64,000 bases of DNA from Myxococcota bacterium (GTDB lineage Bacteria > Myxococcota > B64-G9): positions 186,001-250,000 of the forward strand of contig JAKLGA010000001.1 in NCBI GenBank assembly GCA_022710975.1. The letters run 5' to 3'. The position numbers were made by a program, and so were the translations under genes. Positions within the stretch are counted from its first letter, which is position 1; each line of letters begins with the position of its first letter. The notes under the pieces are model-generated. The model saw nothing but the letters and a program-made list of their open reading frames with translations, searched no databases and had not been told where the DNA came from. Shown in pieces: positions 1 to 64,000 of the stretch.

Positions 1-1359
1 TCCACCCTGGACGACTACCAGGTGGGCGACGAGACCATGGAGGCGGAGGCCCTGCGCGGAGATCCGGCGACCCAGGTCCCGCCGGCCTCGGCCGAGCCCG
101 AGCTCCTGCCCTTCGAGGAGGAGGAGCAGGAGAACGAGTTCTTCCGCGGGGAGCCCGCGGCGACGCCGGTCGCGGGTCACGACGAGCTCGAGCCCGAGGA
201 CATGTCGGAGGAACCCGAAGTCGCGGAGGCCCAGCTCGACGCTGGCGCCGGACAGGCGGAGGCCGGGGACGCTCCTGGGCCGGGCCTGGAGGCGAACCTG
301 GAGGCGGATCTCGAGGAGCTGCCCTCGGCCTCGGCCGACGACGTCGATCTCCTCGACGCGGGCGAGGCGGCCGAAGTCGATCCGCCCTCGACCGAGTTGG
401 AGATGACGGTGCCCGGCGCGGGCGCGAGCGAGGCAGCGCCGCTCAGCTCGCTGGAGGAGGAGATCACCGGGCCGATGGGGTCCAGCCACCGGGCGCCCGC
501 GCCTCCGGTCGAGAGCGAGGAGGTGGGCGATCCGCTCGCGGACAGCCTGGAGGAGATCGACTTCTTCCTGGAGCAGAACCTGATCGACGAAGCCCGGGAC
601 GGCCTGGCCGCCCTGCGGGCCGAGCACCCTGGTCACGCGGGCGTGCTCGAGCGCCAGGCCAAGCTCGATCGGCTGCTGGCCGGCGAGTCGCAGGCCCCGG
701 CCGTGTCCCCGGAGGAGCTGTCCGACGGCTTCGACCTGGCGCAGGCCATCTCCGACGAGGTCGGGGGTGACACCTTCAGCGCGCCGATGACCGACGAGTT
801 CCAGTACTCGGTCGACGACGTGCTGTCCGAGTTCAAGAAGGGCGTGGCCAAGGTGGTGGCCAAGGAGGACTCGGCCACCCACTTCGATCTGGGCATCGCT
901 TACAAGGAGATGGGGCTCATCGACGACGCCATCGGGGAGTTCTCCCTGGCCGCGCAGGACGCGCACAAGCAGGTCGAGGCGCTCAGCATGGTGGGGCTGT
1001 GCCTGTCGGAGAAGGGCCAGTACAGCGACGCGATCAATCGGTTCAAGGACGCCCTGCACACCCCCGGGCTGGACGAGGAGAAGGCCACGGGCCTGTACTA
1101 CGAGATGGGCCTCGTGTACGAGCTGCTGCACGAGTCAGGCGAGGCGCTCTACTACTTCAAGAAGGTCTTCAAGCGCGATCCCAAGTTCCGCGATGTGGCC
1201 CAGCGGCTCAAGACCCTGGTCAAGGGGGCGGGCGCGGCCGGCGGCAAGGCCACGGGGGGCAACGGGGCGGAAGGCACCGAGGACGCGGCCGAGGACGCGG
1301 CCGGGCCCGGGCAGGGGACGCCCTCGGCGGGGAAGAAGGACAAGATCTCGTACATGTGA
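1..1359 (+). CDS. TPR-repeat protein, 5'-truncated by the window edge
   Basis: The reading frame is open from base 1, so the true start lies outside the window; 452 residues are visible. The first ~170 visible residues are a low-complexity acidic region rich in Glu, Asp, Ala and Pro. A short helical unit follows (around bases 540-660), then at least three TPR-like units between about bases 860 and 1210, with typical TPR residues in DLGIAYKEMGL, YYEMGLVYELL and ALYYFKKVF. The C-terminal tail is Gly/Ala-rich. It probably acts as a scaffold for protein contacts in the cytoplasm. An ExeA-type ATPase follows 21 bases downstream, so the two probably work together, possibly in an export or pilus process. 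No enzymatic domain is visible, and the exact family is not recognised. Confidence 0.8.
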   Translation, partial: STLDDYQVGDETMEAEALRGDPATQVPPASAEPELLPFEEEEQENEFFRGEPAATPVAGHDELEPEDMSEEPEVAEAQLDAGAGQAEAGDAPGPGLEANLEADLEELPSASADDVDLLDAGEAAEVDPPSTELEMTVPGAGASEAAPLSSLEEEITGPMGSSHRAPAPPVESEEVGDPLADSLEEIDFFLEQNLIDEARDGLAALRAEHPGHAGVLERQAKLDRLLAGESQAPAVSPEELSDGFDLAQAISDEVGGDTFSAPMTDEFQYSVDDVLSEFKKGVAKVVAKEDSATHFDLGIAYKEMGLIDDAIGEFSLAAQDAHKQVEALSMVGLCLSEKGQYSDAINRFKDALHTPGLDEEKATGLYYEMGLVYELLHESGEALYYFKKVFKRDPKFRDVAQRLKTLVKGAGAAGGKATGGNGAEGTEDAAEDAAGPGQGTPSAGKKDKISYM

Positions 1360-1380
1360 CGCGCGCGGCACGTGAGGCCC

Positions 1381-2352
1381 ATGAACTACCTGCAACACTT
1401 CCAGCTCAGCCAGGAGCCTTTCTCGAACGCGCCGGTCACGCGCTTCTACTACAACAGTGTCCAGCACTCCCAGGCCATGCTGCGGCTGATGTACGCCGTG
1501 GACAGCATGCGCGGCCTGGCGCTGTGCGTGGGTGACATCGGCGCGGGCAAGACCACGCTCGCGCGGCGCATGCTGGACCACATGCCCGAGGCGCAGTACG
1601 AGGCCGCGCTGCTGGTCATCATCCACTCGGGCATCACCGCGAGCTGGTTGCTCCGACGCATCGCGCTGCAGCTCGGCGTCCCCAGCCCGGCCGATGACAA
1701 GCTGGCGCTGCTCAGCCAGCTCTACCAGCGGCTGGTGGAGGTGTACGAGAAAGGCAAGCGCGCGGTCGTGCTGATCGACGAAGCCCAGATGCTGCAGACG
1801 CGCGAGATCATGGAGGAGTTCCGCGGGCTGCTCAACCTCGAGGTGCCCGAGCGCAAGCTGCTGTCCTTCGTGTTCTTCGGCCTGCCCGAGCTGGACCAGA
1901 ACCTGATGCTCGACCCGCCGCTGGCGCAGCGGGTGGCCCTGCGGTACAAGCTCGAGCCCTTCAACCAGGAATCCACCGAGGCCTACATCAAGCACCGGCT
2001 GCGCATGGCCGGCTCCAAGAAGATGCTGTTCACCAACCAGGCCGTGGAGGCCGCCCACCAGGCGAGCCGGGGCACGCCCCGGCTGATCAACACCCTGTGC
2101 GACAACTGCCTGTTCGAGGCCGCCGTGGCGCAGAAGCACGTGGTCGATCGCACCCTGGTCGAGCTGGCAGCCCGCAACCTGGGACTGCTGGAGGAGTCCC
2201 AGGTGAGCGAGTCGATCCGGGCCCGGCGCGAGGCGGGCATCCAGGCCCCCGGGGAGTCCACCGCCGGGCAGATCCTGGGCGCCGGCCGGGGCCGCCGGCC
2301 GGTGACCATGCAGGAGGTCGATAGCTTCCTTGACAGGTTCGGTAAGGTATAG
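1381..2352 (+). CDS. ExeA/GspA-type AAA ATPase
   Basis: A 323-residue P-loop ATPase. The N-terminus (MNYLQHFQLSQEPFSNAP) matches the usual start of ExeA-like proteins (short hydrophobic stretch, then a PF-N/S-P motif), so ATG 1381 is preferred over the in-frame GTG at 1372. Walker A is GDIGAGKTT (around residue 53) and Walker B is VVLIDEAQM (around residue 127). A GTPRLINTLCDNCL segment near residue 225 corresponds to the lid region of this family. ExeA proteins use ATP to help assemble secretin complexes through peptidoglycan, but this copy lacks the C-terminal peptidoglycan-binding domain of the classic protein, so its exact target is unknown. It sits directly behind a TPR gene, which suggests a two-gene unit. 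Confidence 0.85.
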   Translation: MNYLQHFQLSQEPFSNAPVTRFYYNSVQHSQAMLRLMYAVDSMRGLALCVGDIGAGKTTLARRMLDHMPEAQYEAALLVIIHSGITASWLLRRIALQLGVPSPADDKLALLSQLYQRLVEVYEKGKRAVVLIDEAQMLQTREIMEEFRGLLNLEVPERKLLSFVFFGLPELDQNLMLDPPLAQRVALRYKLEPFNQESTEAYIKHRLRMAGSKKMLFTNQAVEAAHQASRGTPRLINTLCDNCLFEAAVAQKHVVDRTLVELAARNLGLLEESQVSESIRARREAGIQAPGESTAGQILGAGRGRRPVTMQEVDSFLDRFGKV

Positions 2353-2419
2353 TAATCGCAAGCGTTGGCGGGCCGAGGCGGAGACGGCCCAGGAGGTGGT
2401 GCGCGGACGAGTTCGCTGC

Positions 2420-2491
2420 GCGGGTGTAATTCAGTGGTAGAATGCAAGCTTCCCAAGCTTGACGTCGTGGGTTCGAGCCCCATCACCCGCT
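2420..2491 (+). tRNA. tRNA-Gly (anticodon CCC)
   Basis: The full cloverleaf can be drawn by eye: acceptor stem 2420-2426 with 2484-2490 (GCGGGTG/CACCCGC), D arm 2429-2443 with a GG in the loop, anticodon stem 2445-2449 with 2457-2461, anticodon CCC at 2452-2454 in the loop TTCCCAA, and a T arm 2467-2483 with loop TTCGAGC. The discriminator base is T, as usual for bacterial tRNA-Gly. CCA is not encoded. A strong terminator follows 12 bases later. A TTGACA lies at 2330-2335 inside the end of the upstream gene, but the best-spaced -10 (TAATCG at 2353) is poor. Confidence 0.95.
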
Positions 2492-2503
2492 TCATGCTCC
2501 GCG

Positions 2504-2540
2504 AAAACCTCAATCGCCCACAGGGTGATTGAGGTTTTTT
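2504..2540 (+). terminator. Rho-independent terminator of tRNA-Gly
   Basis: AAAACCTCAATC pairs with GATTGAGGTTTT, and the stem continues inward through CGCCC/GGGTG to a 3-base loop (ACA at 2520-2522). It ends in a run of eight T. This is one of the clearest terminators in the window and lies 16 bases before the tamB start codon. Confidence 0.92.
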
Positions 2541-2555
2541 TTGTCGGGTGGGCTC

Positions 2556-5500
2556 GTGCGAAGCAAGCTCCGCATCTTCATCTCGATCCCGGTCCTGAGC
2601 ATCGTGCTGCTCCTCGTGGCGGCGGTCATCTTCCTCAAGAGCGACTACGCCGGCGAGCTGGCCTGCGGCATGCTGCGGGAGCGCGCGGGTGGCCAGCTCG
2701 GCGCCGAGGTGGAGATCACCCGCTGCGCCATCGAGCTGCTGCCGCCTGGTCTCGAGGCCAGCGAGGTCCACCTGGGCGATGGCCACGGCGGGCGGCTGCT
2801 GCAGGCCGCGGCGGTCCGCGTGGAGCTGGACTCCCTGTCGCTGCTGGTCGGGCGCCTGGCCATCGACCGCGTGGTGCTGCGCGAGCCGCGGGTCGTGCTC
2901 GTGCTGCGCGACGGCCGGCTGGCGAACCTGCCCTCGCCCCCACCGGCCGCAGGCGGCGAGGTCCCGGCGGCCCTGGCGCTCGAGAGGATCGAGATCGAAC
3001 ACGGGCAGGTGGATGTCCTGCTCGAGGGCTTCGGCATGCTCCACGCGCAGGAGGTGGCCGCGGTCGCGGAGGAGGGCGAGGAGGACGAGGCCGGCGCGTC
3101 CACCCGCGAGGTGAGCCTGGAGTTCGGCGGGGGCAGCCTGGACCTGGCCGGCGGGCTGGGGACCTCTCTCGCGCTCGGGCGCTTCCAGGCCGCGGCCGTG
3201 GTCGACTCGGCTGGCGTCGATCTGAAACGGCTGGCGCTGAAGGTGCACGAGCTCCACCTGGCGGCCCAGGGACGCGTGGACTTCCTCGCCGAGGGAGTGC
3301 GCCCCCGGCTCGGGCTGGCCATCCGCGGGTCCATGAGCCTGCTGAACCTGCTGCTGCCGATCATCCCGCCCATGCAGGGCCAGGTCGTGGTGAGCGCCGA
3401 CACGGATCTGGGCCCGAACGGCCTGGAGGCGCGCGGGGCGCTGGACGCCAAGGGCTACGGGGTGATGACCGCGACCCAGATCGACGTGACCACCCGCTTC
3501 CGGGTGGATCTGCGCGGGCTCAAGCTCGAGGGACTGCGGGCCACGAGCCCGGGCGGGACCGTGAGCGGCGAGGCGCACCTCGACTTCGACGAGAAGCTGG
3601 GCTTCGGTGGGAAGCTGACCCTCGAGCACGCCGAGCTGATCCCCTCGTTGGGCATGGGCGGGATCGACTTCCAGGTCATCGACCTCCACGGGCAGGGGGG
3701 CCTGGAGTTCAAGGGCCGGTTCATCGCCAAGCAGGGCGCCTGGGTGCGCGTCCAGGTGGACCTCGAGACCCGGCGCCTGGTGGTCCAGGCCGGCCCCGAC
3801 CTGGCGGCGGTGGTCCTGTCCGGGGGGCGGCTGCAGACCGAGGCGGTCTTCGACGGCCGGCAGGTGCGGTTCCCCGCGATCCGCTTCGAGAAGGGGGACA
3901 GCCTGCTGGAGGGCCAGGGCCGCATCGGCTTCCACGACGGCGCGGTCCAGGCCGCCTTGCACGCCGACCGCCTGCAGCTCGCCGACCTGGCGCCCATCGC
4001 CGGGTTGCGCGTGGCAGGAGAGGGGAACGCCCAGATCCAGGTGGCGGGCGCCTTCCCCCGGCCCCACCTCGACGCGCGGCTGGGCTTCCAGGGCGTGGTC
4101 ATCGAGGAGCGCAGCGTCGGGGCCGTGAGCGGGCACCTCATGCTGGACGGCGCCGACATGCAGCTCGAGCCGCTGGCGGTGTCCAACCGGGAGGGCACCC
4201 TGCAGGCCAGGGGACGCCTGGGCCTGCTGCCGCCCTACCCGGTGGACGCAGGCCTGGAGCTGGTGGCCGTACCGCTCGAGGTGCTCGTCTCGGCCGTGCG
4301 CGCGGGCCGGGTCCCCGAGGGGCTGCGCGGCAAGGTCGGCGGACGGGCGCAGGCCCGCGGCTCCTTGCTCCAGCCGGAGCTCGATTTCCAGGTGGCCTTC
4401 GCCGACCTGCAGGCGGGCGGGCTGGTGTTCGAGGAGGGCGGCGTCCTGGGCCGGCTCGCGCGGGGCGTCTGGCAGCTCGAGACGTTCGAGGCTCGCATGG
4501 GCAGCGGCTGGCTGTTCGCCAAGGGCAGCCTGAGCCAGGAGGCCGGCATCGATCTGGTGGGCTACTCCACCGGCCTGAAGGCCGACTCCTTCCGCACCCT
4601 GCTCCCCGCCGAGGCGGCCGTCGCGTTCCGCCTGGATCTCAACGCCAGCCTGCGCGGTCCGCTGCGCTCGCCTGCCTTCGAGGGCTGGGCCAAGCTGTAC
4701 GACACGCGCCTGGCGGGCGTGGAGCTGCCATCCTCGTTCGTGTCCGCGCGGGCCACGGCCGAGCGCGTGGACGTCACCGGGCGCTTCCTGGGGGATGCCG
4801 CCCACCTCGAGGGGCTGGCCGAGCTGACCACCGACCTGCCCTTCCGCGCCGAGCTTGGCTTCGCCACCGAGCTCGGCGGGAGGTTCCTGCCGCCCGCGCC
4901 GGACCAGCGTCCGGGCAAGCTGCAGCTCGCGGGCCGGGTGCAGGCACGCGGCCTGATGCTGCAGCCCGCGGGCATCGAGGCGGAGCTGTCCTTCGAGCAG
5001 GCGCTGCTGCGCTGGGGCAAGTTCCAGCTCCAGAACCGGGACGGGGTGCTGGCCACGCTGCGCCAGGGTCGGCTCCTGCTGCGCCGCTGCGGCCTGGTGG
5101 GCAGCGGCACCGATCTGGCGCTGGAGGGGCACCTCGATCCGCTCTCCGGACCACGCCTGGAGCTGTCGGGCGCTCTGGACGCCGGCCTGGCTGGACTGCT
5201 GCTCCCCTGGGTCGAGAGCGCGGTGGGCAAGGCCCACCTGCGGCTGGCGCTGGACGGCGCCTGGGCCGCGCCGCGGCTGACGGGCCGGCTGGACTTCGAG
5301 CTGGAGCGACTGCGCCTGAGCTTCCTGCCGCTGGATCTCGAGGCCAGCCGGGGGCACGTGCTGCTGCGGCCGGGCAGGCTCGAGGTGCCGCCCCTGAGCG
5401 GGCGGGCGGGCGGCGGCGAGTTCAGCCTGAGCGGCAGCCTCGGGCTGGGGGCCGCGGGCCTGGACAACCTGGCGCTCTCGGCCGAGCTGAGGCGGGTGCG

Positions 5501-6506
5501 GCTCGAGCTGTCGCACGACCTGTGGGGGGTGGGCAGCGGGGAGCTGCGTCTGCGCCGGGCCCGGGACGGGCTGCTGGAGCTCTCCGGCCAGGTGCGGATG
5601 CAGGAGGCGGTCTTCCGCGAGCACATCGCCCTGGTGCCCCTGGACCAGGGCGCCTTCCGCAGGCGGAGGGCGGCCCCGCGCACCTACGATCGCGCCCGCG
5701 AGGTCCTGTCCTTCGACGTGGGCCTGCGTTTCCCCGAGCGCCTGCGGGTCGATTACAACCTGGACCTGGTGGCGTTCCGGGCGCAGCTGGCCGGCAACCT
5801 GCAGCTCGTGGGCACCAACGAGCGCCTGGGGCTGCTGGGGGAGCTGGACGCCCTGGACGGGCAGGTCTCCTACCTGAGCAAGGACTTCGAGGTCTCCACC
5901 ACGCGCATCCAGTTCATCGATCCGCTCGCCATCCAGCCGCGCCTGGAGATCCGCGCCAGCCGGCCCGAGGTGGTGGACCGCGGCGACGAGGGCAAGGTCG
6001 CCTACCAGATCGAGCTGGGGTTGCTCGGCGAGGGGGACGACGTCCGCGTCAGCCTGACCAGCAACCCGTCCCTGGACGAGCGAGACATCATCACCCTGCT
6101 GTCGCTGGGGGTCACCAGCCGGGATCTCGAGACCTTCAAGGGCCAGGATCTGGTGGGCCTGGGCGGCGAGATCGTGCTGCGTTCGTTCAGGCTCGACGAG
6201 CGGCTGAGCCAGCTGTTCCCGTTCCCGCCCGACCTCATCCAGCCCAAGTACTTCAGGCTCCGCAGCCGGCTTTCGAAGAAGACGGCCTCGACCGCCCCGC
6301 GGCTCGAGGCCGGGGTGAAGCTCAAGGTGCTCAGCGATTCACTCGATCTGGACTACAGCCGCTCGCTGTACGACGAGACGGACCAGAGCCTGGACCTGAG
6401 CTACCGGCTGTCCCGGGGGGTGTCCACCCGTCTGGCCTGGGAGGATTCGGGCGACACGAACTTCGGCGATCTCGGCCTCGATCTGCGCTTCAACTGGGAG
6501 TGGTGA
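2556..6506 (+). CDS. tamB: Translocation and assembly module protein TamB
   Basis: A 1316-residue protein with one N-terminal membrane helix (residues about 7-28), then a long beta-rich body of the AsmA/TamB type and a C-terminal DUF490 domain, seen in the stretch around IELGLLGEGDDVRVSLTSNP and DIITLLSLGVTSRD. TamB spans the periplasm from the inner membrane and works with TamA to insert outer-membrane proteins or move lipids. GTG 2556 is chosen because the in-frame TTG at 2529 lies inside the terminator hairpin; a purine-rich GGGTGGG sits at 2546-2552. tamA starts one base after its stop, the usual tamB-tamA pairing although here in the order B-A. Length is in the normal range. Confidence 0.9.
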   Translation: MRSKLRIFISIPVLSIVLLLVAAVIFLKSDYAGELACGMLRERAGGQLGAEVEITRCAIELLPPGLEASEVHLGDGHGGRLLQAAAVRVELDSLSLLVGRLAIDRVVLREPRVVLVLRDGRLANLPSPPPAAGGEVPAALALERIEIEHGQVDVLLEGFGMLHAQEVAAVAEEGEEDEAGASTREVSLEFGGGSLDLAGGLGTSLALGRFQAAAVVDSAGVDLKRLALKVHELHLAAQGRVDFLAEGVRPRLGLAIRGSMSLLNLLLPIIPPMQGQVVVSADTDLGPNGLEARGALDAKGYGVMTATQIDVTTRFRVDLRGLKLEGLRATSPGGTVSGEAHLDFDEKLGFGGKLTLEHAELIPSLGMGGIDFQVIDLHGQGGLEFKGRFIAKQGAWVRVQVDLETRRLVVQAGPDLAAVVLSGGRLQTEAVFDGRQVRFPAIRFEKGDSLLEGQGRIGFHDGAVQAALHADRLQLADLAPIAGLRVAGEGNAQIQVAGAFPRPHLDARLGFQGVVIEERSVGAVSGHLMLDGADMQLEPLAVSNREGTLQARGRLGLLPPYPVDAGLELVAVPLEVLVSAVRAGRVPEGLRGKVGGRAQARGSLLQPELDFQVAFADLQAGGLVFEEGGVLGRLARGVWQLETFEARMGSGWLFAKGSLSQEAGIDLVGYSTGLKADSFRTLLPAEAAVAFRLDLNASLRGPLRSPAFEGWAKLYDTRLAGVELPSSFVSARATAERVDVTGRFLGDAAHLEGLAELTTDLPFRAELGFATELGGRFLPPAPDQRPGKLQLAGRVQARGLMLQPAGIEAELSFEQALLRWGKFQLQNRDGVLATLRQGRLLLRRCGLVGSGTDLALEGHLDPLSGPRLELSGALDAGLAGLLLPWVESAVGKAHLRLALDGAWAAPRLTGRLDFELERLRLSFLPLDLEASRGHVLLRPGRLEVPPLSGRAGGGEFSLSGSLGLGAAGLDNLALSAELRRVRLELSHDLWGVGSGELRLRRARDGLLELSGQVRMQEAVFREHIALVPLDQGAFRRRRAAPRTYDRAREVLSFDVGLRFPERLRVDYNLDLVAFRAQLAGNLQLVGTNERLGLLGELDALDGQVSYLSKDFEVSTTRIQFIDPLAIQPRLEIRASRPEVVDRGDEGKVAYQIELGLLGEGDDVRVSLTSNPSLDERDIITLLSLGVTSRDLETFKGQDLVGLGGEIVLRSFRLDERLSQLFPFPPDLIQPKYFRLRSRLSKKTASTAPRLEAGVKLKVLSDSLDLDYSRSLYDETDQSLDLSYRLSRGVSTRLAWEDSGDTNFGDLGLDLRFNWEW

Positions 6507-6507
6507 G

Positions 6508-9500
6508 GTGACGGCGAGACGGACCCCAGCCTGGATGGGTGCCTGGCCAGCGGCAGTCGCGCTGCTGGCGACGGTCCTCGCCAGCGCGGGGCCCGCGCGG
6601 GCCGGCGAACCCGCCGACTTCGTCGGCCGGCCGGTGGCCGCGGTGCGCGTGGAGGGCGGCGAGCTGCCCGAGGCGGAGGCGCTCGGCTACCTGGATGTGC
6701 GACCCGGGGAGCGGCTGAGCCTGGCCGCCGTGCGCCGCTCGCTCAAGCTGCTGTACCAGCTGGGCCTGTTCGGGCAGGTGCGGGCCACGGCCCGGCCGGC
6801 GGCGGACGGCGAGGGGGTCGAGGTCACCTTCCAGCTCCAGCCCAAGGTGCGGGTGCGCAAGCTCTCGGTCGTCGGCGCCGTGGCCATCCCGGAGGACGAT
6901 CTGCTGCGCCTGAGCCGGCTGCAGCGGGGAGAGGAGTACGACCACTGGAAGCTGCAGGCCTCGGCGGCCGACATGCTCGCGCTGGCGCGCCGTCGCGGTT
7001 ACCGGGCGGCGCGCATCGTCTCCACCGCCGAGCAGGACGGGGAGCGCGACGTGCGGGTCAGCTTCTTCGTCCAGGAGGGGGAGCCCACCCGGGTCGCGCG
7101 CGTGGAGCTGCGCGGTGAGACGGGCCTGTCCGCGGCCCGCCTGCTGGGGCAGCTGGCGCTCGGGCCGGGGGATGTCCTGGATGTCGAGGCGGTCGAGGCG
7201 GCCCGCGATCGCCTGCTCGCCTACCTGCGCCGCGCGGGGTTCCTCACCGCCCGGGTGGAGGTGCCGCGCTTGCGCGGCGAGCGCAGCGCGAGCGCCGAGG
7301 TCGTCGTGCTGGAGGTGGCCGCCGGGCCGAGGGTCAGCCTGGCCGTCGAGGGGGCCACCCGTTTCCGCGCGCGGCGGCTGCTGGAGGAGGTGGACCTGGA
7401 GGAGGGCTTCGGCCTGGCGGCCTTCCAGCTGCGCGACCAGGCCGAGCGCATCGCGGAGTTCTACCGCCGCCACGGCCACGCCCGGGTGCAGGTCGTGCCG
7501 CGGCTGGCGCGGGACGAGGCCCGGCGCGAGGCGCGGGTGACCTTCCTGGTGGAGGAGGGGCCCCGGGTGGAGGTCGCGCAGGTCACCTTCGACGGCAACC
7601 ACGCCTTCTCCGACGGCGAGCTGCGGGCGTACATCGACGACGCCATGCTGGAGGCCATCCCGCAGCCGCTGGCCGCTCAGCCCGTGGACCCCGGCGACCT
7701 GGACAACCTGGGGGGTGGCCACCCGCCGACGCAGCCTGCCCGCCGGACCGACCGGCCGCAGGGCTTCTGGTTCGAGCTGCGGCCGGAGACCATCTTCCTG
7801 CGCGAGCCCTACCTGGCGGGCCTGCGCGCCATCGCCGATCTGTACCGCAGCCAGGGCTACCTCGAGGCCGAGGTGGGACCGCCGCTGCTGTCCTACGACC
7901 CCGTGGACGGTCGGCTGTTCGTGGACGTGCCCGTGCGCGAGGGGCCCCAGACCCGGGTCGAGTCGGTGACCTTCGAGGGCAACCAGACCGTGGCCAGCCA
8001 GGTCTTGCTCGGCGTCACCGAGGCCGCGGCCCGCCCGGTGCGGCCGGGCATGCCCCTGGACGGGCTGGCCATCGAGGAGCTGCGCCGCGTGCTGCAGAAG
8101 CACTACACCGCGCGCGGCTTCGCCTTCTGCCAGGTGGAGCCCGAGCTGGTGTTCTCGGAGGATCGCAGCCTGGCGGAGGTGCGGTACCGCTTCCAGGAGG
8201 GACCCCAGGTGCGGGTGGGCCGGGTGCTGGTGCAGGGCAACCTGGTCACCGAGCGGACGGTCTTCGACCACCTGCTGTCCGTCGCCCCGGGGGCGCTGTT
8301 CACCCCAGCGCGCGTGCAGGCCAGCCGGGAGGATCTGCTGGATCTGGGGGTGTTCTCCAGCGCCGAGCTCAAGCTGCTCGATCCGGATGAGCCCGCGGGA
8401 ATCAAGGACGTCGCGGTGCAGGTGCGCGAGCGCGTGTCCAACGCCATGACCATCAGCCCGGGCCTGTCCTCCGGCGAGGGCGTGCGCCTGGCGCTGGAGT
8501 ACACCCACCGCAACCTGGCCGGCTACGCGATCGAGTCGGTCAACCGCGCCAAGGTCAACTACCAGGTGTTCTACCCCCTGCTCGGCGACGCGCTGGCGGA
8601 TCGGCTGCGCGAGCTCAGCTTCTTCGAGGGGCTGGAGTGGTCGCTGATCTCCGGCCTGCACTGGCCGAAGATGTGGTGGGTCGGACGCAACGTGACCGGC
8701 CGCCTGGATCTGCTGGGCCTGCACGAGATCAACCCCTCCTACGAGCTGACCAAGGTCTCGTTCACCCCGGGGCTGGACTTCAAGCTGCTCGAGGACCTGT
8801 CCCTGAACCTGGCGATGGAGCTGGAGTACAACAGCCTGGTGTGCCCCTTCGGCGCCGACTCGCCCTGCGGCGGCGCCACCGGCGAGGCCTGGCTGCGCTA
8901 CGACGAGGGGTCGCTGCTGCTGCTGGCGCTGCGCCCGGAGGTCTCCTGGGACCGCCGTGACAACCCCTTCAACCCGCGCGAGGGCTGGTTCGTCAGCCTG
9001 CGCACGGAGCTGGCCAAGAGCCTGCAGGCCGCGGGCCAGGTCTTCTACCTCAAGCTCGACGGCCAGCTGTCGGGCTACATCCCGCTGGGCCGGCTGGTGA
9101 CGCTGGCCCTGCTGCTGCGGGCCGGGGTGGTCGTCCACCTGCTCGATGACTCGCGCACTCCGTCCCACAAGCTGTTCTACCTGGGGGGGCGCAACAGCGT
9201 GCGCGGCTTCCCCGAGGATCAGCTCATCCCCGCCGACCTCGGCGAGCCGTGCATCGAGGGCACCACCCTGGACGGCGCGCGGACGTGCGTGTCTCCAGGC
9301 GGCAATGCGTTCCTGCTGCTCAAGGGGGAGCTGCGCTTCCCCCTGTGGCCGGGCCGGCTGGACGGGGCCGTGTTCCTGGACGCGGGCAACCTGTGGCAGG
9401 AGCTCAAGAGCTTCCGGCCCTACCTGCTGCGCCCCGCCGCGGGTTTCGGGCTGCGGCTGGTGACGCCGCTCGGGCCGGTGGCCTTCGATCTGGGCGTGAA

Positions 9501-9567
9501 CCTGTTGCCGGACGAGGCGCGGGCCGAGGCGCCCTGGAGCTTCCACTTCAACGTGGGTGTCTTCTGA
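6508..9567 (+). CDS. tamA: Omp85-family outer-membrane assembly protein TamA
   Basis: A 1019-residue BamA/TamA-superfamily protein. It has a signal peptide with a hydrophobic core (AVALLATVLASAGPARAGEP), several POTRA domains over roughly residues 30-600 and a C-terminal 16-strand barrel. The barrel carries the hallmark loop-6 segment GGRNSVRGF (around residue 895) and the LDAGNLW strand near residue 955. Length exceeds E. coli TamA (about 577), because of extra POTRA units and a Pro-rich linker near residues 390-415. GTG 6508 overlaps nothing and follows the tamB stop by one base, so the two are translationally coupled. It inserts outer-membrane proteins with TamB; a second BamA is also possible, but the tamB neighbour favours TamA. 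Confidence 0.9.
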   Translation: MTARRTPAWMGAWPAAVALLATVLASAGPARAGEPADFVGRPVAAVRVEGGELPEAEALGYLDVRPGERLSLAAVRRSLKLLYQLGLFGQVRATARPAADGEGVEVTFQLQPKVRVRKLSVVGAVAIPEDDLLRLSRLQRGEEYDHWKLQASAADMLALARRRGYRAARIVSTAEQDGERDVRVSFFVQEGEPTRVARVELRGETGLSAARLLGQLALGPGDVLDVEAVEAARDRLLAYLRRAGFLTARVEVPRLRGERSASAEVVVLEVAAGPRVSLAVEGATRFRARRLLEEVDLEEGFGLAAFQLRDQAERIAEFYRRHGHARVQVVPRLARDEARREARVTFLVEEGPRVEVAQVTFDGNHAFSDGELRAYIDDAMLEAIPQPLAAQPVDPGDLDNLGGGHPPTQPARRTDRPQGFWFELRPETIFLREPYLAGLRAIADLYRSQGYLEAEVGPPLLSYDPVDGRLFVDVPVREGPQTRVESVTFEGNQTVASQVLLGVTEAAARPVRPGMPLDGLAIEELRRVLQKHYTARGFAFCQVEPELVFSEDRSLAEVRYRFQEGPQVRVGRVLVQGNLVTERTVFDHLLSVAPGALFTPARVQASREDLLDLGVFSSAELKLLDPDEPAGIKDVAVQVRERVSNAMTISPGLSSGEGVRLALEYTHRNLAGYAIESVNRAKVNYQVFYPLLGDALADRLRELSFFEGLEWSLISGLHWPKMWWVGRNVTGRLDLLGLHEINPSYELTKVSFTPGLDFKLLEDLSLNLAMELEYNSLVCPFGADSPCGGATGEAWLRYDEGSLLLLALRPEVSWDRRDNPFNPREGWFVSLRTELAKSLQAAGQVFYLKLDGQLSGYIPLGRLVTLALLLRAGVVVHLLDDSRTPSHKLFYLGGRNSVRGFPEDQLIPADLGEPCIEGTTLDGARTCVSPGGNAFLLLKGELRFPLWPGRLDGAVFLDAGNLWQELKSFRPYLLRPAAGFGLRLVTPLGPVAFDLGVNLLPDEARAEAPWSFHFNVGVF

Positions 9568-9584
9568 TCCCGAGGGGGTGGCGC

Positions 9585-9971
9585 ATGGCGGGCAAGCGGG
9601 TGCTGTACGTGGAGGACGACGAGGCCAACTTCCTGCTGGTGGCCCGCGCCCTGGCGCGCTGGCCCGAGCTCGAGGTCCAGCGGGCGCGGGACGGGCTCGA
9701 GGGGTTGCGACTCGCGCGGGCGACGCCGCCCGATCTCGTGCTGGTGGACATGCACCTGCCCGGCATGGACGGCCTCGAGCTGACCCGCGCGCTGCGCGCC
9801 GAGCCCGGCCTGGCGCGCACGCCGGTGGTGGCCCTGACCGCCAACGTGCTGCGGGGCGAGCGCGAGCGGGCCCTGGGGGCCGGCTGCGACGAGTTCATCG
9901 GCAAGCCCTTCTCGCTGCGGGCCTTCCGCCAGGTGGTGGCGCGGGTGCTGGGGCTCGGTTCGCCCGAATGA
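9585..9971 (+). CDS. Single-domain CheY-like response regulator
   Basis: A 128-residue stand-alone receiver domain. It has the acidic pair in LYVEDDEAN (residues about 8-10), the phosphorylated Asp in LVLVDMHLPGMDG (near residue 54), the conserved Thr in ALTAN and the Lys in IGKPF. There is no output domain, as in DivK/CheY-type regulators, so signalling must be by protein contact. ATG 9585 has a CGAGGGGG purine stretch at 9571-9577. It lies 17 bases after tamA and convergent with the PilZ gene. No histidine kinase is in the window, so the partner is unknown. Confidence 0.9.
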   Translation: MAGKRVLYVEDDEANFLLVARALARWPELEVQRARDGLEGLRLARATPPDLVLVDMHLPGMDGLELTRALRAEPGLARTPVVALTANVLRGERERALGAGCDEFIGKPFSLRAFRQVVARVLGLGSPE

Positions 9972-9990
9972 GCCCGCCCCGGGGCGGGAC

Positions 9991-10356
9991 TCAGCCCGGG
10001 CGCTGCTCGACGTTGCGCGAGACGATCTGCTTGATCAACCGCATCGACTCGTCGTCGAAGTTCACGAACTCGACGCCCATGCCGGCCACCGCGCCCTCGC
10101 GGCCGGGCGGGTTGACCCGCACGACCTTGCCCAGGCCTTCGATGAGCTTGGCCCCGTCGCGCAGGTAGAACTGGAGGTAGATCAGGCTGCCCTCCTCGCG
10201 GGGCTCGTCGGTGCGGATGAACATGCCGCCCTCGGAGATGTCCACCGAGTACTCGGCCAGGAAATCGGCCAGGGTGTCGAACCGGAACTGGATGAGGAGC
10301 GACAGGGGCACCCGGGGGTACCTGCGGCGCTCGTCCTTGCCCTGCTTGTGTGCCAT
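9991..10356 (-). CDS. PilZ-domain protein (myxobacterial TIGR02266-like)
   Basis: A 121-residue protein with the two c-di-GMP contact motifs of PilZ: RRRYPRVP (residues about 10-17, the RxxxR motif) and DISEGGMFI (near residue 41, the D/NxSxxG motif). It is a single-domain form very like the paralogous PilZ domains common in myxobacteria. It probably binds c-di-GMP or acts in motility or polarity control. ATG at 10356 has a GAGGAG sequence just upstream on the minus strand. It is convergent with the response regulator and separated from the metallophosphatase gene by 75 bases. Confidence 0.88.
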   Translation of the reverse strand: MAHKQGKDERRRYPRVPLSLLIQFRFDTLADFLAEYSVDISEGGMFIRTDEPREEGSLIYLQFYLRDGAKLIEGLGKVVRVNPPGREGAVAGMGVEFVNFDDESMRLIKQIVSRNVEQRPG

Positions 10357-10381
10357 GGCTCTCCTCGAGTAGCGCCAGGGG

Positions 10382-10411
10382 AGTGTACTACCCGCGCGCC
10401 GGGCTTGTACA
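10382..10411 (-). promoter_or_regulatory. Candidate sigma70-type promoter for the PilZ gene
   Basis: On the minus strand TGTACA (10411-10406) and TACACT (10387-10382) are 18 bases apart, each matching 4 of 6 consensus bases. The predicted start would be near 10375, about 20 bases before the PilZ start codon. Confidence 0.4.
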
Positions 10412-10431
10412 GCCGCGCGGCGGGCCCCAGG

Positions 10432-11496
10432 TCAGAGGCCGGCCTCCTGGGCCAGCTGCCTGGCCACCGCGTCCCGCAGCTCCGGATCCTCGGGCTCGTC
10501 CTCTGGCAGGGGCCGCAGCACGGCGCGAAAGCGGCTCCGCCCGCCCAGCTCCTCGAGCCGCGCCCGCAGCCCGGCGGCCTCGGCGGGCGGCGCCACGGAC
10601 AGCTTGCGCCCCAGGTCGTCGAGCTCCAGCTCGTCGGCGAACCTCCCCGGCGGCGTGCGCAGGTCGAGCCGGAGCAGGCCCAGGTACTCGCCCTTCTTGT
10701 AGGGCTGCAGCAGGTAGGTGTCCCCGACCCGCCGCGGGCGCAGGATCATGCGGTCGTCGCCGGCGCCGAGGATGAAGTGGATGCCCTCCACCTCGGCGGC
10801 CAGCGCGGCGTCGGCCTCGATGCCCAGGTTGCTCAGGCACACCACCAGCTCCACGCGCCCGCGCAGCGCCGCCAGCTCGCGCCGGACGGCCTCCGCAGGC
10901 GCCTCCACCCGCGCGCCCTGCACCTGCCCGCCGACCAGGCCGAGCAACCCCACCCGCACCCCCCCCACCTCGCGCACCAGGTGCCGGGCCACGGGCAGCT
11001 CTCCCCCATCCGCGGCCGCCAGGTTGGAGGCCAGCAGCGGGAGCCCGAGAGCGCGGGCGACCTCCAGCGCCGCGGCGCCCTGGCGCAGGTCGCTGGCCGA
11101 GGGCGCCCAGGCGTCCAGGCGGAGCCGCGCATGCGCCGCGAGCACGAAGTCGGCCCGGGAGCGCAGCCGGACGGGGTGGTCGTAGGGGCTGCGCAGGCGC
11201 GGGTACAGCAGATCGCCCGCGTCCAGCCACAGGACCGGCGTCCGCTCCTGTCGGAGCCCCTCGATGAACCGCGCGCGCCTGGCCAGACCGCCAAGCCGTC
11301 CCGAGGCTCACCCGCAGGGCTCGAGCTCGCCCTGCACGTTGGCCTGGTAGGCCAGCACGAGCTGCCGGCCCTCGGCCGCGGGGAGCTCCGCGGGCGGGGG
11401 CCGGGGCCCAGGGCCCGGCGCTCCGGCGCAGCCGAGGGTCAGCAGGGCCAGGCCGGCCACCAGGCGACAGCGGGCGAGGCGGGTCGCGGCGTTCAT
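10432..11496 (-). CDS. Predicted selenocysteine-containing metallophosphatase lipoprotein (UGA read as Sec63)
   Basis: The frame contains an in-frame UGA at 11310-11308 and otherwise stays open for 354 residues on both sides. Read through, the UGA falls in the motif LEPCG-U-ASGRLGGLARRA, which matches the conserved EPCGC...GGLARRA segment of secreted 5'-nucleotidase-like metallophosphatases with Sec in place of the second Cys. The N-terminus is a lipoprotein signal (lipobox LTLGC, Cys23). Beyond the UGA come a WLDAGDLL metal-site segment and family-like C-terminal blocks (LGAGDDRM, PYKKGEYLGLLRLDL). The ATG overlaps the radA stop (ATGA), so the two are coupled. A SECIS-like hairpin follows the UGA. 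A pseudogene is the alternative, but the open frame, motif and hairpin make it unlikely. Confidence 0.85.
11278..11310 (-). promoter_or_regulatory. UGA (Sec) codon and bacterial SECIS-like hairpin
   Basis: After the UGA (11310-11308) comes a 12-base spacer, then CTTGGC (11295-11290), the loop GGTCTG (11289-11284) and GCCAGG (11283-11278). The six-base stem includes one G-T pair and can be lengthened by one G-C pair. The loop contains GGUCU, which is also in the apical loop of the E. coli fdhF SECIS element, and it starts 19 bases after the UGA as in fdhF. This is where SelB would bind. Confidence 0.8.
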
Positions 11497-12866
11497 CGGT
11501 CCTCCAGCGCGAGCTCGGCCAGCCTGTCCAGGCTGGCGATGCCGGTGGGCTCCAGCCCGCGCGGGGCGTGGAGCTGCTCCAGGCAGCCGGCGGGCAGCAG
11601 CACCCGCGCGTAGCCCAGGCGCAGCGCCTCCTGCGCGCGCGCCTCGGCGGCGGGCACGGCGCGAACCTCGCCCGCCAGGCCCACCTCGCCGAACACGGCC
11701 AGCCGGGGGTGGATGGGGCGGTCGGCCTGCGAGCTGAGGATGGCGGCGCAGATGGCGAGATCGGCCGCGGGCTCGTCGAGCTCCAGCCCGCCGGCCACGT
11801 TGAGGAACAGGTCGCAGCCCGCCAGCTGGAGACCCGCCCGGCGCTCGAGCACCGCGGCCAGCAGCGCCACGCGGTTCGGATCGCAGCCCCAGGCCGTGCG
11901 TCGGGGCTGGGCGTAGACCGAGCTGGACACCAGGGCCTGCACCTCCACCAGCAGCGGCCGCGTGCCGCGCAGCATGGCCAGGACCGCCGAGCCGCAGGCC
12001 CGCGCCGGGCGGTCCTGGAGGAAGGCCCGCGAGGGGTTGTCCACGACCACCAGCCCCTGGCCGGTCATCTCGAACACGCCGATCTCGGACACCGGGCCGA
12101 AGCGATTCTTGTGGGCCCGCACCACCCGCAGGCTGCGGCCGGGATCCGCCTCGAAGTACAGCACCGTGTCCACCATGTGCTCGAGCATGCGCGGCCCGGC
12201 CAGCGTGCCCTCCTTGGTCACCTGGCCGATCAGGAAGATCGGCTGGCCGCGCGCCCGGGCCACCTCGGCCAGGCGGGCCGCCGACTCGCGCACCTGCCCC
12301 ACGCTGCCGGGCGCCGAGGGGATGTCGGGGCAGCGCAGGGTCTGCACGGAGTCGAACACGACCGCCCGGAAGCTGCCCGCCTGCAGCGCGCCTGCCAGGG
12401 CCTCCACGTCCGTCTCGGCCAGGAGCTGCAGGCCGTCCAGCGGCAGGCCCAGGCGCACCGCGCGGGCGCGCACCTGCTCCAGGCTCTCCTCGCCGGTGGC
12501 GTACAGCACGGGCGCCTCGGGCCGCGCCATGCCCGCGCACACCTGCAGCATCAGCGTCGACTTGCCGATGCCCGGGTCGCCTCCGAGCAGCACGCTGCTG
12601 CCCGGCACCAGCCCGCCGCCGAGCACCCGGTCGAGCTCGCCGAGCCCGGTGGTGAAGCGCGCCTCCCGGAGCGTCTGCACCTCCAGCGCGCGCACCGGCC
12701 GGGCCGCCGGCCGCGCGCCCGGCCGCGCGCCCGGCCGGGCCGAGGCGGCCGCCGGCGCGACCTCCACGAGCGTGTTCCACTCGCCGCAGCCCTGGCACTG
12801 GCCGAGCCACTTGAGCTCCTGGCGGCCGCAGGCGGTGCAGCGGAAGCTGGTCTTCGTCCTGGCCAT
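11493..12866 (-). CDS. radA: DNA repair protein RadA (Sms)
   Basis: A 457-residue protein with all RadA parts: an N-terminal C4 zinc finger (CTACG and CQGCG, residues about 10-29), a RecA-like ATPase with Walker A LGGDPGIGKST (near residue 94), the RadA-specific KNRFG motif (near residue 253) and a C-terminal Lon-like domain. RadA helps process recombination intermediates and drives branch migration. Between zinc finger and ATPase is an Arg-Pro-Gly-Ala-rich linker encoded by short tandem repeats. The start at 12866 is the only one that keeps the zinc finger. Its stop overlaps the start of the metallophosphatase gene. Confidence 0.97.
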   Translation of the reverse strand: MARTKTSFRCTACGRQELKWLGQCQGCGEWNTLVEVAPAAASARPGARPGARPAARPVRALEVQTLREARFTTGLGELDRVLGGGLVPGSSVLLGGDPGIGKSTLMLQVCAGMARPEAPVLYATGEESLEQVRARAVRLGLPLDGLQLLAETDVEALAGALQAGSFRAVVFDSVQTLRCPDIPSAPGSVGQVRESAARLAEVARARGQPIFLIGQVTKEGTLAGPRMLEHMVDTVLYFEADPGRSLRVVRAHKNRFGPVSEIGVFEMTGQGLVVVDNPSRAFLQDRPARACGSAVLAMLRGTRPLLVEVQALVSSSVYAQPRRTAWGCDPNRVALLAAVLERRAGLQLAGCDLFLNVAGGLELDEPAADLAICAAILSSQADRPIHPRLAVFGEVGLAGEVRAVPAAEARAQEALRLGYARVLLPAGCLEQLHAPRGLEPTGIASLDRLAELALEDR

Positions 12867-12894
12867 GACCCCTTCTACCGCCCTGTCTGTGAAA

Positions 12895-12923
12895 TGGCAA
12901 AGGCGCCCCGGGCGGGTTATACT
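12895..12923 (+). promoter_or_regulatory. Candidate promoter of the first FHA-sigma54 activator
   Basis: TATACT at 12918-12923 (5 of 6) has a weak TGGCAA at -35 with a 17-base spacer. The predicted start site is at or next to the ATG at 12932, and there is no Shine-Dalgarno sequence, so the message may be leaderless. Confidence 0.5.
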
Positions 12924-12931
12924 CCCCGGCC

Positions 12932-14299
12932 ATGACCGATCCCTCCGCGCCCGCCCCGCTGGCCACCCAGGCGCTGCTGCTCGAGCAGGGCCCCGGACTC
13001 ACCGAGCAGCGCTGCAGCCTGGTCGAGGTGCGCGGCCCGGAGCCGGGCAAGGTCTGCCCGCTGGGCGGCCGCCGGGTGGTGGTGGGCAAGAGCCCCGAGG
13101 CCGACCTGGTGGTGGCCGATCTCACCGTGAGCCGCAACCACTTCGAGGTGCTGCCCGAGGGCGGGCGGTACCTGGTGCGCGATCTCGGCAGCACCAACGG
13201 GACCAGCCTGGACGGGGCCCGCGTGCGCGAGGCCTACCTGCGGCCCGGGGCGCTCATCCAGGCCGGCGAGGTGGTCTTCCGCTTCCAGACCGAGGCCGAG
13301 GCGGTGCGCGTGGAGCCCTCGGCGCGAGAGTCCTTCGGCGGCCTGCTCGGCCGCTCGGTACGCATGCGCGAGATCTTCGCCCTGCTGGAGCGGGTGGCCG
13401 CGAGCGACGCCACCGTGCTGCTGCTGGGGCCAACCGGCACCGGCAAGGGCGCCGCGGCCGCTGCGCTGCACTCCCAGGGCGCGCGGGCCGGCGGGCCGTT
13501 CGTGGTGGTGGACTGCGGGGCGGTGGCCCGCAACCTGATCGAGAGCGAGCTGTTCGGGCACGTCAAGGGCGCCTTCACCGGGGCGGTCGCCCAGCGGCGC
13601 GGGGCCCTGGAGGAGAGCCGGGGCGGCACGCTCTTCCTGGACGAGCTGGACGACCTGCCGCTCGACCTGCAGCCCAAGCTCCTGCGGGCGATCGAGGAGC
13701 GCGTGTTCGTGCGCCTGGGCGCGAACCAGGCCATGCCCTTCGACGCCCGCGTGGTGGGCGCCAGCAAGAAGGACCTGCGCCTCGAGGTGGCCGCCGGCCG
13801 CTTCCGCGAGGATCTGTTCTACCGCCTGAGCGTGGTGGCCGTGCGGCTGCCCTCGCTGCGCGAGCGGCCCGAGGACATCCCGCTGCTGTTCGAGCACTTC
13901 CGCCAGGGCCGCGGCCCGGCCTTCGCCGAGCTCGACGAGGCCACCCGCCGGCGCTGGCTGGAGCACGCCTGGCCGGGCAACGTGCGCGAGCTCAGGAACG
14001 CCGTGGAGCGGAGCCTGGCGCTCTCGGGCGACGGGCTGGCGAGCGGCCTGCTGCTATTCCCCGAGGCGGCCCGCGCGGGCACGGGCCTGCAGGCGGACTA
14101 CCACCTGCCCTTCAAGGAGGCCAAGGAGCGGCTGCTGGAGGCCTTCGAGCGGGAGTACCTCGAGCGGCTGCTGGCGCGCGCGAGCGGCGGCATCGCGGGC
14201 GCCGCCCGCGAGGCCGGCATCGATCGCAAGCACCTCTACTCCCTGCTGGAGAAGCACGGGCTGTGGGCCAGCGGCAAGCGCCCGGCGGGACAGGATTGA
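12932..14299 (+). CDS. FHA-domain sigma54 enhancer-binding regulator
   Basis: 455 residues in three parts: an N-terminal FHA domain (about 25-120, with [18 protein letters not shown] and [11 protein letters not shown]), a central AAA+ sigma54-activation domain (about 135-370) with Walker A GPTGTGKG and the sigma54-contact loop GAFTGA near residue 213, and a C-terminal Fis-type helix-turn-helix (about 410-445). The Walker B region is LFLDELDDL rather than the usual DEIGEL. FHA domains bind phosphothreonine, so activity is likely tied to a Ser/Thr kinase; this arrangement is common in myxobacteria. It is divergent from radA and followed by lipoprotein genes. Confidence 0.93.
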
Positions 14300-14324
14300 C
14301 AGGCTCGCCCCGCGCGGTCAGAAT
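14296..14324 (+). promoter_or_regulatory. Candidate promoter upstream of a Cys-rich lipoprotein
   Basis: A perfect TTGACA (14296-14301) overlaps the stop codon of the preceding regulator. CAGAAT (14319-14324, 4 of 6) follows after 17 bases. The lipoprotein start is at 14383 with a GAGGGTAGGG ribosome site. Confidence 0.55.
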
Positions 14325-14382
14325 GCGGCAGATTTCCAGCGACCACCGGTGTGTTGGGTCGACCAATGAGGAGGGTAGGGAC

Positions 14383-15150
14383 ATGCGCAGCAACCGTGGA
14401 CTCCTGGGGCTGATGGCGTGCGTGGCCGCCTGCCTGGCGCTGTCCGCCTGTGGCGGCGGAGGCGGACCGCAGCTCGACATCGACGACGTGAACGTGCGCA
14501 ACCTGTGCAACTTCGGGGTGCAGGGCGAGGACGAGGAGCGCTGCGAGCTGGCGGCGCCGGCCTGCGGGGCGGACGCGTCCATCTGCTGGGATCCCGAGCT
14601 GGCCGGGCTGACCGGGTTCGTGCGCGGCTTCTGCCGCCAGTGCCTGGACGACAACCAGTGCGACCCGGGCCTGACCTGCGACCACGGCTGGTGCCACGCG
14701 GCCTGTAGCCAGGACGCCGACTGCGGGACGGGCGAGGCCTGCACCGAGTCGCTGTGCCGCAAGCCCCACTTCACCGACTTCTCCTTCACCAACACCGGGG
14801 ACAAGACGCTGAGCATCGACGCGCTCGGCACCCGGCTCCTGGGCGCGGCGGACGCCTGCGCCTTCAGCCACTTCGAGTGGAGCCTGCCGGGCGACACGGT
14901 CGTGGTGGAGGCCGGCGAGAGCGTGCAGCTGCGGGTCTTCTTCCGGGCCGCGGGCACGGGCTTCTTCCGCGGGCGCATCGACGTGGTCAGCAACTCGGAG
15001 TCCAACAACCCCCTGCCGCTGCTGCTGTGCGGCCAGTCGGTGGAGGCCGAGTGCGCCGAGGGGCTGGGCGACCAGTGCGCGGAGTGCCTGTCCAACTGCG
15101 CCGCGGAGGACTTCGACTCCCTCCCGCTCACCCCTCCGACCTGCGGCTGA
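14383..15150 (+). CDS. Cys-rich lipoprotein with choice-of-anchor-D-like domain
   Basis: A 255-residue exported lipoprotein: signal peptide with lipobox LALSAC (Cys23), a Gly run, then a Cys-rich stretch with repeated CxxxxxCxxGxxC patterns (residues about 85-125). An Ig-like domain follows with FTNTGDKTLSI, then VVVEAGESVQLRVFF and GRIDVVSNSESNNP, resembling the ASH/choice-of-anchor D family. Function is unknown; it probably binds something at the outer membrane. ATG 14383 is preceded by GAGGGTAGGG. Confidence 0.8.
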   Translation: MRSNRGLLGLMACVAACLALSACGGGGGPQLDIDDVNVRNLCNFGVQGEDEERCELAAPACGADASICWDPELAGLTGFVRGFCRQCLDDNQCDPGLTCDHGWCHAACSQDADCGTGEACTESLCRKPHFTDFSFTNTGDKTLSIDALGTRLLGAADACAFSHFEWSLPGDTVVVEAGESVQLRVFFRAAGTGFFRGRIDVVSNSESNNPLPLLLCGQSVEAECAEGLGDQCAECLSNCAAEDFDSLPLTPPTCG

Positions 15151-15170
15151 GGACCGGCCCGACCGCGACG

Positions 15171-15200
15171 TTGCCCGGGCCGCGGCCCGCGGAGTAGAAT
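15171..15200 (+). promoter_or_regulatory. Candidate promoter of the propeller-like lipoprotein gene
   Basis: TTGCCC (15171-15176, 4 of 6) and TAGAAT (15195-15200, 5 of 6) are separated by 18 bases, placing a start near 15207 and the ATG at 15238. Confidence 0.5.
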
Positions 15201-15237
15201 GGGCCGTCGCCCCTGTGCGCCCGCGAGGAGGTGCCCG

Positions 15238-16758
15238 ATGCGCGCTGCCCGTACCTGGATTGGAGTGCCGGCGCTGTGGCTCGGCCTGTGTCTGTTCGCC
15301 TGGGTGCCCGCCTGCTCGGGCGGCGGTGGCTCCGGGGACGGCGGCCCGGATCCCGACGCGGCCGACGGGCAGGACGGGGCGGACGAGGTGACGCCCCCGC
15401 GCGTGCTCGAGTTCGGCCCGCCCAGCCTGGTGGACGACGAGGAGGCCGGCATGCAGCACGACCTCGCCGCCACCCCCGAGGGCGGCTTCGCCGTGGCCTA
15501 CTACCGCCGGGTGGCCGAGATGGCCGAGTGCCTGCTGCCGATCCTGGGCGGACCGGCCGGGCCGGTGATGCAGAACGGGGTGCGCTACGCCTCGCTGTCC
15601 GGGGAGACCTGGACCCGCGAGGAGGTGGCCACCATCGAGAGCACGTCCCTGTACGGCATCCAGCTCGCCTACGCCCAGGGCGCCGCGAAGGTGACCTACC
15701 TGGGCGGGACCGAGGGACTGCAGATCTGCGGCGGCACCGACCTGATGGTGGCCACCCGCTCCGGGGCCGGCACCTGGGGCGAGGCGGCCGCGGTGACCAT
15801 GTCCAACGAGGCGCCCGAGGGGGACAACTGCCCCAAGGGCCAGGGCATGTGCGACTTCGGCGACGTGGTCGGCATGTGGCCGGCCATGGCGGTCGCCCCG
15901 GACGGCCGCCTGGCCATCGCCTACCGCGACATCCACAATGGCTACGAGAAGGAGTCGAACGACTCGGCCGACATGGAGTGGACCTCGAGCTCGGGCGGCG
16001 GCTGGAGCCACGAGTGGATGGACCTCGGCCGCGGGGCTGGCCTGTACACGAGCATGGCCTTCGACGCGCAGGGCGAGCCGGCGGTGGTGTCCTACAACGG
16101 CAAGTACGGGGTGATCACCTTCGCCCACCGCGACCCGGCCGCGCCGCTGCCCTTCGCGGCCTACGTGCGCTGCACCACCCAGGCCGACTGCCCGGAGGGG
16201 CTGACCTGCGTGGAGGGCTCGTCGTTCTGCTTCCAGATGATCCACCGGCCGGCCGGCTCGCTCCCCCCCCGCGCCCTGAGCTTCGCCCTGGGCGCGGACG
16301 GCCGCTTCTTGGTGGCCTTCTTCGACCCCGACGAGAAGAACCTCATGCTGGCCCACTCGACCGACGGCCTGACCTGGACCAAGGGGCGCATCGACACGAA
16401 CGGTGCCACGGGCCTGTCGCCCTCCCTGGTCGTCGATCCGGTCACCGGCCAGCCGGGGGTGGCCTACTACCGCTGCAGCGACCACAACCCGGACACGCTG
16501 GTGTGCGACCCGGGCCAGGACGGGGTGCGCTTCTCGTACTTCACCGGCGTCTACCCGACCGAGCTGACCCAGCAGAACAAGTGGCGGCGGGTGGACGTGT
16601 CCAGCGACCCGGACGCCACCGACGGCGACGCGGTCTCGGCCGCGGTGCTGCCGGACGGGCGGGTCGGGCTGGCCTACTCCTACGCCTACATCGATCCGGT
16701 CACCAGCGAGTCGCACTCGTCGCTGATGTTCAAGCTGGGCGAGTGGAAAGCGGAATGA
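15238..16758 (+). CDS. Putative beta-propeller-like lipoprotein
   Basis: A 506-residue lipoprotein: lipobox WVPAC (Cys26), then an acidic Gly/Asp linker. The body has recurring units such as GGFAVAYYRR, GRLAIAYRD, GEPAVVSYNG, GRFLVAFFD, GQPGVAYYRC and GRVGLAYSYAY, the pattern of a beta-propeller blade series seen in sialidase-like or BNR-type folds. A CTTQADCPEGLTC insert near residue 315 is a Cys-rich loop typical of neighbouring lipoproteins. No catalytic residues can be assigned. An in-frame ATG lies at 15199, but ATG 15238 has a proper GAGGAGG ribosome site at 15224-15230. Confidence 0.75.
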   Translation: MRAARTWIGVPALWLGLCLFAWVPACSGGGGSGDGGPDPDAADGQDGADEVTPPRVLEFGPPSLVDDEEAGMQHDLAATPEGGFAVAYYRRVAEMAECLLPILGGPAGPVMQNGVRYASLSGETWTREEVATIESTSLYGIQLAYAQGAAKVTYLGGTEGLQICGGTDLMVATRSGAGTWGEAAAVTMSNEAPEGDNCPKGQGMCDFGDVVGMWPAMAVAPDGRLAIAYRDIHNGYEKESNDSADMEWTSSSGGGWSHEWMDLGRGAGLYTSMAFDAQGEPAVVSYNGKYGVITFAHRDPAAPLPFAAYVRCTTQADCPEGLTCVEGSSFCFQMIHRPAGSLPPRALSFALGADGRFLVAFFDPDEKNLMLAHSTDGLTWTKGRIDTNGATGLSPSLVVDPVTGQPGVAYYRCSDHNPDTLVCDPGQDGVRFSYFTGVYPTELTQQNKWRRVDVSSDPDATDGDAVSAAVLPDGRVGLAYSYAYIDPVTSESHSSLMFKLGEWKAE

Positions 16759-16781
16759 GCTCGGGGGAGGAGGGTTCCACC

Positions 16782-17261
16782 ATGCGTCGCGTCTGCACCG
16801 CCTTGCTCGCCTGCCTGGCCCTGGCCGCGCTCGCCGCGGGCTGCGGGGAGGATTGCCCCAAGCTCGACGGGAGCCAGTGCGAGCTGATCAGCTGCGGTTT
16901 CACCGAGCTGAACTGCCAGCGCTACGCCGCGCCCAACGACGCCCTCAAGATGAACTACAAGCGCACCTTCGACACCGGCAGCGAGTACACCGCCATCCTG
17001 GTGATCGATCTCGCGGGCCTGCCCTCGGCCGAGGGGCTGCACGTCGAGGGCCAGGACTTCCTCGACCGCGTCCTGTTCTACCGGCTCGAGGGCAACAATT
17101 GGCCCGATCCCGACCTGGACAACCCCGGCAAGTGCGACGTGACCAAGGGCGGGGACGAGATCGGCGCGGACCTCGAGGGCAAGTGCTCCCTGCGCTTCGA
17201 CAACGGTTACAGCGTGAGCGCCTCCTTCTGCTGCACCCTCGAGGACACGGACATCCCCTAG
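16782..17261 (+). CDS. Small secreted lipoprotein, function unknown
   Basis: A 159-residue protein with a lipoprotein signal (LAALAAGC, Cys21). The rest has eight or so Cys residues and a beta-rich pattern (SEYTAILVIDLAGL, YSVSASFCCTL) but no family I recognise. It starts 23 bases after the propeller-like lipoprotein with GGGGGAGGAGGG before the ATG, so the two are probably one transcript. It is followed by a hairpin terminator. Confidence 0.7.
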   Translation: MRRVCTALLACLALAALAAGCGEDCPKLDGSQCELISCGFTELNCQRYAAPNDALKMNYKRTFDTGSEYTAILVIDLAGLPSAEGLHVEGQDFLDRVLFYRLEGNNWPDPDLDNPGKCDVTKGGDEIGADLEGKCSLRFDNGYSVSASFCCTLEDTDIP

Positions 17262-17297
17262 AAACTCGAGCGCGTCTTGCCGCGCGAAGAGTTTCTT
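17260..17297 (+). terminator. Likely intrinsic terminator after the lipoprotein pair
   Basis: GAAACTC (17261-17267) pairs with GAGTTTC (17289-17295), with an inner GCGCG/CGCGC stem and a small loop. The T-tract is short (TTCTTGT), so termination strength is moderate. Confidence 0.6.
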
Positions 17298-17338
17298 GTC
17301 CGGTGAGTGAAGCGAACCGGGCTAGCCCAAGCCCGCGG

Positions 17339-17368
17339 TTGACAGTCCGCGCGCCGGCCTGGGATGAT
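17339..17368 (+). promoter_or_regulatory. Candidate promoter of the second FHA-sigma54 activator
   Basis: A perfect TTGACA at 17339-17344 and GATGAT at 17363-17368 (4 of 6) are 18 bases apart. The predicted start is next to the ATG at 17377 and no Shine-Dalgarno is visible, as for the other FHA activator. Confidence 0.5.
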
Positions 17369-17376
17369 GGCCGCGC

Positions 17377-18744
<1,368 letters not shown>

Positions 18745-18922
18745 AGCAATCCGGAGACACCTAGGTTCTCCTGTAAAACAATGAGTTGACTGTTTCCGCG
18801 AGTCCCTCGTGGGGGGGCGGCACCCCAGGTGAAACCCATTTGCTTCGGTCTCGCGCCCGAGACGGCGGCTCCTGCCTGACGAAGATTCGATTTTTCAGCG
18901 GGTTGCGCAGGATCGGTGTTCC

Positions 18923-18938
18923 TGGCGCGGGACGTGCT
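18923..18938 (+). promoter_or_regulatory. Candidate sigma54 (-24/-12) promoter of TSP3 protein 1
   Basis: TGGCGC, five bases, then GTGCT: the GG (-24) and GC (-12) have the exact 10-base gap of sigma54 promoters and the flanks match consensus at most positions. The ATG of the TSP3 gene lies 36 bases further on. The rest of the 18745-18973 spacer shows nothing else that I recognise. Confidence 0.55.
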
Positions 18939-18973
18939 TTGGCATGCGGCCAGAGAAAACCAAGGAGGCCGCC

Positions 18974-20257
18974 ATGAACCGCTTTGTCCTGGTCGTCGGA
19001 ATCCTCGTGCTGGCCCTCATCCCCATTCAGGCCTTCGGGCAGGCCCCGGGCGAGTGCACGGGGGGCCTGTGCGGCACGCCCGACGAGTCGGGCGGCGGCG
19101 GCTGCGGCTGCGGGTGCGGCTGCGGCAGCATCCTGATCGCCAACACGGACCTCGGCGACACCTACCAGTACGCGGACGACTACGACGAGGACGGCTACGA
19201 GGACGACTTCGACAACTGCCCGTTCTCCGCCAACCGCGACCAGGTGGACGGCGACGGCGACGGCATCGGCACCGCCTGCGACAACTGCCCGCAGGACGCC
19301 AACGACACCCAGCTCGACACCGACGGCAACATGCTGGGCGACGCGTGCGACCCGGACATCGACGGCGACGCCATCGACAACGCCCTGGACAACTGCCTGC
19401 AGGTGAAGAACCCGGCCCAGCTCAACGTGGACGGGGACGCGCTGGGCGACTCCTGCGACCCGGACATCGACGGCGACGGCTGGCAGAACCTCGAGGACAA
19501 CTGCCCGTTCGTGTCGAACCCCCAGCAGAACGTCATGGACCCGGGCACGGTCTGCAACCCGGACGACGACCTGGACACCGTGGGCAACGCCATCGACAAC
19601 TGCGCCACCCTGGCGAACCCGGATCAGCTCGACACCGACGGCGACGACCTGGGCGACCTGTGCGACGCGGACATGGACGACGACGGCATCACGAACGCGC
19701 TCGACACCTGCCCGGTGATGCCCAACCCGGACCAGAGCGATGACGACCGCGACGGCACCGGCAACCTGTGCGACCCGACCTTCTGCTTCGTGGTGGACGA
19801 GCTGGGCTCCTGCCTGGATCCCAGCAGCACCTTCAGCGTGTACACCGGCGCGGACCGCGCGGTCAGCACCGGCGAGACCGTGCCCCTGCTGTTCTGGGCC
19901 AACCGCGTGAACCGCGGCATCTCCTACGAGTGGAGCGTGGTCGAGCGGCCCTCGGGCTCCAGCGCCACGGTGCGCCACCCGCGCGGCACCGTGACCCTGT
20001 CCACGCCCTACCAGTACCACTACAAGGCCGGGCGGATGGTGGAGTTCATGCCGGACCAGCCGGGCACCTACACCCTGAAGCTGAGCGCCCAGCTCGTGTT
20101 CGACGACGATCTGTACCCTGGCAAGCGCCTGGACGAGCACGTCATGACCCTGACCGCCGAGGGCGACCCGGTCGGCAGCGGCTGCGCGACCGGCGGCGGC
20201 GCGGGCTCCCTGGCCCTGCTGCTCCTGGGCGCGGCGCTGGCGCTGCGACGCCGCTGA
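18974..20257 (+). CDS. TSP3-repeat surface protein with MYXO-CTERM tail (copy 1)
   Basis: 427 residues: Sec signal peptide (RFVLVVGILVLALIPIQAFG), a Cys-Gly run (CGCGCGCG), then seven or so thrombospondin type 3 calcium-binding units rich in DxDxDGxxD and spaced Cys (about residues 60-275). A beta-sandwich-like region follows (about 280-400). The tail GSGCATGGGAG plus a hydrophobic helix plus RRR is a MYXO-CTERM sorting signal, which sends proteins to the cell surface in myxobacteria. ATG 18974 has AAGGAGG just upstream. It is almost identical to the gene at 39804-41090. The preceding gene is an FHA-sigma54 activator. Confidence 0.9.
   Translation: MNRFVLVVGILVLALIPIQAFGQAPGECTGGLCGTPDESGGGGCGCGCGCGSILIANTDLGDTYQYADDYDEDGYEDDFDNCPFSANRDQVDGDGDGIGTACDNCPQDANDTQLDTDGNMLGDACDPDIDGDAIDNALDNCLQVKNPAQLNVDGDALGDSCDPDIDGDGWQNLEDNCPFVSNPQQNVMDPGTVCNPDDDLDTVGNAIDNCATLANPDQLDTDGDDLGDLCDADMDDDGITNALDTCPVMPNPDQSDDDRDGTGNLCDPTFCFVVDELGSCLDPSSTFSVYTGADRAVSTGETVPLLFWANRVNRGISYEWSVVERPSGSSATVRHPRGTVTLSTPYQYHYKAGRMVEFMPDQPGTYTLKLSAQLVFDDDLYPGKRLDEHVMTLTAEGDPVGSGCATGGGAGSLALLLLGAALALRRR
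19115..19969 (+). repeat. 855-base direct repeat, copy 1
   Basis: Every base from 19115 to 19969 is the same as in 39948-40802 (offset 20,833). It covers the TSP3 units and the start of the next domain. Just beyond it the copies differ at many bases over about 90 bases, then match again from 20057 with few changes up to about 20229. Confidence 0.95.
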
Positions 20258-20299
20258 CCACGCAATCTTGGGCGGACCTGTCGCCCATCGGTTTCACCT

Positions 20300-20341
20300 G
20301 CGGGCCGGGGCCTCTTGAAGAGGTGCCCGGCCCGCCCCTTG
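20300..20341 (+). terminator. Intrinsic terminator of TSP3 gene 1
   Basis: GCGGGCCGGG (20300-20309) pairs fully with CCCGGCCCGC (20326-20335), with an inner CCTC/GAGG stem. A CCCCTTGT tail follows. Strong hairpin, modest T-tract. Confidence 0.75.
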
Positions 20342-20423
20342 TCGCCTGATTCTCAAGACGAATTTCCTGGTGATGGCCGGCCTTGCCTGGCACGCTTCTT
20401 GGATGGTGCTGCTCGGGATCGGC

Positions 20424-20452
20424 TTGCTTGTCGGACCCGGGACGGCGATAAT
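20424..20452 (+). promoter_or_regulatory. Candidate promoter of the lipoprotein operon
   Basis: TTGCTT (20424-20429) and GATAAT (20447-20452, 5 of 6) are separated by 17 bases. It precedes ATG 20477 and the long run of codirectional genes. Confidence 0.55.
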
Positions 20453-20476
20453 GGGCCCGTCCCCAGGGAGGTGGTC

Positions 20477-22327
20477 ATGGCGGGATACATGCGCGCTGCC
20501 TTGGTCCTGGTCGGGCTGACCGTGCTGGTGGCCGCCGCGGCCTGCACCGAGAGCGACGTCGAGGTCAAGGAGACCTTCAACGTCCCGCAGGTGGACGACC
20601 AGCTCGCCATCCAGGGGGAGGTGTGCACCATCCCCACCGGTGACGGGGAGGACTTTCCGGTCAAGATCATGTTCGTGGTGGACTGCTCGGGCAGCATGCA
20701 GCAGACCGACGAGGGCCACCGCCGCTCCGAGGCCGTGCAGCAGGTGGTGCGCCGGTACGCGGCCAACCCCAACGTGTTCTTCAGCGTGATCAAGTTCAAC
20801 GGCCGCGTGGCCAAGCTCACCGGCGACTCCTTCGTGCGCCTGACCGGCGACGAGGACACGGTGTTCGGGCCCCAGGGCCTGCAGGAAGCCGACTCGATGA
20901 CCGACTACCAGGGCGCCCTGGGCGTGGCATACCAGGTGCTGCTCAACGACATGACCCAGACCTCGCTGACCGATCTGACCCGCACCAAGTACGTGATGAT
21001 CTTCTTCTCGGACGGCACGCCCGATCCGGTCTGCTACGGCTGCGTGACCGATCCGCCCAACCACCCCCGCTACCGGCCGCTGTGCGAGCAGTACGACCCC
21101 TCCACCTACTGCTGCAACGAGGATCTGCACGTGGTATGCACCACCATGGACACGGTCGTGCTGAACATGGACATGCGGACCGAGGATCTCTTCCCCATGC
21201 TGGAGGGCGGGGCCGACTACAACCACAACTACCAGATCTTCCAGCTGGTGGACGCGATCATGGACCTCAAGGAGACCTTCCACGTGGGGGACCTGCGGCT
21301 GCACAGCGCCTTCCTGTATTGCCGCGACCAGTTCGGCAACCCCACCTCGGCCCTGTGCGCCGCGGCCGAGCTGGCCTACAACCTGGACCCTGACCGCGGG
21401 CGCGCGCTGCTGCGGGAGATCGCCCGGCGCGGGCAGGGGACGTTCCGCGACTTCACCTCGGGCCAGGCCATCGACTTCCTGAGCATCGACTACACCTCGA
21501 TCAAGCGCACCTACGGGGCGAAGAACCTGCTGGTGACCAACCGCAACGCCTTCCCGGCCAGCGTCCGCTACCTGCCCGACTCCGACGGCGACGGGCTGGA
21601 CGACGACAACGAGCTCAGGCTGGGGACCGATCCGCTGGTGGCCGACAAGGACGCCGACGGCTACGGCGACTTCACCGAGGTGGCCCTGCAGGCGGCCGGC
21701 TTCGACCCGCTGCGGGCCGATCGGCCGGAGACGGCCTGCGCCTATCCGTACGAGGACGCCGACGGCGACGGCCTGATGCGCTGCGAGGAGGCGCTGTACG
21801 AGACCGACGACAAGATGGTGGACACCGATCTGGACGGTTTCCCCGACCTCAGCGAGGTGCGCCTGGGGACCGACCCGCTGCGCGACGACACCTCCGAGGA
21901 TCCGGACTCGGACGGCAAGCGCAACATGGACGAGTTGCTGTACCACTCGCACCCGCTGCGCTCGGACCCCGATCTCTTCCGCGAGCACCGCTACTGGTAT
22001 GACATGGCCGACGGCCCCAGCTCGACCGAGGCGCGCCCGTGCTACGCCTTCGACATCAAGTACGTCAGCCTGGTGACCACGCTCGACCGCGATGGCCCGG
22101 CCAGCCGCGGCTACAACGACATCCTGATCTGGTTCAACCAGGCCTCCTTCGACAACCCCATGGACCCGGGCATCTTCCGGGTGGCCTGCGTGCGGGCCCA
22201 GTACATCGCGCCCGACTACAAGATCCCGTTCCAGGGCAAGCTCCAGCTGACCGACGCGGACTTCGTCGAGCCGACCATGCTCGACCTCGGCTTCCTCAAC
22301 TCGAGCTGCGTCTCGGCCAGCCAGTGA
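20477..22327 (+). CDS. Von Willebrand A lipoprotein with TSP3-like repeats (VWA 1)
   Basis: A 616-residue lipoprotein (lipobox VAAAAC, Cys23). A VWA domain spans about 65-350, with MIDAS motif DCSGSM near residue 70. TSP3-like Asp-rich units (SDGDGLDDDNELRLGTDP) cover about 370-475. The last ~95 residues form a module shared with two neighbouring VWA proteins (YNDILIWFNQASFDNP, then RVACVRAQYI). It is probably on the outer membrane, binding a metal-coordinated partner. ATG 20477 has GGGAGGTGG upstream. The earlier in-frame start codons lie before the predicted promoter and are rejected. Confidence 0.85.
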   Translation: MAGYMRAALVLVGLTVLVAAAACTESDVEVKETFNVPQVDDQLAIQGEVCTIPTGDGEDFPVKIMFVVDCSGSMQQTDEGHRRSEAVQQVVRRYAANPNVFFSVIKFNGRVAKLTGDSFVRLTGDEDTVFGPQGLQEADSMTDYQGALGVAYQVLLNDMTQTSLTDLTRTKYVMIFFSDGTPDPVCYGCVTDPPNHPRYRPLCEQYDPSTYCCNEDLHVVCTTMDTVVLNMDMRTEDLFPMLEGGADYNHNYQIFQLVDAIMDLKETFHVGDLRLHSAFLYCRDQFGNPTSALCAAAELAYNLDPDRGRALLREIARRGQGTFRDFTSGQAIDFLSIDYTSIKRTYGAKNLLVTNRNAFPASVRYLPDSDGDGLDDDNELRLGTDPLVADKDADGYGDFTEVALQAAGFDPLRADRPETACAYPYEDADGDGLMRCEEALYETDDKMVDTDLDGFPDLSEVRLGTDPLRDDTSEDPDSDGKRNMDELLYHSHPLRSDPDLFREHRYWYDMADGPSSTEARPCYAFDIKYVSLVTTLDRDGPASRGYNDILIWFNQASFDNPMDPGIFRVACVRAQYIAPDYKIPFQGKLQLTDADFVEPTMLDLGFLNSSCVSASQ

Positions 22328-22349
22328 GCGCGCCACCGGAGGTGTCCCC

Positions 22350-25300
22350 TTGAGCACGCAAGCCTCTCGCCTCCTGCCCTGTGCGGCCTGGGCGCTCCTG
22401 CTGACCCTGCTGGCGCCGGGCTGCACGGACACGGAGATCTTCGAGATCCCGTCCGTGGGCTCGGGCCAGCACGACAACAAGCTCCGGGTCCGGGGCTCGT
22501 TCTGCACCGAGCACCCCGACGAGCTGCTCTTCCCGGTCAAGATCATGTTCGTGATCGACTGCTCGCAGAGCATGAACGTGACCGACCCGCCGCCGTCGCC
22601 CACCGAGTACCCGGGCCGGGTGCGCGCGGTGTGGGAGGTGGTCCAGAAGTTCCGCAACGATCCGGGCGTGGAGTTCGCCGTCGTGCGTTTCGAGGCCGCG
22701 GCCAACGTGGCCACCCAGCGCGACACCAACAATGACGGCGTGGCCGACATGTTCGGCTTCGTCAACGATCTGCCCACCCTGCTGCGGGCGCTGAACTCGC
22801 TGCAGGCCGCCGGCGGCAACACCAGCTACCAGGCGGCGCTCGGGCTGGCCGAGGCCACCCTGGCCATGGACATGGCCAACACGAACGTGGACGAGCGCTC
22901 GCGGGCCAAGTACGTGGTGATCTTCCTGTCCGACGGCCTGCCCTACCCGGTGGACTACCAGATGGGCACCAACACGCCGGCCAGCATCCGGCGGGCGGTG
23001 CGGGAGATGATGAACCTGGCCGACCGTTTCGAGGTCGGCGAGCTCACCGTGCACACCGCCTTCCTGGCGGTCGACACCCCGGCGTTCATCCAGGCCCAGG
23101 CCGAGTCGCTGCTCAGCGGCATGGCCGAGGACGGCGGCGGCACCTTCCGCAACTTCGACAACGGCGAGCAGATCAACTTCCTGGACATCGACTTCACCTC
23201 GGTCAAGCGCATGTACGCCATGAAGGACGGGGCCTTCCTGGTGGCCAACGAGAGCGCCAACCCGGCCTGGGACCCGAGCGAGGGCATCGACACGGACGGC
23301 GACGGGCTGGTCGATCAGCTCGAGGTGGACCTCGGCGCGGACGTGGGCCTGCGCGACACGGACGGCGACGGGTTCAACGACTACCTCGAGTACACCCTGC
23401 GCCGCTCGGGCTTCGATCCGCTCGACCCCGACGACGCCGACTGCCAGCTGGTCCTCGACCGGCTGGACAACGACGGCGACGCGCTGCTCAACTGCGAGGA
23501 GCGCTTCCTGGGCACCAGCCCGGATCTGTTCGACTCGGACGCGGACGGCCTGCCCGATCCGCTCGAGGTGCGCGCCGGCACCAACCCCGTCTACCTCGAC
23601 GGGGAGGTGGATCAGGACTACGACGGCACGCAGAACTCCAGCGAGGTGGCCTGGCACACGAACCCCTCCTACAACGACGCGGCCCAGTTCTCCAAGCTGG
23701 CCTACCGCTACGAGCTGGGCCGGGTGCCCGGGGTGTACGAGAGCCGCCTGTGCTACGACTTCGACGTGCAGAACATCACCCTGGTGGGCACCGAGCCCCG
23801 CGTGGCGGGAGAGCCCCGGGGCTACAACGACATCATGGTCTACGCCGGGCAGGTGCCCAACGACGACCCGGAGGACAACGGCACCTGGCGGGTGGCCTGC
23901 GCCCGCGTGCGCTACGTCCCGCGCTACCCGGAGGACGACATCAAGATCCCGGCCAGCGGCCGGGTGACCTTCGAGCAGCGCGACTTCAAGCGGCCGGTGG
24001 CCCGCGCCTGCGGCTCCGACGAGGAGTGCCCGCACCACGTGTGCGAGCCCGAGACGCACGTGTGCCTGGCGCCGCTCGGCGATCGCTGTGACGCGCAGAC
24101 CCCCTGCGGCAGCTTCGCCTGCGTGCCCGACGACATGACCGGACAGGGCTACTGCGCCTCGCCGGTGGCCGTCTCCTGCCTGGAGGCCGGGGACTGCCCG
24201 CCCTACCCCGCGCACCCGCAGACCGGGCTGTGCATGGACCCGGCCGGCTCGCCGCTGGATCCCGTGAGCGGCCAGTGCCCGCGGCGAGAGTGCATCCCCC
24301 AGTACCCCACCTGCCAGGCCGCCAGCGACTGCCTGGCCGACGGGGACACCGAGCCGAACAACGACCCCGTGTGCCTGCTGGGCCTCTGCCGCGTCCCCTG
24401 CCAGGACGCCACCGGCTGCAACCCGGGCGAGACCTGCGACGCAGACGGGGAGGCCGAGCTGGGCGCGTGCGCCACGGCGGCCGACTGCGCCCAGCCGGGC
24501 GACGGCTGCGTGAACGGCGTGTGCCGGCGGGCCTGCGTGACCAGCGCCGACTGCGCCTCCCCGCTGGACTCCTGCGTGGCGGACGCCTGCGTCAGCCGGC
24601 ACTGCGCCGATCACCACGGCGGCTCCTGCGCCCTCGTGCCCTGCGCCGCGGACGCCGACTGCCCCCAGATGCCATGCGATCCCGAGGTGGGCCGTTGCCG
24701 GACCCTGGCCTGCCTGGACTCGCGTGACTGCCCGCACCAGGACTGCGAGCTGGTGGTGGGCTTCTGCATGGGCACCACCTGCGAGGACGACGCCGACTGC
24801 CGCGGGGAGCGCGGCTTCAGCTGCAACCCGGTGGCGGGCGAGCCGTGCGTGCGTGACCTGGACTGCCCCTTCGACTACTGCACGCAGAAGGTCTTCCGCT
24901 GCGCCATGGGACCGGGTGGGGCGCGCGAGGACTGCGTGCTGAGCGCGGACTGCCCGACCAACACCTGCGACGTGGCCGCCGGGCGCTGCACCCTGGAGGA
25001 CCGGGACTGCGCCAGCGATCTGCAGTGCACCCCGAACATGTGCAACGCCTTCACCGTGTGCTCCAACGATCCGAGCATCGGCTGCACCATGTCGATCGAC
25101 TGCCCGCAGACCTTCTGCCGCACCGACGGCACGTGCCTGAACGACCCCGCCCGGACCTGCGATCCGACCCAGCGCTACGAGGACAGCGCCTGCCAGGTCG
25201 GCATGTGCGCCCGCGACGAGGGTCTGGGCGCCTGCGACACGGCGGGGCGCGAGGCCTGCACCGAGGACAGCCAGTGCCCCCCCTACGCCTGCAACCCCAT

Positions 25301-25544
25301 CAGCGGCCTGTGCGAGGTGCCGGTGGACGTGGTCTGCCTGTCGACCGCCGAGTGCCCGGCGGGCATGGACTGCGTGGGCGGCAGCCCGCCCTCCACCTGG
25401 GGCAGGTGCCAGAAGTCCTGCAACGACGACGTCGACTGCCCGACCGCCAGTTGCCAGGGGCGCTGCCGCCCGATCGATCCCGGGGAGCGCCAGCGCTGCA
25501 CCGACTGGTTCGACCCCGAGCGGGACTGCTTGACCTTCGACTGA
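22350..25544 (+). CDS. Von Willebrand A lipoprotein with long Cys-rich tail (VWA 2)
   Basis: 1064 residues. Lipoprotein signal with LLAPGC (Cys25), VWA domain with MIDAS DCSQSM near residue 70, TSP3-like units (around 314-430), the shared C-terminal-type module (around 468-550; YNDIMVYAGQVPND, RVACARVRYV), then a Cys-rich tail of some 500 residues made of repeating units such as DCPxxxC and CxxxxxCxxxxxC. The start is TTG 22350, with a GGAGGTG ribosome site at 22338-22344. It follows VWA 1 by 22 bases. The Cys tail suggests a disulfide-linked stalk on the cell surface, which is inference. Confidence 0.85.
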   Translation: MSTQASRLLPCAAWALLLTLLAPGCTDTEIFEIPSVGSGQHDNKLRVRGSFCTEHPDELLFPVKIMFVIDCSQSMNVTDPPPSPTEYPGRVRAVWEVVQKFRNDPGVEFAVVRFEAAANVATQRDTNNDGVADMFGFVNDLPTLLRALNSLQAAGGNTSYQAALGLAEATLAMDMANTNVDERSRAKYVVIFLSDGLPYPVDYQMGTNTPASIRRAVREMMNLADRFEVGELTVHTAFLAVDTPAFIQAQAESLLSGMAEDGGGTFRNFDNGEQINFLDIDFTSVKRMYAMKDGAFLVANESANPAWDPSEGIDTDGDGLVDQLEVDLGADVGLRDTDGDGFNDYLEYTLRRSGFDPLDPDDADCQLVLDRLDNDGDALLNCEERFLGTSPDLFDSDADGLPDPLEVRAGTNPVYLDGEVDQDYDGTQNSSEVAWHTNPSYNDAAQFSKLAYRYELGRVPGVYESRLCYDFDVQNITLVGTEPRVAGEPRGYNDIMVYAGQVPNDDPEDNGTWRVACARVRYVPRYPEDDIKIPASGRVTFEQRDFKRPVARACGSDEECPHHVCEPETHVCLAPLGDRCDAQTPCGSFACVPDDMTGQGYCASPVAVSCLEAGDCPPYPAHPQTGLCMDPAGSPLDPVSGQCPRRECIPQYPTCQAASDCLADGDTEPNNDPVCLLGLCRVPCQDATGCNPGETCDADGEAELGACATAADCAQPGDGCVNGVCRRACVTSADCASPLDSCVADACVSRHCADHHGGSCALVPCAADADCPQMPCDPEVGRCRTLACLDSRDCPHQDCELVVGFCMGTTCEDDADCRGERGFSCNPVAGEPCVRDLDCPFDYCTQKVFRCAMGPGGAREDCVLSADCPTNTCDVAAGRCTLEDRDCASDLQCTPNMCNAFTVCSNDPSIGCTMSIDCPQTFCRTDGTCLNDPARTCDPTQRYEDSACQVGMCARDEGLGACDTAGREACTEDSQCPPYACNPISGLCEVPVDVVCLSTAECPAGMDCVGGSPPSTWGRCQKSCNDDVDCPTASCQGRCRPIDPGERQRCTDWFDPERDCLTFD

Positions 25545-25574
25545 GCCGCGCGTGCTCATCACGAGGAGAGGCGC

Positions 25575-27686
25575 ATGAGATTCGATGCGACGCATTGCCG
25601 GAACGCTTGGACGCTGGCGGCCCTGGCTGTCCTGGCCTGGAGCGCCGTCGGCTGCGGCGGGGGGAACGAGCAGGCCGACGCCGGGGACGGGGACGTGGAT
25701 CCGGGCACCTGCGTGGTGGACAACTCCCAGCCGCGCAGCGACGCCGATCCGAACTGGGAGCTCACGGCGGGCGGGGAGGACAAGGCCGGCCTGGTCTGCC
25801 CGCCCGGAGACACGGACTACTACTGGTTCGAGGTGGCCAGCGCGGGCACCATCCTGAGCGTCCAGCTCGCCAACAACGTGCCCATGTCCCCGGTGGATCT
25901 GTGCTACACCATCTTCCCCGCCGACGAGGGCGCCCCGGCCGTGGGCGGCCTGTGCGATCAGGACGGCATGGACGGCCAGACCGATCTGCGCGGGACGCAC
26001 TACCTCAGCCAGGCGGGGCTGTACTTCCTGGAGGTGCGCGACGGCTCGTCCGACGAGGAGGACGCGCGCAACACCTACCGCCTGAACATCGGCGAGATCG
26101 TGGACCCGGACACCTACGAGCCGAACAACACGGCCGCCTCGGCCAAGGCCCTGCAGGCCGGGGTGCCCGGCTACATCTCGTTCCTGGGCGACAAGGACTG
26201 GTACCGCGTGGAGGTCGGACAGCCCGGCCAGATCCTCAGCCTGAGCCTGACCGCCGCCCAGGCCGGCCCGGTCGATCTGCGCTACACCCTGTTCCGCCCG
26301 GACGGCACGACGGTCGTCAACACCAGCGCGGACCTCAACGGCATGGACGGGGCCACGCGGATCGAGGACATCCTGCCGGTGAACACGGCGGGCACCTACT
26401 ACCTGGTGATCTCCGACGACCTCGACGACGACTCGAGCCTGGAGGTCGGGTACACCCTGACGACCGCGCTCGAGCTCGACCCCGACACGCGTGACCGCAC
26501 CTCGCGCAACGACGACTACACCAGCGCCGTGCCCATCACCAGCGGCGGCGCGGTCACCCAGGGCTTCCTGGCCACCCGCGCGGACGAGGACTGGTACCGC
26601 CTCGAGGCCGCCGGGGTCAGCGACACGGCCCCGGCGCTGATCGAGGTGGAGCTGAACCTCGACCCCGCCAGCCCGGTGGACCCGGCCGTGGACCTCATCC
26701 TGGGCGACCCGCGCACGGCCTGCCAGGCCGGCGATCCGTGCGATCTGCTGTCCTCCTCCTGCGGCGGGGGCTGCGAGAACACCGCCTGCGCCAACGCCCA
26801 GTGCCCCTCCCACGAGTGCGTGCTCAACGAGAACCGCTGCCGGGGCGGCGGGTTCTGCCTGCCTGAGGGGCTGTGCGCCATCCGGCACCTGGTGCTGCAC
26901 GGCACGGACTGGAGCCCGAGCGGCGATCCACACGTGCTGCGCACCGTGGCGCCCATGTACGGCTCGGTCTACTACGTCGTGGTGCGCGACTTCCAGTCGG
27001 ACGACCTGGATCCCGACCGCGCCTACACCCTCACCGTGACCGTGCACCCCGAGCCGGACACCTACGAGCCCAACGGGGTGTACCTGCCCTACGCCACGAA
27101 CGAGCAGGAGGAGGAGGCGCGCAACGCCAACCCCGCCCGGTCCAGCCCGGTGACCTGCAGCGACGACGGCACCACCGTGACCTGCGGCCCGATCACCGGC
27201 TACCTGTCCTACCGCGGTGACCAGGACTGGTACGAGCTCGACTCCATCCCCGACCTGGCCGAGCTCACGCCGAACGCGCTGAGCACCAAGGTGGACTGGG
27301 ATCTCCGCTTCCAGTACGCCTTCGCCGGCCTGGCCTCCATGGAGGTGTACTACACCCTCTTCATGGGGAGCGGGGACGAGTCGGCCATGCGCTCCGGCAT
27401 GTGCGCCACGCCGGGTCCCTCGGCCCACGAGGGCGGCTGCTACACGAACTCGTCCTCCGGGACCATGGGCGAGAGCGACTGCTCCTACATCTGCGGCGAG
27501 TATCACGGCGGTCGGCCGGTGTACCTGCGGGTGATGCACTACGACCGCAAGCTGTACGACTTCCAGAACGCCTACACCGTCACCATCCGCGCCATCCGCG
27601 GGTGCCCGCAGACCTGCGAGTGGTGCCTGCCCACGACGGTGGACTACGCCTGCCCGAACCCGGGCAACCCGAACCCCGGAGGCTGA
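25575..27686 (+). CDS. PPC-domain-repeat lipoprotein
   Basis: A 703-residue lipoprotein (lipobox SAVGC, Cys27). It has four or so bacterial pre-peptidase C-terminal (PPC) type units, recognised by DPDTYEPNNTAASAKAL, GDKDWYRVEV and the later EPDTYEPNG and GDQDWYEL; a Cys-rich insert lies around residues 385-430. PPC domains usually accompany secreted peptidases, but no protease domain is seen here, so it is more likely a binding or structural protein. It has GAGGAGAGG before ATG 25575. It lies between VWA 2 and VWA 3. Confidence 0.82.
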   Translation: MRFDATHCRNAWTLAALAVLAWSAVGCGGGNEQADAGDGDVDPGTCVVDNSQPRSDADPNWELTAGGEDKAGLVCPPGDTDYYWFEVASAGTILSVQLANNVPMSPVDLCYTIFPADEGAPAVGGLCDQDGMDGQTDLRGTHYLSQAGLYFLEVRDGSSDEEDARNTYRLNIGEIVDPDTYEPNNTAASAKALQAGVPGYISFLGDKDWYRVEVGQPGQILSLSLTAAQAGPVDLRYTLFRPDGTTVVNTSADLNGMDGATRIEDILPVNTAGTYYLVISDDLDDDSSLEVGYTLTTALELDPDTRDRTSRNDDYTSAVPITSGGAVTQGFLATRADEDWYRLEAAGVSDTAPALIEVELNLDPASPVDPAVDLILGDPRTACQAGDPCDLLSSSCGGGCENTACANAQCPSHECVLNENRCRGGGFCLPEGLCAIRHLVLHGTDWSPSGDPHVLRTVAPMYGSVYYVVVRDFQSDDLDPDRAYTLTVTVHPEPDTYEPNGVYLPYATNEQEEEARNANPARSSPVTCSDDGTTVTCGPITGYLSYRGDQDWYELDSIPDLAELTPNALSTKVDWDLRFQYAFAGLASMEVYYTLFMGSGDESAMRSGMCATPGPSAHEGGCYTNSSSGTMGESDCSYICGEYHGGRPVYLRVMHYDRKLYDFQNAYTVTIRAIRGCPQTCEWCLPTTVDYACPNPGNPNPGG

Positions 27687-27698
27687 CGGAGGCCCCCC

Positions 27699-30383
27699 AT
27701 GCGCGCGCGCACCTCGACCTGGCTGCTGTGGCTCGCCGCCCTCGGGGCGGCCGGCTGCACGCAGTCGAACGTCTACTCGAACAACATCGAGCCCAACGTG
27801 CCCAACAAGATCACCATCTCGGGCACCGTGTGCACCGACGATCCCGCCGAGCGCCAGTTCCCGGTGCGGGTGATGTTCCTGGTGGACACCTCGGGCAGCA
27901 TGGGGGAGAACGACGCCGAGGCGCGCCGTCAGAGTGCGGTGCAGGCCATCGTCAACCGCTACGCCACCTCGCCCAACTACACCTTCGCCGTGGTCAAGTT
28001 CGCCGGCCAGGCGGTCCAGCTCACCGCGGATCCGCTCAGCCAGAGCGGGTACACCAAGAACCTGGCGGTGCTGAACGACGCCATCTACGAGCTGGCCTCG
28101 GTCGACCCGTGCGAGAATGGCTGCCGCGACTGGATCGGGGCGCTGTCGCTGGCCTCCAGCATCTTCACCGGAGACGTGCTGATCACCAACCCGGGCGCCC
28201 TGTCCCGGACCCGGTACGTGTTCATCTTCGTGGCCAACGGCCCCCCGGACCCGGGCCTGAGCGCCGGGGACCTCAACAACGACGGCGCCGTGGCCGCCGT
28301 CAAGGCGCAGCTCGTGGCCGCGGTGGAGGATCTGGCGGACTTCGGCCAGGACAAGGGCGCCGCCGAGGTGGCCTTCCACGCCATCCAGCTCGACAACATC
28401 CCGGGCATGTGCGCCGGCCTGCCGGCGGGTGACCCGCCGCGCTACTGCAGCTCGAACAAGCCCTGCCCGGCCAACTGCGCCGGCGGCGAGGCCTGCGAGG
28501 ACGCGGGGCTGCGCCGCTGCACCGACGACCTGAGCGTGGGCTGCGCGACCGACGCCGACTGCGCGGCCGGGCTGTGCCGCGTCACCCAGGTGTGCCTCAA
28601 CGACGCCACCCGCGTGTGCGTGCGCGACGAGACCTGTTGCCCGCGCTACGCCTGCAACGAGCCGCGCCAGCTCGAGAACGAGCGCACCGCCGAGCTGCTG
28701 CAGGCCACGGCCTTCGCCGGCCGCGGCGAGAGCGTGCGTTTCACCACCGGGCCGGAGCTCAACCTGGAGGTCGTCGACCTGGACACGACCCAGGGCGTGT
28801 TCGTCAAGAAGGCCCTGGTGGTGGCCAACACCAACGTGCGCACCCTGTGCGGCGAGGTCGAGGCGGACAGCGACGCGGACGGGCTGAGCGATCTGGAGGA
28901 GGCCTGCTACGCCGAGGTGCTGAGCCGCCGCTGCGACGATCTGCGGCGTTGCGACTGCGTGTCCGAGCCCTGGGACAAGGTGAGCGGCCTCGGCTCCGAC
29001 ACCGACCCGACCAAGGCCGACACCGACGGGGACGGCCTGGGCGATCTGCTGGAGATGCTGTTCGCCACCGTCGACCTGGACCCGCTGCGGGTCGACGTGC
29101 CCCAGGCCTGCCTGGAGCTCGAGCGGCCCTACAAGGACCTGGACTCCGACGGGTTGAACGACTGCGAGGAGCAGGTGCTGGGCACCGACCGCAGCTTGTT
29201 CGACAGCGATCGCGATGGCTACCCGGACGTGCTCGAGTTCCGCGCCGGCGCGAACTACCTGCGGGCGGACAACCTGCACGACAGCGACATGGACGGGCTG
29301 AAGAACGGCCGGGAGCTCGAGGAGCACCTGGACCCGCAGTGCAACGACACCACGGCCCGCTCCGGCGGCTCCTACCGCTACGATCTGGTGGACGAGGGGC
29401 TGAAGACGCTGCCCTTCATCAGCCAGCCGCGGGCGGTGACCGGCGTGAAGGCCACCGACGTGTCCCCGCGCTCTCCGGCCGGCGCCGGCAAGCTGTTCTT
29501 CTACCCGGCCGGCACCAGCCGGGCGGACGGCGGGCTGCGGGACGTGCCCGCGCTGGCCTGGGCCTTCCCGGCGGACGCGCAGATCGGTCCGGAGGTGCCG
29601 CTGACCGGCAGCGGCGACTACGTGCTGTTCGCCGCCTGCGCCTGCGTGCAGGACTGCCCGGCCGGCTGCGCGCCGGGCGAGTGGTGCAACCCGAACACCG
29701 GCGGCTGCGAGCCGGACGCCTGCGCGGGCAAGAGCTGCACCTCCACGGAGACCTGCGATCCGACCGAGGGGCGCTGCATCGTGGACTGCCAGCGGGCCGA
29801 CTGCCCCGTGGGCGAGCGCTGCGACCCGCTGCTCGGCCGCTGCCTGACCGATCGCTGCCTGAGCCTGGACTGCTCCGGCGGCCTGGAGTGCGATCCCGAG
29901 TCCGGCGTGTGCTCGGCCCCGCCTTGCGCCTCGTGGTCCTGCCCCGCCGGCCGGCGCGTGGACCCCTCGCAGAAGCCGGTCTGGATCACCGTGCGCGTGG
30001 ACGCCGCGCTGCTGCCCCAGTCGGGTTGTTTCTGCGACGGTTCGGACGCCATGGAGCCCTGCGTGAGCGACGCCACCTGCCCCATCAACTCGGTCTGCCG
30101 CCTGCGCGAGGCGCTGGTGGTGGGCGTGGCGCAGAAGAACTGCATCTCCTTCAAGGTCAAGAACGTCACCCTGGTGGAGACCCTGGAGACCCAGCCCGGC
30201 TTAGGCGCGGGCTTCAACAACATCTTCATCTACTTCGCCCAGACGCCGCTGGACAACCCCTACGCCTTCTCCATCTTCCGGGTTGCGCTGGTGCAGATGC
30301 GGTACTACAAAGGCGTGAAGGAGCCCAACTGGTCGGAGGCGCCGCTGTCCGACGCCGACTTCTTCCCCATCGAAGAGAAGTGA
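27699..30383 (+). CDS. Von Willebrand A lipoprotein (VWA 3)
   Basis: 894 residues, lipobox GAAGC (Cys20). VWA domain with the most canonical MIDAS of the three (DTSGSMG, near residue 62), a Cys-rich insert (about 230-325), TSP3-like units (about 388-548), a second Cys-rich block (about 645-755) and the shared C-terminal module (about 818-894; FNNIFIYFAQTPLDNP, FRVALVQMRYY). The ATG at 27699 is preceded by ACGGAGG. It is the third paralogue of the group and has the same set of parts in a different order of Cys inserts. Confidence 0.85.
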   Translation: MRARTSTWLLWLAALGAAGCTQSNVYSNNIEPNVPNKITISGTVCTDDPAERQFPVRVMFLVDTSGSMGENDAEARRQSAVQAIVNRYATSPNYTFAVVKFAGQAVQLTADPLSQSGYTKNLAVLNDAIYELASVDPCENGCRDWIGALSLASSIFTGDVLITNPGALSRTRYVFIFVANGPPDPGLSAGDLNNDGAVAAVKAQLVAAVEDLADFGQDKGAAEVAFHAIQLDNIPGMCAGLPAGDPPRYCSSNKPCPANCAGGEACEDAGLRRCTDDLSVGCATDADCAAGLCRVTQVCLNDATRVCVRDETCCPRYACNEPRQLENERTAELLQATAFAGRGESVRFTTGPELNLEVVDLDTTQGVFVKKALVVANTNVRTLCGEVEADSDADGLSDLEEACYAEVLSRRCDDLRRCDCVSEPWDKVSGLGSDTDPTKADTDGDGLGDLLEMLFATVDLDPLRVDVPQACLELERPYKDLDSDGLNDCEEQVLGTDRSLFDSDRDGYPDVLEFRAGANYLRADNLHDSDMDGLKNGRELEEHLDPQCNDTTARSGGSYRYDLVDEGLKTLPFISQPRAVTGVKATDVSPRSPAGAGKLFFYPAGTSRADGGLRDVPALAWAFPADAQIGPEVPLTGSGDYVLFAACACVQDCPAGCAPGEWCNPNTGGCEPDACAGKSCTSTETCDPTEGRCIVDCQRADCPVGERCDPLLGRCLTDRCLSLDCSGGLECDPESGVCSAPPCASWSCPAGRRVDPSQKPVWITVRVDAALLPQSGCFCDGSDAMEPCVSDATCPINSVCRLREALVVGVAQKNCISFKVKNVTLVETLETQPGLGAGFNNIFIYFAQTPLDNPYAFSIFRVALVQMRYYKGVKEPNWSEAPLSDADFFPIEEK

Positions 30384-30411
30384 CCTGCCGGGTCACGAGA
30401 GGGAGCCCAAG

Positions 30412-31326
30412 ATGCGAGGCACGGCGTGCTGGCTGGTGTGGATCGGGGTGGGGTGGGCGTTGCTGGGGGCGGCCGGCTGCGGGGAGGAGACGCCCGTGTG
30501 CGGGGAGGGGTACGACGGCGTGCCGGTGATCATCCCGGACTCCACCCAGCTCGAGACCTTCTGGGTGGGGGCGGTCGGGGTCGACGAGCTCGAGGTGGTG
30601 GGCTTCGGCGCCAGCCACGACACCCTGGTGCAGGCCAACTTCAACGACTTCACCGACTACCGCGTGCAGCTCGCGCCCACCATCGCCTTCAGCGAGGCCT
30701 GCTTCGTGTACACCGGCCAGCCGGTCGTCACCGGCAGCGCGGAGCCCCTGCAGATCGAGCGGGTGGTCTTCCGCGGCCTGGCCGGCGGCGAGCAGACCCT
30801 GACGCCCGACGAGTTCCGCCACATCGAGGGGGTCCTGCTGCCGGAGCGCGGCTTCGCCGAGCCGGCCATCGAGATCGAGCTGTTCTCCGGCGCCGGCGCC
30901 GAGGACTTCCCGCCCTTCGCGGAGTCCATCGCCGCGCCGGAGGCCCCCGTGCTCGAGAGCCTGGACGGCCAGCCCGGGGACGGCCTGGCCACCGGGGCGC
31001 TCGCCCTGGGCGTGGCCGTCGAGCGCGTCGCGCCGCTGCGGGTGTGCTGGACGCCGGCCGCGGGCGACTACGTGGAGGTGAAGATCCTCCCGGGCGCGGG
31101 CTCGGGCACCCCGTACGGCAAGCTGCGCTGCATCACCTTCGACGACGGCTGCCTGGAGATCCCGGGCGCCGCCCTGGGGCAGCTGGCCCTGGACTCGGCC
31201 ACCAACTTCCGCTTCCGCCTCGAGCGCCACAACTTCCTGCTGCACTCCGAGCAGGCGGGCGGGGTGACGAGGGCGGCCACGCTGATCGACGTGAGCTCGA
31301 GCGTCGAGGGCGTGGTGTTGCGTTAG
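30412..31326 (+). CDS. Lipoprotein, function unknown
   Basis: A 304-residue protein with a lipoprotein signal (LLGAAGC, Cys23). The mature part is beta-rich, with scattered Cys and no recognised domain. It starts 28 bases after VWA 3 with a GAGGGAGCC sequence upstream and is followed by another lipoprotein after 21 bases. It therefore belongs to the same lipoprotein run. Confidence 0.75.
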   Translation: MRGTACWLVWIGVGWALLGAAGCGEETPVCGEGYDGVPVIIPDSTQLETFWVGAVGVDELEVVGFGASHDTLVQANFNDFTDYRVQLAPTIAFSEACFVYTGQPVVTGSAEPLQIERVVFRGLAGGEQTLTPDEFRHIEGVLLPERGFAEPAIEIELFSGAGAEDFPPFAESIAAPEAPVLESLDGQPGDGLATGALALGVAVERVAPLRVCWTPAAGDYVEVKILPGAGSGTPYGKLRCITFDDGCLEIPGAALGQLALDSATNFRFRLERHNFLLHSEQAGGVTRAATLIDVSSSVEGVVLR

Positions 31327-31347
31327 CCGCGAGCAGGGCAGGGGACC

Positions 31348-31848
31348 ATGAGCGCGAGGACTGCGTCCAGGTGGCCCGGGGGGCGGCTGGTCGGGCTGAT
31401 CGCCTGGCTGGCCGCGCTGTCCGGCTGCGGGGTGAGCGAGGGCGACTTCATCGCCGGCGCCGATCCGGATCCCTGTCAGGGCAACGTGCCCGTGTGCGCC
31501 ACCTCCGCCGGCTGCGTGCTGGCCGAGACCAAGTACATGGAGGGGGACTTCCCCGGCCTGGCCAGCTTCGTGGTGACCACCCCGGCGGACACCACCATCG
31601 AGGTCAGGCTGTTCTTCAAGACCCGGGTGCACCCGGGCGAGGACACCGAGTTCGTCTGGTACGAACCGGGCTGCGGCGACAGCTACGTGTGGGAGTCCGG
31701 CGGCATCGACATGTTCTCCAAGGCCGGCGCCGATCGGGTCTTCAGCCACTCCCACATGGTGCGGCGGGCCGGCGACCACCTGATCGAGGTCTACTCCGAC
31801 GCCACCACGCACTACTTCCTGCGGGTGGGGCTGTCCACCCCGGGCTGA
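31348..31848 (+). CDS. Small lipoprotein, function unknown
   Basis: 166 residues with a lipoprotein signal (LAALSGC, Cys27). The mature part has a beta-rich pattern ending in HLIEVYSDATTHYFLRVGL, like a compact PPC/jelly-roll fold, but the match is only by eye. Four or so Cys near residues 45-60 and in the middle resemble neighbours. It ends 9 bases before the next start. Confidence 0.72.
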   Translation: MSARTASRWPGGRLVGLIAWLAALSGCGVSEGDFIAGADPDPCQGNVPVCATSAGCVLAETKYMEGDFPGLASFVVTTPADTTIEVRLFFKTRVHPGEDTEFVWYEPGCGDSYVWESGGIDMFSKAGADRVFSHSHMVRRAGDHLIEVYSDATTHYFLRVGLSTPG

Positions 31849-31857
31849 GCCCCCCGG

Positions 31858-34257
31858 ATGAGCCAGGCGCCCGCCCTCACCCCGCGGCCCGTCTACCCGG
31901 GCCTGCTGCTGCTCGCCGCGGCCACCCTGCTGCTCGAGGTGGCCCTGACCCGCATCCTGTCGGTGGCGCTGTGGTACCACTTCGCCTTCATGGTGGTGTC
32001 CACGGCCCTGTTCGGGCTGGGTTTCGCCGGGGTGGCCCTGTCCGTGCGCCGGGCGCCGGAGCGCATCTCGGACCGGCTGCTCGGGGGCGCCGCGCTGTCG
32101 GCGCCGCTGGCCTTCGCCGGCGGCTACGCGCTCTTCAACGCCGTACCCTTCGAACCGTTCTCCTTGGGCCTGGACCCGCTGCAGTGGCTGTGGATGCCGC
32201 TCAGCTACCTGAGCGTGACCCTGCCCTTCTTCTGCTCGGGCTTGACCATCGCGGCGCTCCTCACCCGCCACGCGGCCTCGGTCCACCGCCTGTACCTGGC
32301 CGACCTGCTGGGCGCAGGGCTGGGCAGCCTGGCGGTGGTGGTGCTGCTGCCCTGGCTGGGCGGGGCGGGCAGCGTGCTGGCCGCCGCGGCCCTGGCCGCG
32401 CTGGGGGCGGCGCTCCTGTGCTGGCCCGGCCCCCGCCGGCTGGCCTGGGCGGCGCTCGCGCTGGGCCTCGCGCTCGGCGGCGCCGCGCCCTGGGGCGAGG
32501 AGCTCCTGCCGCTGCGGGTGAGCGCGGACAAGGTGACCGGTGACGGCCGCCCGGTCGGCGAGGTGCTCGAGGACGGGCGCGTGCACCTGGCCGAGGCCTG
32601 GAACACCATCTCGCGCGTGGACGTGATCGAGCACCGCGCGGGAGGCCGCGTCCAGCGCAGCGTGCTGATCGACGCCGGCACGGCCGTCACCCGGCTGGCC
32701 CACCCGGGCGGGCCCATCGCGGAGCTCGGGCCCACCCAGGACGAGGAGGCCTTCTTCCTCCAGCTCCTCGCCCGGCCCAGGGTGCTGGTGGTCGGCTCCG
32801 GCGGCGGGCGCGAGGTGCTGCTGGCGCTGCGCAACGGCGCTGCCCAGGTGGTCGGGGTGGAGATCAACCCGGCCATCAACGAGCTGGTGGCCGAGCGCAT
32901 GGCGGACTTCACCGGGGGCCTGTACCAGGACCCGCGGGTGGTGGTGCACACGGACGAGGCGCGCAGCTTCATCCGCCGCGACTCGACGCGCTACGACCTG
33001 ATCCACCTGCCGCACACCATCTCCAACGCCGCCATGAGCTCCGGCTCCCTCAGCCTGGCGGAGAACCACCTGATGACCAGGGAGGCCTTCGAGGACTACC
33101 TGGCCCACCTGGCCCCGAGCGGGGTGCTGCTGGTGACCCGGCCCGAGGCGCACCTGCCGCGCCTGGTGACCACGCTCCGGGCGGCGCTCGCGCGGCGCGC
33201 CCCCGCGGCGGGCTCAGGGCTGCCGGATCCGGGCCTGCCGGGGGATGTCCTGCTGTGGCGCGCGCCCGCCGCGGGTCCGGGCCAGAGCTTCTACGGGGGC
33301 ATGGCCTTCGTGCTGCGCCCGCTCTCGGCCGAGGAGGTGGAGCGTTTCCGGGCGCGCCTGACCGCCCGCCGGCTCGAGCCGCTCTACCTGCCCGGGGATC
33401 CCCCGGGGGGGATGTACGCCCGGCTGCTCGCGGAGCCCTCGCCGGAGACGGTGCCCGTGCCCTTCGCCGCCATCCTCACGCCGGCCACCGACGACCGGCC
33501 CTTCTTCAACCAGCGGGTGCCGTTCTCCGAGATCGGCTGGGACGACCTGGCCGGGGTGTTCTCCCGAGGTCGGGATGGGCGCATGGCCCTCGAGGACCGG
33601 CCGGTGGCCGAGAGCTCGCTGCTGGTGCTGCTGGCAGAGATCGCCGCGCTGGGCGTGCTGCTCATCCTGGGCCCGCTGTGGGTGTTCCGGCGGCGGGCCC
33701 TGGCCGGCCGGGGCCGCCTGCGCACGCTGGGCGCCTTCGTGGGCCTGGGACTGGCCTTCATCGTCGTGGAGGTGGGCCTGCTGCAGCGTCTGAACCTGTA
33801 CCTGGGCAGGCCGGTGGTGCTGTTCTCCACCGTGCTGGGCAGCCTGCTGCTGGCTTCTGGCCTGGGCTCGGCCTTCGCCAGGCGCTTCAGCGCCGCGAGC
33901 GCGCCCCGCTGGGCGGCCTGGGCCGCGGGTGGCGCGGCGGCCGCGATGTCCGCGCTGGCTCCGCTGCTGGACGCCAGCCTGGCCTGGCCGCTGCCCGCGC
34001 GCGTGGCGATGGCGGCGGCGCTGGTGGCCGCGCCTGGCTTCGCCATGGGCATGCCCTTCCCGCTGCTCGTACGCCAGCTCGAGCAGACCTTCCCGGAGCG
34101 CATCCCCTGGGCCTGGGGGGTGAACGGCTTCGCCTCGGTGGTGGGCTCGGTGGGCGCGGTGGTGCTGGGCATGACGGCTGGCTTCACGGCCGTCCTGTGG
34201 ATCGGGGTGGGCCTGTACGGCCTGACCGGCCTGGTGGCGCGGTTGCCCTCGAAGTAG
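31858..34257 (+). CDS. Polytopic spermidine-synthase-like membrane protein
   Basis: A 799-residue membrane protein. The N-terminal ~230 residues are seven or so hydrophobic helices, the middle (about 300-460) is a spermidine-synthase-type SAM-binding domain with VLVVGSGGGREVLLAL and VVGVEINPAI, and the C-terminal third has more membrane helices ending near residue 795. Fused forms like this are common in proteobacteria, but the substrate is unknown; polyamine synthesis is not certain. It begins 9 bases after a lipoprotein gene, at ATG 31858. The next gene is the Rieske protein, 21 bases on. Confidence 0.82.
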   Translation: MSQAPALTPRPVYPGLLLLAAATLLLEVALTRILSVALWYHFAFMVVSTALFGLGFAGVALSVRRAPERISDRLLGGAALSAPLAFAGGYALFNAVPFEPFSLGLDPLQWLWMPLSYLSVTLPFFCSGLTIAALLTRHAASVHRLYLADLLGAGLGSLAVVVLLPWLGGAGSVLAAAALAALGAALLCWPGPRRLAWAALALGLALGGAAPWGEELLPLRVSADKVTGDGRPVGEVLEDGRVHLAEAWNTISRVDVIEHRAGGRVQRSVLIDAGTAVTRLAHPGGPIAELGPTQDEEAFFLQLLARPRVLVVGSGGGREVLLALRNGAAQVVGVEINPAINELVAERMADFTGGLYQDPRVVVHTDEARSFIRRDSTRYDLIHLPHTISNAAMSSGSLSLAENHLMTREAFEDYLAHLAPSGVLLVTRPEAHLPRLVTTLRAALARRAPAAGSGLPDPGLPGDVLLWRAPAAGPGQSFYGGMAFVLRPLSAEEVERFRARLTARRLEPLYLPGDPPGGMYARLLAEPSPETVPVPFAAILTPATDDRPFFNQRVPFSEIGWDDLAGVFSRGRDGRMALEDRPVAESSLLVLLAEIAALGVLLILGPLWVFRRRALAGRGRLRTLGAFVGLGLAFIVVEVGLLQRLNLYLGRPVVLFSTVLGSLLLASGLGSAFARRFSAASAPRWAAWAAGGAAAAMSALAPLLDASLAWPLPARVAMAAALVAAPGFAMGMPFPLLVRQLEQTFPERIPWAWGVNGFASVVGSVGAVVLGMTAGFTAVLWIGVGLYGLTGLVARLPSK

Positions 34258-34278
34258 TACACTCCCCCGCCACGAGTC

Positions 34279-34824
34279 ATGCCACAAGCCATGGACGACA
34301 AGCCCGCCGCCCCCGCCCCGCCGTCCGCGGACGCCGGCGCCGGCTCGCCGCGCCGGGAGTTTCTGGCCCGCCTGGGCGCCTGGGTGGCCGGAGGAGCGGG
34401 CCTGGCCGCCCTGGCCGGGGCGGTGCGCTTCGTCTCGACCGACGTCCGCGCTGGACCCGCCGCGCGCTTCGCGCTTGGGCTGGCCGCCGACTTCAAGATC
34501 CGCACCCTCACCTGGCTGCGGCGGCGCGACCTGTTCGTGCTGCACGACGACGGCGGTTTCGGGGCCTTCTCGGCCCGCTGCACCCACCTGGGCTGCACGG
34601 TGCAGCGCACGGCCGAGGGCTTCCGTTGCCCCTGCCACGGAGCGCGGTTCGATCCGCTGGGGCAGCCCATCAGCGGTCCGGCCCGCCGGCCGCTGCCCTG
34701 GTTCCGGGTGTGGCTGGAACCGGACGGGCGGCTGTGGGTGGACACCTCGCGGCCCGTCGAGGGAGGCACCCGGCCGGCCGCGGAGTTGAGCGCGGTGCCG
34801 ACGCCTGACGGGGGGCGCGCATGA
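34279..34824 (+). CDS. Rieske [2Fe-2S] protein
   Basis: 181 residues: a Tat-like RRxFL N-terminal motif (RREFLARLG), one membrane anchor ([17 protein letters not shown]) and a C-terminal Rieske domain with both cluster motifs, CTHLGC (residues about 99-104) and CPCHG (about 117-121). It carries electrons between quinol and cytochrome c in bc/b6f complexes. The start may be ATG 34279 or the second ATG at 34291; no clear Shine-Dalgarno decides. Its stop overlaps the cytochrome b start (ATGA), so the two are coupled. Confidence 0.93.
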
Positions 34825-36182
34825 GCTTCCTGGGCGCGCTGCTCGAGAACCTGCGCCTGCTGCCGCGGCGGGCGTGGCGCGAGCTGCGGCCCGGCCGCGA
34901 CCCGCTCCCGCCGGGCGGCGACGAGGCCTCCCGGCGCCTGCGGCGGGCGTTCGTGCTCCACCTGCACCCGCTCCGGGTGACCGAGCGGGCGCTCTCGCCC
35001 TGGGTCACCCTGGGGCTCGGTCTGCTGACCGGGACCCTGTTCCTGGCCCTTGCCCTGAGCGGCGCGCTGCTGATGGTCTACTACGTGCCCAGCCCGGAGC
35101 GGGCGCACGCCAGCATGCTGGACCTGCAGCACGCGGTGGCCTTCGGCGCGTTCCTGCGGGCCGTGCACCGCTGGGCTGCGCACGGCATGCTGGTGACGGT
35201 CGGACTGCACTTGCTGCGCGTGACCGCCCAGGGGGCCTACCGGCGGCGGGAGCTGAACTGGCTGCTCGGGCTCGGGCTGCTCGGCACGACCCTGGGGCTG
35301 GCCTTCACCGGCTACCTGTTGCCCTGGGACCAGCGCAGCTTCTGGGCGGTGACCGTGTCGGCCAACCTGCTGGATCACGTGCCCTGGCTGGGGGCCTGGC
35401 TCAAGGCGCTGTTCCTGGGGGGCGACCAGGTCGGCCCGGCGGCGCTGGTGCGCTTCTACGCCCTGCACGTGGCGGTGCTGCCCGCGCTCCTGCTCGGCCT
35501 GCTGGCGCTCCACCTGTGGCGCCTGCGAAAGGACGGCGGGCTGGCTGCCTCGGCCGGCCAGCCGGCCCTGGTGCCCGCCTGGCCGCACCTGGTGTTGCGC
35601 GAGGCAGCCGTGGCCCTGGCCGCGCTGGCGGCGGTGTGCACCCTGGCCGCGTTGCTGGACGCCCCCCTGGGCGCGCCGATCGATCCGCACCTGCCCTCGA
35701 ACCCGGAGAAGGCCCCCTGGTACTTCGTGTGGGTCCAGGAGATGGTGTCCTACTCGGCGCCGGTGGGCGGGGTGATCTTCCCCGGGTTGCTCGGCCTGCT
35801 CCTGTGCCTGCTGCCCTTCCTGGACCGGGAGGACGAGGGGCTGGGCCGCTGGTTCGGCCCGGGCCGGGTGCGCGCCTGGGCGCTCGGCTGGGGCGGCGCG
35901 GGCCTGCTGGCCTTCGTGGCCTTCGAGGCGCTCTACCTCGGGGCCCAGGCAGGCGGGGACGCGCCCGCCTCCGACCTGTGGAATCCGGCCACCGGCATGC
36001 TGCTGGTCGCCGGCCTGGCCTTCCTCGGCGCCGGGACGCTCGCCCGCTCGACGCGCGCGGCCTGCCTGGCGTGCCTGCTGGTGCTACTCGTGGCGCTGGT
36101 CGGTTTCATGGCGGTGGGCCAGTGCCGGGGACCCGACTGGGTGTTCTACTGGCCCTGGGAGGCGTGGCCCGGTGGCGTTTGA
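34821..36182 (+). CDS. Cytochrome b of a bc/b6f-like complex (b6 and subunit IV fused)
   Basis: A 453-residue polytopic protein. Helix B carries [15 protein letters not shown] with the two haem His 14 residues apart, and helix D carries [16 protein letters not shown] with 15 residues between them, the spacing of b6 rather than mitochondrial cytochrome b. Near residue 300 is [13 protein letters not shown], the quinol-site region of subunit IV (normally PEWY). At least eight hydrophobic helices are visible. It oxidises quinol and passes electrons to the Rieske protein. The ATG overlaps the end of the Rieske gene and its own stop overlaps the cytochrome c start. Confidence 0.92.
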
Positions 36183-37197
36183 ACCCACACGCGACGGCCG
36201 CCGCGCCGCCCTCGCGCTGCTGCTGGCTGCCCTGGCGCTGGCCGGAGCGCTCGTGCTCGCGGCCGTGCGGGCCTGGACGCCCGCCTGGCGCAGCACCCAG
36301 GCGGAGTTCCAGGCGCTCGGCCTGGCGGCCGACGAGGGCGCGCTTGGCCTGCAGCAAGGCGTGAACTGTGCCGGCGAGGTGGAGCGCTGCACGAGTTGCC
36401 ACCTGGCCGTGCGCCGGCCGGAGCTCGGCGGCCGGGCGCTGCCGATCCCCTTCCGGCCCCACCCGGGGGATCTCCTGCGGCTCCACCCGCCGCGGGTCGG
36501 CTGCACCGACTGCCACGGCGGCCTGGGGAGGGCGCTCGGCCTGCCGGCGGCCCACGCCATGCCGGACGGCGAGTCGCCCGAGCCGCAGCTCCGCGGCGCC
36601 CACCAGCAGGCCCGCTGCGCCCGCTGCCACCTGCCGAGCGCGGCCCTGGGCATGCCCCGCGTGGTGTCGGGCGCCGATCTCTACCTCGAGCTCGGCTGCG
36701 CCCTGTGCCACCCGCTGTCCGCGGGCGGGCGGGGTGGCTTCGACTTCGGACCCGAGCTGCGCGCCCTCGGCCGGCGCAGCCCGCGTGCCCTCGAGACCAG
36801 CCTGATCGACCCCACCGCCAACTTCCCCGACTCCAGCATGCCTTCCTTCCGCGCCACCTTCGAGGGCCAGCCGGAGGCACTGCTGGACCTGCTGGTCTTC
36901 CTGGAGTCTCTCGGGCTCCCCCCGGGCGGAGACTGCGGCCTCCAGGCGCTGAGCGCGGGCTGGGCCGGGCGACCTTGCGCGGACTGCCACGCCGGCCCGG
37001 GCGGTGAGGCCGCCGGGCGCTTCGTCCACCGCTGCGACCACCTGCGCGCGCGCGCCGAGGAGCTCCGCTGCGCCCGCTGCCACCCGGGCGAGATCCCCCC
37101 GGCCGGGCCAGGCGGCGGGGAGTGCCCGGCGGTGGCCGTCCAGCGCGGGGCGTGCGGGGTGTGCCACCTGGTGGCGGATCCGGAGGTCGGCCCGTGA
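36172..37197 (+). CDS. Membrane-anchored heptaheme cytochrome c
   Basis: 341 residues with one N-terminal anchor (ALALLLAALALAGALVLAA) and seven CxxCH haem motifs: CTSCH, CTDCH, CARCH, CALCH, CADCH, CARCH and CGVCH. Around the fourth haem is a class-I-like cytochrome c domain with a possible Met ligand (DSSMPSF). It probably sits in the periplasm and takes electrons from the Rieske/cytochrome b pair or from the flavoprotein downstream. GTG 36172 overlaps the cytochrome b stop. Length is longer than normal cytochrome c1 or f, so it is an alternative partner. Confidence 0.9.
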   Translation: MAFEPTRDGRRAALALLLAALALAGALVLAAVRAWTPAWRSTQAEFQALGLAADEGALGLQQGVNCAGEVERCTSCHLAVRRPELGGRALPIPFRPHPGDLLRLHPPRVGCTDCHGGLGRALGLPAAHAMPDGESPEPQLRGAHQQARCARCHLPSAALGMPRVVSGADLYLELGCALCHPLSAGGRGGFDFGPELRALGRRSPRALETSLIDPTANFPDSSMPSFRATFEGQPEALLDLLVFLESLGLPPGGDCGLQALSAGWAGRPCADCHAGPGGEAAGRFVHRCDHLRARAEELRCARCHPGEIPPAGPGGGECPAVAVQRGACGVCHLVADPEVGP

Positions 37198-37775
37198 ACC
37201 GTTTCTCGCGACGCGCCTGGATCTGCGGCCTGCTCGGCCTCGGCGCGGCCGGCCTGTGGCCCCGCCGCGTGCGCCCCCAGGGCCACGCGCGCGCCCCGGC
37301 GCCGCTCGCCCCGGGCCGCTCTCCCTTCGACGCGCGGCAGCGGCGCGCCCTGGCGGCGGCCTGCGAGCGCGTCCTGCCCGGCGCGGGCGAGGCCGGGGTG
37401 CCCGGGTACCTGGACCGCCAGCTGGCCCGCGAGCCCTTCTCCCGCTTCCTGGCCCCGACCTTCGGGCGCGCCGCGGAGCTGCTGGACAGCCAGGCCAGGG
37501 AGGCGCACGGCCAGGTGTTCGCCGAGCTGCCGGCCGAGGCCCAGGACGCCATCCTCGGCCGCTTCCAGGCGGGCGCGGTGCAGGCCCAGGGCTTCCAGGC
37601 CCGCCCGTTCTTCGAGCACCTGGTGCGGTTCTGCCTGGAGGGCTTCCTGGGGGATCCGCGCCACGGCGGCAACCGGGCCGAGGTGGGCTGGCGCTTCATC
37701 GGCCACCACCCCTGCTGGTGGTCGCCGCGGCGCATCGACAGCCTGACCCGGCGCGGGCGAGCCCTGCCCTACTGA
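37194..37775 (+). CDS. Gluconate 2-dehydrogenase subunit 3-like Tat protein
   Basis: 193 residues starting at GTG 37194, which overlaps the cytochrome c stop. The N-terminus is a Tat signal (NRFSRRAWICGLLGL), followed by the helical body of the gluconate 2-dehydrogenase subunit 3 family (RALAAACERVLPGAGEAG and a C-terminal GWRFIGHHPCWW block). Proteins of this family help fold or export the large GMC flavoprotein subunit. The GMC gene starts 12 bases downstream, which fits. Confidence 0.88.
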   Translation: MNRFSRRAWICGLLGLGAAGLWPRRVRPQGHARAPAPLAPGRSPFDARQRRALAAACERVLPGAGEAGVPGYLDRQLAREPFSRFLAPTFGRAAELLDSQAREAHGQVFAELPAEAQDAILGRFQAGAVQAQGFQARPFFEHLVRFCLEGFLGDPRHGGNRAEVGWRFIGHHPCWWSPRRIDSLTRRGRALPY

Positions 37776-37787
37776 CGGGGAGGAGCC

Positions 37788-39476
37788 GTGGCGAGGGAGC
37801 GAGAGTCGGTGGACGTGGTGGTGATCGGCTCGGGCGCCGGCGGCGCCCCGGCGGCCCTCACGCTGGCCGAGGCCGGCGCGCGGGTGCTGATCCTGGAGAA
37901 GGGGCCGTACTACTCGCTGGGCGACTTCACCCACGACGAGGTGAGCATCTGCCGGCGGGACTTCTGGGTGCCCTGGGAGCACCTCGATCCGCACACCATC
38001 CGCAAGGGCGCGGAGCCCGAGGCGCGGGTGACCCGCGAGGGGTGGGTGAGCCAGTGCGTGGGCGGCGGCACGGTCCACATGAGCGGCTTCTTCTACAGGC
38101 TGCACGCGGAGGACTTCCGCCTGGCCACCCTGACCGGCGGCCTGGACGGCGCCGAGCTGGCCGACTGGCCCATCGATCTCGCCGAGCTCGAGCCCTTCTA
38201 CGACCTGGCCGAGGTGCGCGTGGGGGTCTCCGGCCAGGCCGGCCTCAACCCGTTCGAGGTTCGCAAGCGCCCCTTCCCGCTCCCGCCGCTCCACCCCCAC
38301 CCCGCCGCGGCCCTGGTGGACGAGGCGGCCCGCGGGCTGGGGCTCACGCCCTTCCCCACCGCGCGGGCCGTGCTCTCGCGCAGCTACGGCGGCCGCCCGC
38401 CCTGCAACTACTGCGGCTTCTGCGGGGAGTACGGCTGCGAGAACGGCTCGAAGTCCTCGGTGCTGGCGAGCCTGCTGCCGCCGGCCGAGGCCAGCGGCCG
38501 GTGCGAGATCCGCGCCGGTTGCATGGCCAGCCGCATCGAGGTGGACGGGCAGGATCGGGTCCAGGGCGTGGTGTACCTCGACGCGCAGGGGGTCGAGCGG
38601 CGGGTCCAGGCGCGGGTGGTGGTGCTGGCCGCCTCCGCCATCGAGAGCGCCCGCCTGCTGCTGCTGTCGGCCGATGGGCGGCACCCGCACGGGCTGGCCA
38701 ACGGCACCGGGCTGGTGGGCAAGCACCTGACCCTGTCCACCTTCGGCAAGGGGACGGCCATCCTGGACCGGGCCCAGGTGGCCGCGCGCCTGGGCGCCGA
38801 CCACATGGATCTGCCCTTCCTGCAGCGCTCGTTGCAGGACGACTACTGGAACCCCAGGCTGGGGGCCGCGTTGCCCAAGGGCGGCACGCACAACTTCCTG
38901 CTGCACCACCCCAACCCGATCAACGCCGGCGTGCGCATGGCCATGGACGCGAAGTGGACCCTGTGGGGACAGCCCCTCAAGGAGGCGCTGCGGCGCTACT
39001 TCCACGACGAGCTGTGGATCGAGTTCGAGGTGTTCGGCGAGTTCCTGCCGGTGCCGGGCTCCTTCGTCGACCTCGACCCCAGGGCCAAGGATCGCTGGGG
39101 CCTGCCCGCGGCGCGCATCTCGGTCGCCCACCACCCGGTGGCCGACGACGTGAACCGGCTCATGGTGCGCCGCGGGCTGGATGTGCTGGAGGCCATGCAG
39201 CCCAGGCCGGTCAAGGTCTACCCCTGGGCCTGGGCCAACACCACGTACCACCTCCAGCACGGCACCTGCCGTTTCGGGGACGACCCGGGCCGCTCGGTGC
39301 TCGACCGGGATTGCCAGGCCCACGAGGTCCGAAACCTGTACGTCACCGACGCCAGTTTCATGCCGACCTCGGGCGGGTGCCCCGCGACCCCCACCATCCT
39401 GGCCAATTCGTTCCGCGTAGCTAGCAAGATTGCTGAACGTTTCCGGCGTGGTGAGATAGCGCGCGGCCAGGTGTAG
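37788..39476 (+). CDS. GMC-family FAD oxidoreductase (gluconate 2-dehydrogenase large-subunit type)
   Basis: 562 residues. FAD site VIGSGAGGAPAALTLAEAG (about residues 12-30), a Cys-rich PCNYCGFCGEYGCENG segment (about 205-220) and the C-terminal HGTCRFGDDP and FMPTSGGCPATPT blocks of this family. The substrate is probably a sugar, sugar acid or polyol, oxidised in the periplasm after export with the Tat-signal subunit. GTG 37788 has GGGGAGGAG just upstream. No dedicated cytochrome c subunit of the usual gluconate type is present, but a heptaheme cytochrome and Rieske/cytochrome b are upstream. Confidence 0.9.
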   Translation: MARERESVDVVVIGSGAGGAPAALTLAEAGARVLILEKGPYYSLGDFTHDEVSICRRDFWVPWEHLDPHTIRKGAEPEARVTREGWVSQCVGGGTVHMSGFFYRLHAEDFRLATLTGGLDGAELADWPIDLAELEPFYDLAEVRVGVSGQAGLNPFEVRKRPFPLPPLHPHPAAALVDEAARGLGLTPFPTARAVLSRSYGGRPPCNYCGFCGEYGCENGSKSSVLASLLPPAEASGRCEIRAGCMASRIEVDGQDRVQGVVYLDAQGVERRVQARVVVLAASAIESARLLLLSADGRHPHGLANGTGLVGKHLTLSTFGKGTAILDRAQVAARLGADHMDLPFLQRSLQDDYWNPRLGAALPKGGTHNFLLHHPNPINAGVRMAMDAKWTLWGQPLKEALRRYFHDELWIEFEVFGEFLPVPGSFVDLDPRAKDRWGLPAARISVAHHPVADDVNRLMVRRGLDVLEAMQPRPVKVYPWAWANTTYHLQHGTCRFGDDPGRSVLDRDCQAHEVRNLYVTDASFMPTSGGCPATPTILANSFRVASKIAERFRRGEIARGQV

Positions 39477-39803
39477 ACCCGGCCCCCCATGCCGTACCCG
39501 TCTGGGGTGCCACGCCCCCCACGCTCCTAACATGAAGAAAAGAAATGGATTTGTTGATGGACGGGAGATGGGGAGGGCCATGCGCAGCCCAATCCGCCCC
39601 CTGCGTGGGGTGTCCGCCCCCCACCGCCCTCACGACCCGTACCCCTGCCGGTTCCTCGGTTTTATCCCAACTACTCTTTAAGAAAGATTTTTTCTTCCTT
39701 CCCGGAGCTCGACCCAGGTTTGGCCCGGTCCTCGCAGGGTTCCCTGGCCGAGAACCGAGGAACCAAGGTCCAAACTGTCATACGAACCGAAAGGAGCCCT
39801 GTC
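39477..39803 (+). other. Intergenic region (327 bases)
   Basis: There is no credible gene here. It holds two small GC hairpins (39504-39518 and 39605-39624) without T-tracts, an A/T-rich stretch near 39670-39700 and the sigma54 promoter candidate listed separately. Base composition is visibly lower in GC than the neighbours. Confidence 0.6.
39721..39736 (+). promoter_or_regulatory. Candidate sigma54 (-24/-12) promoter of TSP3 protein 2
   Basis: TGGCCC, five bases, TCGCA: GG and GC are 10 bases apart, matching the sigma54 consensus TGGCAC-N5-TTGCA at nine of eleven defined positions. It lies 68 bases before the ATG and corresponds in role to the site at 18923. Confidence 0.6.
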
Positions 39804-41090
39804 ATGAAGAAGAACCTCTTGATCGCGGTGCTGGCGGTGGCGGCGCTGGTCCTGGCGGGCCCGGCCATGGCCCAGGATGATGCGGCCCCCGGCGAGTGCA
39901 CGGGTGGCCTGTGCGGCACGCCCGACGAGTCCGGCGGCGGCTGCGGCTGCGGCTGCGGCAGCATCCTGATCGCCAACACGGACCTCGGCGACACCTACCA
40001 GTACGCGGACGACTACGACGAGGACGGCTACGAGGACGACTTCGACAACTGCCCGTTCTCCGCCAACCGCGACCAGGTGGACGGCGACGGCGACGGCATC
40101 GGCACCGCCTGCGACAACTGCCCGCAGGACGCCAACGACACCCAGCTCGACACCGACGGCAACATGCTGGGCGACGCGTGCGACCCGGACATCGACGGCG
40201 ACGCCATCGACAACGCCCTGGACAACTGCCTGCAGGTGAAGAACCCGGCCCAGCTCAACGTGGACGGGGACGCGCTGGGCGACTCCTGCGACCCGGACAT
40301 CGACGGCGACGGCTGGCAGAACCTCGAGGACAACTGCCCGTTCGTGTCGAACCCCCAGCAGAACGTCATGGACCCGGGCACGGTCTGCAACCCGGACGAC
40401 GACCTGGACACCGTGGGCAACGCCATCGACAACTGCGCCACCCTGGCGAACCCGGATCAGCTCGACACCGACGGCGACGACCTGGGCGACCTGTGCGACG
40501 CGGACATGGACGACGACGGCATCACGAACGCGCTCGACACCTGCCCGGTGATGCCCAACCCGGACCAGAGCGATGACGACCGCGACGGCACCGGCAACCT
40601 GTGCGACCCGACCTTCTGCTTCGTGGTGGACGAGCTGGGCTCCTGCCTGGATCCCAGCAGCACCTTCAGCGTGTACACCGGCGCGGACCGCGCGGTCAGC
40701 ACCGGCGAGACCGTGCCCCTGCTGTTCTGGGCCAACCGCGTGAACCGCGGCATCTCCTACGAGTGGAGCGTGGTCGAGCGGCCCTCGGGCTCCAGCGCCA
40801 CGATCCGTCACCCCCGCGGCACGGTCAGCCTGTCGACGCCCTACCAGTACCACTACAAGGCCGACCGCATGGTGGAGTTCTCCCCGGATCAGCCGGGCAC
40901 CTACACCCTGAAGCTGAGCGCCCAGCTCGTGTTCGACGACGACGTGTACCCTGGCAAGCGCCTGGACGACCACGTCATGACCCTGACCGCCGAGGGCGAC
41001 CCGGTCGGCAGCGGCTGCGCGACCGGCGGCGGCGCGGGCTCCCTGGCCCTGCTGCTCCTGGGTGCGGCCCTGCTCCTCCGCAGGAAGTAA
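39804..41090 (+). CDS. TSP3-repeat surface protein with MYXO-CTERM tail (copy 2)
   Basis: 428 residues; the paralogue of 18974-20257. The signal peptide differs (KKNLLIAVLAVAALVLAGPAMAQ) while the TSP3 part is base-for-base identical. It has a shorter Cys-Gly run (CGCGCGS) and a few amino-acid changes near residues 330-375. The tail GSGCATGGGAG, hydrophobic helix and RRK again fits MYXO-CTERM sorting to the surface. ATG 39804 is preceded by AAGGAG. Two nearly identical genes with unlike signal peptides and promoters suggest that the mature protein is kept the same by gene conversion. Confidence 0.9.
   Translation: MKKNLLIAVLAVAALVLAGPAMAQDDAAPGECTGGLCGTPDESGGGCGCGCGSILIANTDLGDTYQYADDYDEDGYEDDFDNCPFSANRDQVDGDGDGIGTACDNCPQDANDTQLDTDGNMLGDACDPDIDGDAIDNALDNCLQVKNPAQLNVDGDALGDSCDPDIDGDGWQNLEDNCPFVSNPQQNVMDPGTVCNPDDDLDTVGNAIDNCATLANPDQLDTDGDDLGDLCDADMDDDGITNALDTCPVMPNPDQSDDDRDGTGNLCDPTFCFVVDELGSCLDPSSTFSVYTGADRAVSTGETVPLLFWANRVNRGISYEWSVVERPSGSSATIRHPRGTVSLSTPYQYHYKADRMVEFSPDQPGTYTLKLSAQLVFDDDVYPGKRLDDHVMTLTAEGDPVGSGCATGGGAGSLALLLLGAALLLRRK
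39948..40802 (+). repeat. 855-base direct repeat, copy 2
   Basis: Identical to 19115-19969 on the same strand. See copy 1 for details. Confidence 0.95.
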
Positions 41091-41113
41091 CCGGCACCGG
41101 CGGGTGACGTTCC

Positions 41114-41149
41114 GGAGGGCCGCGGGCAACCGCGGCCCTCCTTCTTTGT
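41114..41149 (+). terminator. Intrinsic terminator of TSP3 gene 2
   Basis: GGAGGGCCGCGG (41114-41125) pairs perfectly with CCGCGGCCCTCC (41130-41141) around the tetraloop GCAA, followed by TTCTTTGT. Confidence 0.92.
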
Positions 41150-41162
41150 ACCGCAGAATCGC

Positions 41163-41192
41163 TTGACTCCCCAGGATGCCGACTTCTATAAT
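41163..41192 (+). promoter_or_regulatory. Strong candidate sigma70 promoter of the Glt cluster
   Basis: TTGACT (41163-41168, 5 of 6) and a perfect TATAAT (41187-41192) with an 18-base spacer. The predicted start near 41199 leaves a leader of about 110 bases before ATG 41313. It follows directly after a terminator, so it is the likely head of the Glt operon. Confidence 0.75.
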
Positions 41193-41312
41193 CCAACCGC
41201 CCAGAAATCCCTCGGAATCCGGCGAAGTCTCGAGGCCGGGGGCCGGGTGGACGACCCGGAGGCCGGGAGGCCGGCAGGCCCTCCAGGCGCACCGTGACAG
41301 GAGGACGGGACC

Positions 41313-41786
41313 ATGCGTTGGGCTACTCGTCACCTGCTGATCAGCGCGTCCAGCGTCGGGCTGTGTCTGCTCCTGGGGGATGGGCTCGACCTCCTCCCGC
41401 CGGAGCGACCCACGGCCCCGGGCCTCGGGCAGGCGCAGGCCGGGCCGCTGCTGGCCCAGGCCCGCCGCAGGCGCGCGCCCCGGAAGAAGCCGGCGCCCAA
41501 GCCGGCTCCGGCGCCCGCGCCGGAGCCGACCGCGCCCGAGCCGGCGCCCGAACCGGCTGCGTCCCCGGAGGGCAGCGGCGCAGGCGCGGCCCTGCCGGTG
41601 GGCCCCGGCGGAACGACGCGCGTGGAGTTCGAGGGCATGCAGATCAAGGGCCAGACCACCAAGGCGGGCGAGGTCCAGATCCTCGAGCGCAAGGACAACG
41701 CGCTGAAGAGCATGGTCAAGCGTCGGACCAGCTACCGCGAAGAGATCATCCAGACCGTCTTCCCGGAGCAGGCCGAGAGCCTGTGA
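41313..41786 (+). CDS. Small Pro-rich exported protein at the head of the Glt cluster (possibly CglF-like)
   Basis: 157 residues: N-terminal hydrophobic signal segment (LLISASSVGLCLLLGD), a basic stretch (ARRRRAPRKKP), a Pro-Ala-Glu-rich linker and a compact conserved-looking C-terminus (GQTTKAGEVQILERKDNAL, then RRTSYREEIIQTVFPEQ). Position just upstream of two beta-barrel proteins and a GltC-like TPR protein matches that of a small gliding gene (cglF) in Myxococcus; naming is by position only and not confirmed. ATG 41313 has GGAGGACGGG upstream. It should act in the periplasm or at the outer membrane. Confidence 0.7.
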   Translation: MRWATRHLLISASSVGLCLLLGDGLDLLPPERPTAPGLGQAQAGPLLAQARRRRAPRKKPAPKPAPAPAPEPTAPEPAPEPAASPEGSGAGAALPVGPGGTTRVEFEGMQIKGQTTKAGEVQILERKDNALKSMVKRRTSYREEIIQTVFPEQAESL

Positions 41787-41838
41787 ACCAGACCGATGCG
41801 CAACCCCGATCGACTCGACTTCCCCCATGGAGGGTTCG

Positions 41839-42546
41839 ATGCACCCCGAGCGTGCTGATCGCGGCCGGTGGTGTCTGTGGCTCGGTCTGACTGCCGTGGT
41901 GTTGCTGGCGGCGGTCCCGCTGCGGGCCGAGACCACCGAGGAAGGTCTGGACCAGGGTCGGGTGTACGCCATCCAGGATCGGGCGTTCCGCATGAACCAC
42001 GAGTTCGGCCTGTCGCTCGGGTTCCTGCCGCTGGACGCCTTCTACAAGATGTTCTCGATCGGTGGCCACTACGTGGTCCACTTCGACGAGATGTGGGCCT
42101 GGGAGGCGGTGCACCTGACCTACAGCAAGTACCTGGACGTGGACACGGGGCTGCGCAGCGAGCTGGCCGACCGCTGGGACGCGAGCCCCACCGATCCGGA
42201 GGAGAACCGGATCGACTTCGCGCTGGACACCAACCTCATGTGGAAGCCGCTGTACGGCAAGTCCACCCTGCTCGGGGACACGGTCATCTTCGGCGAGACC
42301 TACCTGCTGCTCGGCATCGGCACGGAGAAGTTCGAGACCGCCTGGTACCCGGCCATCAACCTCGGCCTGGGCATGCGCATCTTCCTGGGGGAGACCATCT
42401 CGATGCGCCTCGAGGTGCGCGAGTACATCCACTTCGGCGAGAGCACCGGCGGGACGCTGCTGTTCGCCCTGTCGTTCTGCTACAACGCCTTCGCCGAGGA
42501 TCTGCTGAAACCCGCCGCGCTGCCCGTCCAGGGGGTGACGCCATGA
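41839..42546 (+). CDS. Outer-membrane beta-barrel protein (GltA/GltB type, 1)
   Basis: 235 residues: signal peptide (LGLTAVVLLAAVPLRAE), then alternating amphipathic strands ending in an aromatic residue, as in outer-membrane barrels (LSLGFLPLDAFYKMFSIGGHYV and similar; each strand under 20 residues). It resembles the myxobacterial outer-membrane barrel proteins GltA/GltB of the gliding machine. The in-frame ATG 41827 is rejected because GGAGGG (41829-41834) is the ribosome site for ATG 41839. Its stop overlaps the next start (ATGA). Confidence 0.82.
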   Translation: MHPERADRGRWCLWLGLTAVVLLAAVPLRAETTEEGLDQGRVYAIQDRAFRMNHEFGLSLGFLPLDAFYKMFSIGGHYVVHFDEMWAWEAVHLTYSKYLDVDTGLRSELADRWDASPTDPEENRIDFALDTNLMWKPLYGKSTLLGDTVIFGETYLLLGIGTEKFETAWYPAINLGLGMRIFLGETISMRLEVREYIHFGESTGGTLLFALSFCYNAFAEDLLKPAALPVQGVTP

Positions 42547-43331
42547 GCCGCGTCCTGGCGGCCCGCGGGCTGCCGCTGTGGCTGGCCCTCGCCTGGGTGT
42601 TCGCGCTGGCCGGTCGGCCGGGCCCGGCCCGGGCCGAGGAGCCGGGCGCCAGCGGCGAGGAGGAGCAGCAGGACGCCGCGGAAGAGGAGGAGGCGGCGGA
42701 GGACGAGGAGGAAGAGGAGGAGGCCGACGAGGGCGGGGCGCCGAAGGACAAGAGCATCTACGGGCCGATCCAGAAGCGCCTGTACGCGCTGGACAACGAG
42801 CTATCCATCGGCTTCAGCTACCTGCCGCTCGACCCCTACACCAAGGGCTACGGGGCGCACCTGGCCTACACCATCCACTTCGACGATCTTTGGGCCCTGG
42901 AGCTGCTGCGGGTGGGCTTCTCCTGGAACGTGGACACCTCGCTGAAGACCAAGGTCATCGACGCCATGCCCCAGGCCACGCCGGAGGAGTTCCCGGCGGT
43001 GGTGTTCTACGAGAACACCAACCTCATCCTGAAGCTGCTGTACGGCAAGCAGAGCGGGCTCAACGCCGCGGTGCTGCACTACGATCTCTTCCTGCTGGCC
43101 GGCGCGGCGTTGCTCTACCGCAACCCGTTCAACCTGGACCAGATCGACACGGACCACTCGCGCTTCGACCTGGGCTTCAACCTGGGCGTGGGGTTCCGCT
43201 TCTGGCTGAGCCCGGACTGGTCGCTGCGCGTGGATCTCCGCGACACCCTCATCGTCTTCGGCGTCAACAACCTCGACTGGCCCCTGGAGAACTCGGTCGA
43301 GGTGTCCCTGGCGCTGTCGGTCAACCTGTAG
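42543..43331 (+). CDS. Outer-membrane beta-barrel protein (GltA/GltB type, 2)
   Basis: 262 residues, paralogue of the preceding gene: signal peptide, then a Glu-rich acidic linker (residues about 32-65; runs of up to six Glu), then the same barrel core (YALDNELSIGFSYLPLDPY, VHFDDLWALELL-like strands). The acidic run is the main difference and lies in the periplasm or outside; it may contact another part of the machine. The overlap with the upstream gene suggests equal amounts of the two proteins. Confidence 0.82.
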   Translation: MSRVLAARGLPLWLALAWVFALAGRPGPARAEEPGASGEEEQQDAAEEEEAAEDEEEEEEADEGGAPKDKSIYGPIQKRLYALDNELSIGFSYLPLDPYTKGYGAHLAYTIHFDDLWALELLRVGFSWNVDTSLKTKVIDAMPQATPEEFPAVVFYENTNLILKLLYGKQSGLNAAVLHYDLFLLAGAALLYRNPFNLDQIDTDHSRFDLGFNLGVGFRFWLSPDWSLRVDLRDTLIVFGVNNLDWPLENSVEVSLALSVNL

Positions 43332-43343
43332 GAGGGCCGGAGC

Positions 43344-44936
43344 ATGCGCGCGCGACTGTGGATCGGCGGAGCGGTGCTTGTGGCCGGGTGGCTGCTGGGC
43401 GCCCCGGGCTGGACCCTGGCCCAGGAGGGCGAGGGCGGGGGCGGCGACGGGGGCGGGCAGGGCGATGAGCCCACCGCGGAGCAGCCCGCGCCCGCGCCCG
43501 CCCCGGCTCCCAACCTGTCCGAGGAGGAGCTCAAGCAGCTCGAGGGGGCGGTGGAGCAGAAGGTCCAGGTGGGTCCGGAGGTGTTCGACGAAGGCGTCAA
43601 GCTGTTCTATGAGAAGAAGTACATCGGCGCCTCCCGGCGGCTGTGGGACTACATGGCCGGCAACGAGAAGGGCGCCGAGAACTACGGCTACGCGGAGTTC
43701 TTCCTGGCGCAGGCCTTCGAGAAGCTCGGCCTGACCCACGCGGCGGTCGAGTACTACTACAACGTGGCCAAGGACCGCACCAAGCCGGAGCTGCTGCCGG
43801 ACGCCCTGGTGGCGCTCGAGCGCATCACCCGCCGCTACCCCTTCGACCAGGACCTGGTGCTCAAGGACCTGCTCTACGACACCAACTTCGGTTACCTGCG
43901 CGAGGACCTGCGCGAGTTCATCCTGTTCTACCAGGGGCTGCTCGACTACCGCAGCGGGTTCGTGCGCTGGGGCCGCAACCACTTCGCCCAGCTCGACAAG
44001 GGCAGCTACTACTACTACAAGGCCGTGTACGTCGAGGCCGTCTACGAGCTGGTGCGCTACAACCTGGACAAGGCCCTGGAGATGTTCCGCGAGATCCTGG
44101 CGGCCAACGTCAAGCAGACCGACGTGATGAACAACGCCCGGCAGAGCGTGGCCCGCATCCTGTTCGAGCAGAAGAAGTACGCCGAGGCGTACGCCATGTA
44201 CGAGCAGATCGACGCGCCCATCGAGAAACAGGCCACCGTGTTCCTGGAGGAGGCCTGGGCCCAGTACTACATGCGCAACTACCAGCGCGCCATGGGCCTG
44301 CTCTACGCGCTCGAGGCGCCGGCCTTCTTCCGCTTCTTCGGGCCGGAGAAGTACATCCTCAAGTCGCTGATCTACAAGAACCTGTGCCACTACAACGTGG
44401 CCAAGGACGCGATCAGCGAGTTCCTGCAGGGCTACGGCGAGGCGGTGCGCGCGGTGTACGATCGGGTGGACCTGGACAAGAACCCGATCCTGCTCGACGC
44501 CGCGCTGCAGGACCCGATCATGGTGGAGCGGGGGAAGTTCCAGAGCCTGCTGGACACCGAGCTGAACAGCCTGGATCGCTTCGACTCCCAGTGGACCGAG
44601 AACGGCCTGATGGCGCACCTGCAGCGCATCTACGGGCTGAAGATCCAGGAGGTCAACCGGCTGCTCCAGGTGGGGCTGCAGGACTCCCTGCGCCGGGTGG
44701 CCGAACGCCTGCTGGAGTACGAGGAGCAGATGAACCTGCTCGAGTACGAGATCGGCCTGTCCATCTACAAGCGCCTCAAGGGCGCCCCCACGCAGAAGGA
44801 AGGCAAGGCCGAGGAGATCCCCTACTACGGGCTGCAGGCCTACTACGAGTTCGACGGTGAGTTCTGGAACGACGAGCTGCACGACTTCCGTTTCTTCATC
44901 GAAGACCGCTGCTTCAGCGAGGAGCGCTGGGAATGA
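43344..44936 (+). CDS. gltC: GltC-like periplasmic TPR protein
   Basis: 530 residues: a signal peptide (LVAGWLLGAPGWTLAQ), a Gly/Pro/Ala linker, then helical TPR-like repeats through residue ~480 (FDEGVKLFYEKKYIGASRRL, AQAFEKLGLTHAAVEYYY) and an acidic C-terminus. The order after two outer-membrane barrels is that of gltA/B-gltC in Myxococcus, so the GltC name is reasonable. It links the outer-membrane part to the periplasmic part of the gliding machine. ATG 43344 has AGGAGGGCCGG upstream. Confidence 0.75.
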   Translation: MRARLWIGGAVLVAGWLLGAPGWTLAQEGEGGGGDGGGQGDEPTAEQPAPAPAPAPNLSEEELKQLEGAVEQKVQVGPEVFDEGVKLFYEKKYIGASRRLWDYMAGNEKGAENYGYAEFFLAQAFEKLGLTHAAVEYYYNVAKDRTKPELLPDALVALERITRRYPFDQDLVLKDLLYDTNFGYLREDLREFILFYQGLLDYRSGFVRWGRNHFAQLDKGSYYYYKAVYVEAVYELVRYNLDKALEMFREILAANVKQTDVMNNARQSVARILFEQKKYAEAYAMYEQIDAPIEKQATVFLEEAWAQYYMRNYQRAMGLLYALEAPAFFRFFGPEKYILKSLIYKNLCHYNVAKDAISEFLQGYGEAVRAVYDRVDLDKNPILLDAALQDPIMVERGKFQSLLDTELNSLDRFDSQWTENGLMAHLQRIYGLKIQEVNRLLQVGLQDSLRRVAERLLEYEEQMNLLEYEIGLSIYKRLKGAPTQKEGKAEEIPYYGLQAYYEFDGEFWNDELHDFRFFIEDRCFSEERWE

Positions 44937-44962
44937 CAGCGTTCGCGCGAGGTGGGAACGCC

Positions 44963-47900
44963 ATGCGGGTGATGCGCACGTGGACGGCGGCCGCGGGCCT
45001 GGTGTGGATGTGGACGACGCTCAGCGCCTTCTCCCTGACCGACGGGGCGGAGGAGAAGGCCGAGTTCGTCGACGGCCTGAGGCGTGACATCGTCAAGGTG
45101 GACCACTCCATCGAGGTCACCAAGGACCTCATCAAGAAGTCCAAGGGCGCCAAGTTCCTGCCCGACATCGTCTTCCGCCTGGCGGAGCTCTTCGTCGAGA
45201 AGTCCCGGCTGGTGTACTACCTGGAGGTGGAGACGCGCGGCCAGGAGGCGGCCTCGTCGGCCGAGGCGAAGCTGCTGAAGAACGAGGCCATCAACATCTA
45301 CAAGGACGTGATGCGGGAGTTCCCCGACTACAAGGACAACGACAAGGTCCTGTTCTTCCTCGGGCACGAGTTCAACGAGCTCGGCATGCACGACGAGATG
45401 ATCAAGACCTACGAGAAGCTGGTCGAGGACTACCCGAAGAGCTCGCTGCTGCTGGAGGCGCTCTACATCCTGGGCGACTTCAACTTCAACAACGACAACC
45501 TGGACGGGGCCGAGAAGTACTACAACCGCATCCTCGAGTTCCGCGAGGCGCCCATCCACGACATGGCCCGCTACAAGCTGGGCTGGGTGGCCATCAACCG
45601 GGCCCGGGTGGACAAGAAGTTCTGGAAGAAGGCGCTCGAGCTGTTCGAGAGCGTGGTCACCTCCGAGAACACGCGCGAGGAGAGCATGGCGCTCGACTCG
45701 GCCCGGCCGGTCCACATCAAGGCCGAGGCCCTGGCTGGCATCGTCTTCTGCTACACCGAGGTGCACGGGCCGAAGATGGCCCTGGAGTACTTCCGCAAGC
45801 TGGCCACCTCCAAGCAGGTCTACCTGCAGGCCCTCGAGCGCCTGGCCAACCGCTACTTCATCAAGGAGAACTTCGACGCGGCGGCGCTGATCTACCGGCG
45901 CATCATCGACCTGTCCTTCGACGTGGAGAAGAACCTGGACTACGCCCAGCGCATCTACGACGCCTCCACGTTCTCCAAGACCAAGGACAAGGTGGACGAG
46001 GACGTGCAGGCCATCGTCAAGGCGGCCTCCAAGTACGCTTACTCCTGGCGCATCCCGGACGCCGAGAAGGCGCAGCTCGCCAAGGAGTTCGAGGTCTACG
46101 CGCGCGACATCATCACCAAGCTGCACCTGCTGGCGCAGCAGCGCCAGGAGAAGCGCGCCTTCCGCCTGGCCGCCCAGGCCTACAAAAACTACCTGAGCTT
46201 CTTCGACTACGGGGAGAAGCTGGCCGAGGTGAAGTACAACCACGCCGAGTCGCTGTTCAACTCGGACCAGAACCTGCCCGCCGGCCGCGCCTACGAGGAC
46301 ATCGCCCGCACCATGGAGGAGAGCAAGGATCGCATGGACTCGCTGTACTCGGCGATCTCGGCCTACCAGAAGGCGCTGGGCGACATCCGCTACCTGAGCC
46401 GCTTCGAGCTGGTCGAGGCGCGCCAGGGCCTGAAGCAGCTCGGCGCCTTCTTCGTCGCCAAGTACCCCAAGGACGAGCACACGCCGACCATCAAGTTCAA
46501 CGTGGCGCGCATGTTCTACGACCAGGGCGAGTACAAGCAGGCCATCGAGTCCTTCCTCGAGTACATCAAGCAGTACCCGACCCACTCCGAGGTGGCGGTG
46601 GCCGGGCACCTGGTGCTCGACTGCTACAAGCAGCTCGAGGACTACACCGGCCTGGCCACGCAGGGCCGCGCCTTCGTGTCGGACCCGGCCATCAAGGACG
46701 ACACCTTCAAGAAGGAGGTGGGCGAGATCGTCGCCCGGGCGGAGAACCGCGAGCTCGACCAGAAGACGCTCAGCGTGACCAAGGAGGGCGGCGACGCGGT
46801 CGAGGAGCTGCTCAAGTACGCCGGCACCATCCAGGGCGAGCAGGCCGAGAACGCGCTGTACCGCTCCTTCGTCATGGCCAAGGAGAAACGCAGCATCGAG
46901 ATGGCCTTCAAGGCCGGCGCGCAGCTCGCCGCCCAGTACAAGCAGTCCAAGTTCCTGCAGGACGTGTACGCCACCCTGGGCAACTTCTCGGCCCAGATGG
47001 GCGACTTCGAGCGCGCCGCGGCGCTGTACGTGGACTACTTCAAGCGCTTCCCCGCCCAGGCCGAGGCGCGCGAGGCCATGCGCGCGGCGGCCAACTTCTA
47101 CGTGTTCCTGGGCGACCACCAGCAGGCGGTGCAGACCTACAAGGTGCTGCTGGAGGGCGCCAGCGGCGACGAGCACGGCCTCTTGCTGGTGGACATGGCG
47201 GACGCCTACGCCAAGATGGACGACTGGCGCATGGTGCTGGAGACCGCGCAGAAGGCCACCGGCGAGGTGCCGGGCAGCGTGAAGGGGCAGCTCCTGCTGG
47301 CCAAGGCCCAGGAGAAGCGCGGCAAGCTCGACGATGCCAAGAACTCCTTCATGGCCGCGGCCTCCTCGGGCGGCCCGGACGACACCGCGCTCTCGGCCGA
47401 GGCCCAGTTCCGCCTGGCCGACATGCTGCTGGACGACTTCCAGAAGGTGCGCTTCGGCGCCGGCCAGGACGACAACGTGGTCGTCCAGACCAAGATGCAG
47501 CTCATCGGCCAGATGGAGCAGTTCTACGCCGGTGTGGTGGAGATGAAGGACCCCTACTGGGCCATCGCCTCCCTGTACCGGCTGTCGAAGGCCTACGAGG
47601 AGTTCGGCGCCTTCCTGGAGGGCGCCCCGGTGCCGGGCGAGCTGAACGCCGAGCAGAAGAAGCAGTACCAGGCGGTGATCGCCGAGCAGGCCAAGGCCCA
47701 GCGCGACCAGGGCAAGACCTACCTGGAGGCCTGCAAGAAGTTCGTCCAGGACAAGAAGGTGTTCGGCCCCTTCGCCCTGGCCTGCCTGACCGGCACCCCG
47801 CCCGCGCGCGAGGAGGTGCAGCGCCGGCGCGGCGGGGCGCTGGACGAGACCCGGGCCGAGCCGCTGCGGGCCCGGCTGCTGAAGAACCCGAACGACCTGC

Positions 47901-48268
47901 AGGCGCTGGGCGACCTGGCCCGGGCCGCGCTGCAGGGCGGCGACCTGCACCTGGCGCGGCTCATCCTGTCCAAGGCGCTGGAGGTGGACGAGAACCACGC
48001 CGCCTCGCTCAACCTCATGGGCGTGGCCATGCAGAGCTTCGGCGACGACCAGGCGGCCTACGACTCCTACCGCAAGGCCTCCGAGCTGGACTCGCAGGGG
48101 CTGGCCCCGCGCCTCAACCTGGCCGGGCTGTTCATGAAGTACAAGGACGAGGCCCGCGCGCGGGCGGTGCTCAAGAACGTCCAGTCCCAGGCCAAGACGG
48201 CCGACCTGTCGGCCGCGGACTTCCACGCGGCCGCCAAGGACGCGCTGGCCGAGCTGCGCATCCGCTAG
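44963..48268 (+). CDS. gltD: Large periplasmic TPR protein (GltD/AgmU-like)
   Basis: 1101 residues from ATG 44963, with an N-terminal signal (MRTWTAAAGLVWMWTTL) and then some 20 TPR-type helical repeats, for example ALYILGDFNFNNDNLDGAEK and ARMFYDQGEYKQAIESFLEY. It matches the length range and build of AgmU/GltD, a periplasmic gliding component. ATG 44933 overlaps the upstream stop and gives 10 extra residues before the signal; I prefer 44963 but cannot exclude the other. It follows the GltC-like gene without a gap. Confidence 0.75.
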   Translation: MRVMRTWTAAAGLVWMWTTLSAFSLTDGAEEKAEFVDGLRRDIVKVDHSIEVTKDLIKKSKGAKFLPDIVFRLAELFVEKSRLVYYLEVETRGQEAASSAEAKLLKNEAINIYKDVMREFPDYKDNDKVLFFLGHEFNELGMHDEMIKTYEKLVEDYPKSSLLLEALYILGDFNFNNDNLDGAEKYYNRILEFREAPIHDMARYKLGWVAINRARVDKKFWKKALELFESVVTSENTREESMALDSARPVHIKAEALAGIVFCYTEVHGPKMALEYFRKLATSKQVYLQALERLANRYFIKENFDAAALIYRRIIDLSFDVEKNLDYAQRIYDASTFSKTKDKVDEDVQAIVKAASKYAYSWRIPDAEKAQLAKEFEVYARDIITKLHLLAQQRQEKRAFRLAAQAYKNYLSFFDYGEKLAEVKYNHAESLFNSDQNLPAGRAYEDIARTMEESKDRMDSLYSAISAYQKALGDIRYLSRFELVEARQGLKQLGAFFVAKYPKDEHTPTIKFNVARMFYDQGEYKQAIESFLEYIKQYPTHSEVAVAGHLVLDCYKQLEDYTGLATQGRAFVSDPAIKDDTFKKEVGEIVARAENRELDQKTLSVTKEGGDAVEELLKYAGTIQGEQAENALYRSFVMAKEKRSIEMAFKAGAQLAAQYKQSKFLQDVYATLGNFSAQMGDFERAAALYVDYFKRFPAQAEAREAMRAAANFYVFLGDHQQAVQTYKVLLEGASGDEHGLLLVDMADAYAKMDDWRMVLETAQKATGEVPGSVKGQLLLAKAQEKRGKLDDAKNSFMAAASSGGPDDTALSAEAQFRLADMLLDDFQKVRFGAGQDDNVVVQTKMQLIGQMEQFYAGVVEMKDPYWAIASLYRLSKAYEEFGAFLEGAPVPGELNAEQKKQYQAVIAEQAKAQRDQGKTYLEACKKFVQDKKVFGPFALACLTGTPPAREEVQRRRGGALDETRAEPLRARLLKNPNDLQALGDLARAALQGGDLHLARLILSKALEVDENHAASLNLMGVAMQSFGDDQAAYDSYRKASELDSQGLAPRLNLAGLFMKYKDEARARAVLKNVQSQAKTADLSAADFHAAAKDALAELRIR

Positions 48269-48297
48269 GGGCGCGCTCGTCACAACCGGGAGGAGCC

Positions 48298-48966
48298 ATG
48301 AACCGGCGCAACCAGCTTCGAGCCCTCGGCCGTGCCTGCCTGACCCTCGGCCTGGCCGCCCTCGCGGCCGCGTGCCTGCCGGCCTGCGGAATGACCCTCA
48401 GCTACACCGTGGACGAGGACATGCTGCAGCGCCTGCCCAAGGCCAGCCGGCGCTCGGTCTACCAGGCCGAGACCATCGTGACCATCGCCATCGACGCCAA
48501 GGGCGCGGTCAAGCGCAAGATCGACAACACCATCCGCGAGGACGACCGCCTGGAGGCCAAGATCTCCGAGGCCAAGGACCGGCGCGGCAAGGCCAGCGGC
48601 GACCAGGTCGCCAAGATCGACCTCGAGATCCGCATGCTGAGGGCCAAGCTCGACTACAACGACGCCTTCGTCGACCACCAGCGCACGGTGCTGAAGCTCT
48701 CCGACCTCGAGCTGCTGCTGGCCCGGGCGCAGTTCGAGCTGGCCAAGGCCCAGCTCATCAAGAAGCACTCCATCCAGGGCGACATGGCGGTGGAGGACTT
48801 CGAGGGCCAGGTGAAGGACATCCAGGCCCGCGTGGCCGAGTTCCGCAAGGACGTGGACGAGGAGGCCGCCGACCTCAAGGAGGAGGAGAACCGCTGGCTG
48901 GAGGCCAAGAAGGCCTACTTCGCCGCCATCGGCGAGTCCTCCAAGGGCTGGTGGACCGAACAGTGA
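48298..48966 (+). CDS. Coiled-coil lipoprotein within the Glt cluster
   Basis: 222 residues: lipoprotein signal with LAAAC or LPAC as lipobox (Cys26 or Cys30), then long charged helices with heptad-like spacing (residues about 75-205; LEAKISEAKDRRGK, LDYNDAFVDHQRTVLKLSDL). It contains no other motif I know. It is placed between two TPR genes of the gliding machine, so it probably anchors or spaces that machine in the periplasm. ATG 48298 has GGGAGGAGCC upstream. Confidence 0.78.
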   Translation: MNRRNQLRALGRACLTLGLAALAAACLPACGMTLSYTVDEDMLQRLPKASRRSVYQAETIVTIAIDAKGAVKRKIDNTIREDDRLEAKISEAKDRRGKASGDQVAKIDLEIRMLRAKLDYNDAFVDHQRTVLKLSDLELLLARAQFELAKAQLIKKHSIQGDMAVEDFEGQVKDIQARVAEFRKDVDEEAADLKEEENRWLEAKKAYFAAIGESSKGWWTEQ

Positions 48967-48986
48967 TCCGGCGCGAGGCGAACCCC

Positions 48987-51095
48987 ATGACTCCCAAGCT
49001 CGAGCGAGTACTCCGCGCTGGCCCGTGGGCCGGCGCCCTGGCGGCCTGGCTGCTGCTCGCCCCCGGCGCGATCCGGGCGCAGGCCCCCGGGCCTGGCGCC
49101 GACGGCGGCCCGGCCCCGGAGGCCAAGCCGGCCGAGGCGCGGGAGCCCGGCCAGCCGGCCTCCTCCGAGGTGGAGCAGAAGGACGCCAGCCAGGATGCGG
49201 TGCTGCGCGGGACGGACAAGGTCGGCGACCAGGCCCTCGAGGAGGTCCTCAAGGAGTACCGCGCCCAGCTCAAGGAGACCCCGGACGACCCGGAGGTGCT
49301 GTTCACCCTGGGGCTCGCCCACCAGGCCAAGGGCGAGCTCAAGCAGGCGGCCGACTTCTACCAGCGCGTGCTGCGCGTGAAGCCGGGCGATCTGGACGCC
49401 ATGCTGAACCTGGGCGCGCTGCAGCAGTCCCAGGGCAAGTTCCAGGAGGCCGTGCAGCACTACCAGAAGGCCATCGCCGCGCGCCCCTCGGCGGTGGAGC
49501 CGTACTTCAACCTGGGGATCGTGTACACCAAGATGGGCCGGCTGGAGCTGGCGGTCGCGGCCTACCGGACCGCCATCCAGGTCGACCCCAAGTTCGCCCC
49601 GGGCCACTTCCAGCTCGCCGATCTGTACCGCCGCCAGCTCGACTTCGATCGCGCCGTGGCGCACTACCGCCAGGCCGTGCAGGCGGATCCGGACTTCGCC
49701 GACGCCTACAACAACCTGGGCAACCTGTACTACGACAAGGGCGAGCCGGGCAAGGCCCTGGAGCTGTACCGGCGGGCGATCGAGCTGCGGCCGCACGACG
49801 CCGAGTTCCGCTACAACCTCGGCCTGGCCTACTTCCGGGCCGCCAAGCTCGACGAGGCCGTGGCGAGCTACAAGGCGGCCATCGAGCTCCAGCCGGACTA
49901 CGCCGAGGCCTACAACAACCTGGGCGTGGCCCTGGAGGCCAAGGGCGAGCGCGAGCCGATGCTGCAGGCCCTGGAGAAGGCCTGCCAGCTCGCGCCGCGC
50001 TACGTGGAGGCCCACTTCAACCTGGGCCTGGCCCACTTCAACCAGCGCCAGTGGGACCAGGCCATCGGCAGGTTCCAGGAGGTGCTGCTGGTCAAGCGGG
50101 ACCACGCCGAGGCCCACGCCTTCCTGGGCGACGCGCTGCGCGCCAAGGGCAACTTCCGCCAGGCCATGATCCACCTGAAGCAGGCCGTGGAGCTGAGCCC
50201 GGAGAAGGCCGAGTTCCGCTCCCGCATGGGCATCGTGCACCTCGAGGAGGGCCGCCTGGCCGAGGCCGAGAAGGCCTTCAAGGCCGCGCTGGCCATGAGC
50301 CCCGAGGACGCCGCGGCCCGCGCCGACCTGGCGCGCACCTACCTGGCCCAGGGCAAGATCGACCTGGCCATCGAGGAGTACGCGCGGGCGCTGGTCGACG
50401 ATCCCAACCAGATCGAGGTGCACGAGACCCTGGCCGGGCTGTACGCCCAGAAGTCCGACTTCGAGAAGGCCATGGCCCACGCCAAGGACGTGGTGCGCCT
50501 GGACGCCCGGCGGGTGTCCGCCCGCCTGCGGCTCGGCGAGCTGTACCGTGACCGCGGGCTGATGGATCTCGCCGCGGCCGAGTTCCAGGAGGCCATCCGC
50601 CTGGACGAGAAGAGCGCCGTGGCCCACCACCGCATGGCGGACGTATTCCTGCGCCGCGGGAACCTGGACGAGGAGATCCGCCACCTCAGGACCGCGCTCA
50701 CCCTGGACCCCAAGCTGGTGGACGCGCGCATCGACCTCGGGGTCGCGCTCTTCAACCAGAACAAGCCGGACCAGGCCGCCGAGGCCCTGCAGCAGGCCAT
50801 CAAGGAGCGGGACGACTCGGCCAAGGCCCACTACTACCTGGGCATCGTGCACTACCAGCGCTCGACCGCCACCCGGGCCAAGAAGCAGAAGGTGCTCCGG
50901 CTCGCCATCGGCGAGCTGGAGAAGACCGTCAAGCTGCAGCCCGACTTCGCCCAGGCCCACGCGCGCCTGGGCAAGGCCTACGCCGACGCCGGCGATCGCG
51001 CCAAGGCCGAGGCCGCCTACAAGGCGGCCCTGGCCCTCGCCCCGGACCTGTCCGACGCCAAGCTGGAGCTCGAGGCGCTGCAGAAGACGAAGTAG
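48987..51095 (+). CDS. gltE: TPR protein (GltE/AglT-like)
   Basis: 702 residues: signal peptide (AWLLLAPGAIRAQA), Ala/Pro/Glu linker and about 16 regular TPR units in tandem, for instance PYFNLGIVYTKMGRLELAVA and AYNNLGNLYYDKGEPGKALE. The order GltC-GltD-lipoprotein-GltE is consistent with AglT/GltE; the length is greater than the M. xanthus protein, so orthology is only likely. The gene ends one base before the convergent Sua5 gene. Confidence 0.65.
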   Translation: MTPKLERVLRAGPWAGALAAWLLLAPGAIRAQAPGPGADGGPAPEAKPAEAREPGQPASSEVEQKDASQDAVLRGTDKVGDQALEEVLKEYRAQLKETPDDPEVLFTLGLAHQAKGELKQAADFYQRVLRVKPGDLDAMLNLGALQQSQGKFQEAVQHYQKAIAARPSAVEPYFNLGIVYTKMGRLELAVAAYRTAIQVDPKFAPGHFQLADLYRRQLDFDRAVAHYRQAVQADPDFADAYNNLGNLYYDKGEPGKALELYRRAIELRPHDAEFRYNLGLAYFRAAKLDEAVASYKAAIELQPDYAEAYNNLGVALEAKGEREPMLQALEKACQLAPRYVEAHFNLGLAHFNQRQWDQAIGRFQEVLLVKRDHAEAHAFLGDALRAKGNFRQAMIHLKQAVELSPEKAEFRSRMGIVHLEEGRLAEAEKAFKAALAMSPEDAAARADLARTYLAQGKIDLAIEEYARALVDDPNQIEVHETLAGLYAQKSDFEKAMAHAKDVVRLDARRVSARLRLGELYRDRGLMDLAAAEFQEAIRLDEKSAVAHHRMADVFLRRGNLDEEIRHLRTALTLDPKLVDARIDLGVALFNQNKPDQAAEALQQAIKERDDSAKAHYYLGIVHYQRSTATRAKKQKVLRLAIGELEKTVKLQPDFAQAHARLGKAYADAGDRAKAEAAYKAALALAPDLSDAKLELEALQKTK

Positions 51096-51096
51096 C

Positions 51097-51708
51097 TCAG
51101 GCCGCCAGCCAGTCCACCGGGCCCTTGCCCTCTCGCACCACGTAGGGTTGATCGCCGGTCAGGTCGATGACCGTGGACGGGATGTTGACCAGCGCCCCGC
51201 CGTCGATGACCAGATCGAGCACCTTGCCGAACTGGGCGTCGATCTCCTTGGGATCGCACAGCGGATCCTGCTCGCTCACGTTGGCGCTGGTGGTGATGAT
51301 GGGGTGCATCAGCTCCCGCACCAGGGACAGGCAGATGGGGTTGTCGGGCACCCGGATGCCCACCGTGCGCCGCTTGGACATCATGATGCGCGGCACCTCC
51401 TTGGTGGCCTCCAGGATGAAGGTGTAGGGCCCGGGCAGGTACTTGCGCATGAGCCGGTAGGAGTTGTCGCTCACCTGGGCGTACCGGCTGATGTCCTTGA
51501 GGTCGGAGCAGATGAAGGACAGCGGCTTCTTGCGCGAGCGGTCCTTGAGCTGGTAGATGCGCTCGATGCCCGACTTCGAGAAGATGTCGCAGCCGATGCC
51601 GTAGATGGTGTCCGTGGGGTAGGAGATCACGGCGCCGCGCGCCAGAGCCTCCACCACGCGGCGGATGAGACGCGGCTGCGGGTGCCTCGGGTTGATCTCG
51701 ATGATCAT
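51097..51708 (-). CDS. Sua5/YrdC/YciO-family protein
   Basis: 203 residues with the Sua5-type fold: GAVISYPTDTIYGIGCD near residue 30, KDRSRKKPLSFIC near 57, TVGIRVPDNP near 118, and ITTSANVS near 141. The KPL and SAN motifs bind threonine/ATP in threonylcarbamoyl-AMP synthase (TsaC/Sua5), which makes t6A in tRNA. This short form is closer to YciO/YrdC. ATG 51708 has GGAGGTCC just upstream on the minus strand. It is the only minus-strand gene in the Glt cluster. Confidence 0.88.
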   Translation of the reverse strand: MIIEINPRHPQPRLIRRVVEALARGAVISYPTDTIYGIGCDIFSKSGIERIYQLKDRSRKKPLSFICSDLKDISRYAQVSDNSYRLMRKYLPGPYTFILEATKEVPRIMMSKRRTVGIRVPDNPICLSLVRELMHPIITTSANVSEQDPLCDPKEIDAQFGKVLDLVIDGGALVNIPSTVIDLTGDQPYVVREGKGPVDWLAA

Positions 51709-51805
51709 GGGTGGACCTCCTCTCGGTGCCCCGCGCCGCTGCGCGCCGTGGGCGGGCGACTCTCTGCGCGGACAGCCGCGCTCGAGTCTCCGGCAAGGCT
51801 GGCAC

Positions 51806-51833
51806 TTTATATGCTCCCTGGCTCGCAATGCAA
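51806..51833 (-). promoter_or_regulatory. Candidate promoter of the Sua5/YrdC gene
   Basis: On the minus strand TTGCAT (51833-51828) and TATAAA (51811-51806) are 16 bases apart. The leader to ATG 51708 would be about 90 bases and shows no recognised element. Confidence 0.4.
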
Positions 51834-51877
51834 GGGGGTTGTGGACCGGGAGGGGGGGGTGGCAGGGCGGAAATTGC

Positions 51878-51907
51878 TTGCCAAGCCCGGCCCCGGCGGC
51901 CTACACT
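51878..51907 (+). promoter_or_regulatory. Candidate promoter of the aglR-type operon
   Basis: TTGCCA (51878-51883, 5 of 6) and TACACT (51902-51907, 4 of 6) are 18 bases apart, giving a start near 51914 and a leader of about 80 bases before ATG 51993. Together with the minus-strand promoter it makes 51709-51992 a divergent control region. Confidence 0.5.
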
Positions 51908-51992
51908 CGGCCCGGTTGAGGACTAGGGACCCCGCGGAAACAAAGCGGAAGTTCGTACGGACCTGCTGGCTGGCGCCTGGAGGGCGAGACCC

Positions 51993-52631
51993 ATGATGGA
52001 GCTCATCGAGGAGTTCAACGAAGGCGGAGTCTTCATGTACGCCATCCTGCTGCTCTCGATCATCGCCATGGGGATGATCATCCAGCGGATGTACACGTTC
52101 TTCGGCAAGTATCGCCTGGCCGAGGACGACGTGACCAAGGCGGTCCTGCAGAACGTGGAGGCCAACAACTACTCGCGGGCCCTGCAGATCTGCAACGCCA
52201 AGGCCCACCCGCTGACGAACGTGCTCAAGGCGGGCCTGATGCGCGCCAACCGTCCGGAGAAGGAGATCCGGCGGGCCATGGAGATGACCGCCCAGGAGGA
52301 GACCGCCCGCATCAAGAAGTTCACCGGGGCCCTGCCCCAGCTCTCGAACGTGTCCACCCTGCTGGGGCTGCTGGGAACCATCCGCGGCCTGATCCTGGCC
52401 TTCTCCGGGATGGGCGGCGGCGACGCGGTCAAGCGGCAGGAGGCGCTGTCCAAGGGCATCGCCATGGCCTTCCGGGCCACCTTCTTCGCCCTGTCGGTCG
52501 CCGTGGTGATGATCCTGTGCTGGCTGGTCATCACCTCGCGTGAGAAGCGCCTGATCGGCAAGATCGAGCACTCGGGCAGCCTGCTGATCGATTCGCTGGC
52601 GGTGAAGAACAAGAAGACGTTGGGTCAATGA
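51993..52631 (+). CDS. aglR: MotA/TolQ/ExbB-family proton channel (AglR-like)
   Basis: 212 residues with three membrane helices: FMYAILLLSIIAMGMIIQRM near the N-terminus, and two more around residues 115-135 and 158-185. The TolQ/ExbB signature GLLGTIRGLILAF lies near residue 125, and the Thr in AFRATFFAL is in the position expected for the channel. With two ExbD genes downstream this is the motor subunit set AglR-Q-S. It probably uses the proton gradient to drive the Glt complex. ATG 51993 follows GGAGGGCGAGA. Confidence 0.87.
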   Translation: MMELIEEFNEGGVFMYAILLLSIIAMGMIIQRMYTFFGKYRLAEDDVTKAVLQNVEANNYSRALQICNAKAHPLTNVLKAGLMRANRPEKEIRRAMEMTAQEETARIKKFTGALPQLSNVSTLLGLLGTIRGLILAFSGMGGGDAVKRQEALSKGIAMAFRATFFALSVAVVMILCWLVITSREKRLIGKIEHSGSLLIDSLAVKNKKTLGQ

Positions 52632-52695
52632 GCGTGCTGGACGCCCGGCGGGCGCTCCGGGGGGCGCCGGGGCAGAGCCCTAGAGGAGGGGAGCC

Positions 52696-53832
52696 ATGTT
52701 CGCGCACGTGAATCGGAGCTTCTGGACCTGGCTGGTGATCGCGTCCCTGGCCGGCGTGGTGGGTTGCCGGGACGAGTTCGAGCGCATGCCCGCGGCGAGC
52801 GACGCCGAGGCCCAGGCGCTGACCGAGCTGTACAAGCGTCTGCTGGACGACGCCAAGAAGACCAAGCCCGAGGAATCGCTGAAGCTCATCAAGCACTTCT
52901 CCAGCGCCTCCCTGAGCGGGGTGCCGGTGCCGAGCTTCCAGGAGAAGGCCTCCAAGTTCATCGGGGAGGTCGGGGCCGGCAAGTGGGACAAGCTCGAGAT
53001 CCGCGGCGCCCGCGCCCCGAGCCGGGTGCGCCTGCTGCTGATCACCACCGCCGCGGGCAAGGGCAACGTGCCCTTCGTCCAGGCCACTGGCGGTTGGAAG
53101 CTGGACGACGTGGACATCGCCTTCGGCGACTTCGTGAAGAAGTTCAACGACAAGGGCACGGTGCCGGCCTTCCCGCCCCAGATCACCGCCTCCCTGGCCA
53201 TGCTCCAGGATCCGCTGGCCAGCCCGAAGGAGAAGATCAAGGAGGCCCTGCGGCTGGCGGACGCCTCCAACAAGGACCTGCTGGCGAGCCTGCTCCAGGA
53301 GGAAAACCCGCCGGCGGTCAAGGCAGCGCTCCTGTACGCACAGTGGAAGGCCGGCGCGGGCACCTGCGAGGCGTACTCGAAGGTCTTCCCCATCGACAAG
53401 GCCCAGCAGAAAGAGCTGTTCGACGGCGACGTGGACTCCTACCGGGTGATGCTGGCCGGGCTGATCGAGTGCGCGGCCACCTCCAAGGATCCCGAGCCCA
53501 TGCTGCGGCTGTACAAGGGCTGCCATCAGGCCGAGGACGCCACCCGCAGCGAGTACGTGGAGCCGGTGGTGCAGCTGGCCACGGCCAAGCCCGAGCTGGT
53601 GCTCAAGGCCGCCACCCAGGCCGGCCTCAAGTTCGAGGAGGACCCGGTGGCCAACATCGTGGTCGGGGCGCTGCACGGTGAGGCCCAGTCCCCCATGGTG
53701 CAGCTGCTCAACAAGGCCGCCAAGGGCTCCGGCAAGCAGGCCGGCGTGGCCAAGCTGTGGGTGGAGAAGATGGCCGCGCGCGACCAGGAGGAGCCGGCTC
53801 CCGAGGGCGGCGCGGCGGGCGCGACCGAGTGA
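52696..53832 (+). CDS. Lipoprotein embedded in the motor operon
   Basis: 378 residues with a lipobox (GVVGC, Cys24). The rest is helical, with repeats of 30-40 residues that look like HEAT or TPR-like repeats (AALLYAQWKAGAG, EYVEPVVQLATAKPEL), without a clear family. It lies 64 bases after the ExbB-like gene and 58 before the first ExbD-like gene, with AGAGGAGGGGAGCC before the ATG. In the M. xanthus aglRQS order no lipoprotein separates R from the ExbD genes as far as I recall, so this is an insertion to check. Confidence 0.72.
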   Translation: MFAHVNRSFWTWLVIASLAGVVGCRDEFERMPAASDAEAQALTELYKRLLDDAKKTKPEESLKLIKHFSSASLSGVPVPSFQEKASKFIGEVGAGKWDKLEIRGARAPSRVRLLLITTAAGKGNVPFVQATGGWKLDDVDIAFGDFVKKFNDKGTVPAFPPQITASLAMLQDPLASPKEKIKEALRLADASNKDLLASLLQEENPPAVKAALLYAQWKAGAGTCEAYSKVFPIDKAQQKELFDGDVDSYRVMLAGLIECAATSKDPEPMLRLYKGCHQAEDATRSEYVEPVVQLATAKPELVLKAATQAGLKFEEDPVANIVVGALHGEAQSPMVQLLNKAAKGSGKQAGVAKLWVEKMAARDQEEPAPEGGAAGATE

Positions 53833-53890
53833 GGTCCGAGGGAACTGGACGCGCCCCTCGCGCGTCCAACAGTGCGAGGAGAGGTTCGCG

Positions 53891-54433
53891 GTGTTTCTGA
53901 AGAACCGGCTCAAGCTCCTGGATGCCCACGCAGGCGGGGACGAGCCCTACCTCAACCTCACCCCCATGATCGACATCCTGACCTGCCTGCTGTTCTTCCT
54001 GCTGCTGAGCTTCGGCGCCATCGTGGTGGCCCTGATCAACGTGTCCGTCCCGGCGCTCAGCGAGGGCGGGGACGCCGCCGAGCCGGACAAGACGATCAAG
54101 GTGACCATGTCCGTATCGGTCACCGACAAGGGCTTCGACGTGAGCGGCGGCGCCGGCGGGCTGTCCGAGGACGCCACCAAGAAGCTGCAGAAGAAGATCG
54201 CCCTGGGCGCCGAGGGCTACGACTACCCGGCGCTCAACGACTTCCTGTTCGAGGTGAAGAAGCAGTACAAGGAGTCGGAATCGGTGGTGATCGTGCCGAA
54301 CCCCGACATCCCCTACGAGGTGCTCGTACGGGTGCTCGACGCCACCCGGGAGCGCGATCTCAGCGGCGAGGCGGGCAGGCCCATGCGCATGCCCCTGTTC
54401 CCCGCCGCCGTGGTCTCGACCCTGGTGAAGTGA
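53891..54433 (+). CDS. ExbD/TolR-family motor protein 1 (AglQ/AglS type)
   Basis: 180 residues starting at GTG 53891, chosen over the longer open frame because GCGAGGAGAGG sits just upstream at 53874-53884. One N-terminal membrane helix follows LNLTPMIDILTCLLFFLLL, with the proton-carrying Asp in MID. The periplasmic C-terminal part has a beta-rich fold (VSVTDKGFDVSGG). It pairs with the ExbB-like protein in a proton-driven motor. Confidence 0.86.
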   Translation: MFLKNRLKLLDAHAGGDEPYLNLTPMIDILTCLLFFLLLSFGAIVVALINVSVPALSEGGDAAEPDKTIKVTMSVSVTDKGFDVSGGAGGLSEDATKKLQKKIALGAEGYDYPALNDFLFEVKKQYKESESVVIVPNPDIPYEVLVRVLDATRERDLSGEAGRPMRMPLFPAAVVSTLVK

Positions 54434-54458
54434 GCGGCGCGAGGGCTGGAGGTAAGCC

Positions 54459-54932
54459 ATGGCAGGCGGCGGCGGCGGCGAAAACGAGGTGTCCCTCAAC
54501 CTCACCCCGATGATCGACATCCTGACCTGCCTGCTGTTCTTCCTGCTGCTGGGCTACCGCAGCCAGGCCGAGAGCGTCCAGGGCATCAACGAGCTGGAGC
54601 TGCCGACCTCCATCTCCGACAAGGGCCTGACCCTCACCATCACCGTGTCCGCCAGCATGGACGCCATCAAGGTCGAGCAGCTCGAGGCGGTGGCCCTCCA
54701 GGAGGGCAAGCTGGCCGACAAGCACCTCAGCGGCAGCAAGATCGTCCCGGTGTACAACCTGCTGCAGAAGATCCTGGAGCAGGAGAAGATGAACCAGATC
54801 AAGCTGGACAAGACCGCCGTGATGCTCGTGGCCGACAAGCGACTCAAGTCCGACCTGGTGGTCAACCTGATGAAGACCTGTGGCATGGCCGGGTTGCCCA
54901 ACTTCCGCTTCGCGGTGTCCAAGGCCGACTGA
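54459..54932 (+). CDS. ExbD/TolR-family motor protein 2 (AglQ/AglS type)
   Basis: 157 residues with the same membrane segment (LNLTPMIDILTCLLFFLLL), conserved Asp and a compact periplasmic part ending in LPNFRFAVSKAD. It differs from the first ExbD in the C-terminus and is a paralogue. Two different ExbD/TolR proteins with one ExbB is the arrangement of AglR-AglQ-AglS. It begins 25 bases after the first ExbD and is followed by the GltG-like gene after 28 bases. Confidence 0.86.
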   Translation: MAGGGGGENEVSLNLTPMIDILTCLLFFLLLGYRSQAESVQGINELELPTSISDKGLTLTITVSASMDAIKVEQLEAVALQEGKLADKHLSGSKIVPVYNLLQKILEQEKMNQIKLDKTAVMLVADKRLKSDLVVNLMKTCGMAGLPNFRFAVSKAD

Positions 54933-54960
54933 CGGACCGGACGCCGAGGGAGTGAGCGCC

Positions 54961-57339
54961 ATGGCGGGACGAAATCCATCGGGTCAGGAAGTGGGCGTGC
55001 TGCAGGTGTTCATCTTCCGGGATGGACGCTTCTGGGGCACGGAGTGCTTCTCCCAGGGCAAGGTGGTCATGGGGCGCAGCCCCGACGTCGATCTGGAGCT
55101 CGACGACGATCTGTGCTCCCGCAACCACGCCTCCATCACGCAGACGCCCGAGGGGCTGATCCTCGAGGACCTAGGCTCGTCCAACGGCACCTTCGTCAAC
55201 GGCGAGCCCGTCGCGCGCTGCTACGTCACCTCGAAGGACGAGGTGACCGTCGGCCACTTCCAGCTCAAGTTCAAGCTGCTGGCCAAGCGCAAGGCCCAGC
55301 CGCGCTTCCAGGGCTCGACTCGCATGGTCGCCCGCGAGGACGTGGGCGCCCCCCCGCTGGCCGACGAGCCAGTGTCGGACATCACCGCCCGGCAGAGCGT
55401 GCCCAGCTTCGAGGAGGGCGAGCCCGAGGAGCTCGAGACGCAGGTGACCGCCCAGGCGCTGCGGCCCGAGGAGCCCGCCCCGGAGGAGGACTGGGGCCGG
55501 GTGCCCGAGACCCAGCGGGTGGCTGGTCTGCCCTCCCGGGAGGCGCTCGACCCGGGGCGCGCCGAGGCCGGGGATCGCGTCGCGACCCAGATCAGCCCGG
55601 AGCTCCAGCCGCAACCCCCGGCGGAGCCCGCGCCTGGCGAGGGGCGCTGGGTCGAGCCGCCAGCCGAAGCCCCCGAGGAGCCTGCCCTCGAGCTGGCCCG
55701 CGAGCCCGAGCCCGCGCGTGCCCGCCCGCGGACCCAGGCGCCCGTGAAGCAGGCCGTCGCGGAGCCAGCGCCGGCCAGGCCCGAGCCCGCGCCGCGTTTC
55801 GAGCCGGCCGCGCCGCCCCCGGCCGAGGCCTTCGGCGGGGCGTTCGCCGCGGCGCCCGCGGCGGCCTCGGCCGCGCCGCTCGTGGCCAGCGACGACCTGG
55901 ACGAGGACGAGGAGGAGGAGCTCGAGGTCCAGAACTACGTGGAGCCCTTCTCGCTGCTGCACAACCTGGTCAGCGAGAACTTCGCCCAGTCGCGGGTGGC
56001 CACCGAGCCGCGCCTCACCCTGGAGATCATCGGCTACAACCAGGACAAGAAGGTCCAGGAGTACGCCGAGCTCGGGGTGGGCGCGACGTACCGCACCGGC
56101 GGCGAGAAGCTCGGCCTGGTGCGCTGCACCGGGGAGGGTAGCTGCCGCATCCGTATCACGCCGGACATGACCGGCGGGGTGATCGTCGACGGCCGCACCG
56201 TGTCCATCGAGCAGTACCGCACGCCCGAGAACCTGGACCCCAAGGCGACCGGCGCCTCGGTGTACAACTGCACGCTGCGCAAGGGCGACTACGCGAACCT
56301 CATGACGCCCTCGGGCTGCTGGTTCATGCGGTTCGTGTTCCCCCCGCGGCTGCCGCCGGTGCCCAAGCTGCGGCCCGATCCGAGCTTCCTCAGGAGCCTG
56401 GGCTCGTCCGCCGGGCTGCACATCGTCGGCATGATCGTCCTCGGCATCGTCGCCGCGCTCAACGCCCAGGCCACGACCGAGGAGCCGACCGATCGCTTCG
56501 CACAGATCGATCTCAAGGACCTGGAGATCGAGAAGCCCGAGGAGGAGCCCGAGGTCCCGCTGGACGAGCTGCCGCCTCCGGAGGAGAAGCCCGAGGAGGT
56601 CAAGCCGGAGAAGAAGCCCGAGGAGGCCCCCAAGCCGGTCAAGACGGAGAAGCCCAGGCCCACCAAGAAGAGCTCGGGCAAGCCTGCCCCGGCCCAGGAC
56701 CCGGGCGGCGGCGCGGGCATCATGGCCGCGCTCGGCAACCTGTCCCAGAAGAAGCCCACCACGAACATCGTGGCCGCGGTGACCAACCTGGACGCGGTGC
56801 GCGTCCCGGGCGGCAACGCCCGCTACAAGGTCTCGGGCCTGGTGACCAAGCTGCCGACCTCCAACGTGGTGTTCTCCAACGGGCAGGGGGTGGGGGTGAA
56901 GGCCGGCATCGAGCTGCTGCGGGGCGGCAAGGGCAACGGGGCCGCCGGCATCGGCCCGGGCGCGCTGTCCGGCGGCGTGACCGGCAAGCGCAAGGTGGGC
57001 GGGGTGGTCTTCAAGGCGCCGACGCGCTCGATGAAGGTGCGCGGCTCGCTGAGCAAGGAGGCCATCGCCGCGGTGGTCAAGAAGCACCTGGCCGAGATCC
57101 AGTACTGCTACGAGAAAAATTTGTTGCTGAACCCGAACCTGTCCGGCAAGGTGATCATGGAGTGGACCATCGCCTTGAACGGCTCGGTCAGCCTCGTCAA
57201 GACGGGCCAGAACACCATGAACACCCCGGCCGTGGCCATGTGCATCTCGGCCAAGATCAAGAGCTGGAAGTTCCCCGAGCCGAAGGGCGGGACCGTGGAA
57301 GTGACCTACCCGTTCATGTTCAACACCGTCGGCTTCTAG
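54961..57339 (+). CDS. gltG: GltG/PglI-like envelope-spanning protein (FHA plus TonB-like C-terminus)
   Basis: 792 residues. N-terminal FHA domain (about 12-105; VMGRSPDVDLEL, LGSSNGTFVNG), Pro/Glu-rich linker, a single membrane helix (about 480-500; AGLHIVGMIVLGIVAAL), a long Lys-Pro-Glu linker and a C-terminal AgmX/PglI domain (about 694-792; SLSKEAIAAVVKKHLAEI, then NPNLSGKVIMEWTIALNGSV). This is the domain order of GltG in M. xanthus. The cytoplasmic FHA part may be phospho-regulated and the periplasmic tail should reach through the cell wall. ATG 54961 is the last start before the FHA domain. Confidence 0.85.
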   Translation: MAGRNPSGQEVGVLQVFIFRDGRFWGTECFSQGKVVMGRSPDVDLELDDDLCSRNHASITQTPEGLILEDLGSSNGTFVNGEPVARCYVTSKDEVTVGHFQLKFKLLAKRKAQPRFQGSTRMVAREDVGAPPLADEPVSDITARQSVPSFEEGEPEELETQVTAQALRPEEPAPEEDWGRVPETQRVAGLPSREALDPGRAEAGDRVATQISPELQPQPPAEPAPGEGRWVEPPAEAPEEPALELAREPEPARARPRTQAPVKQAVAEPAPARPEPAPRFEPAAPPPAEAFGGAFAAAPAAASAAPLVASDDLDEDEEEELEVQNYVEPFSLLHNLVSENFAQSRVATEPRLTLEIIGYNQDKKVQEYAELGVGATYRTGGEKLGLVRCTGEGSCRIRITPDMTGGVIVDGRTVSIEQYRTPENLDPKATGASVYNCTLRKGDYANLMTPSGCWFMRFVFPPRLPPVPKLRPDPSFLRSLGSSAGLHIVGMIVLGIVAALNAQATTEEPTDRFAQIDLKDLEIEKPEEEPEVPLDELPPPEEKPEEVKPEKKPEEAPKPVKTEKPRPTKKSSGKPAPAQDPGGGAGIMAALGNLSQKKPTTNIVAAVTNLDAVRVPGGNARYKVSGLVTKLPTSNVVFSNGQGVGVKAGIELLRGGKGNGAAGIGPGALSGGVTGKRKVGGVVFKAPTRSMKVRGSLSKEAIAAVVKKHLAEIQYCYEKNLLLNPNLSGKVIMEWTIALNGSVSLVKTGQNTMNTPAVAMCISAKIKSWKFPEPKGGTVEVTYPFMFNTVGF

Positions 57340-57352
57340 CCCTCCCGGCCCG

Positions 57353-58747
57353 ATGCTCTGTCCGCGCTGCCATCAGCAGGTACCCGAGGCCGCGGAGTGC
57401 GCCCACTGCGGGGTGGTGTTCAGCAAGCTCCGCCCGCGCTCCGCCGAGCCCAGGCCCCCGCCCGCGGCCAGCGCCGCGCCCGCTCCCAGGCCTGCCCCCG
57501 CGCGTGCGGCAGGGGCTTCCGCGCCGGTCAGGCTCAAGCTCGGCCGCCGGGTGGCCCTGTTCGGCCAGCTCGGGCGGATGCTGGAGGCCGGCCTGCCGCT
57601 GACCGAGGCGCTGCGGGTGGCCGCCCGCGGGAGCCCCGCGGCCCTGGCCGACGGCCTGGACGCCGTGCGCGCCCGCGTCGAGGCCGGCGCCGGGCTGCAC
57701 GAGGCGGCCGACGCGGCGCCGGGGTTGTTCCCCGGGGGCAGCCAGGCGCTGCTGCAGGCCGGGGAGACCACCGGCGGGCTGCCGGCCGCCTTCCGCGCGC
57801 TGGCCGCCGAGGCCGAGGCGGCCCTCGACCTGCGCCGCCAGGTGTGGCGCGGGGCCATCTACCCCTTCGTGCTGTTCAGCCTGGTGTTCTTCGTGCCCCG
57901 GGCCCACCTGCTGATCACCTCCGGCCTGGGCGGCTACCTGAAGGCCTGCGCCTTGCCCTACCTGGCGGCGCTGGTCGCGCTGGCGGTGGTGGTCTGGGGT
58001 GTGCCCTGGCTGCTCGGGCTCCTGCTCGGGCCGCGGAGGGTGGCACGCATGGTGCGGCTGCTGCCGGGCCTGCGGGGCCTGCTCAGGCTGCGAGGGGAGG
58101 TGCGCCTGTGCCGGGAGCTCGGCGCGGCCCTGGAGGCCGGGCTGGGCATGCCCGAGGCGCTGCGGCTGGCCTTCCACGCCAGCGGGGAGCCGCGCCTCGA
58201 GGACCGCCTGGAGGGGGTACAGCGCGCGGTGGCCCAGGGCGCGAGCCTGCACGAGGCCTTCACCCGGCTCGGGCTGCTGGACGCCGACCTGCTGCTGGCC
58301 GTGGCGGGTGGGGAGCGCGCCGGCCGGCTGGTCGAGGCCCTGGCCGAGCAGGGCCGGCTGCGGCAGGCCACCCTCAGCCACCGGCTGAACGTCGCCGTCC
58401 AGCTCCTGTCGGTCAGCGTGCTGCTCCTCACCTACCTGTTCGTGGCCGGCAAGGTGGTGGGCGAGTTCGAGGACGTGCTGGGCGGCGCCAGCAAGCAGAT
58501 GGACCAGGTGCTCAAGGAGCTGGGCGTGGACCCCGGGGGTGGGGGCGGGGGAGATCTGCAGAAGTTGCTGCAGGGGGGGCAGGGCGCCCAGGGGGCGGAT
58601 CTGGAGGGTCTGCTCCAGGGGCTGCAGCCTGGCCAGGGCGGCCTGTCGCCCGAGGCGCTGAAGGGCCTCGAGCCCCTGCTGCAGCACGCGCGCGATCCGG
58701 CCGGCCTGGACATGTTCCCCGAGGACGTGCGGGAGGATCTGAAGTGA
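57353..58747 (+). CDS. GspF/T2SSF-like membrane protein with N-terminal zinc ribbon
   Basis: 464 residues. The N-terminus has a CPRCH...CAHCG zinc ribbon (residues 3-19), a Pro/Ala linker, then two T2SSF domains (about 60-200 and 235-390) with membrane helices (YPFVLFSLVFFV, YLAALVALAVVVWGVPWLLG, VLLLTYLFVAGKVV). The last 70 residues are Gly/Gln-rich. GspF-type proteins are the inner-membrane platform of type II secretion or type IV pili, but a zinc ribbon and this tail are unusual. It follows GltG by 13 bases, so it may be part of the same operon. Confidence 0.8.
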   Translation: MLCPRCHQQVPEAAECAHCGVVFSKLRPRSAEPRPPPAASAAPAPRPAPARAAGASAPVRLKLGRRVALFGQLGRMLEAGLPLTEALRVAARGSPAALADGLDAVRARVEAGAGLHEAADAAPGLFPGGSQALLQAGETTGGLPAAFRALAAEAEAALDLRRQVWRGAIYPFVLFSLVFFVPRAHLLITSGLGGYLKACALPYLAALVALAVVVWGVPWLLGLLLGPRRVARMVRLLPGLRGLLRLRGEVRLCRELGAALEAGLGMPEALRLAFHASGEPRLEDRLEGVQRAVAQGASLHEAFTRLGLLDADLLLAVAGGERAGRLVEALAEQGRLRQATLSHRLNVAVQLLSVSVLLLTYLFVAGKVVGEFEDVLGGASKQMDQVLKELGVDPGGGGGGDLQKLLQGGQGAQGADLEGLLQGLQPGQGGLSPEALKGLEPLLQHARDPAGLDMFPEDVREDLK

Positions 58748-59505
58748 CACCCCGCGCGGCCACGGACCTGCTGGCGCGGGTCCGGGTGGTGCTGGTCGAG
58801 ACCGGGGAGGGGGGCAACCTGGGCGCGATCGCCCGCGCCATGCGCAACACCGGGCTGGCCGATCTGGTGCTGGTCGACCCCGTGCTCGAGGACTGGTACG
58901 AGGCCCACAAGCGGGCCATCCGGGCCCGGGAGCTGGTGGACCAGGCGCCGCGGGTCCGCGGGCTGGCCGCGGCGGTGGCCGAGTGCGGCTGGGTGGTCGG
59001 GGTGAGCGGCCGCGGCCGGAACCACGAGGCCGAGCGGCCGGGGCTCGACCTGGACGGGTTCCTGGCCAGGGTGCGCGCGCTCCCGCCCGGAGCCCGCCTG
59101 GCCCTGGTGTTCGGCTCGGAGCGCGTCGGGCTCCGGGAGCTGCAGCTCGATCTGTGCCACGACCTGCTGCGCCTGCCCACCGACCCGGCCTACCCGAGCA
59201 TGAACCTGGCCGCGGCGGTGACCGTGATGGCGTGGGAGCTGCGCAAGCTCGCCCTGGCGGCCGGGCAGGCCGTGGTGGTGCCGGCGCCTCCGCCCGCGCA
59301 CGCGCCGGCCACGGCCGGGGAGCAGGAGGAGCTCCTGGCCCACGCCGCCCGCCTGCTCGCGCAGGCGGGCTTCCTGAACCCGCAGAACCCCGAGCACATC
59401 CTGGCCGACCTCAGGCGCATCCTGGCCCGCGCCCGTCTGGACCGGCGGGAGGTGGCCATCCTGCGCGGGGCCTGCCACAAGCTGGAGAAGCGTCTCCGCG
59501 CCTAG
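58744..59505 (+). CDS. TrmJ/SpoU-family RNA methyltransferase
   Basis: 253 residues. GTG 58744 overlaps the upstream stop (GTGA). The SPOUT fold shows GNLGAIARAMRNTGLAD near residue 22, VFGSERVGL near residue 121 and the knot motif SMNLAAAVTVMAWEL near residue 155. TrmJ methylates tRNA at position 32; the neighbouring Sua5 gene also acts on tRNA. The long C-terminal helical tail is typical of TrmJ. The exact target cannot be settled from sequence. Confidence 0.88.
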   Translation: MTPRAATDLLARVRVVLVETGEGGNLGAIARAMRNTGLADLVLVDPVLEDWYEAHKRAIRARELVDQAPRVRGLAAAVAECGWVVGVSGRGRNHEAERPGLDLDGFLARVRALPPGARLALVFGSERVGLRELQLDLCHDLLRLPTDPAYPSMNLAAAVTVMAWELRKLALAAGQAVVVPAPPPAHAPATAGEQEELLAHAARLLAQAGFLNPQNPEHILADLRRILARARLDRREVAILRGACHKLEKRLRA

Positions 59506-59585
59506 CCCAAAGAAGGTGTTCATTTTTACGGGCCGTGGCTGGTATCCTGGCCCGGTCCGAGGTTCCCTTGCCAGGAGGTCCGGCC

Positions 59586-62500
59586 ATGGCCGATCGCATG
59601 TTCCCGCTGCCCATGTTCGAGCTGGCCCGCTGGATGCGCGCGGAGCGCGAGGCGCATGGCATGGTGTTCGGGCTGCCCGAGGAGGTGTGGTTCCGCCCGG
59701 CCGAGGCGCCCGCGCTCGCCACCCAGGCCCAGGGCGAAGCCCTGGACTCGCCCGTGGGCGTGGCCGCCGGGCCCCACACCCAGCTCGCCCAGAACCTGGT
59801 CGCCGCCTACCTGGCCGGCGCCCGCTTCCTGGAGCTGAAGACGGTCCAGACCCTCGACCGGCTCGAGGTGTCGAAGCCCTGCATCGACGTGGCGGACGTG
59901 GGCTACAACTGCGAGTGGTCCCAGGAGCTCCGCCTGGAGCAGTCCTTCGACGAGTACCTCAAGGCCTGGATCCTGCTGCATGGGCTCGCGCGCCGGGCCG
60001 GCCGGCCGGCCGCGGCGCCCGGCTTCGCCTTCAACATGAGCGTGGGCTACAACCTGGAGGGCATCCGCAAGGACAACGTGCAGCGTTTTCTGGCGGGCAT
60101 GGCGGACGCGGGCGCGCGGCTGGAGGAGCTCCGCGCCGAGGCGGCCCGGGCCGATCCTGCCCTGGCGGACCTGGAGGTGCCTGCACGCCTGTCCACCAGC
60201 ATCACGCTCTCCACCATGCATGGCTGCCCACCGGACGAGATCGAGCGCATCGGCCGCTACCTGATCGAGCGGGGGCTACGGACCACCATCAAGCTCAACC
60301 CAACGCTGCTCGGCCCCGAGCTGCTGCGCGAGATCCTCAACGGCGAGCTCGGGTTCCACGACGTGCAGGTCCCCGACCAGGCCTTCCAGCACGATCCGCG
60401 CTACCCGGACGCGGTGGCCATGCTGCGGGCGCTGCGCGCCGAGGCCATCAAGCGCGGGGTGTTCTTCGGGGTCAAGCTGACCAACACCCTGGAGACGGTC
60501 AACCTGCGCAAGGTGCTGCCCGAGCGCGAGGTCATGCACTACCTGTCCGGCCGGGCCCTGCACCCGCTGACCGCGGAGCTGGCCCACCGGCTGGCCGAGG
60601 AGTTCCGCGGGGAGCTGCCCATGTCGCTGGCGGGCGGCGCGGACGCCTTCAACCTCGGGGCGCTGCTGGCTGGCGGCGTCGCCACGGTGACCGTGTGCTC
60701 GGACCTCCTGCGCCCGGGCGGCTACGGCCGGCTGTCCCAGCACCTCGAGGTGCTGGCCGCGGAGCTGCGGGCCGTGGGGGCGGCGGACCTGGGCGCCTTC
60801 GCGCGGCAGAGCGCGCTCACCCGCTCCGAGCGCCGCACCCGGGCCCGGGAGCTGCTGACCGCCGAGCTCGGCCGGCCGGTCTCCGATGCGGAGCTGGAGC
60901 GGCCGCCCGCGGATATGGCGGCGGTGGTGCAGCGGGCGCTGTGCCGGGTCAACCTGGCCGTCCACGCGGCGACCGCACGCCGGGACGGGCGCTACCGGCG
61001 TCCGCGCAGGTACGCGCCCACCAAGACCGAGCGGGAGCTGCGCGTGTTCGACTGCGCCGGGGCCCCCTGCCAGGAGGGTTGCCCCGCCAACCAGAACATC
61101 CCTGACTACCTGTTCCTGACCGCCCAGGGTCGCTACGACGAGGCGCTCGAGGTGGTGCTGCGCTCGAACCCGCTGCCGGTCATCACCGGGCACGTGTGCG
61201 ATCACCCCTGCGCGCTGAAGTGCGTGCGCAACCACTACGACCGGCCGCTGGCCATCCGCGAGGTCAAGCGCTTCCTCACCGAACGGGCCGGGAGTGCGCG
61301 ACTGCCCGCGCGCGCGGCGCCCCTGGACGCCGGCCTGGCCGTGGTGGGCGCCGGGCCCGCGGGGCTGGCGGCCGCCTACTTCGCCGCCCTGGCGGGCTTC
61401 CGGGTGACCGTGTTCGAGGCCGGGCCGGCGCCCGGCGGGGTGCCGGCCACCCAGATCCCCGCCTACCGGCTGCCGGCCGAGGCCCTGGCGCGGGACGTGG
61501 AGCGCGTGCGCTCCCTGGGGGTGGAGCTCCGCTTCGGGGTGCGGGTGGGCCAGGATCTCGACCTGGCCGAGCTCCGGCGCGCGCACCGCTACGTGTTCGT
61601 GGGGGCGGGCAGCGCCCAGGGCGCACCGCTCGGCATCCAGGGCGAGGACGCCCGCGGGGTGTACGAGGCGCTCGACTTCCTCACCCGGGTCCGGGCCGGG
61701 TGCGCGCCCGAGGTGGGCGCGAGCGTGCTGGTGGTGGGTGGCGGCAACTCGGCCATGGACGCGGCCCGCACCGCCCGGCGCCTGGTGGGCCGGGGCGGCC
61801 AGGTGCGGGTGGTCTACCGTCGTGCCCTGGCCCAGATGCCGGCCGACGACGAGGAGATCCAGGCCACCCGGGCCGAGGGCATGGAGCTCACGGAGCGCTG
61901 CGCACCCGTGCGGGTGGTGGTGGGCGCGGACGGCCGGGTCACCGGCCTGGCGTGCGTGCGCATGGAGCTCGGCGCGCCGGACGCGAGCGGCCGGCCGACC
62001 CCGGTGCCCGTGCCGGGCTCCGAGCACACGCTGGCCTGCGACGCCATCGTGGTGGCGGTGGGCCAGCGGCCCGCGCTGGACTTCCTGGCCCGGGCCGGCG
62101 CCAGCCTCACCCGCGCGGGCCTGGCGCGGGTGGACGAGGCGACCGGCGAGACCGAGTTGCCTGGCGTGTTCGCCGGCGGGGACGCGGTCAACGGCGGGGC
62201 CGACATCATCCGCGCCGAGGCCGAGGCCCGCCGGGCCGTGCGCGCCATGGCCCGCCGGGAGGGGCGGGAGCTGCCGGGCGAGGCGCCGCTCGCCAAGCCG
62301 GGCACTCCGCGGAGCTTCCTGGCGCGCAAGTCGCGCCGCGAGTACCCCGCGGGGCTACCCGCCGAGGAACACCTGGACTGCCCGGACTTCACCGCCCGCG
62401 TTCCGCGCTGGAGCGAGGAGCAGGCCCGGCGCGAGGCCGGCAGGTGCCTGGACTGCGACGAGTTCTGTGGCCTGTGCGTGAGCGTGTGCCCCAACCGGGC

Positions 62501-63017
62501 GAACCTGGTGTACAGCGTGCAGCCCGTGGAGGTGCGCCTGCCCGGGCTGCGCGTCGCGCTCGGCCGGATCGAGCGCGGGCCCGAGCGCGTCGTGCGGGTG
62601 GAGCAGCGCTCGCAGATCGCCAACCTGGCCGACCTGTGCAACGAGTGCGGCAACTGCATGACCTTCTGCCCCACCCGGGGGGCGCCCTACCGCGACAAGC
62701 CGCGGCTGTGCGCCTCGGCGGAGAGCTTCGCCGCGGAGGAGCGCGGCTACCGGCTGACCCGCACGCCAGGCGGGTTCCGCATCGAGCAGCGCTGTGAGGG
62801 CGGGCTGCAGACGCTCGAGCGCGAGGGTGCGGAGCTCCGCTACGAGTCGCCCGCGCTCCGCGCCAGGCTCGGCGCGGAGGACTTCTCGGCGCGCGAGCTC
62901 CTGCCCGGGCCCGCGGCCCAGGAGGGCGCGACCCCCGCGCTCGAGCCGGCCTTCGAGCTGTGGGTGCTGGCGCGCGGCCTGCTCGCCAGCGCCCGCTTCC
63001 TGCCCGGGCTCGGGTGA
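59586..63017 (+). CDS. YgfK-family Fe-S flavoprotein (putative selenate reductase type)
   Basis: 1143 residues. N-terminal TIM-barrel-like dihydroorotate-dehydrogenase-type region (about 40-440; ITLSTMHGCPPDEIERIGRY), then a Fe-S segment (CAGAPCQEGCPANQNIPDY near residue 490), a GltD-like FAD/NAD module (VVGAGPAGLAAAYFAAL near 583; VVVGGGNSAMDAARTARRL near 717) and two C-terminal Cys clusters (CLDCDEFCGLCVSVCPN and CNECGNCMTFCP). This is the build of YgfK, which E. coli carries in a molybdenum-hydroxylase gene set. The real substrate is not known. It stands alone here. Confidence 0.85.
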   Translation: MADRMFPLPMFELARWMRAEREAHGMVFGLPEEVWFRPAEAPALATQAQGEALDSPVGVAAGPHTQLAQNLVAAYLAGARFLELKTVQTLDRLEVSKPCIDVADVGYNCEWSQELRLEQSFDEYLKAWILLHGLARRAGRPAAAPGFAFNMSVGYNLEGIRKDNVQRFLAGMADAGARLEELRAEAARADPALADLEVPARLSTSITLSTMHGCPPDEIERIGRYLIERGLRTTIKLNPTLLGPELLREILNGELGFHDVQVPDQAFQHDPRYPDAVAMLRALRAEAIKRGVFFGVKLTNTLETVNLRKVLPEREVMHYLSGRALHPLTAELAHRLAEEFRGELPMSLAGGADAFNLGALLAGGVATVTVCSDLLRPGGYGRLSQHLEVLAAELRAVGAADLGAFARQSALTRSERRTRARELLTAELGRPVSDAELERPPADMAAVVQRALCRVNLAVHAATARRDGRYRRPRRYAPTKTERELRVFDCAGAPCQEGCPANQNIPDYLFLTAQGRYDEALEVVLRSNPLPVITGHVCDHPCALKCVRNHYDRPLAIREVKRFLTERAGSARLPARAAPLDAGLAVVGAGPAGLAAAYFAALAGFRVTVFEAGPAPGGVPATQIPAYRLPAEALARDVERVRSLGVELRFGVRVGQDLDLAELRRAHRYVFVGAGSAQGAPLGIQGEDARGVYEALDFLTRVRAGCAPEVGASVLVVGGGNSAMDAARTARRLVGRGGQVRVVYRRALAQMPADDEEIQATRAEGMELTERCAPVRVVVGADGRVTGLACVRMELGAPDASGRPTPVPVPGSEHTLACDAIVVAVGQRPALDFLARAGASLTRAGLARVDEATGETELPGVFAGGDAVNGGADIIRAEAEARRAVRAMARREGRELPGEAPLAKPGTPRSFLARKSRREYPAGLPAEEHLDCPDFTARVPRWSEEQARREAGRCLDCDEFCGLCVSVCPNRANLVYSVQPVEVRLPGLRVALGRIERGPERVVRVEQRSQIANLADLCNECGNCMTFCPTRGAPYRDKPRLCASAESFAAEERGYRLTRTPGGFRIEQRCEGGLQTLEREGAELRYESPALRARLGAEDFSARELLPGPAAQEGATPALEPAFELWVLARGLLASARFLPGLG

Positions 63018-63049
63018 GCTTCCGGCCACCGCCGGTCCGGGCCCCGCCG

Positions 63050-64000
63050 TCAGTCCTCGTAGTCGCAGGACAGGTCGAGCAGGGAGGCGCGGTTGTTGTC
63101 CTCGCCGCCGTCCTCGCACTCGTTCAGCCGGCTGACGCCGTCGCCGGCGTCGTCGGCCGCGACGTGCAGGCCGAAGAGCTCGCCGAGCATCTCCGCCGGC
63201 AGCGTCCAGGAGAGGCTGAAGTGCTCGAGGTGGCCGGGCAGCAGGGCGAAGGTGGTGTGCGCGGTGTGGACCGGCGTGTCGTCGATGTACACGCTGACCG
63301 CCACGCCCGGGCCCACCTGCCGGCTGCCCTGGTTCATCACGTCGAAGGTGATGTACAGCGACAGGCTGGCGAGCTCGCACACGGCGTGCAGGTTGATGAC
63401 CGTCAGGTCCGGGGCCCAGAACAGGCCCTCGCCCTGCACGTTCTGGCGGTAGTTGTTGAGCCAGGAGAGCTGCCAGTTGCGCTGCTCGGCGGCGGGCACC
63501 CTGGCGTGGAAGTTGTCGGCCGCGCTGCAGGACGGGTCGACGCCGTCGCACAGGTTGGTGACGTGGTAGCTGTGCTGGTTCCAGATCCTGCGCGTGCCCA
63601 CCCAGTTGTCGAGGGCGTCGCCGAAGACCCGCAGCCCGGTGACCCCGGGGAAGGCGTAGTTGTTGGCGGCCACCAGGATCTCCGCCCGGCCGTCGGCGTC
63701 CACGTCCACCACCAGGGGGTACTCGAGCAGGGTGCCCGACGGGTTGGCGATCTCCACCAGGATCTCGGGGTCGAGGAACCCGTCGCCGTCGGCGTCCTGG
63801 CTGGAGCCTGCGCCCTTGTACATCCGCAGGTACAGCTCGTCGTTGTAGATCACCTCGGCCTGGCCATCGCCCTCGAAGTCGAAGACCGACGAGCCGGTGA
63901 CGGCCGAGGAGAAGTCTTGGGTCTTGTGGGCCCAGAGCACCGCGCCGTCCGAGTCGTACACCAGGTAGTACCAGCGGGCGGCCAGGCCGATCTCGGGCTC
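63050..64000 (-). CDS. FG-GAP/VCBS repeat surface protein, partial at the right edge
   Basis: The frame is open through base 64000, so only the C-terminal 316 residues or so are seen. FG-GAP-type calcium-binding repeats appear in SSVFDFEGDGQAEVIYNDE and VVDVDADGRAEILVA, with a Ca-binding QDADGDGFLDP loop between. The C-terminal part resembles a CARDB-like beta-sandwich (VCELASLSLYITFDVMNQG, VYIDDTPVHTA). The in-frame GTG at 63961 is not the true start. It is probably a secreted or surface protein, as FG-GAP proteins often are. Confidence 0.82.
   Translation of the reverse strand, partial: EPEIGLAARWYYLVYDSDGAVLWAHKTQDFSSAVTGSSVFDFEGDGQAEVIYNDELYLRMYKGAGSSQDADGDGFLDPEILVEIANPSGTLLEYPLVVDVDADGRAEILVAANNYAFPGVTGLRVFGDALDNWVGTRRIWNQHSYHVTNLCDGVDPSCSAADNFHARVPAAEQRNWQLSWLNNYRQNVQGEGLFWAPDLTVINLHAVCELASLSLYITFDVMNQGSRQVGPGVAVSVYIDDTPVHTAHTTFALLPGHLEHFSLSWTLPAEMLGELFGLHVAADDAGDGVSRLNECEDGGEDNNRASLLDLSCDYED

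Follow-up and report, generated by a model that had tools for sequence, protein, structure and literature searches.

The minus strand of the analysed window (the whole stretch of 64,000 nucleotides from a Myxococcota genome) encodes an UshA-like protein in which an in-frame UGA codon is almost certainly translated as selenocysteine (Sec) at residue 63. This judgement is so firm because the corresponding column holds Sec or Cys in the relatives, the UGA form is associated with tRNA-Sec, and a hairpin downstream of the codon covaries in the Sec forms. The explanation as a whole, that of an exported selenoprotein of UshA fold with SECIS-directed Sec63 and a presumed Cys/Sec redox role, is regarded as highly probable. 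The features it draws on are the following.

10432..11496, minus strand: gene of the UshA-like selenoprotein (354 aa including Sec63); matches NF041198 (E=9e-49); 5'-nucleotidase/SoxB fold
11308..11310, minus strand: in-frame UGA read as Sec in C61-G62-U63; Sec/Cys swap among relatives, tRNA-Sec in 42/42 UGA genomes
11278..11295, minus strand: SECIS hairpin; covariation and pairing in Sec forms, absent in Cys forms; rare codons
11428..11496, minus strand: putative signal peptide ending at Cys23, a candidate site of lipid attachment that does not vary among the four closest members; otherwise read from the sequence
11493..12866, minus strand: radA, assigned by Pfam; ATGA overlap, coupled upstream; precedes the homologue in four further genomes as well

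The interrupted gene and its neighbourhood

On the minus strand, the gene starts with the ATG at 11496, is interrupted by the in-frame TGA at 11310-11308 and ends with the TGA at 10434-10432. Both halves belong to one frame of 354 residues, and the UGA is its sole break. The codon is found in the motif EPCG-U-ASGRLGGLARRA (context LEPCGUASGRLGGLARRA) and occupies the place of the second Cys of a CGC motif, giving C61-G62-U63. The ATG overlaps the stop codon of radA. In all these points, the phase of the two halves, the position within the CGC motif and the ATGA coupling to radA, the initial annotation is borne out. Gene finders would cut such a gene in two at the UGA. The same annotation had described the product as a secreted lipoprotein. 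A lipoprotein signal is plausible in view of the invariant Cys23, although the lipobox, TLGC, is imperfect.

Three same-family relatives have a homologue, and in each of them radA immediately precedes it, as it does in a genome of another family (G075). In two of the loci compared, L083 and L084, there is an overlap or hardly any gap between both genes. This radA-linked short branch is conserved in four or more genera belonging to a single family of myxobacterial type. radA is a DNA-repair gene, and a functional tie of the UshA-like protein to it is putative. Four other genomes of the same family (G002, G003, G005 and G008) contain tRNA-Sec and no homologue was found in them, so the UshA-like gene is probably dispensable.

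Several other genes were noted nearby. A PilZ-domain protein is encoded downstream of the UshA-like gene (9991-10356, minus strand), and a sigma-54 activator with an FHA domain is divergent from radA (12932-14299, plus strand). Further away on the plus strand the gene of a TamB-like protein (2529-6506) precedes that of an Omp85 protein with multiple POTRA domains (6508-9567); together they form a TamA/TamB-type pair.

Selenocysteine insertion

The host genome (7.13 Mb in 29 contigs, 98.6% complete) was checked for the Sec machinery, and all parts looked for are present: a tRNA-Sec (76.8 bits, cut-off 47; anticodon loop CUUCAAA), SelA (512.7 bits), SelD (379.9 bits) and SelB, which is above its cut-off with 290.9 bits for the main piece and 314.7 together with a neighbouring one. 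The gene of the host SelD (L018, G000:C7:36890-37807) also contains an in-frame UGA, located at the active site (CASAAG-U-AAKLGPG). SelD is therefore probably a selenoprotein, and the host would use Sec elsewhere too.

The comparison covered 97 whole genomes, which are the host genome, eight of the same family and the rest of the same phylum. A homologue was detected in 84 of them, and in 42 of the 97 it carries exactly one UGA. In the homologues inspected, the column of the UGA holds Sec or Cys, and the only sense codons found there are those for Cys. UGA at this column recurs in eight family-level lineages. All 42 genomes with the UGA form have a tRNA-Sec, compared to 19 of the 55 others (Fisher p = 6e-13, a value that overstates the independence of genomes which are kin to each other). 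When the Sec or Cys state was mapped on a tree of 59 rows, seven changes were counted, at least five of which are forced by well-supported branches, so there has been repeated exchange between Sec and Cys. Two Cys forms, L029 (G090) and L039 (G087), are nested among the Sec forms of family f8, and no tRNA-Sec was found in either of these two genomes. The loop GGUCUG of their f8 Sec neighbours is changed to GGCUUG in L029 and to GGGCUG in L039. A variant motif, PCS-U with the loop GGACUG, was seen in G023 (L031:1552-1554).

The hairpin begins 12 bases after the UGA, as had been described, and reads 5'-CUUGGC GGUCUG GCCAGG-3' with a 6-bp stem (11295-11290/11283-11278) and a six-base loop (11289-11284), which we take to resemble the loop GGUCU of E. 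coli fdhF. In 23 distinct Sec sequences, which largely belong to one clade (f8) and thus represent nearer eight than 23 independent lineages, pairing of the stem amounts to 99.3% (shuffled mean 86.3); double-change cells number 19 against 5.6 in shuffled data, and the covariation score is 0.458 against 0.196. None of 500 shuffles reached these values, and sliding the stem gave far lower ones throughout. The variants found in the Sec forms are CUUGGC/GCCAGG, UCUGGC/GCCAGA, CUGGGC/GCCCGG and ACGGGC/GCCCGU. The Cys forms do not keep the stem (56.5% paired in 18 sequences, no better than shuffles). The codon usage agrees with this picture: GGT serves as the second Gly codon in 11 of 13 chosen rows with Sec vs 3 of 28 with Cys (p = 7e-6), and the hairpin contains one each of the rare codons CTT (1/328 Leu), GGT (9/226 Gly) and AGG (7/240 Arg), as counted in four genes of the window including the UshA-like gene itself. 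The single-sequence fold of the hairpin region is no more stable than shuffles (z = -0.17), and an Rfam scan of the window returned only a tRNA-Gly and no SECIS family. At the level of sequence comparison, the covariation, the rare codons clustered in the hairpin and the Sec/Cys swap are more than chance.

Two other readings of the UGA were considered. The codon could be a true or artefactual stop in a pseudogene or a misread gene, and under translation table 11 the open reading frame is indeed interrupted. However, the UGA is kept in 42 of the 97 genomes and only together with tRNA-Sec, the hairpin covaries, and the frame shows no further break. Pseudogene and sequencing error are ruled out by these comparative data, above all by the recurrence in eight family-level lineages, and their probability is practically nil. 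It is chemically possible that near-cognate suppression inserts another amino acid at this place, yet the column knows only Cys as sense codon, and the SECIS-type hairpin and the association with tRNA-Sec favour Sec, which makes such suppression very improbable. The selenoprotein reading proposed in the initial annotation is hence strongly supported by the machinery, the Cys/Sec column and the spread of the UGA. We propose that SelB and tRNA-Sec would decode codon 63 as Sec, directed by the in-frame hairpin downstream.

Fold, metal ligands and putative chemistry

The AlphaFold2 model (pLDDT 82.9) matches CD73, bacterial 5'-nucleotidases, UshA and SoxB in the PDB, with 5'-nucleotidases and SoxB on top. 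A Pfam scan of the protein gave no match. The N-terminal fold is shared with the 5'-nucleotidases E. coli UshA and CD73 (TM-score about 0.6 by query length). These enzymes comprise about 500-550 residues in contrast to 354 here, so that only their N-terminal part is matched, and most of their metal ligands are replaced. SoxB thiosulfohydrolase (TIGR04486) shares its superfamily and its fold with the protein (Foldseek E about 3e-15), but the match of 48 bits is far under the cut-off of 550. SoxB hydrolyses its substrate in a metal-dependent manner and is not known to have a CGU motif in this position.

Alignments of the protein with the Thermus 5'-nucleotidase 2z1a and with its own relatives revealed the extent of the ligand loss. 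HTNDTHAH is changed to YQANVQGE, GNHE to a Ser/Ala stretch, LSHLG to LSNLG and GGHSH to GAGDD. Of the motifs that hold metal ligands (DxH, D, N, H, HxH/HxQ), LDAGD alone is retained with its D (D95). The replaced positions, which we take to be Asp41, His43, Asn116, His217, His252 and Gln254 in the numbering of E. coli UshA, are largely replaced in three close relatives as well. In the Cys forms of Bdellovibrionota, NDxxG, THQG and one GAHxQ/GGHxQ stretch are mostly retained. As judged from these alignments, the loss is strongest in the radA-linked short branch. Since the classical ligands are mostly replaced, phosphatase activity is doubtful. The initial annotation of a metallophosphatase thus holds for the UshA/CD73/SoxB fold and is probably wrong for the chemistry.

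It could be argued that the Sec protein is still a metal-dependent phosphoesterase or a thiosulfohydrolase-like enzyme, in which Cys61 and Sec63 serve as replacement ligands. The protein folds like 5'-nucleotidases and SoxB, the CGU loop would adjoin the site of the DxH ligands and D95 is retained. However, with six ligand positions replaced, few ligands are left for a dinuclear site, and we consider such an enzyme less likely than not. A redox instead of a hydrolytic chemistry of the Cys-Gly-Sec pair is suggested, tentatively, as the better description. According to this redox reading a protein that is exported, probably anchored by a lipid and built on the N-terminal fold of UshA/5'-nucleotidases would carry Cys61-Gly62-Sec63 in the loop that bears the DxH ligands in classical enzymes (a loop with pLDDT < 50 in the model). 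The metallophosphatase function would be lost, and the Cys/Sec pair would act as selenenylsulfide/selenol at the membrane or in the periplasm, possibly together with another protein as its partner in electron transfer.

Relation to known UshA-like selenoproteins

The supposition that the protein represents a new selenoprotein family is not borne out. The GOS survey of 2008 already reported 76 CxU selenoproteins as 'COG0737, UshA-like', together with 92 Cys homologues (PMC2398784). UshA-like selenoproteins are also listed in a review from 2022 (PMC9312934), and one from 2026 gives them with the models NF041198 and NF049981 (PMC13188914). A literature search for selenoproteins of Myxococcota or Polyangia, which was thin on subscription journals, found nothing relevant.

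The protein matches NF041198, the equivalog model 'UshA-like (seleno)protein', with 166.4 bits at model positions 17-272 of 519. It shares the CxU/CxC motif that this model requires at the same place of the UshA-type N-terminal domain and the context EPCG[UC]..GGLAR. In contrast to the NF041198 (PCGU) proteins it stays below the curated cut-off of 275, lacks the C-terminal half of the model, has lost more metal ligands and is coupled to radA. Three close relatives are also under this cut-off (173-210 bits). Many relatives have a cytochrome c554/c7-type C-terminal half (for example L088), which is missing in the protein from the window. L028 (1450-2796) encodes a UGA-containing UshA-like protein that adjoins radA and retains a cytochrome c554-type C-terminal half; it is possibly an intermediate architecture. 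Its SECIS loop is GGCUUC, not GGUCUG. NF049981, 'family 2', also describes a short UshA-like protein and is matched at positions 1-222 of 262. However, the score of 67.1 bits is below the cut-off of 140, and the motif is CxU in the window and CxxU in family 2 (PMC13188914).

What looks new is the short branch: radA-coupled, poor in ligands, devoid of a cytochrome-bearing C-terminal half and scoring under the cut-off of NF041198. It may form a distinct subfamily, in which a nucleotidase fold lost its dinuclear metal site, became a redox protein with a Cys-Gly-Sec pair and is coupled translationally to radA, a proposal that we make with considerable reservation. If true, such a subfamily would escape the present public models. 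UGA-split UshA-like genes are common in the phylum and mostly under the NCBIfam cut-off, and are therefore probably mis-annotated. The family provides a clean comparative case, in which the exchange of Sec and Cys tracks the presence and absence of tRNA-Sec together with a covarying SECIS, and the loss of ligands makes the function of UshA-like selenoproteins directly testable.

Follow-up and report, generated by a model that had tools for sequence, protein, structure and literature searches.

MtsD-type VWA lipoproteins of Myxococcota form a paralogous trio with a shared C-terminal module and co-occur with a Glt-type gene cluster

Three genes for VWA lipoproteins lie close together in the window, i.e., the whole stretch of 64,000 nucleotides analyzed here, and these genes, their domains and the gene between the second and the third are all found on the + strand. 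P1 (20477..22327, in a reading frame open from 20315) comprises a VWA domain with a complete metal site (20666..21514, ends approximate; Pfam and metal-site check), TSP3-type units (21572..21985, ends approximate; Pfam and DxDxDG units) and a C-terminal module (22034..22267), which was delimited by a profile and modeled within the stretch 21968-22324 with a pLDDT of 90.3. Pfam, NCBIfam and a tree clade with Myxococcus MtsD place P1 in class a, the MtsD-type lipoproteins with the order VWA, TSP3, module. P2 (22350..25544), a lipoprotein of the same order assigned to class b by Pfam, NCBIfam, BLAST class and tree, has its profile-defined module at 23745..23990, followed by a Cys-rich tail (23991..25541; 517 amino acids, 75 Cys) without a Pfam or NCBIfam match. 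P3 (27699..30383; class c by Pfam, BLAST class and tree) is VWA-like with an incomplete metal site, and its sequence holds an extra, partly Cys-rich stretch (29391..30134) before the module (30135..30365; profile); about 255 residues separate TSP3 units from module. The stretch 29373-30380 of P3 matches no Pfam or NCBIfam family. Between b and c lies P4 (25575..27686), a PPC-domain protein (Pfam PPC, 35.9 bits) whose relatives follow b in many loci.

By eye, each of the three lipoproteins starts with a hydrophobic N-terminus followed by a lipobox-like Cys. Their VWA_2 scores (39.4 bits for P1, 40.9 for P2 and 33.8 for P3) all exceed the Pfam cut-off of 27, and they hold five, four and five DxDxDG-type units, respectively. 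The TSP3_bac profile (cut-off 25) scores above threshold in P1 (32.3 bits) and below it in P2 (20.2 bits), and is unlisted for P3. Open reading frames, VWA_2, DxDxDG units and module hence bear out the common architecture that an earlier sequence-only reading of this DNA had proposed, together with its Cys-rich tail of some 500 residues after the P2 module. The motifs by which it characterized the module in all three proteins are less general: RVAC-x-R-x-x-Y occurs in P1 and P2 but reads RVALVQMRY in P3, while the P-x-D/N-x-P turn occurs in P2 and P3 but not in P1, where S replaces the first P. The metal-binding site of the VWA fold (MIDAS: DxSxS, Thr and Asp in three loops) is complete in P1 and P2. 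In P3, two of the five residues are missing; DxSxS is kept, and R and N stand at the other two positions. The full-length model of mature P1 (pLDDT 84.7, pTM 0.78) has 50 PDB matches listed, mostly VWA-bearing proteins and including adhesins and receptors.

The module measures about 80 residues. A single-sequence search with the P2 module against its own genome returns the other two (E 1.4e-15 and 2.2e-7) and nothing else, and a profile built from the P1, P2 and P3 modules themselves finds the same three places only, all in the window. With this three-row profile, the module is found in 114 of 195 Myxococcota genomes and 51 of 90 genera, which answers the suggestion of the sequence-only reading to look for it in other myxobacteria. 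Rows more than 88% alike were removed (114 of 160 retained); in the aligned stretch, Cys25, Gly48 and Pro87 are invariant across 117 rows, and Asn50 is present in 98%. Structure prediction, which had likewise been suggested, yields a confident single beta-domain (AlphaFold2 with 117 rows; mean pLDDT 90.3, pTM 0.79) with five strands of at least three residues. Scanned singly against Pfam, the 117 members give no family in more than five members at an E-value of 1, the lowest single E being 0.001 for one row among the 117, and the best match to PDB sequences has an E of 0.13. Among the 13 PDB matches listed by Foldseek the best E is 4.2, VIA-align 2 finds zero of 34 chains with Z of at least 2, and the best E against BFVD viral folds is 0.88. 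The sequence-only reading did not recognize the domain and held that a clear match to a known one of known function would overturn its claim; the Pfam, PDB sequence and PDB fold searches produced none. A known domain was rejected on the basis of Pfam, NCBIfam beyond MtsD, PDB sequences and PDB and BFVD folds, and the module as modeled has no solved relative found in PDB sequences or folds or in BFVD. At 14 further loci (two class c genes, plus additional copies from five genomes), every module is found on the C-terminal side of its protein, which has three or more DxDxDG units, and other architectures are not seen among them.

The neighborhood and the profile scores connect the three proteins to MtsD and MtsC. 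Directly upstream of P1 lies a gene for MtsC, with TSP3 repeats and a MYXO-CTERM-like end (18944..20257, +; NF047638 579.1 bits, Pfam TSP_3), and a second MtsC gene (39720..41090, +; NF047638 577.9 bits) is located upstream of a Glt-type cluster. Both pass the curated NF047638 cut-off of 350 bits, as does MtsC in 107 of the 195 Myxococcota genomes. Relatives in the family of the window have several MtsC copies as well. The MtsD model NF047639 (equivalog, cut-off 800) gives 260.4 bits for P1, 208.9 for P2 and 87.5 for P3; because these scores fall below the cut-off, none of the three is classed as MtsD itself. It covers residues 137-657 of P1 (whole-protein E 2.7e-77), has its best stretch at 250-550 in P2 (E 1.1e-61) and at 431-562 in P3, which is the TSP3 part (E 5.9e-25), and thus runs across the module in P1 and P2. 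P1 does fall within a broader MtsD-type family, as it has the order VWA, TSP3, module, MtsC upstream, and groups with Myxococcus MtsD. At locus L050 of the Myxococcus genome G136, MtsC is followed by a protein that scores 1351 bits as MtsD and bears the module; MtsD-family proteins and their paralogues hence have the module as their C-terminal domain. Judged by profiles and tree, P1 to P3 are of a known kind, namely MtsD-type lipoproteins, with P2 and P3 as paralogues b and c. CglD was considered and rejected (NF033765, cut-off 400: P1 38.3 and P3 27.6 bits, with the best stretches in the TSP3 part). At 4780-5580 of L043 / L073, an MtsD-type gene is open for 266 amino acids only while its tblastn match extends upstream, indicating a broken frame or an assembly error.

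The mts locus is said to have been described by Zhang et al. in 2007 and named for cell-cell cohesion. Since the NCBIfam MtsD model (cell-cell cohesion) spans the module, the family has a reported role and the module none of its own. The cohesion role as used here rests on the NCBIfam names and a single sentence of PMC11980579, where the protein appears as MstC with a reference to Zhang et al. 2007.

Across Myxococcota, the three proteins recur as a set. Among 246 ORFs, a redundant collection in which a genome present both as a named and as an unnamed copy counts twice (as in the tail tallies), BLAST assigns 96 to class a, 89 to class b and 61 to class c. MtsD-type rows more than 85% alike were removed, which retained 41. 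A tree of 78 rows, midpoint-rooted for drawing, separates three paralogues, with SH-aLRT support of 96 for c (including three mislabelled rows) and 91 for a; class b forms two groups (100 and 98) whose branching order is unsettled. The BLAST class disagrees with the tree for L045_1122, L048_7915 (named copy L079_7915) and L063_7987, all of which fall in clade c. Wherever a named locus contains both a and b (56 of 56), b comes immediately after a, and MtsC lies at most 700 bp from a in 39 of the 44 named loci with enough upstream sequence. A larger profile detects exactly three module copies in 28 of 32 genomes, chosen among the module bearers and mostly one per genus, and 4, 5, 6 and 8 copies in the others. 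A contig scan with two VWA patterns gave 68 loci, 63 of them with a module ORF; L127 and L133 are truncated, and in L138-L140, which come from other phyla, the match is confined to the VWA part. As far as tree and gene order tell, a, b and c are three ancient paralogues that have been kept together. All 57 b rows and 62 of 63 a rows have a complete VWA metal site, against 0 of 41 for c (named loci and window, with exact duplicates and ORFs of at most 480 amino acids excluded, as for the identities below), the sole incomplete a row being L079_7915, which groups with c in the tree. An alignment-free regular expression broadly agrees (a 62/63, b 55/57, c 3/41). Pfam lists no VWA for the M. xanthus c protein, and the M. 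xanthus b protein scores 14.3 bits for VWA_2, far under the cut-off, yet its metal site is complete.

Class b proteins of L057, L058, L062 and the family of the window carry Cys-rich tails of 424-573 amino acids past the module, and those of other lineages end shortly after it. The Cys-rich tail of P2 is an extension limited to some lineages. Class c proteins of L159, L161 and L167 have additional sequence between TSP3 and module, as P3 does. L095 (BNCN01000002.1), titled Comamonas sp. KCTC 72670, is probably a mislabelled Myxococcus, as its a, b and c proteins match the M. xanthus references with 1298, 1139 and 1014 bits.

Downstream of the second MtsC, which heads it, a Glt-type cluster spans 41827-57339 on the + strand. 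It encodes an outer-membrane beta-barrel (41827..42546; TIGR04565 74.5 bits, cut-off 60), a GltC-like protein (43344..44936; NF033756 62.9 bits, cut-off 450), a TPR protein that we call GltD-like on account of its size, repeats and place (44933..48268; TPR families), a TolQ/ExbB-type protein (51993..52631; Pfam MotA_ExbB 77.4 bits, cut-off 22.9), a TolR/ExbD-type protein (54459..54932; Pfam ExbD 61.1 bits, cut-off 25.4) and a GltG-like FHA protein with an AgmX/PglI C-terminal domain (54880..57339 from the first start codon; NF033760 193.4 bits, cut-off 650; NF033768 115.8 bits, cut-off 40; Pfam FHA). The gliding Glt machine itself was rejected, as the GltG- and GltC-like proteins (193.4 versus 650 and 62.9 versus 450 bits) both fall short of its cut-offs. 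Because the scores are far under those of the gliding equivalogs, we regard the Glt-type genes of the window as paralogues of the gliding set.

The distributions of module and GltD-like gene nearly coincide. Both are present in 111 of the 195 genomes and both absent from 80; three have the module alone (G015, G016, G108) and one the GltD-like gene alone (G139), which amounts to a phi of 0.96. The GltD-like threshold of E at most 1e-60 was set after seeing a gap from 7e-67 to 4e-46, and since the search scored three candidates per genome, a miss is weaker evidence than a match. Tallies per genome for the module, the GltD-like gene, MtsC and tgl are full counts; the places of single matches are those among the matches listed. 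The S-motility gene tgl served as a control; it occurs in 172 of the 195 genomes and tracks the module poorly (phi 0.18), so S-motility was dismissed as a common cause of the distribution. Close relatives may differ in both features at once: in genus g34, two genomes have module and GltD-like gene and four have neither, and families f8, f12, f16 and f25 show similar contrasts. Of the 32 chosen genomes, 19 (eight families) have the GltD-like gene no more than 15 kb from a module gene; one has it 114 kb away, 11 carry it on a different contig, and in one it was not found. For comparison, tgl is within 15 kb in none of the 25 of these genomes with a listed place, the nearest being 30 kb away (G157). 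In named loci, 28 of 42 class c genes have a Glt-cluster gene in the available stretch, at 0.2-6.5 kb; of the 14 that do not, seven have less than 2.6 kb available downstream and the other seven have 4.8-6.8 kb upstream and at least 9.8 kb downstream. In G150, G182, G183 and G185, c lies apart from a and b and is the one near the GltD-like gene, whereas in G104 it is a and b, not c. As the genomes are related, none of these co-occurrence and linkage counts represents independent events.

In Myxococcus, the Glt-type cluster beside mts is probably the one termed G5, an identification by map position and by the number of tgl, which we take to be MXAN_3001: scaled by the place of tgl in G136, number 1327 falls near 1.59 Mb, and the GltD-like gene, at 1.56 Mb, fits MXAN_1327, the gltD homologue of G5. 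The available excerpts of Luciano et al. 2011 (PMC3169522) describe the M. xanthus Glt-like clusters G3 (nfs), G4 and G5, give MXAN_1327 as the gltD homologue of the latter and leave G4 and G5 without an assigned function at that time. In the same excerpts, which do not name cohesion, a polar mutant of MXAN_1327 shows unaffected motility; the legend gives twitching on soft agar as one of the assays. In G136, a search of the 40 kb preceding the cluster found neither a TolQ-like nor a TolR-like gene, so a motor would need another source there. According to PMC3858216, the Agl motor drives the paralogous Nfs complex too. In a predation transcriptome (PMC10196010), MXAN_1327 is upregulated and assigned to a Tad-like pilus; this label is doubtful if MXAN_1327 is the G5 gltD homologue.

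Domain profiles and structure models outline a rod-and-cap anatomy for P1 to P3: a lipid anchor, a VWA domain, a rod of TSP3 units of the calcium-binding type, and at its end a conserved small beta-domain predicted to cap it. Their families suggest that the proteins bind calcium and are exposed at the cell surface. The MtsD-type a and b, which keep the VWA metal site, may be the binding subunits, and c, which has lost it in every copy examined, may be a structural partner or adaptor. The module would then be a common docking or assembly cap that joins the three rods, perhaps with MtsC, into a cohesion complex; we consider such a cap the most likely function for it, rather than a variable ligand-binding head. 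The assembly-cap reading draws on the module being common to three paralogues, standing C-terminal of TSP3 and occurring in three copies in 28 of 32 genomes, and the cohesion complex on the MtsD model spanning VWA, TSP3 and module with an upstream MtsC that passes its cut-off. The a-b tandem, the closeness of MtsC to a, the metal-site split and the confident single-domain model also speak for this reading. The 4-8 module copies in four of the 32 genomes count against it, as do the scores of all three proteins under the MtsD equivalog cut-off. As a whole, a cell-cell cohesion complex of MtsD-type rods, with a and b binding, c as adaptor and the module as the joint, stands at about an even chance.

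Two other functions for the module deserve weighing against an assembly cap. It may be an adhesive head that the TSP3 rod holds off the membrane and that binds a protein or polysaccharide of a neighboring cell, with the VWA domain serving in assembly. The sequence-only reading leaned this way, proposing the module as a possible functional head, and in so far as the module is at the lipid-distal end and is a conserved single domain without a known match, this part stands. The remainder of the claim fares less well, as the module also caps class c with its lost metal site, is not terminal in P2, where the 517-residue tail comes after it, and does not clearly exceed the VWA domain in variability. 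Mean identities over all rows are alike for module and VWA (a 51.7 versus 52.1%, b 49.9 versus 50.3%, c 39.2 versus 43.8%) and do not bear out a fast-changing recognition head, though the module does run lower in the MtsD-type proteins of the family of the window (58.9 versus 72.4%; n = 8, one divergent second copy included), as a head under change might, which counts against the cap. The module is moreover kept in three paralogues of one locus, and a and b retain all residues of the VWA metal site, where this fold classically binds. An adhesive head is unlikely in our judgement. Still less probably, the module signals secretion or surface display to a component of the outer membrane, for instance the Glt-type barrel, and stands outside the working complex. 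That the module is the common C-terminal element of otherwise differing proteins, often encoded near a TIGR04565-type outer-membrane barrel gene, would suit such a signal, but a folded domain (pLDDT 90) retained on the mature protein would be an unusual one, and the module is far from the C-terminus in P2 and some b proteins of other lineages.

A separate question is how the proposed Mts complex relates to the Glt-type cluster. This envelope machine might load or move the complex, as the gliding Glt complex does with CglB, a VWA lipoprotein that it recruits or unmasks according to two reviews. By this analogy, together with the phi of 0.96 and the 19 of 32 genomes with linkage within 15 kb, the Glt step is a possibility that we rate somewhat short of even; the G136 cluster, beside which no TolQ- or TolR-like gene was found, counts against it. 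A stronger form, in which G5 is dedicated to the Mts lipoproteins and a TolQR-driven complex would load or move two rods with metal sites and one adaptor with a dead VWA, each with a cap whose fold has no known relatives, through the outer membrane, is tentative and, in our estimate, less likely than not. Independence of trio and cluster, with linkage and joint distribution reflecting inherited gene order and shared losses among related genomes, has a slightly better than even chance. It agrees with the lack of close linkage in 13 of the 32 genomes and with the 14 of 42 class c genes that have no Glt-like gene in the available stretch. The MXAN_1327 mutant without a motility effect, in assays that include twitching, also speaks for it: S-motility reportedly requires mts, and the two together argue against an obligate Glt link. 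Inherited order sits less easily with the joint presence or absence among close relatives (g34; f8, f12, f16 and f25), with the genomes in which c alone (n = 4), or a and b (G104), lie near the GltD-like gene, and with the second MtsC at the head of the cluster in the window.

Compared with Myxococcus MtsD and MtsC, the window shares an upstream MtsC that passes its cut-off, the reach of the MtsD model over VWA, TSP3 and module, and the grouping of P1 with MtsD; it differs in its scores (260, 209 and 88 bits versus a cut-off of 800), with P2 and P3 as paralogues b and c, in the long Cys-rich tail of P2 and in the large insert of P3. With CglB and the gliding Agl-Glt machine of M. xanthus, compared here by published description, where a Glt-type complex recruits a VWA surface lipoprotein, the window has in common VWA lipoproteins near Glt paralogues; it differs in having three such lipoproteins with TSP3 and module, and in Glt-like proteins far under the gliding cut-offs. 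The Glt paralogues Nfs (G3), G4 and G5 (PMC3169522, excerpts) likewise comprise GltG-, GltC-, barrel- and TPR-type genes, but the cluster of the window, unlike these, includes TolQ and TolR genes. Among PDB structures, the VWA adhesins and receptors PilB (7ba2), Mfa5 (6to1) and ITIH1 (6fpy) share the VWA fold of the full-length P1 model; the 50 matches listed were ranked on the whole model, and the module alone has no match there. In eukaryotic thrombospondins, TSP3 repeats are followed by a C-terminal beta-domain. P1 to P3 show the same succession, but their module has only about 80 residues, and no thrombospondin is among the 13 fold matches listed for it (all with E of at least 4.2).

Our literature search, with the founding mts paper of 2007 outside it, found no mechanism described for the mts genes, no fixed trio with one dead VWA (the founding paper may name b and c) and no tie of such a trio to an orphan Glt-type cluster. 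The near-identical distribution of Mts trio and Glt-type cluster offers each a testable partner, and two VWA domains with a metal site next to one without allow sharp mutant predictions. The module adds a small, confidently predicted domain, and the searches turned up no relative of it with a solved structure. If the Glt-driven reading is true, the orphan Glt paralogue G5 of myxobacteria would be part of an energized cell-cell adhesion machine that has so far gone unrecognized. Elsewhere in the window, at 2529-9567, a long protein that matches TamB weakly precedes a BamA/TamA-type protein, and 31858-36182, directly downstream of the mts genes, encodes a spermidine-synthase-like membrane protein, a Rieske protein and a cytochrome b protein.
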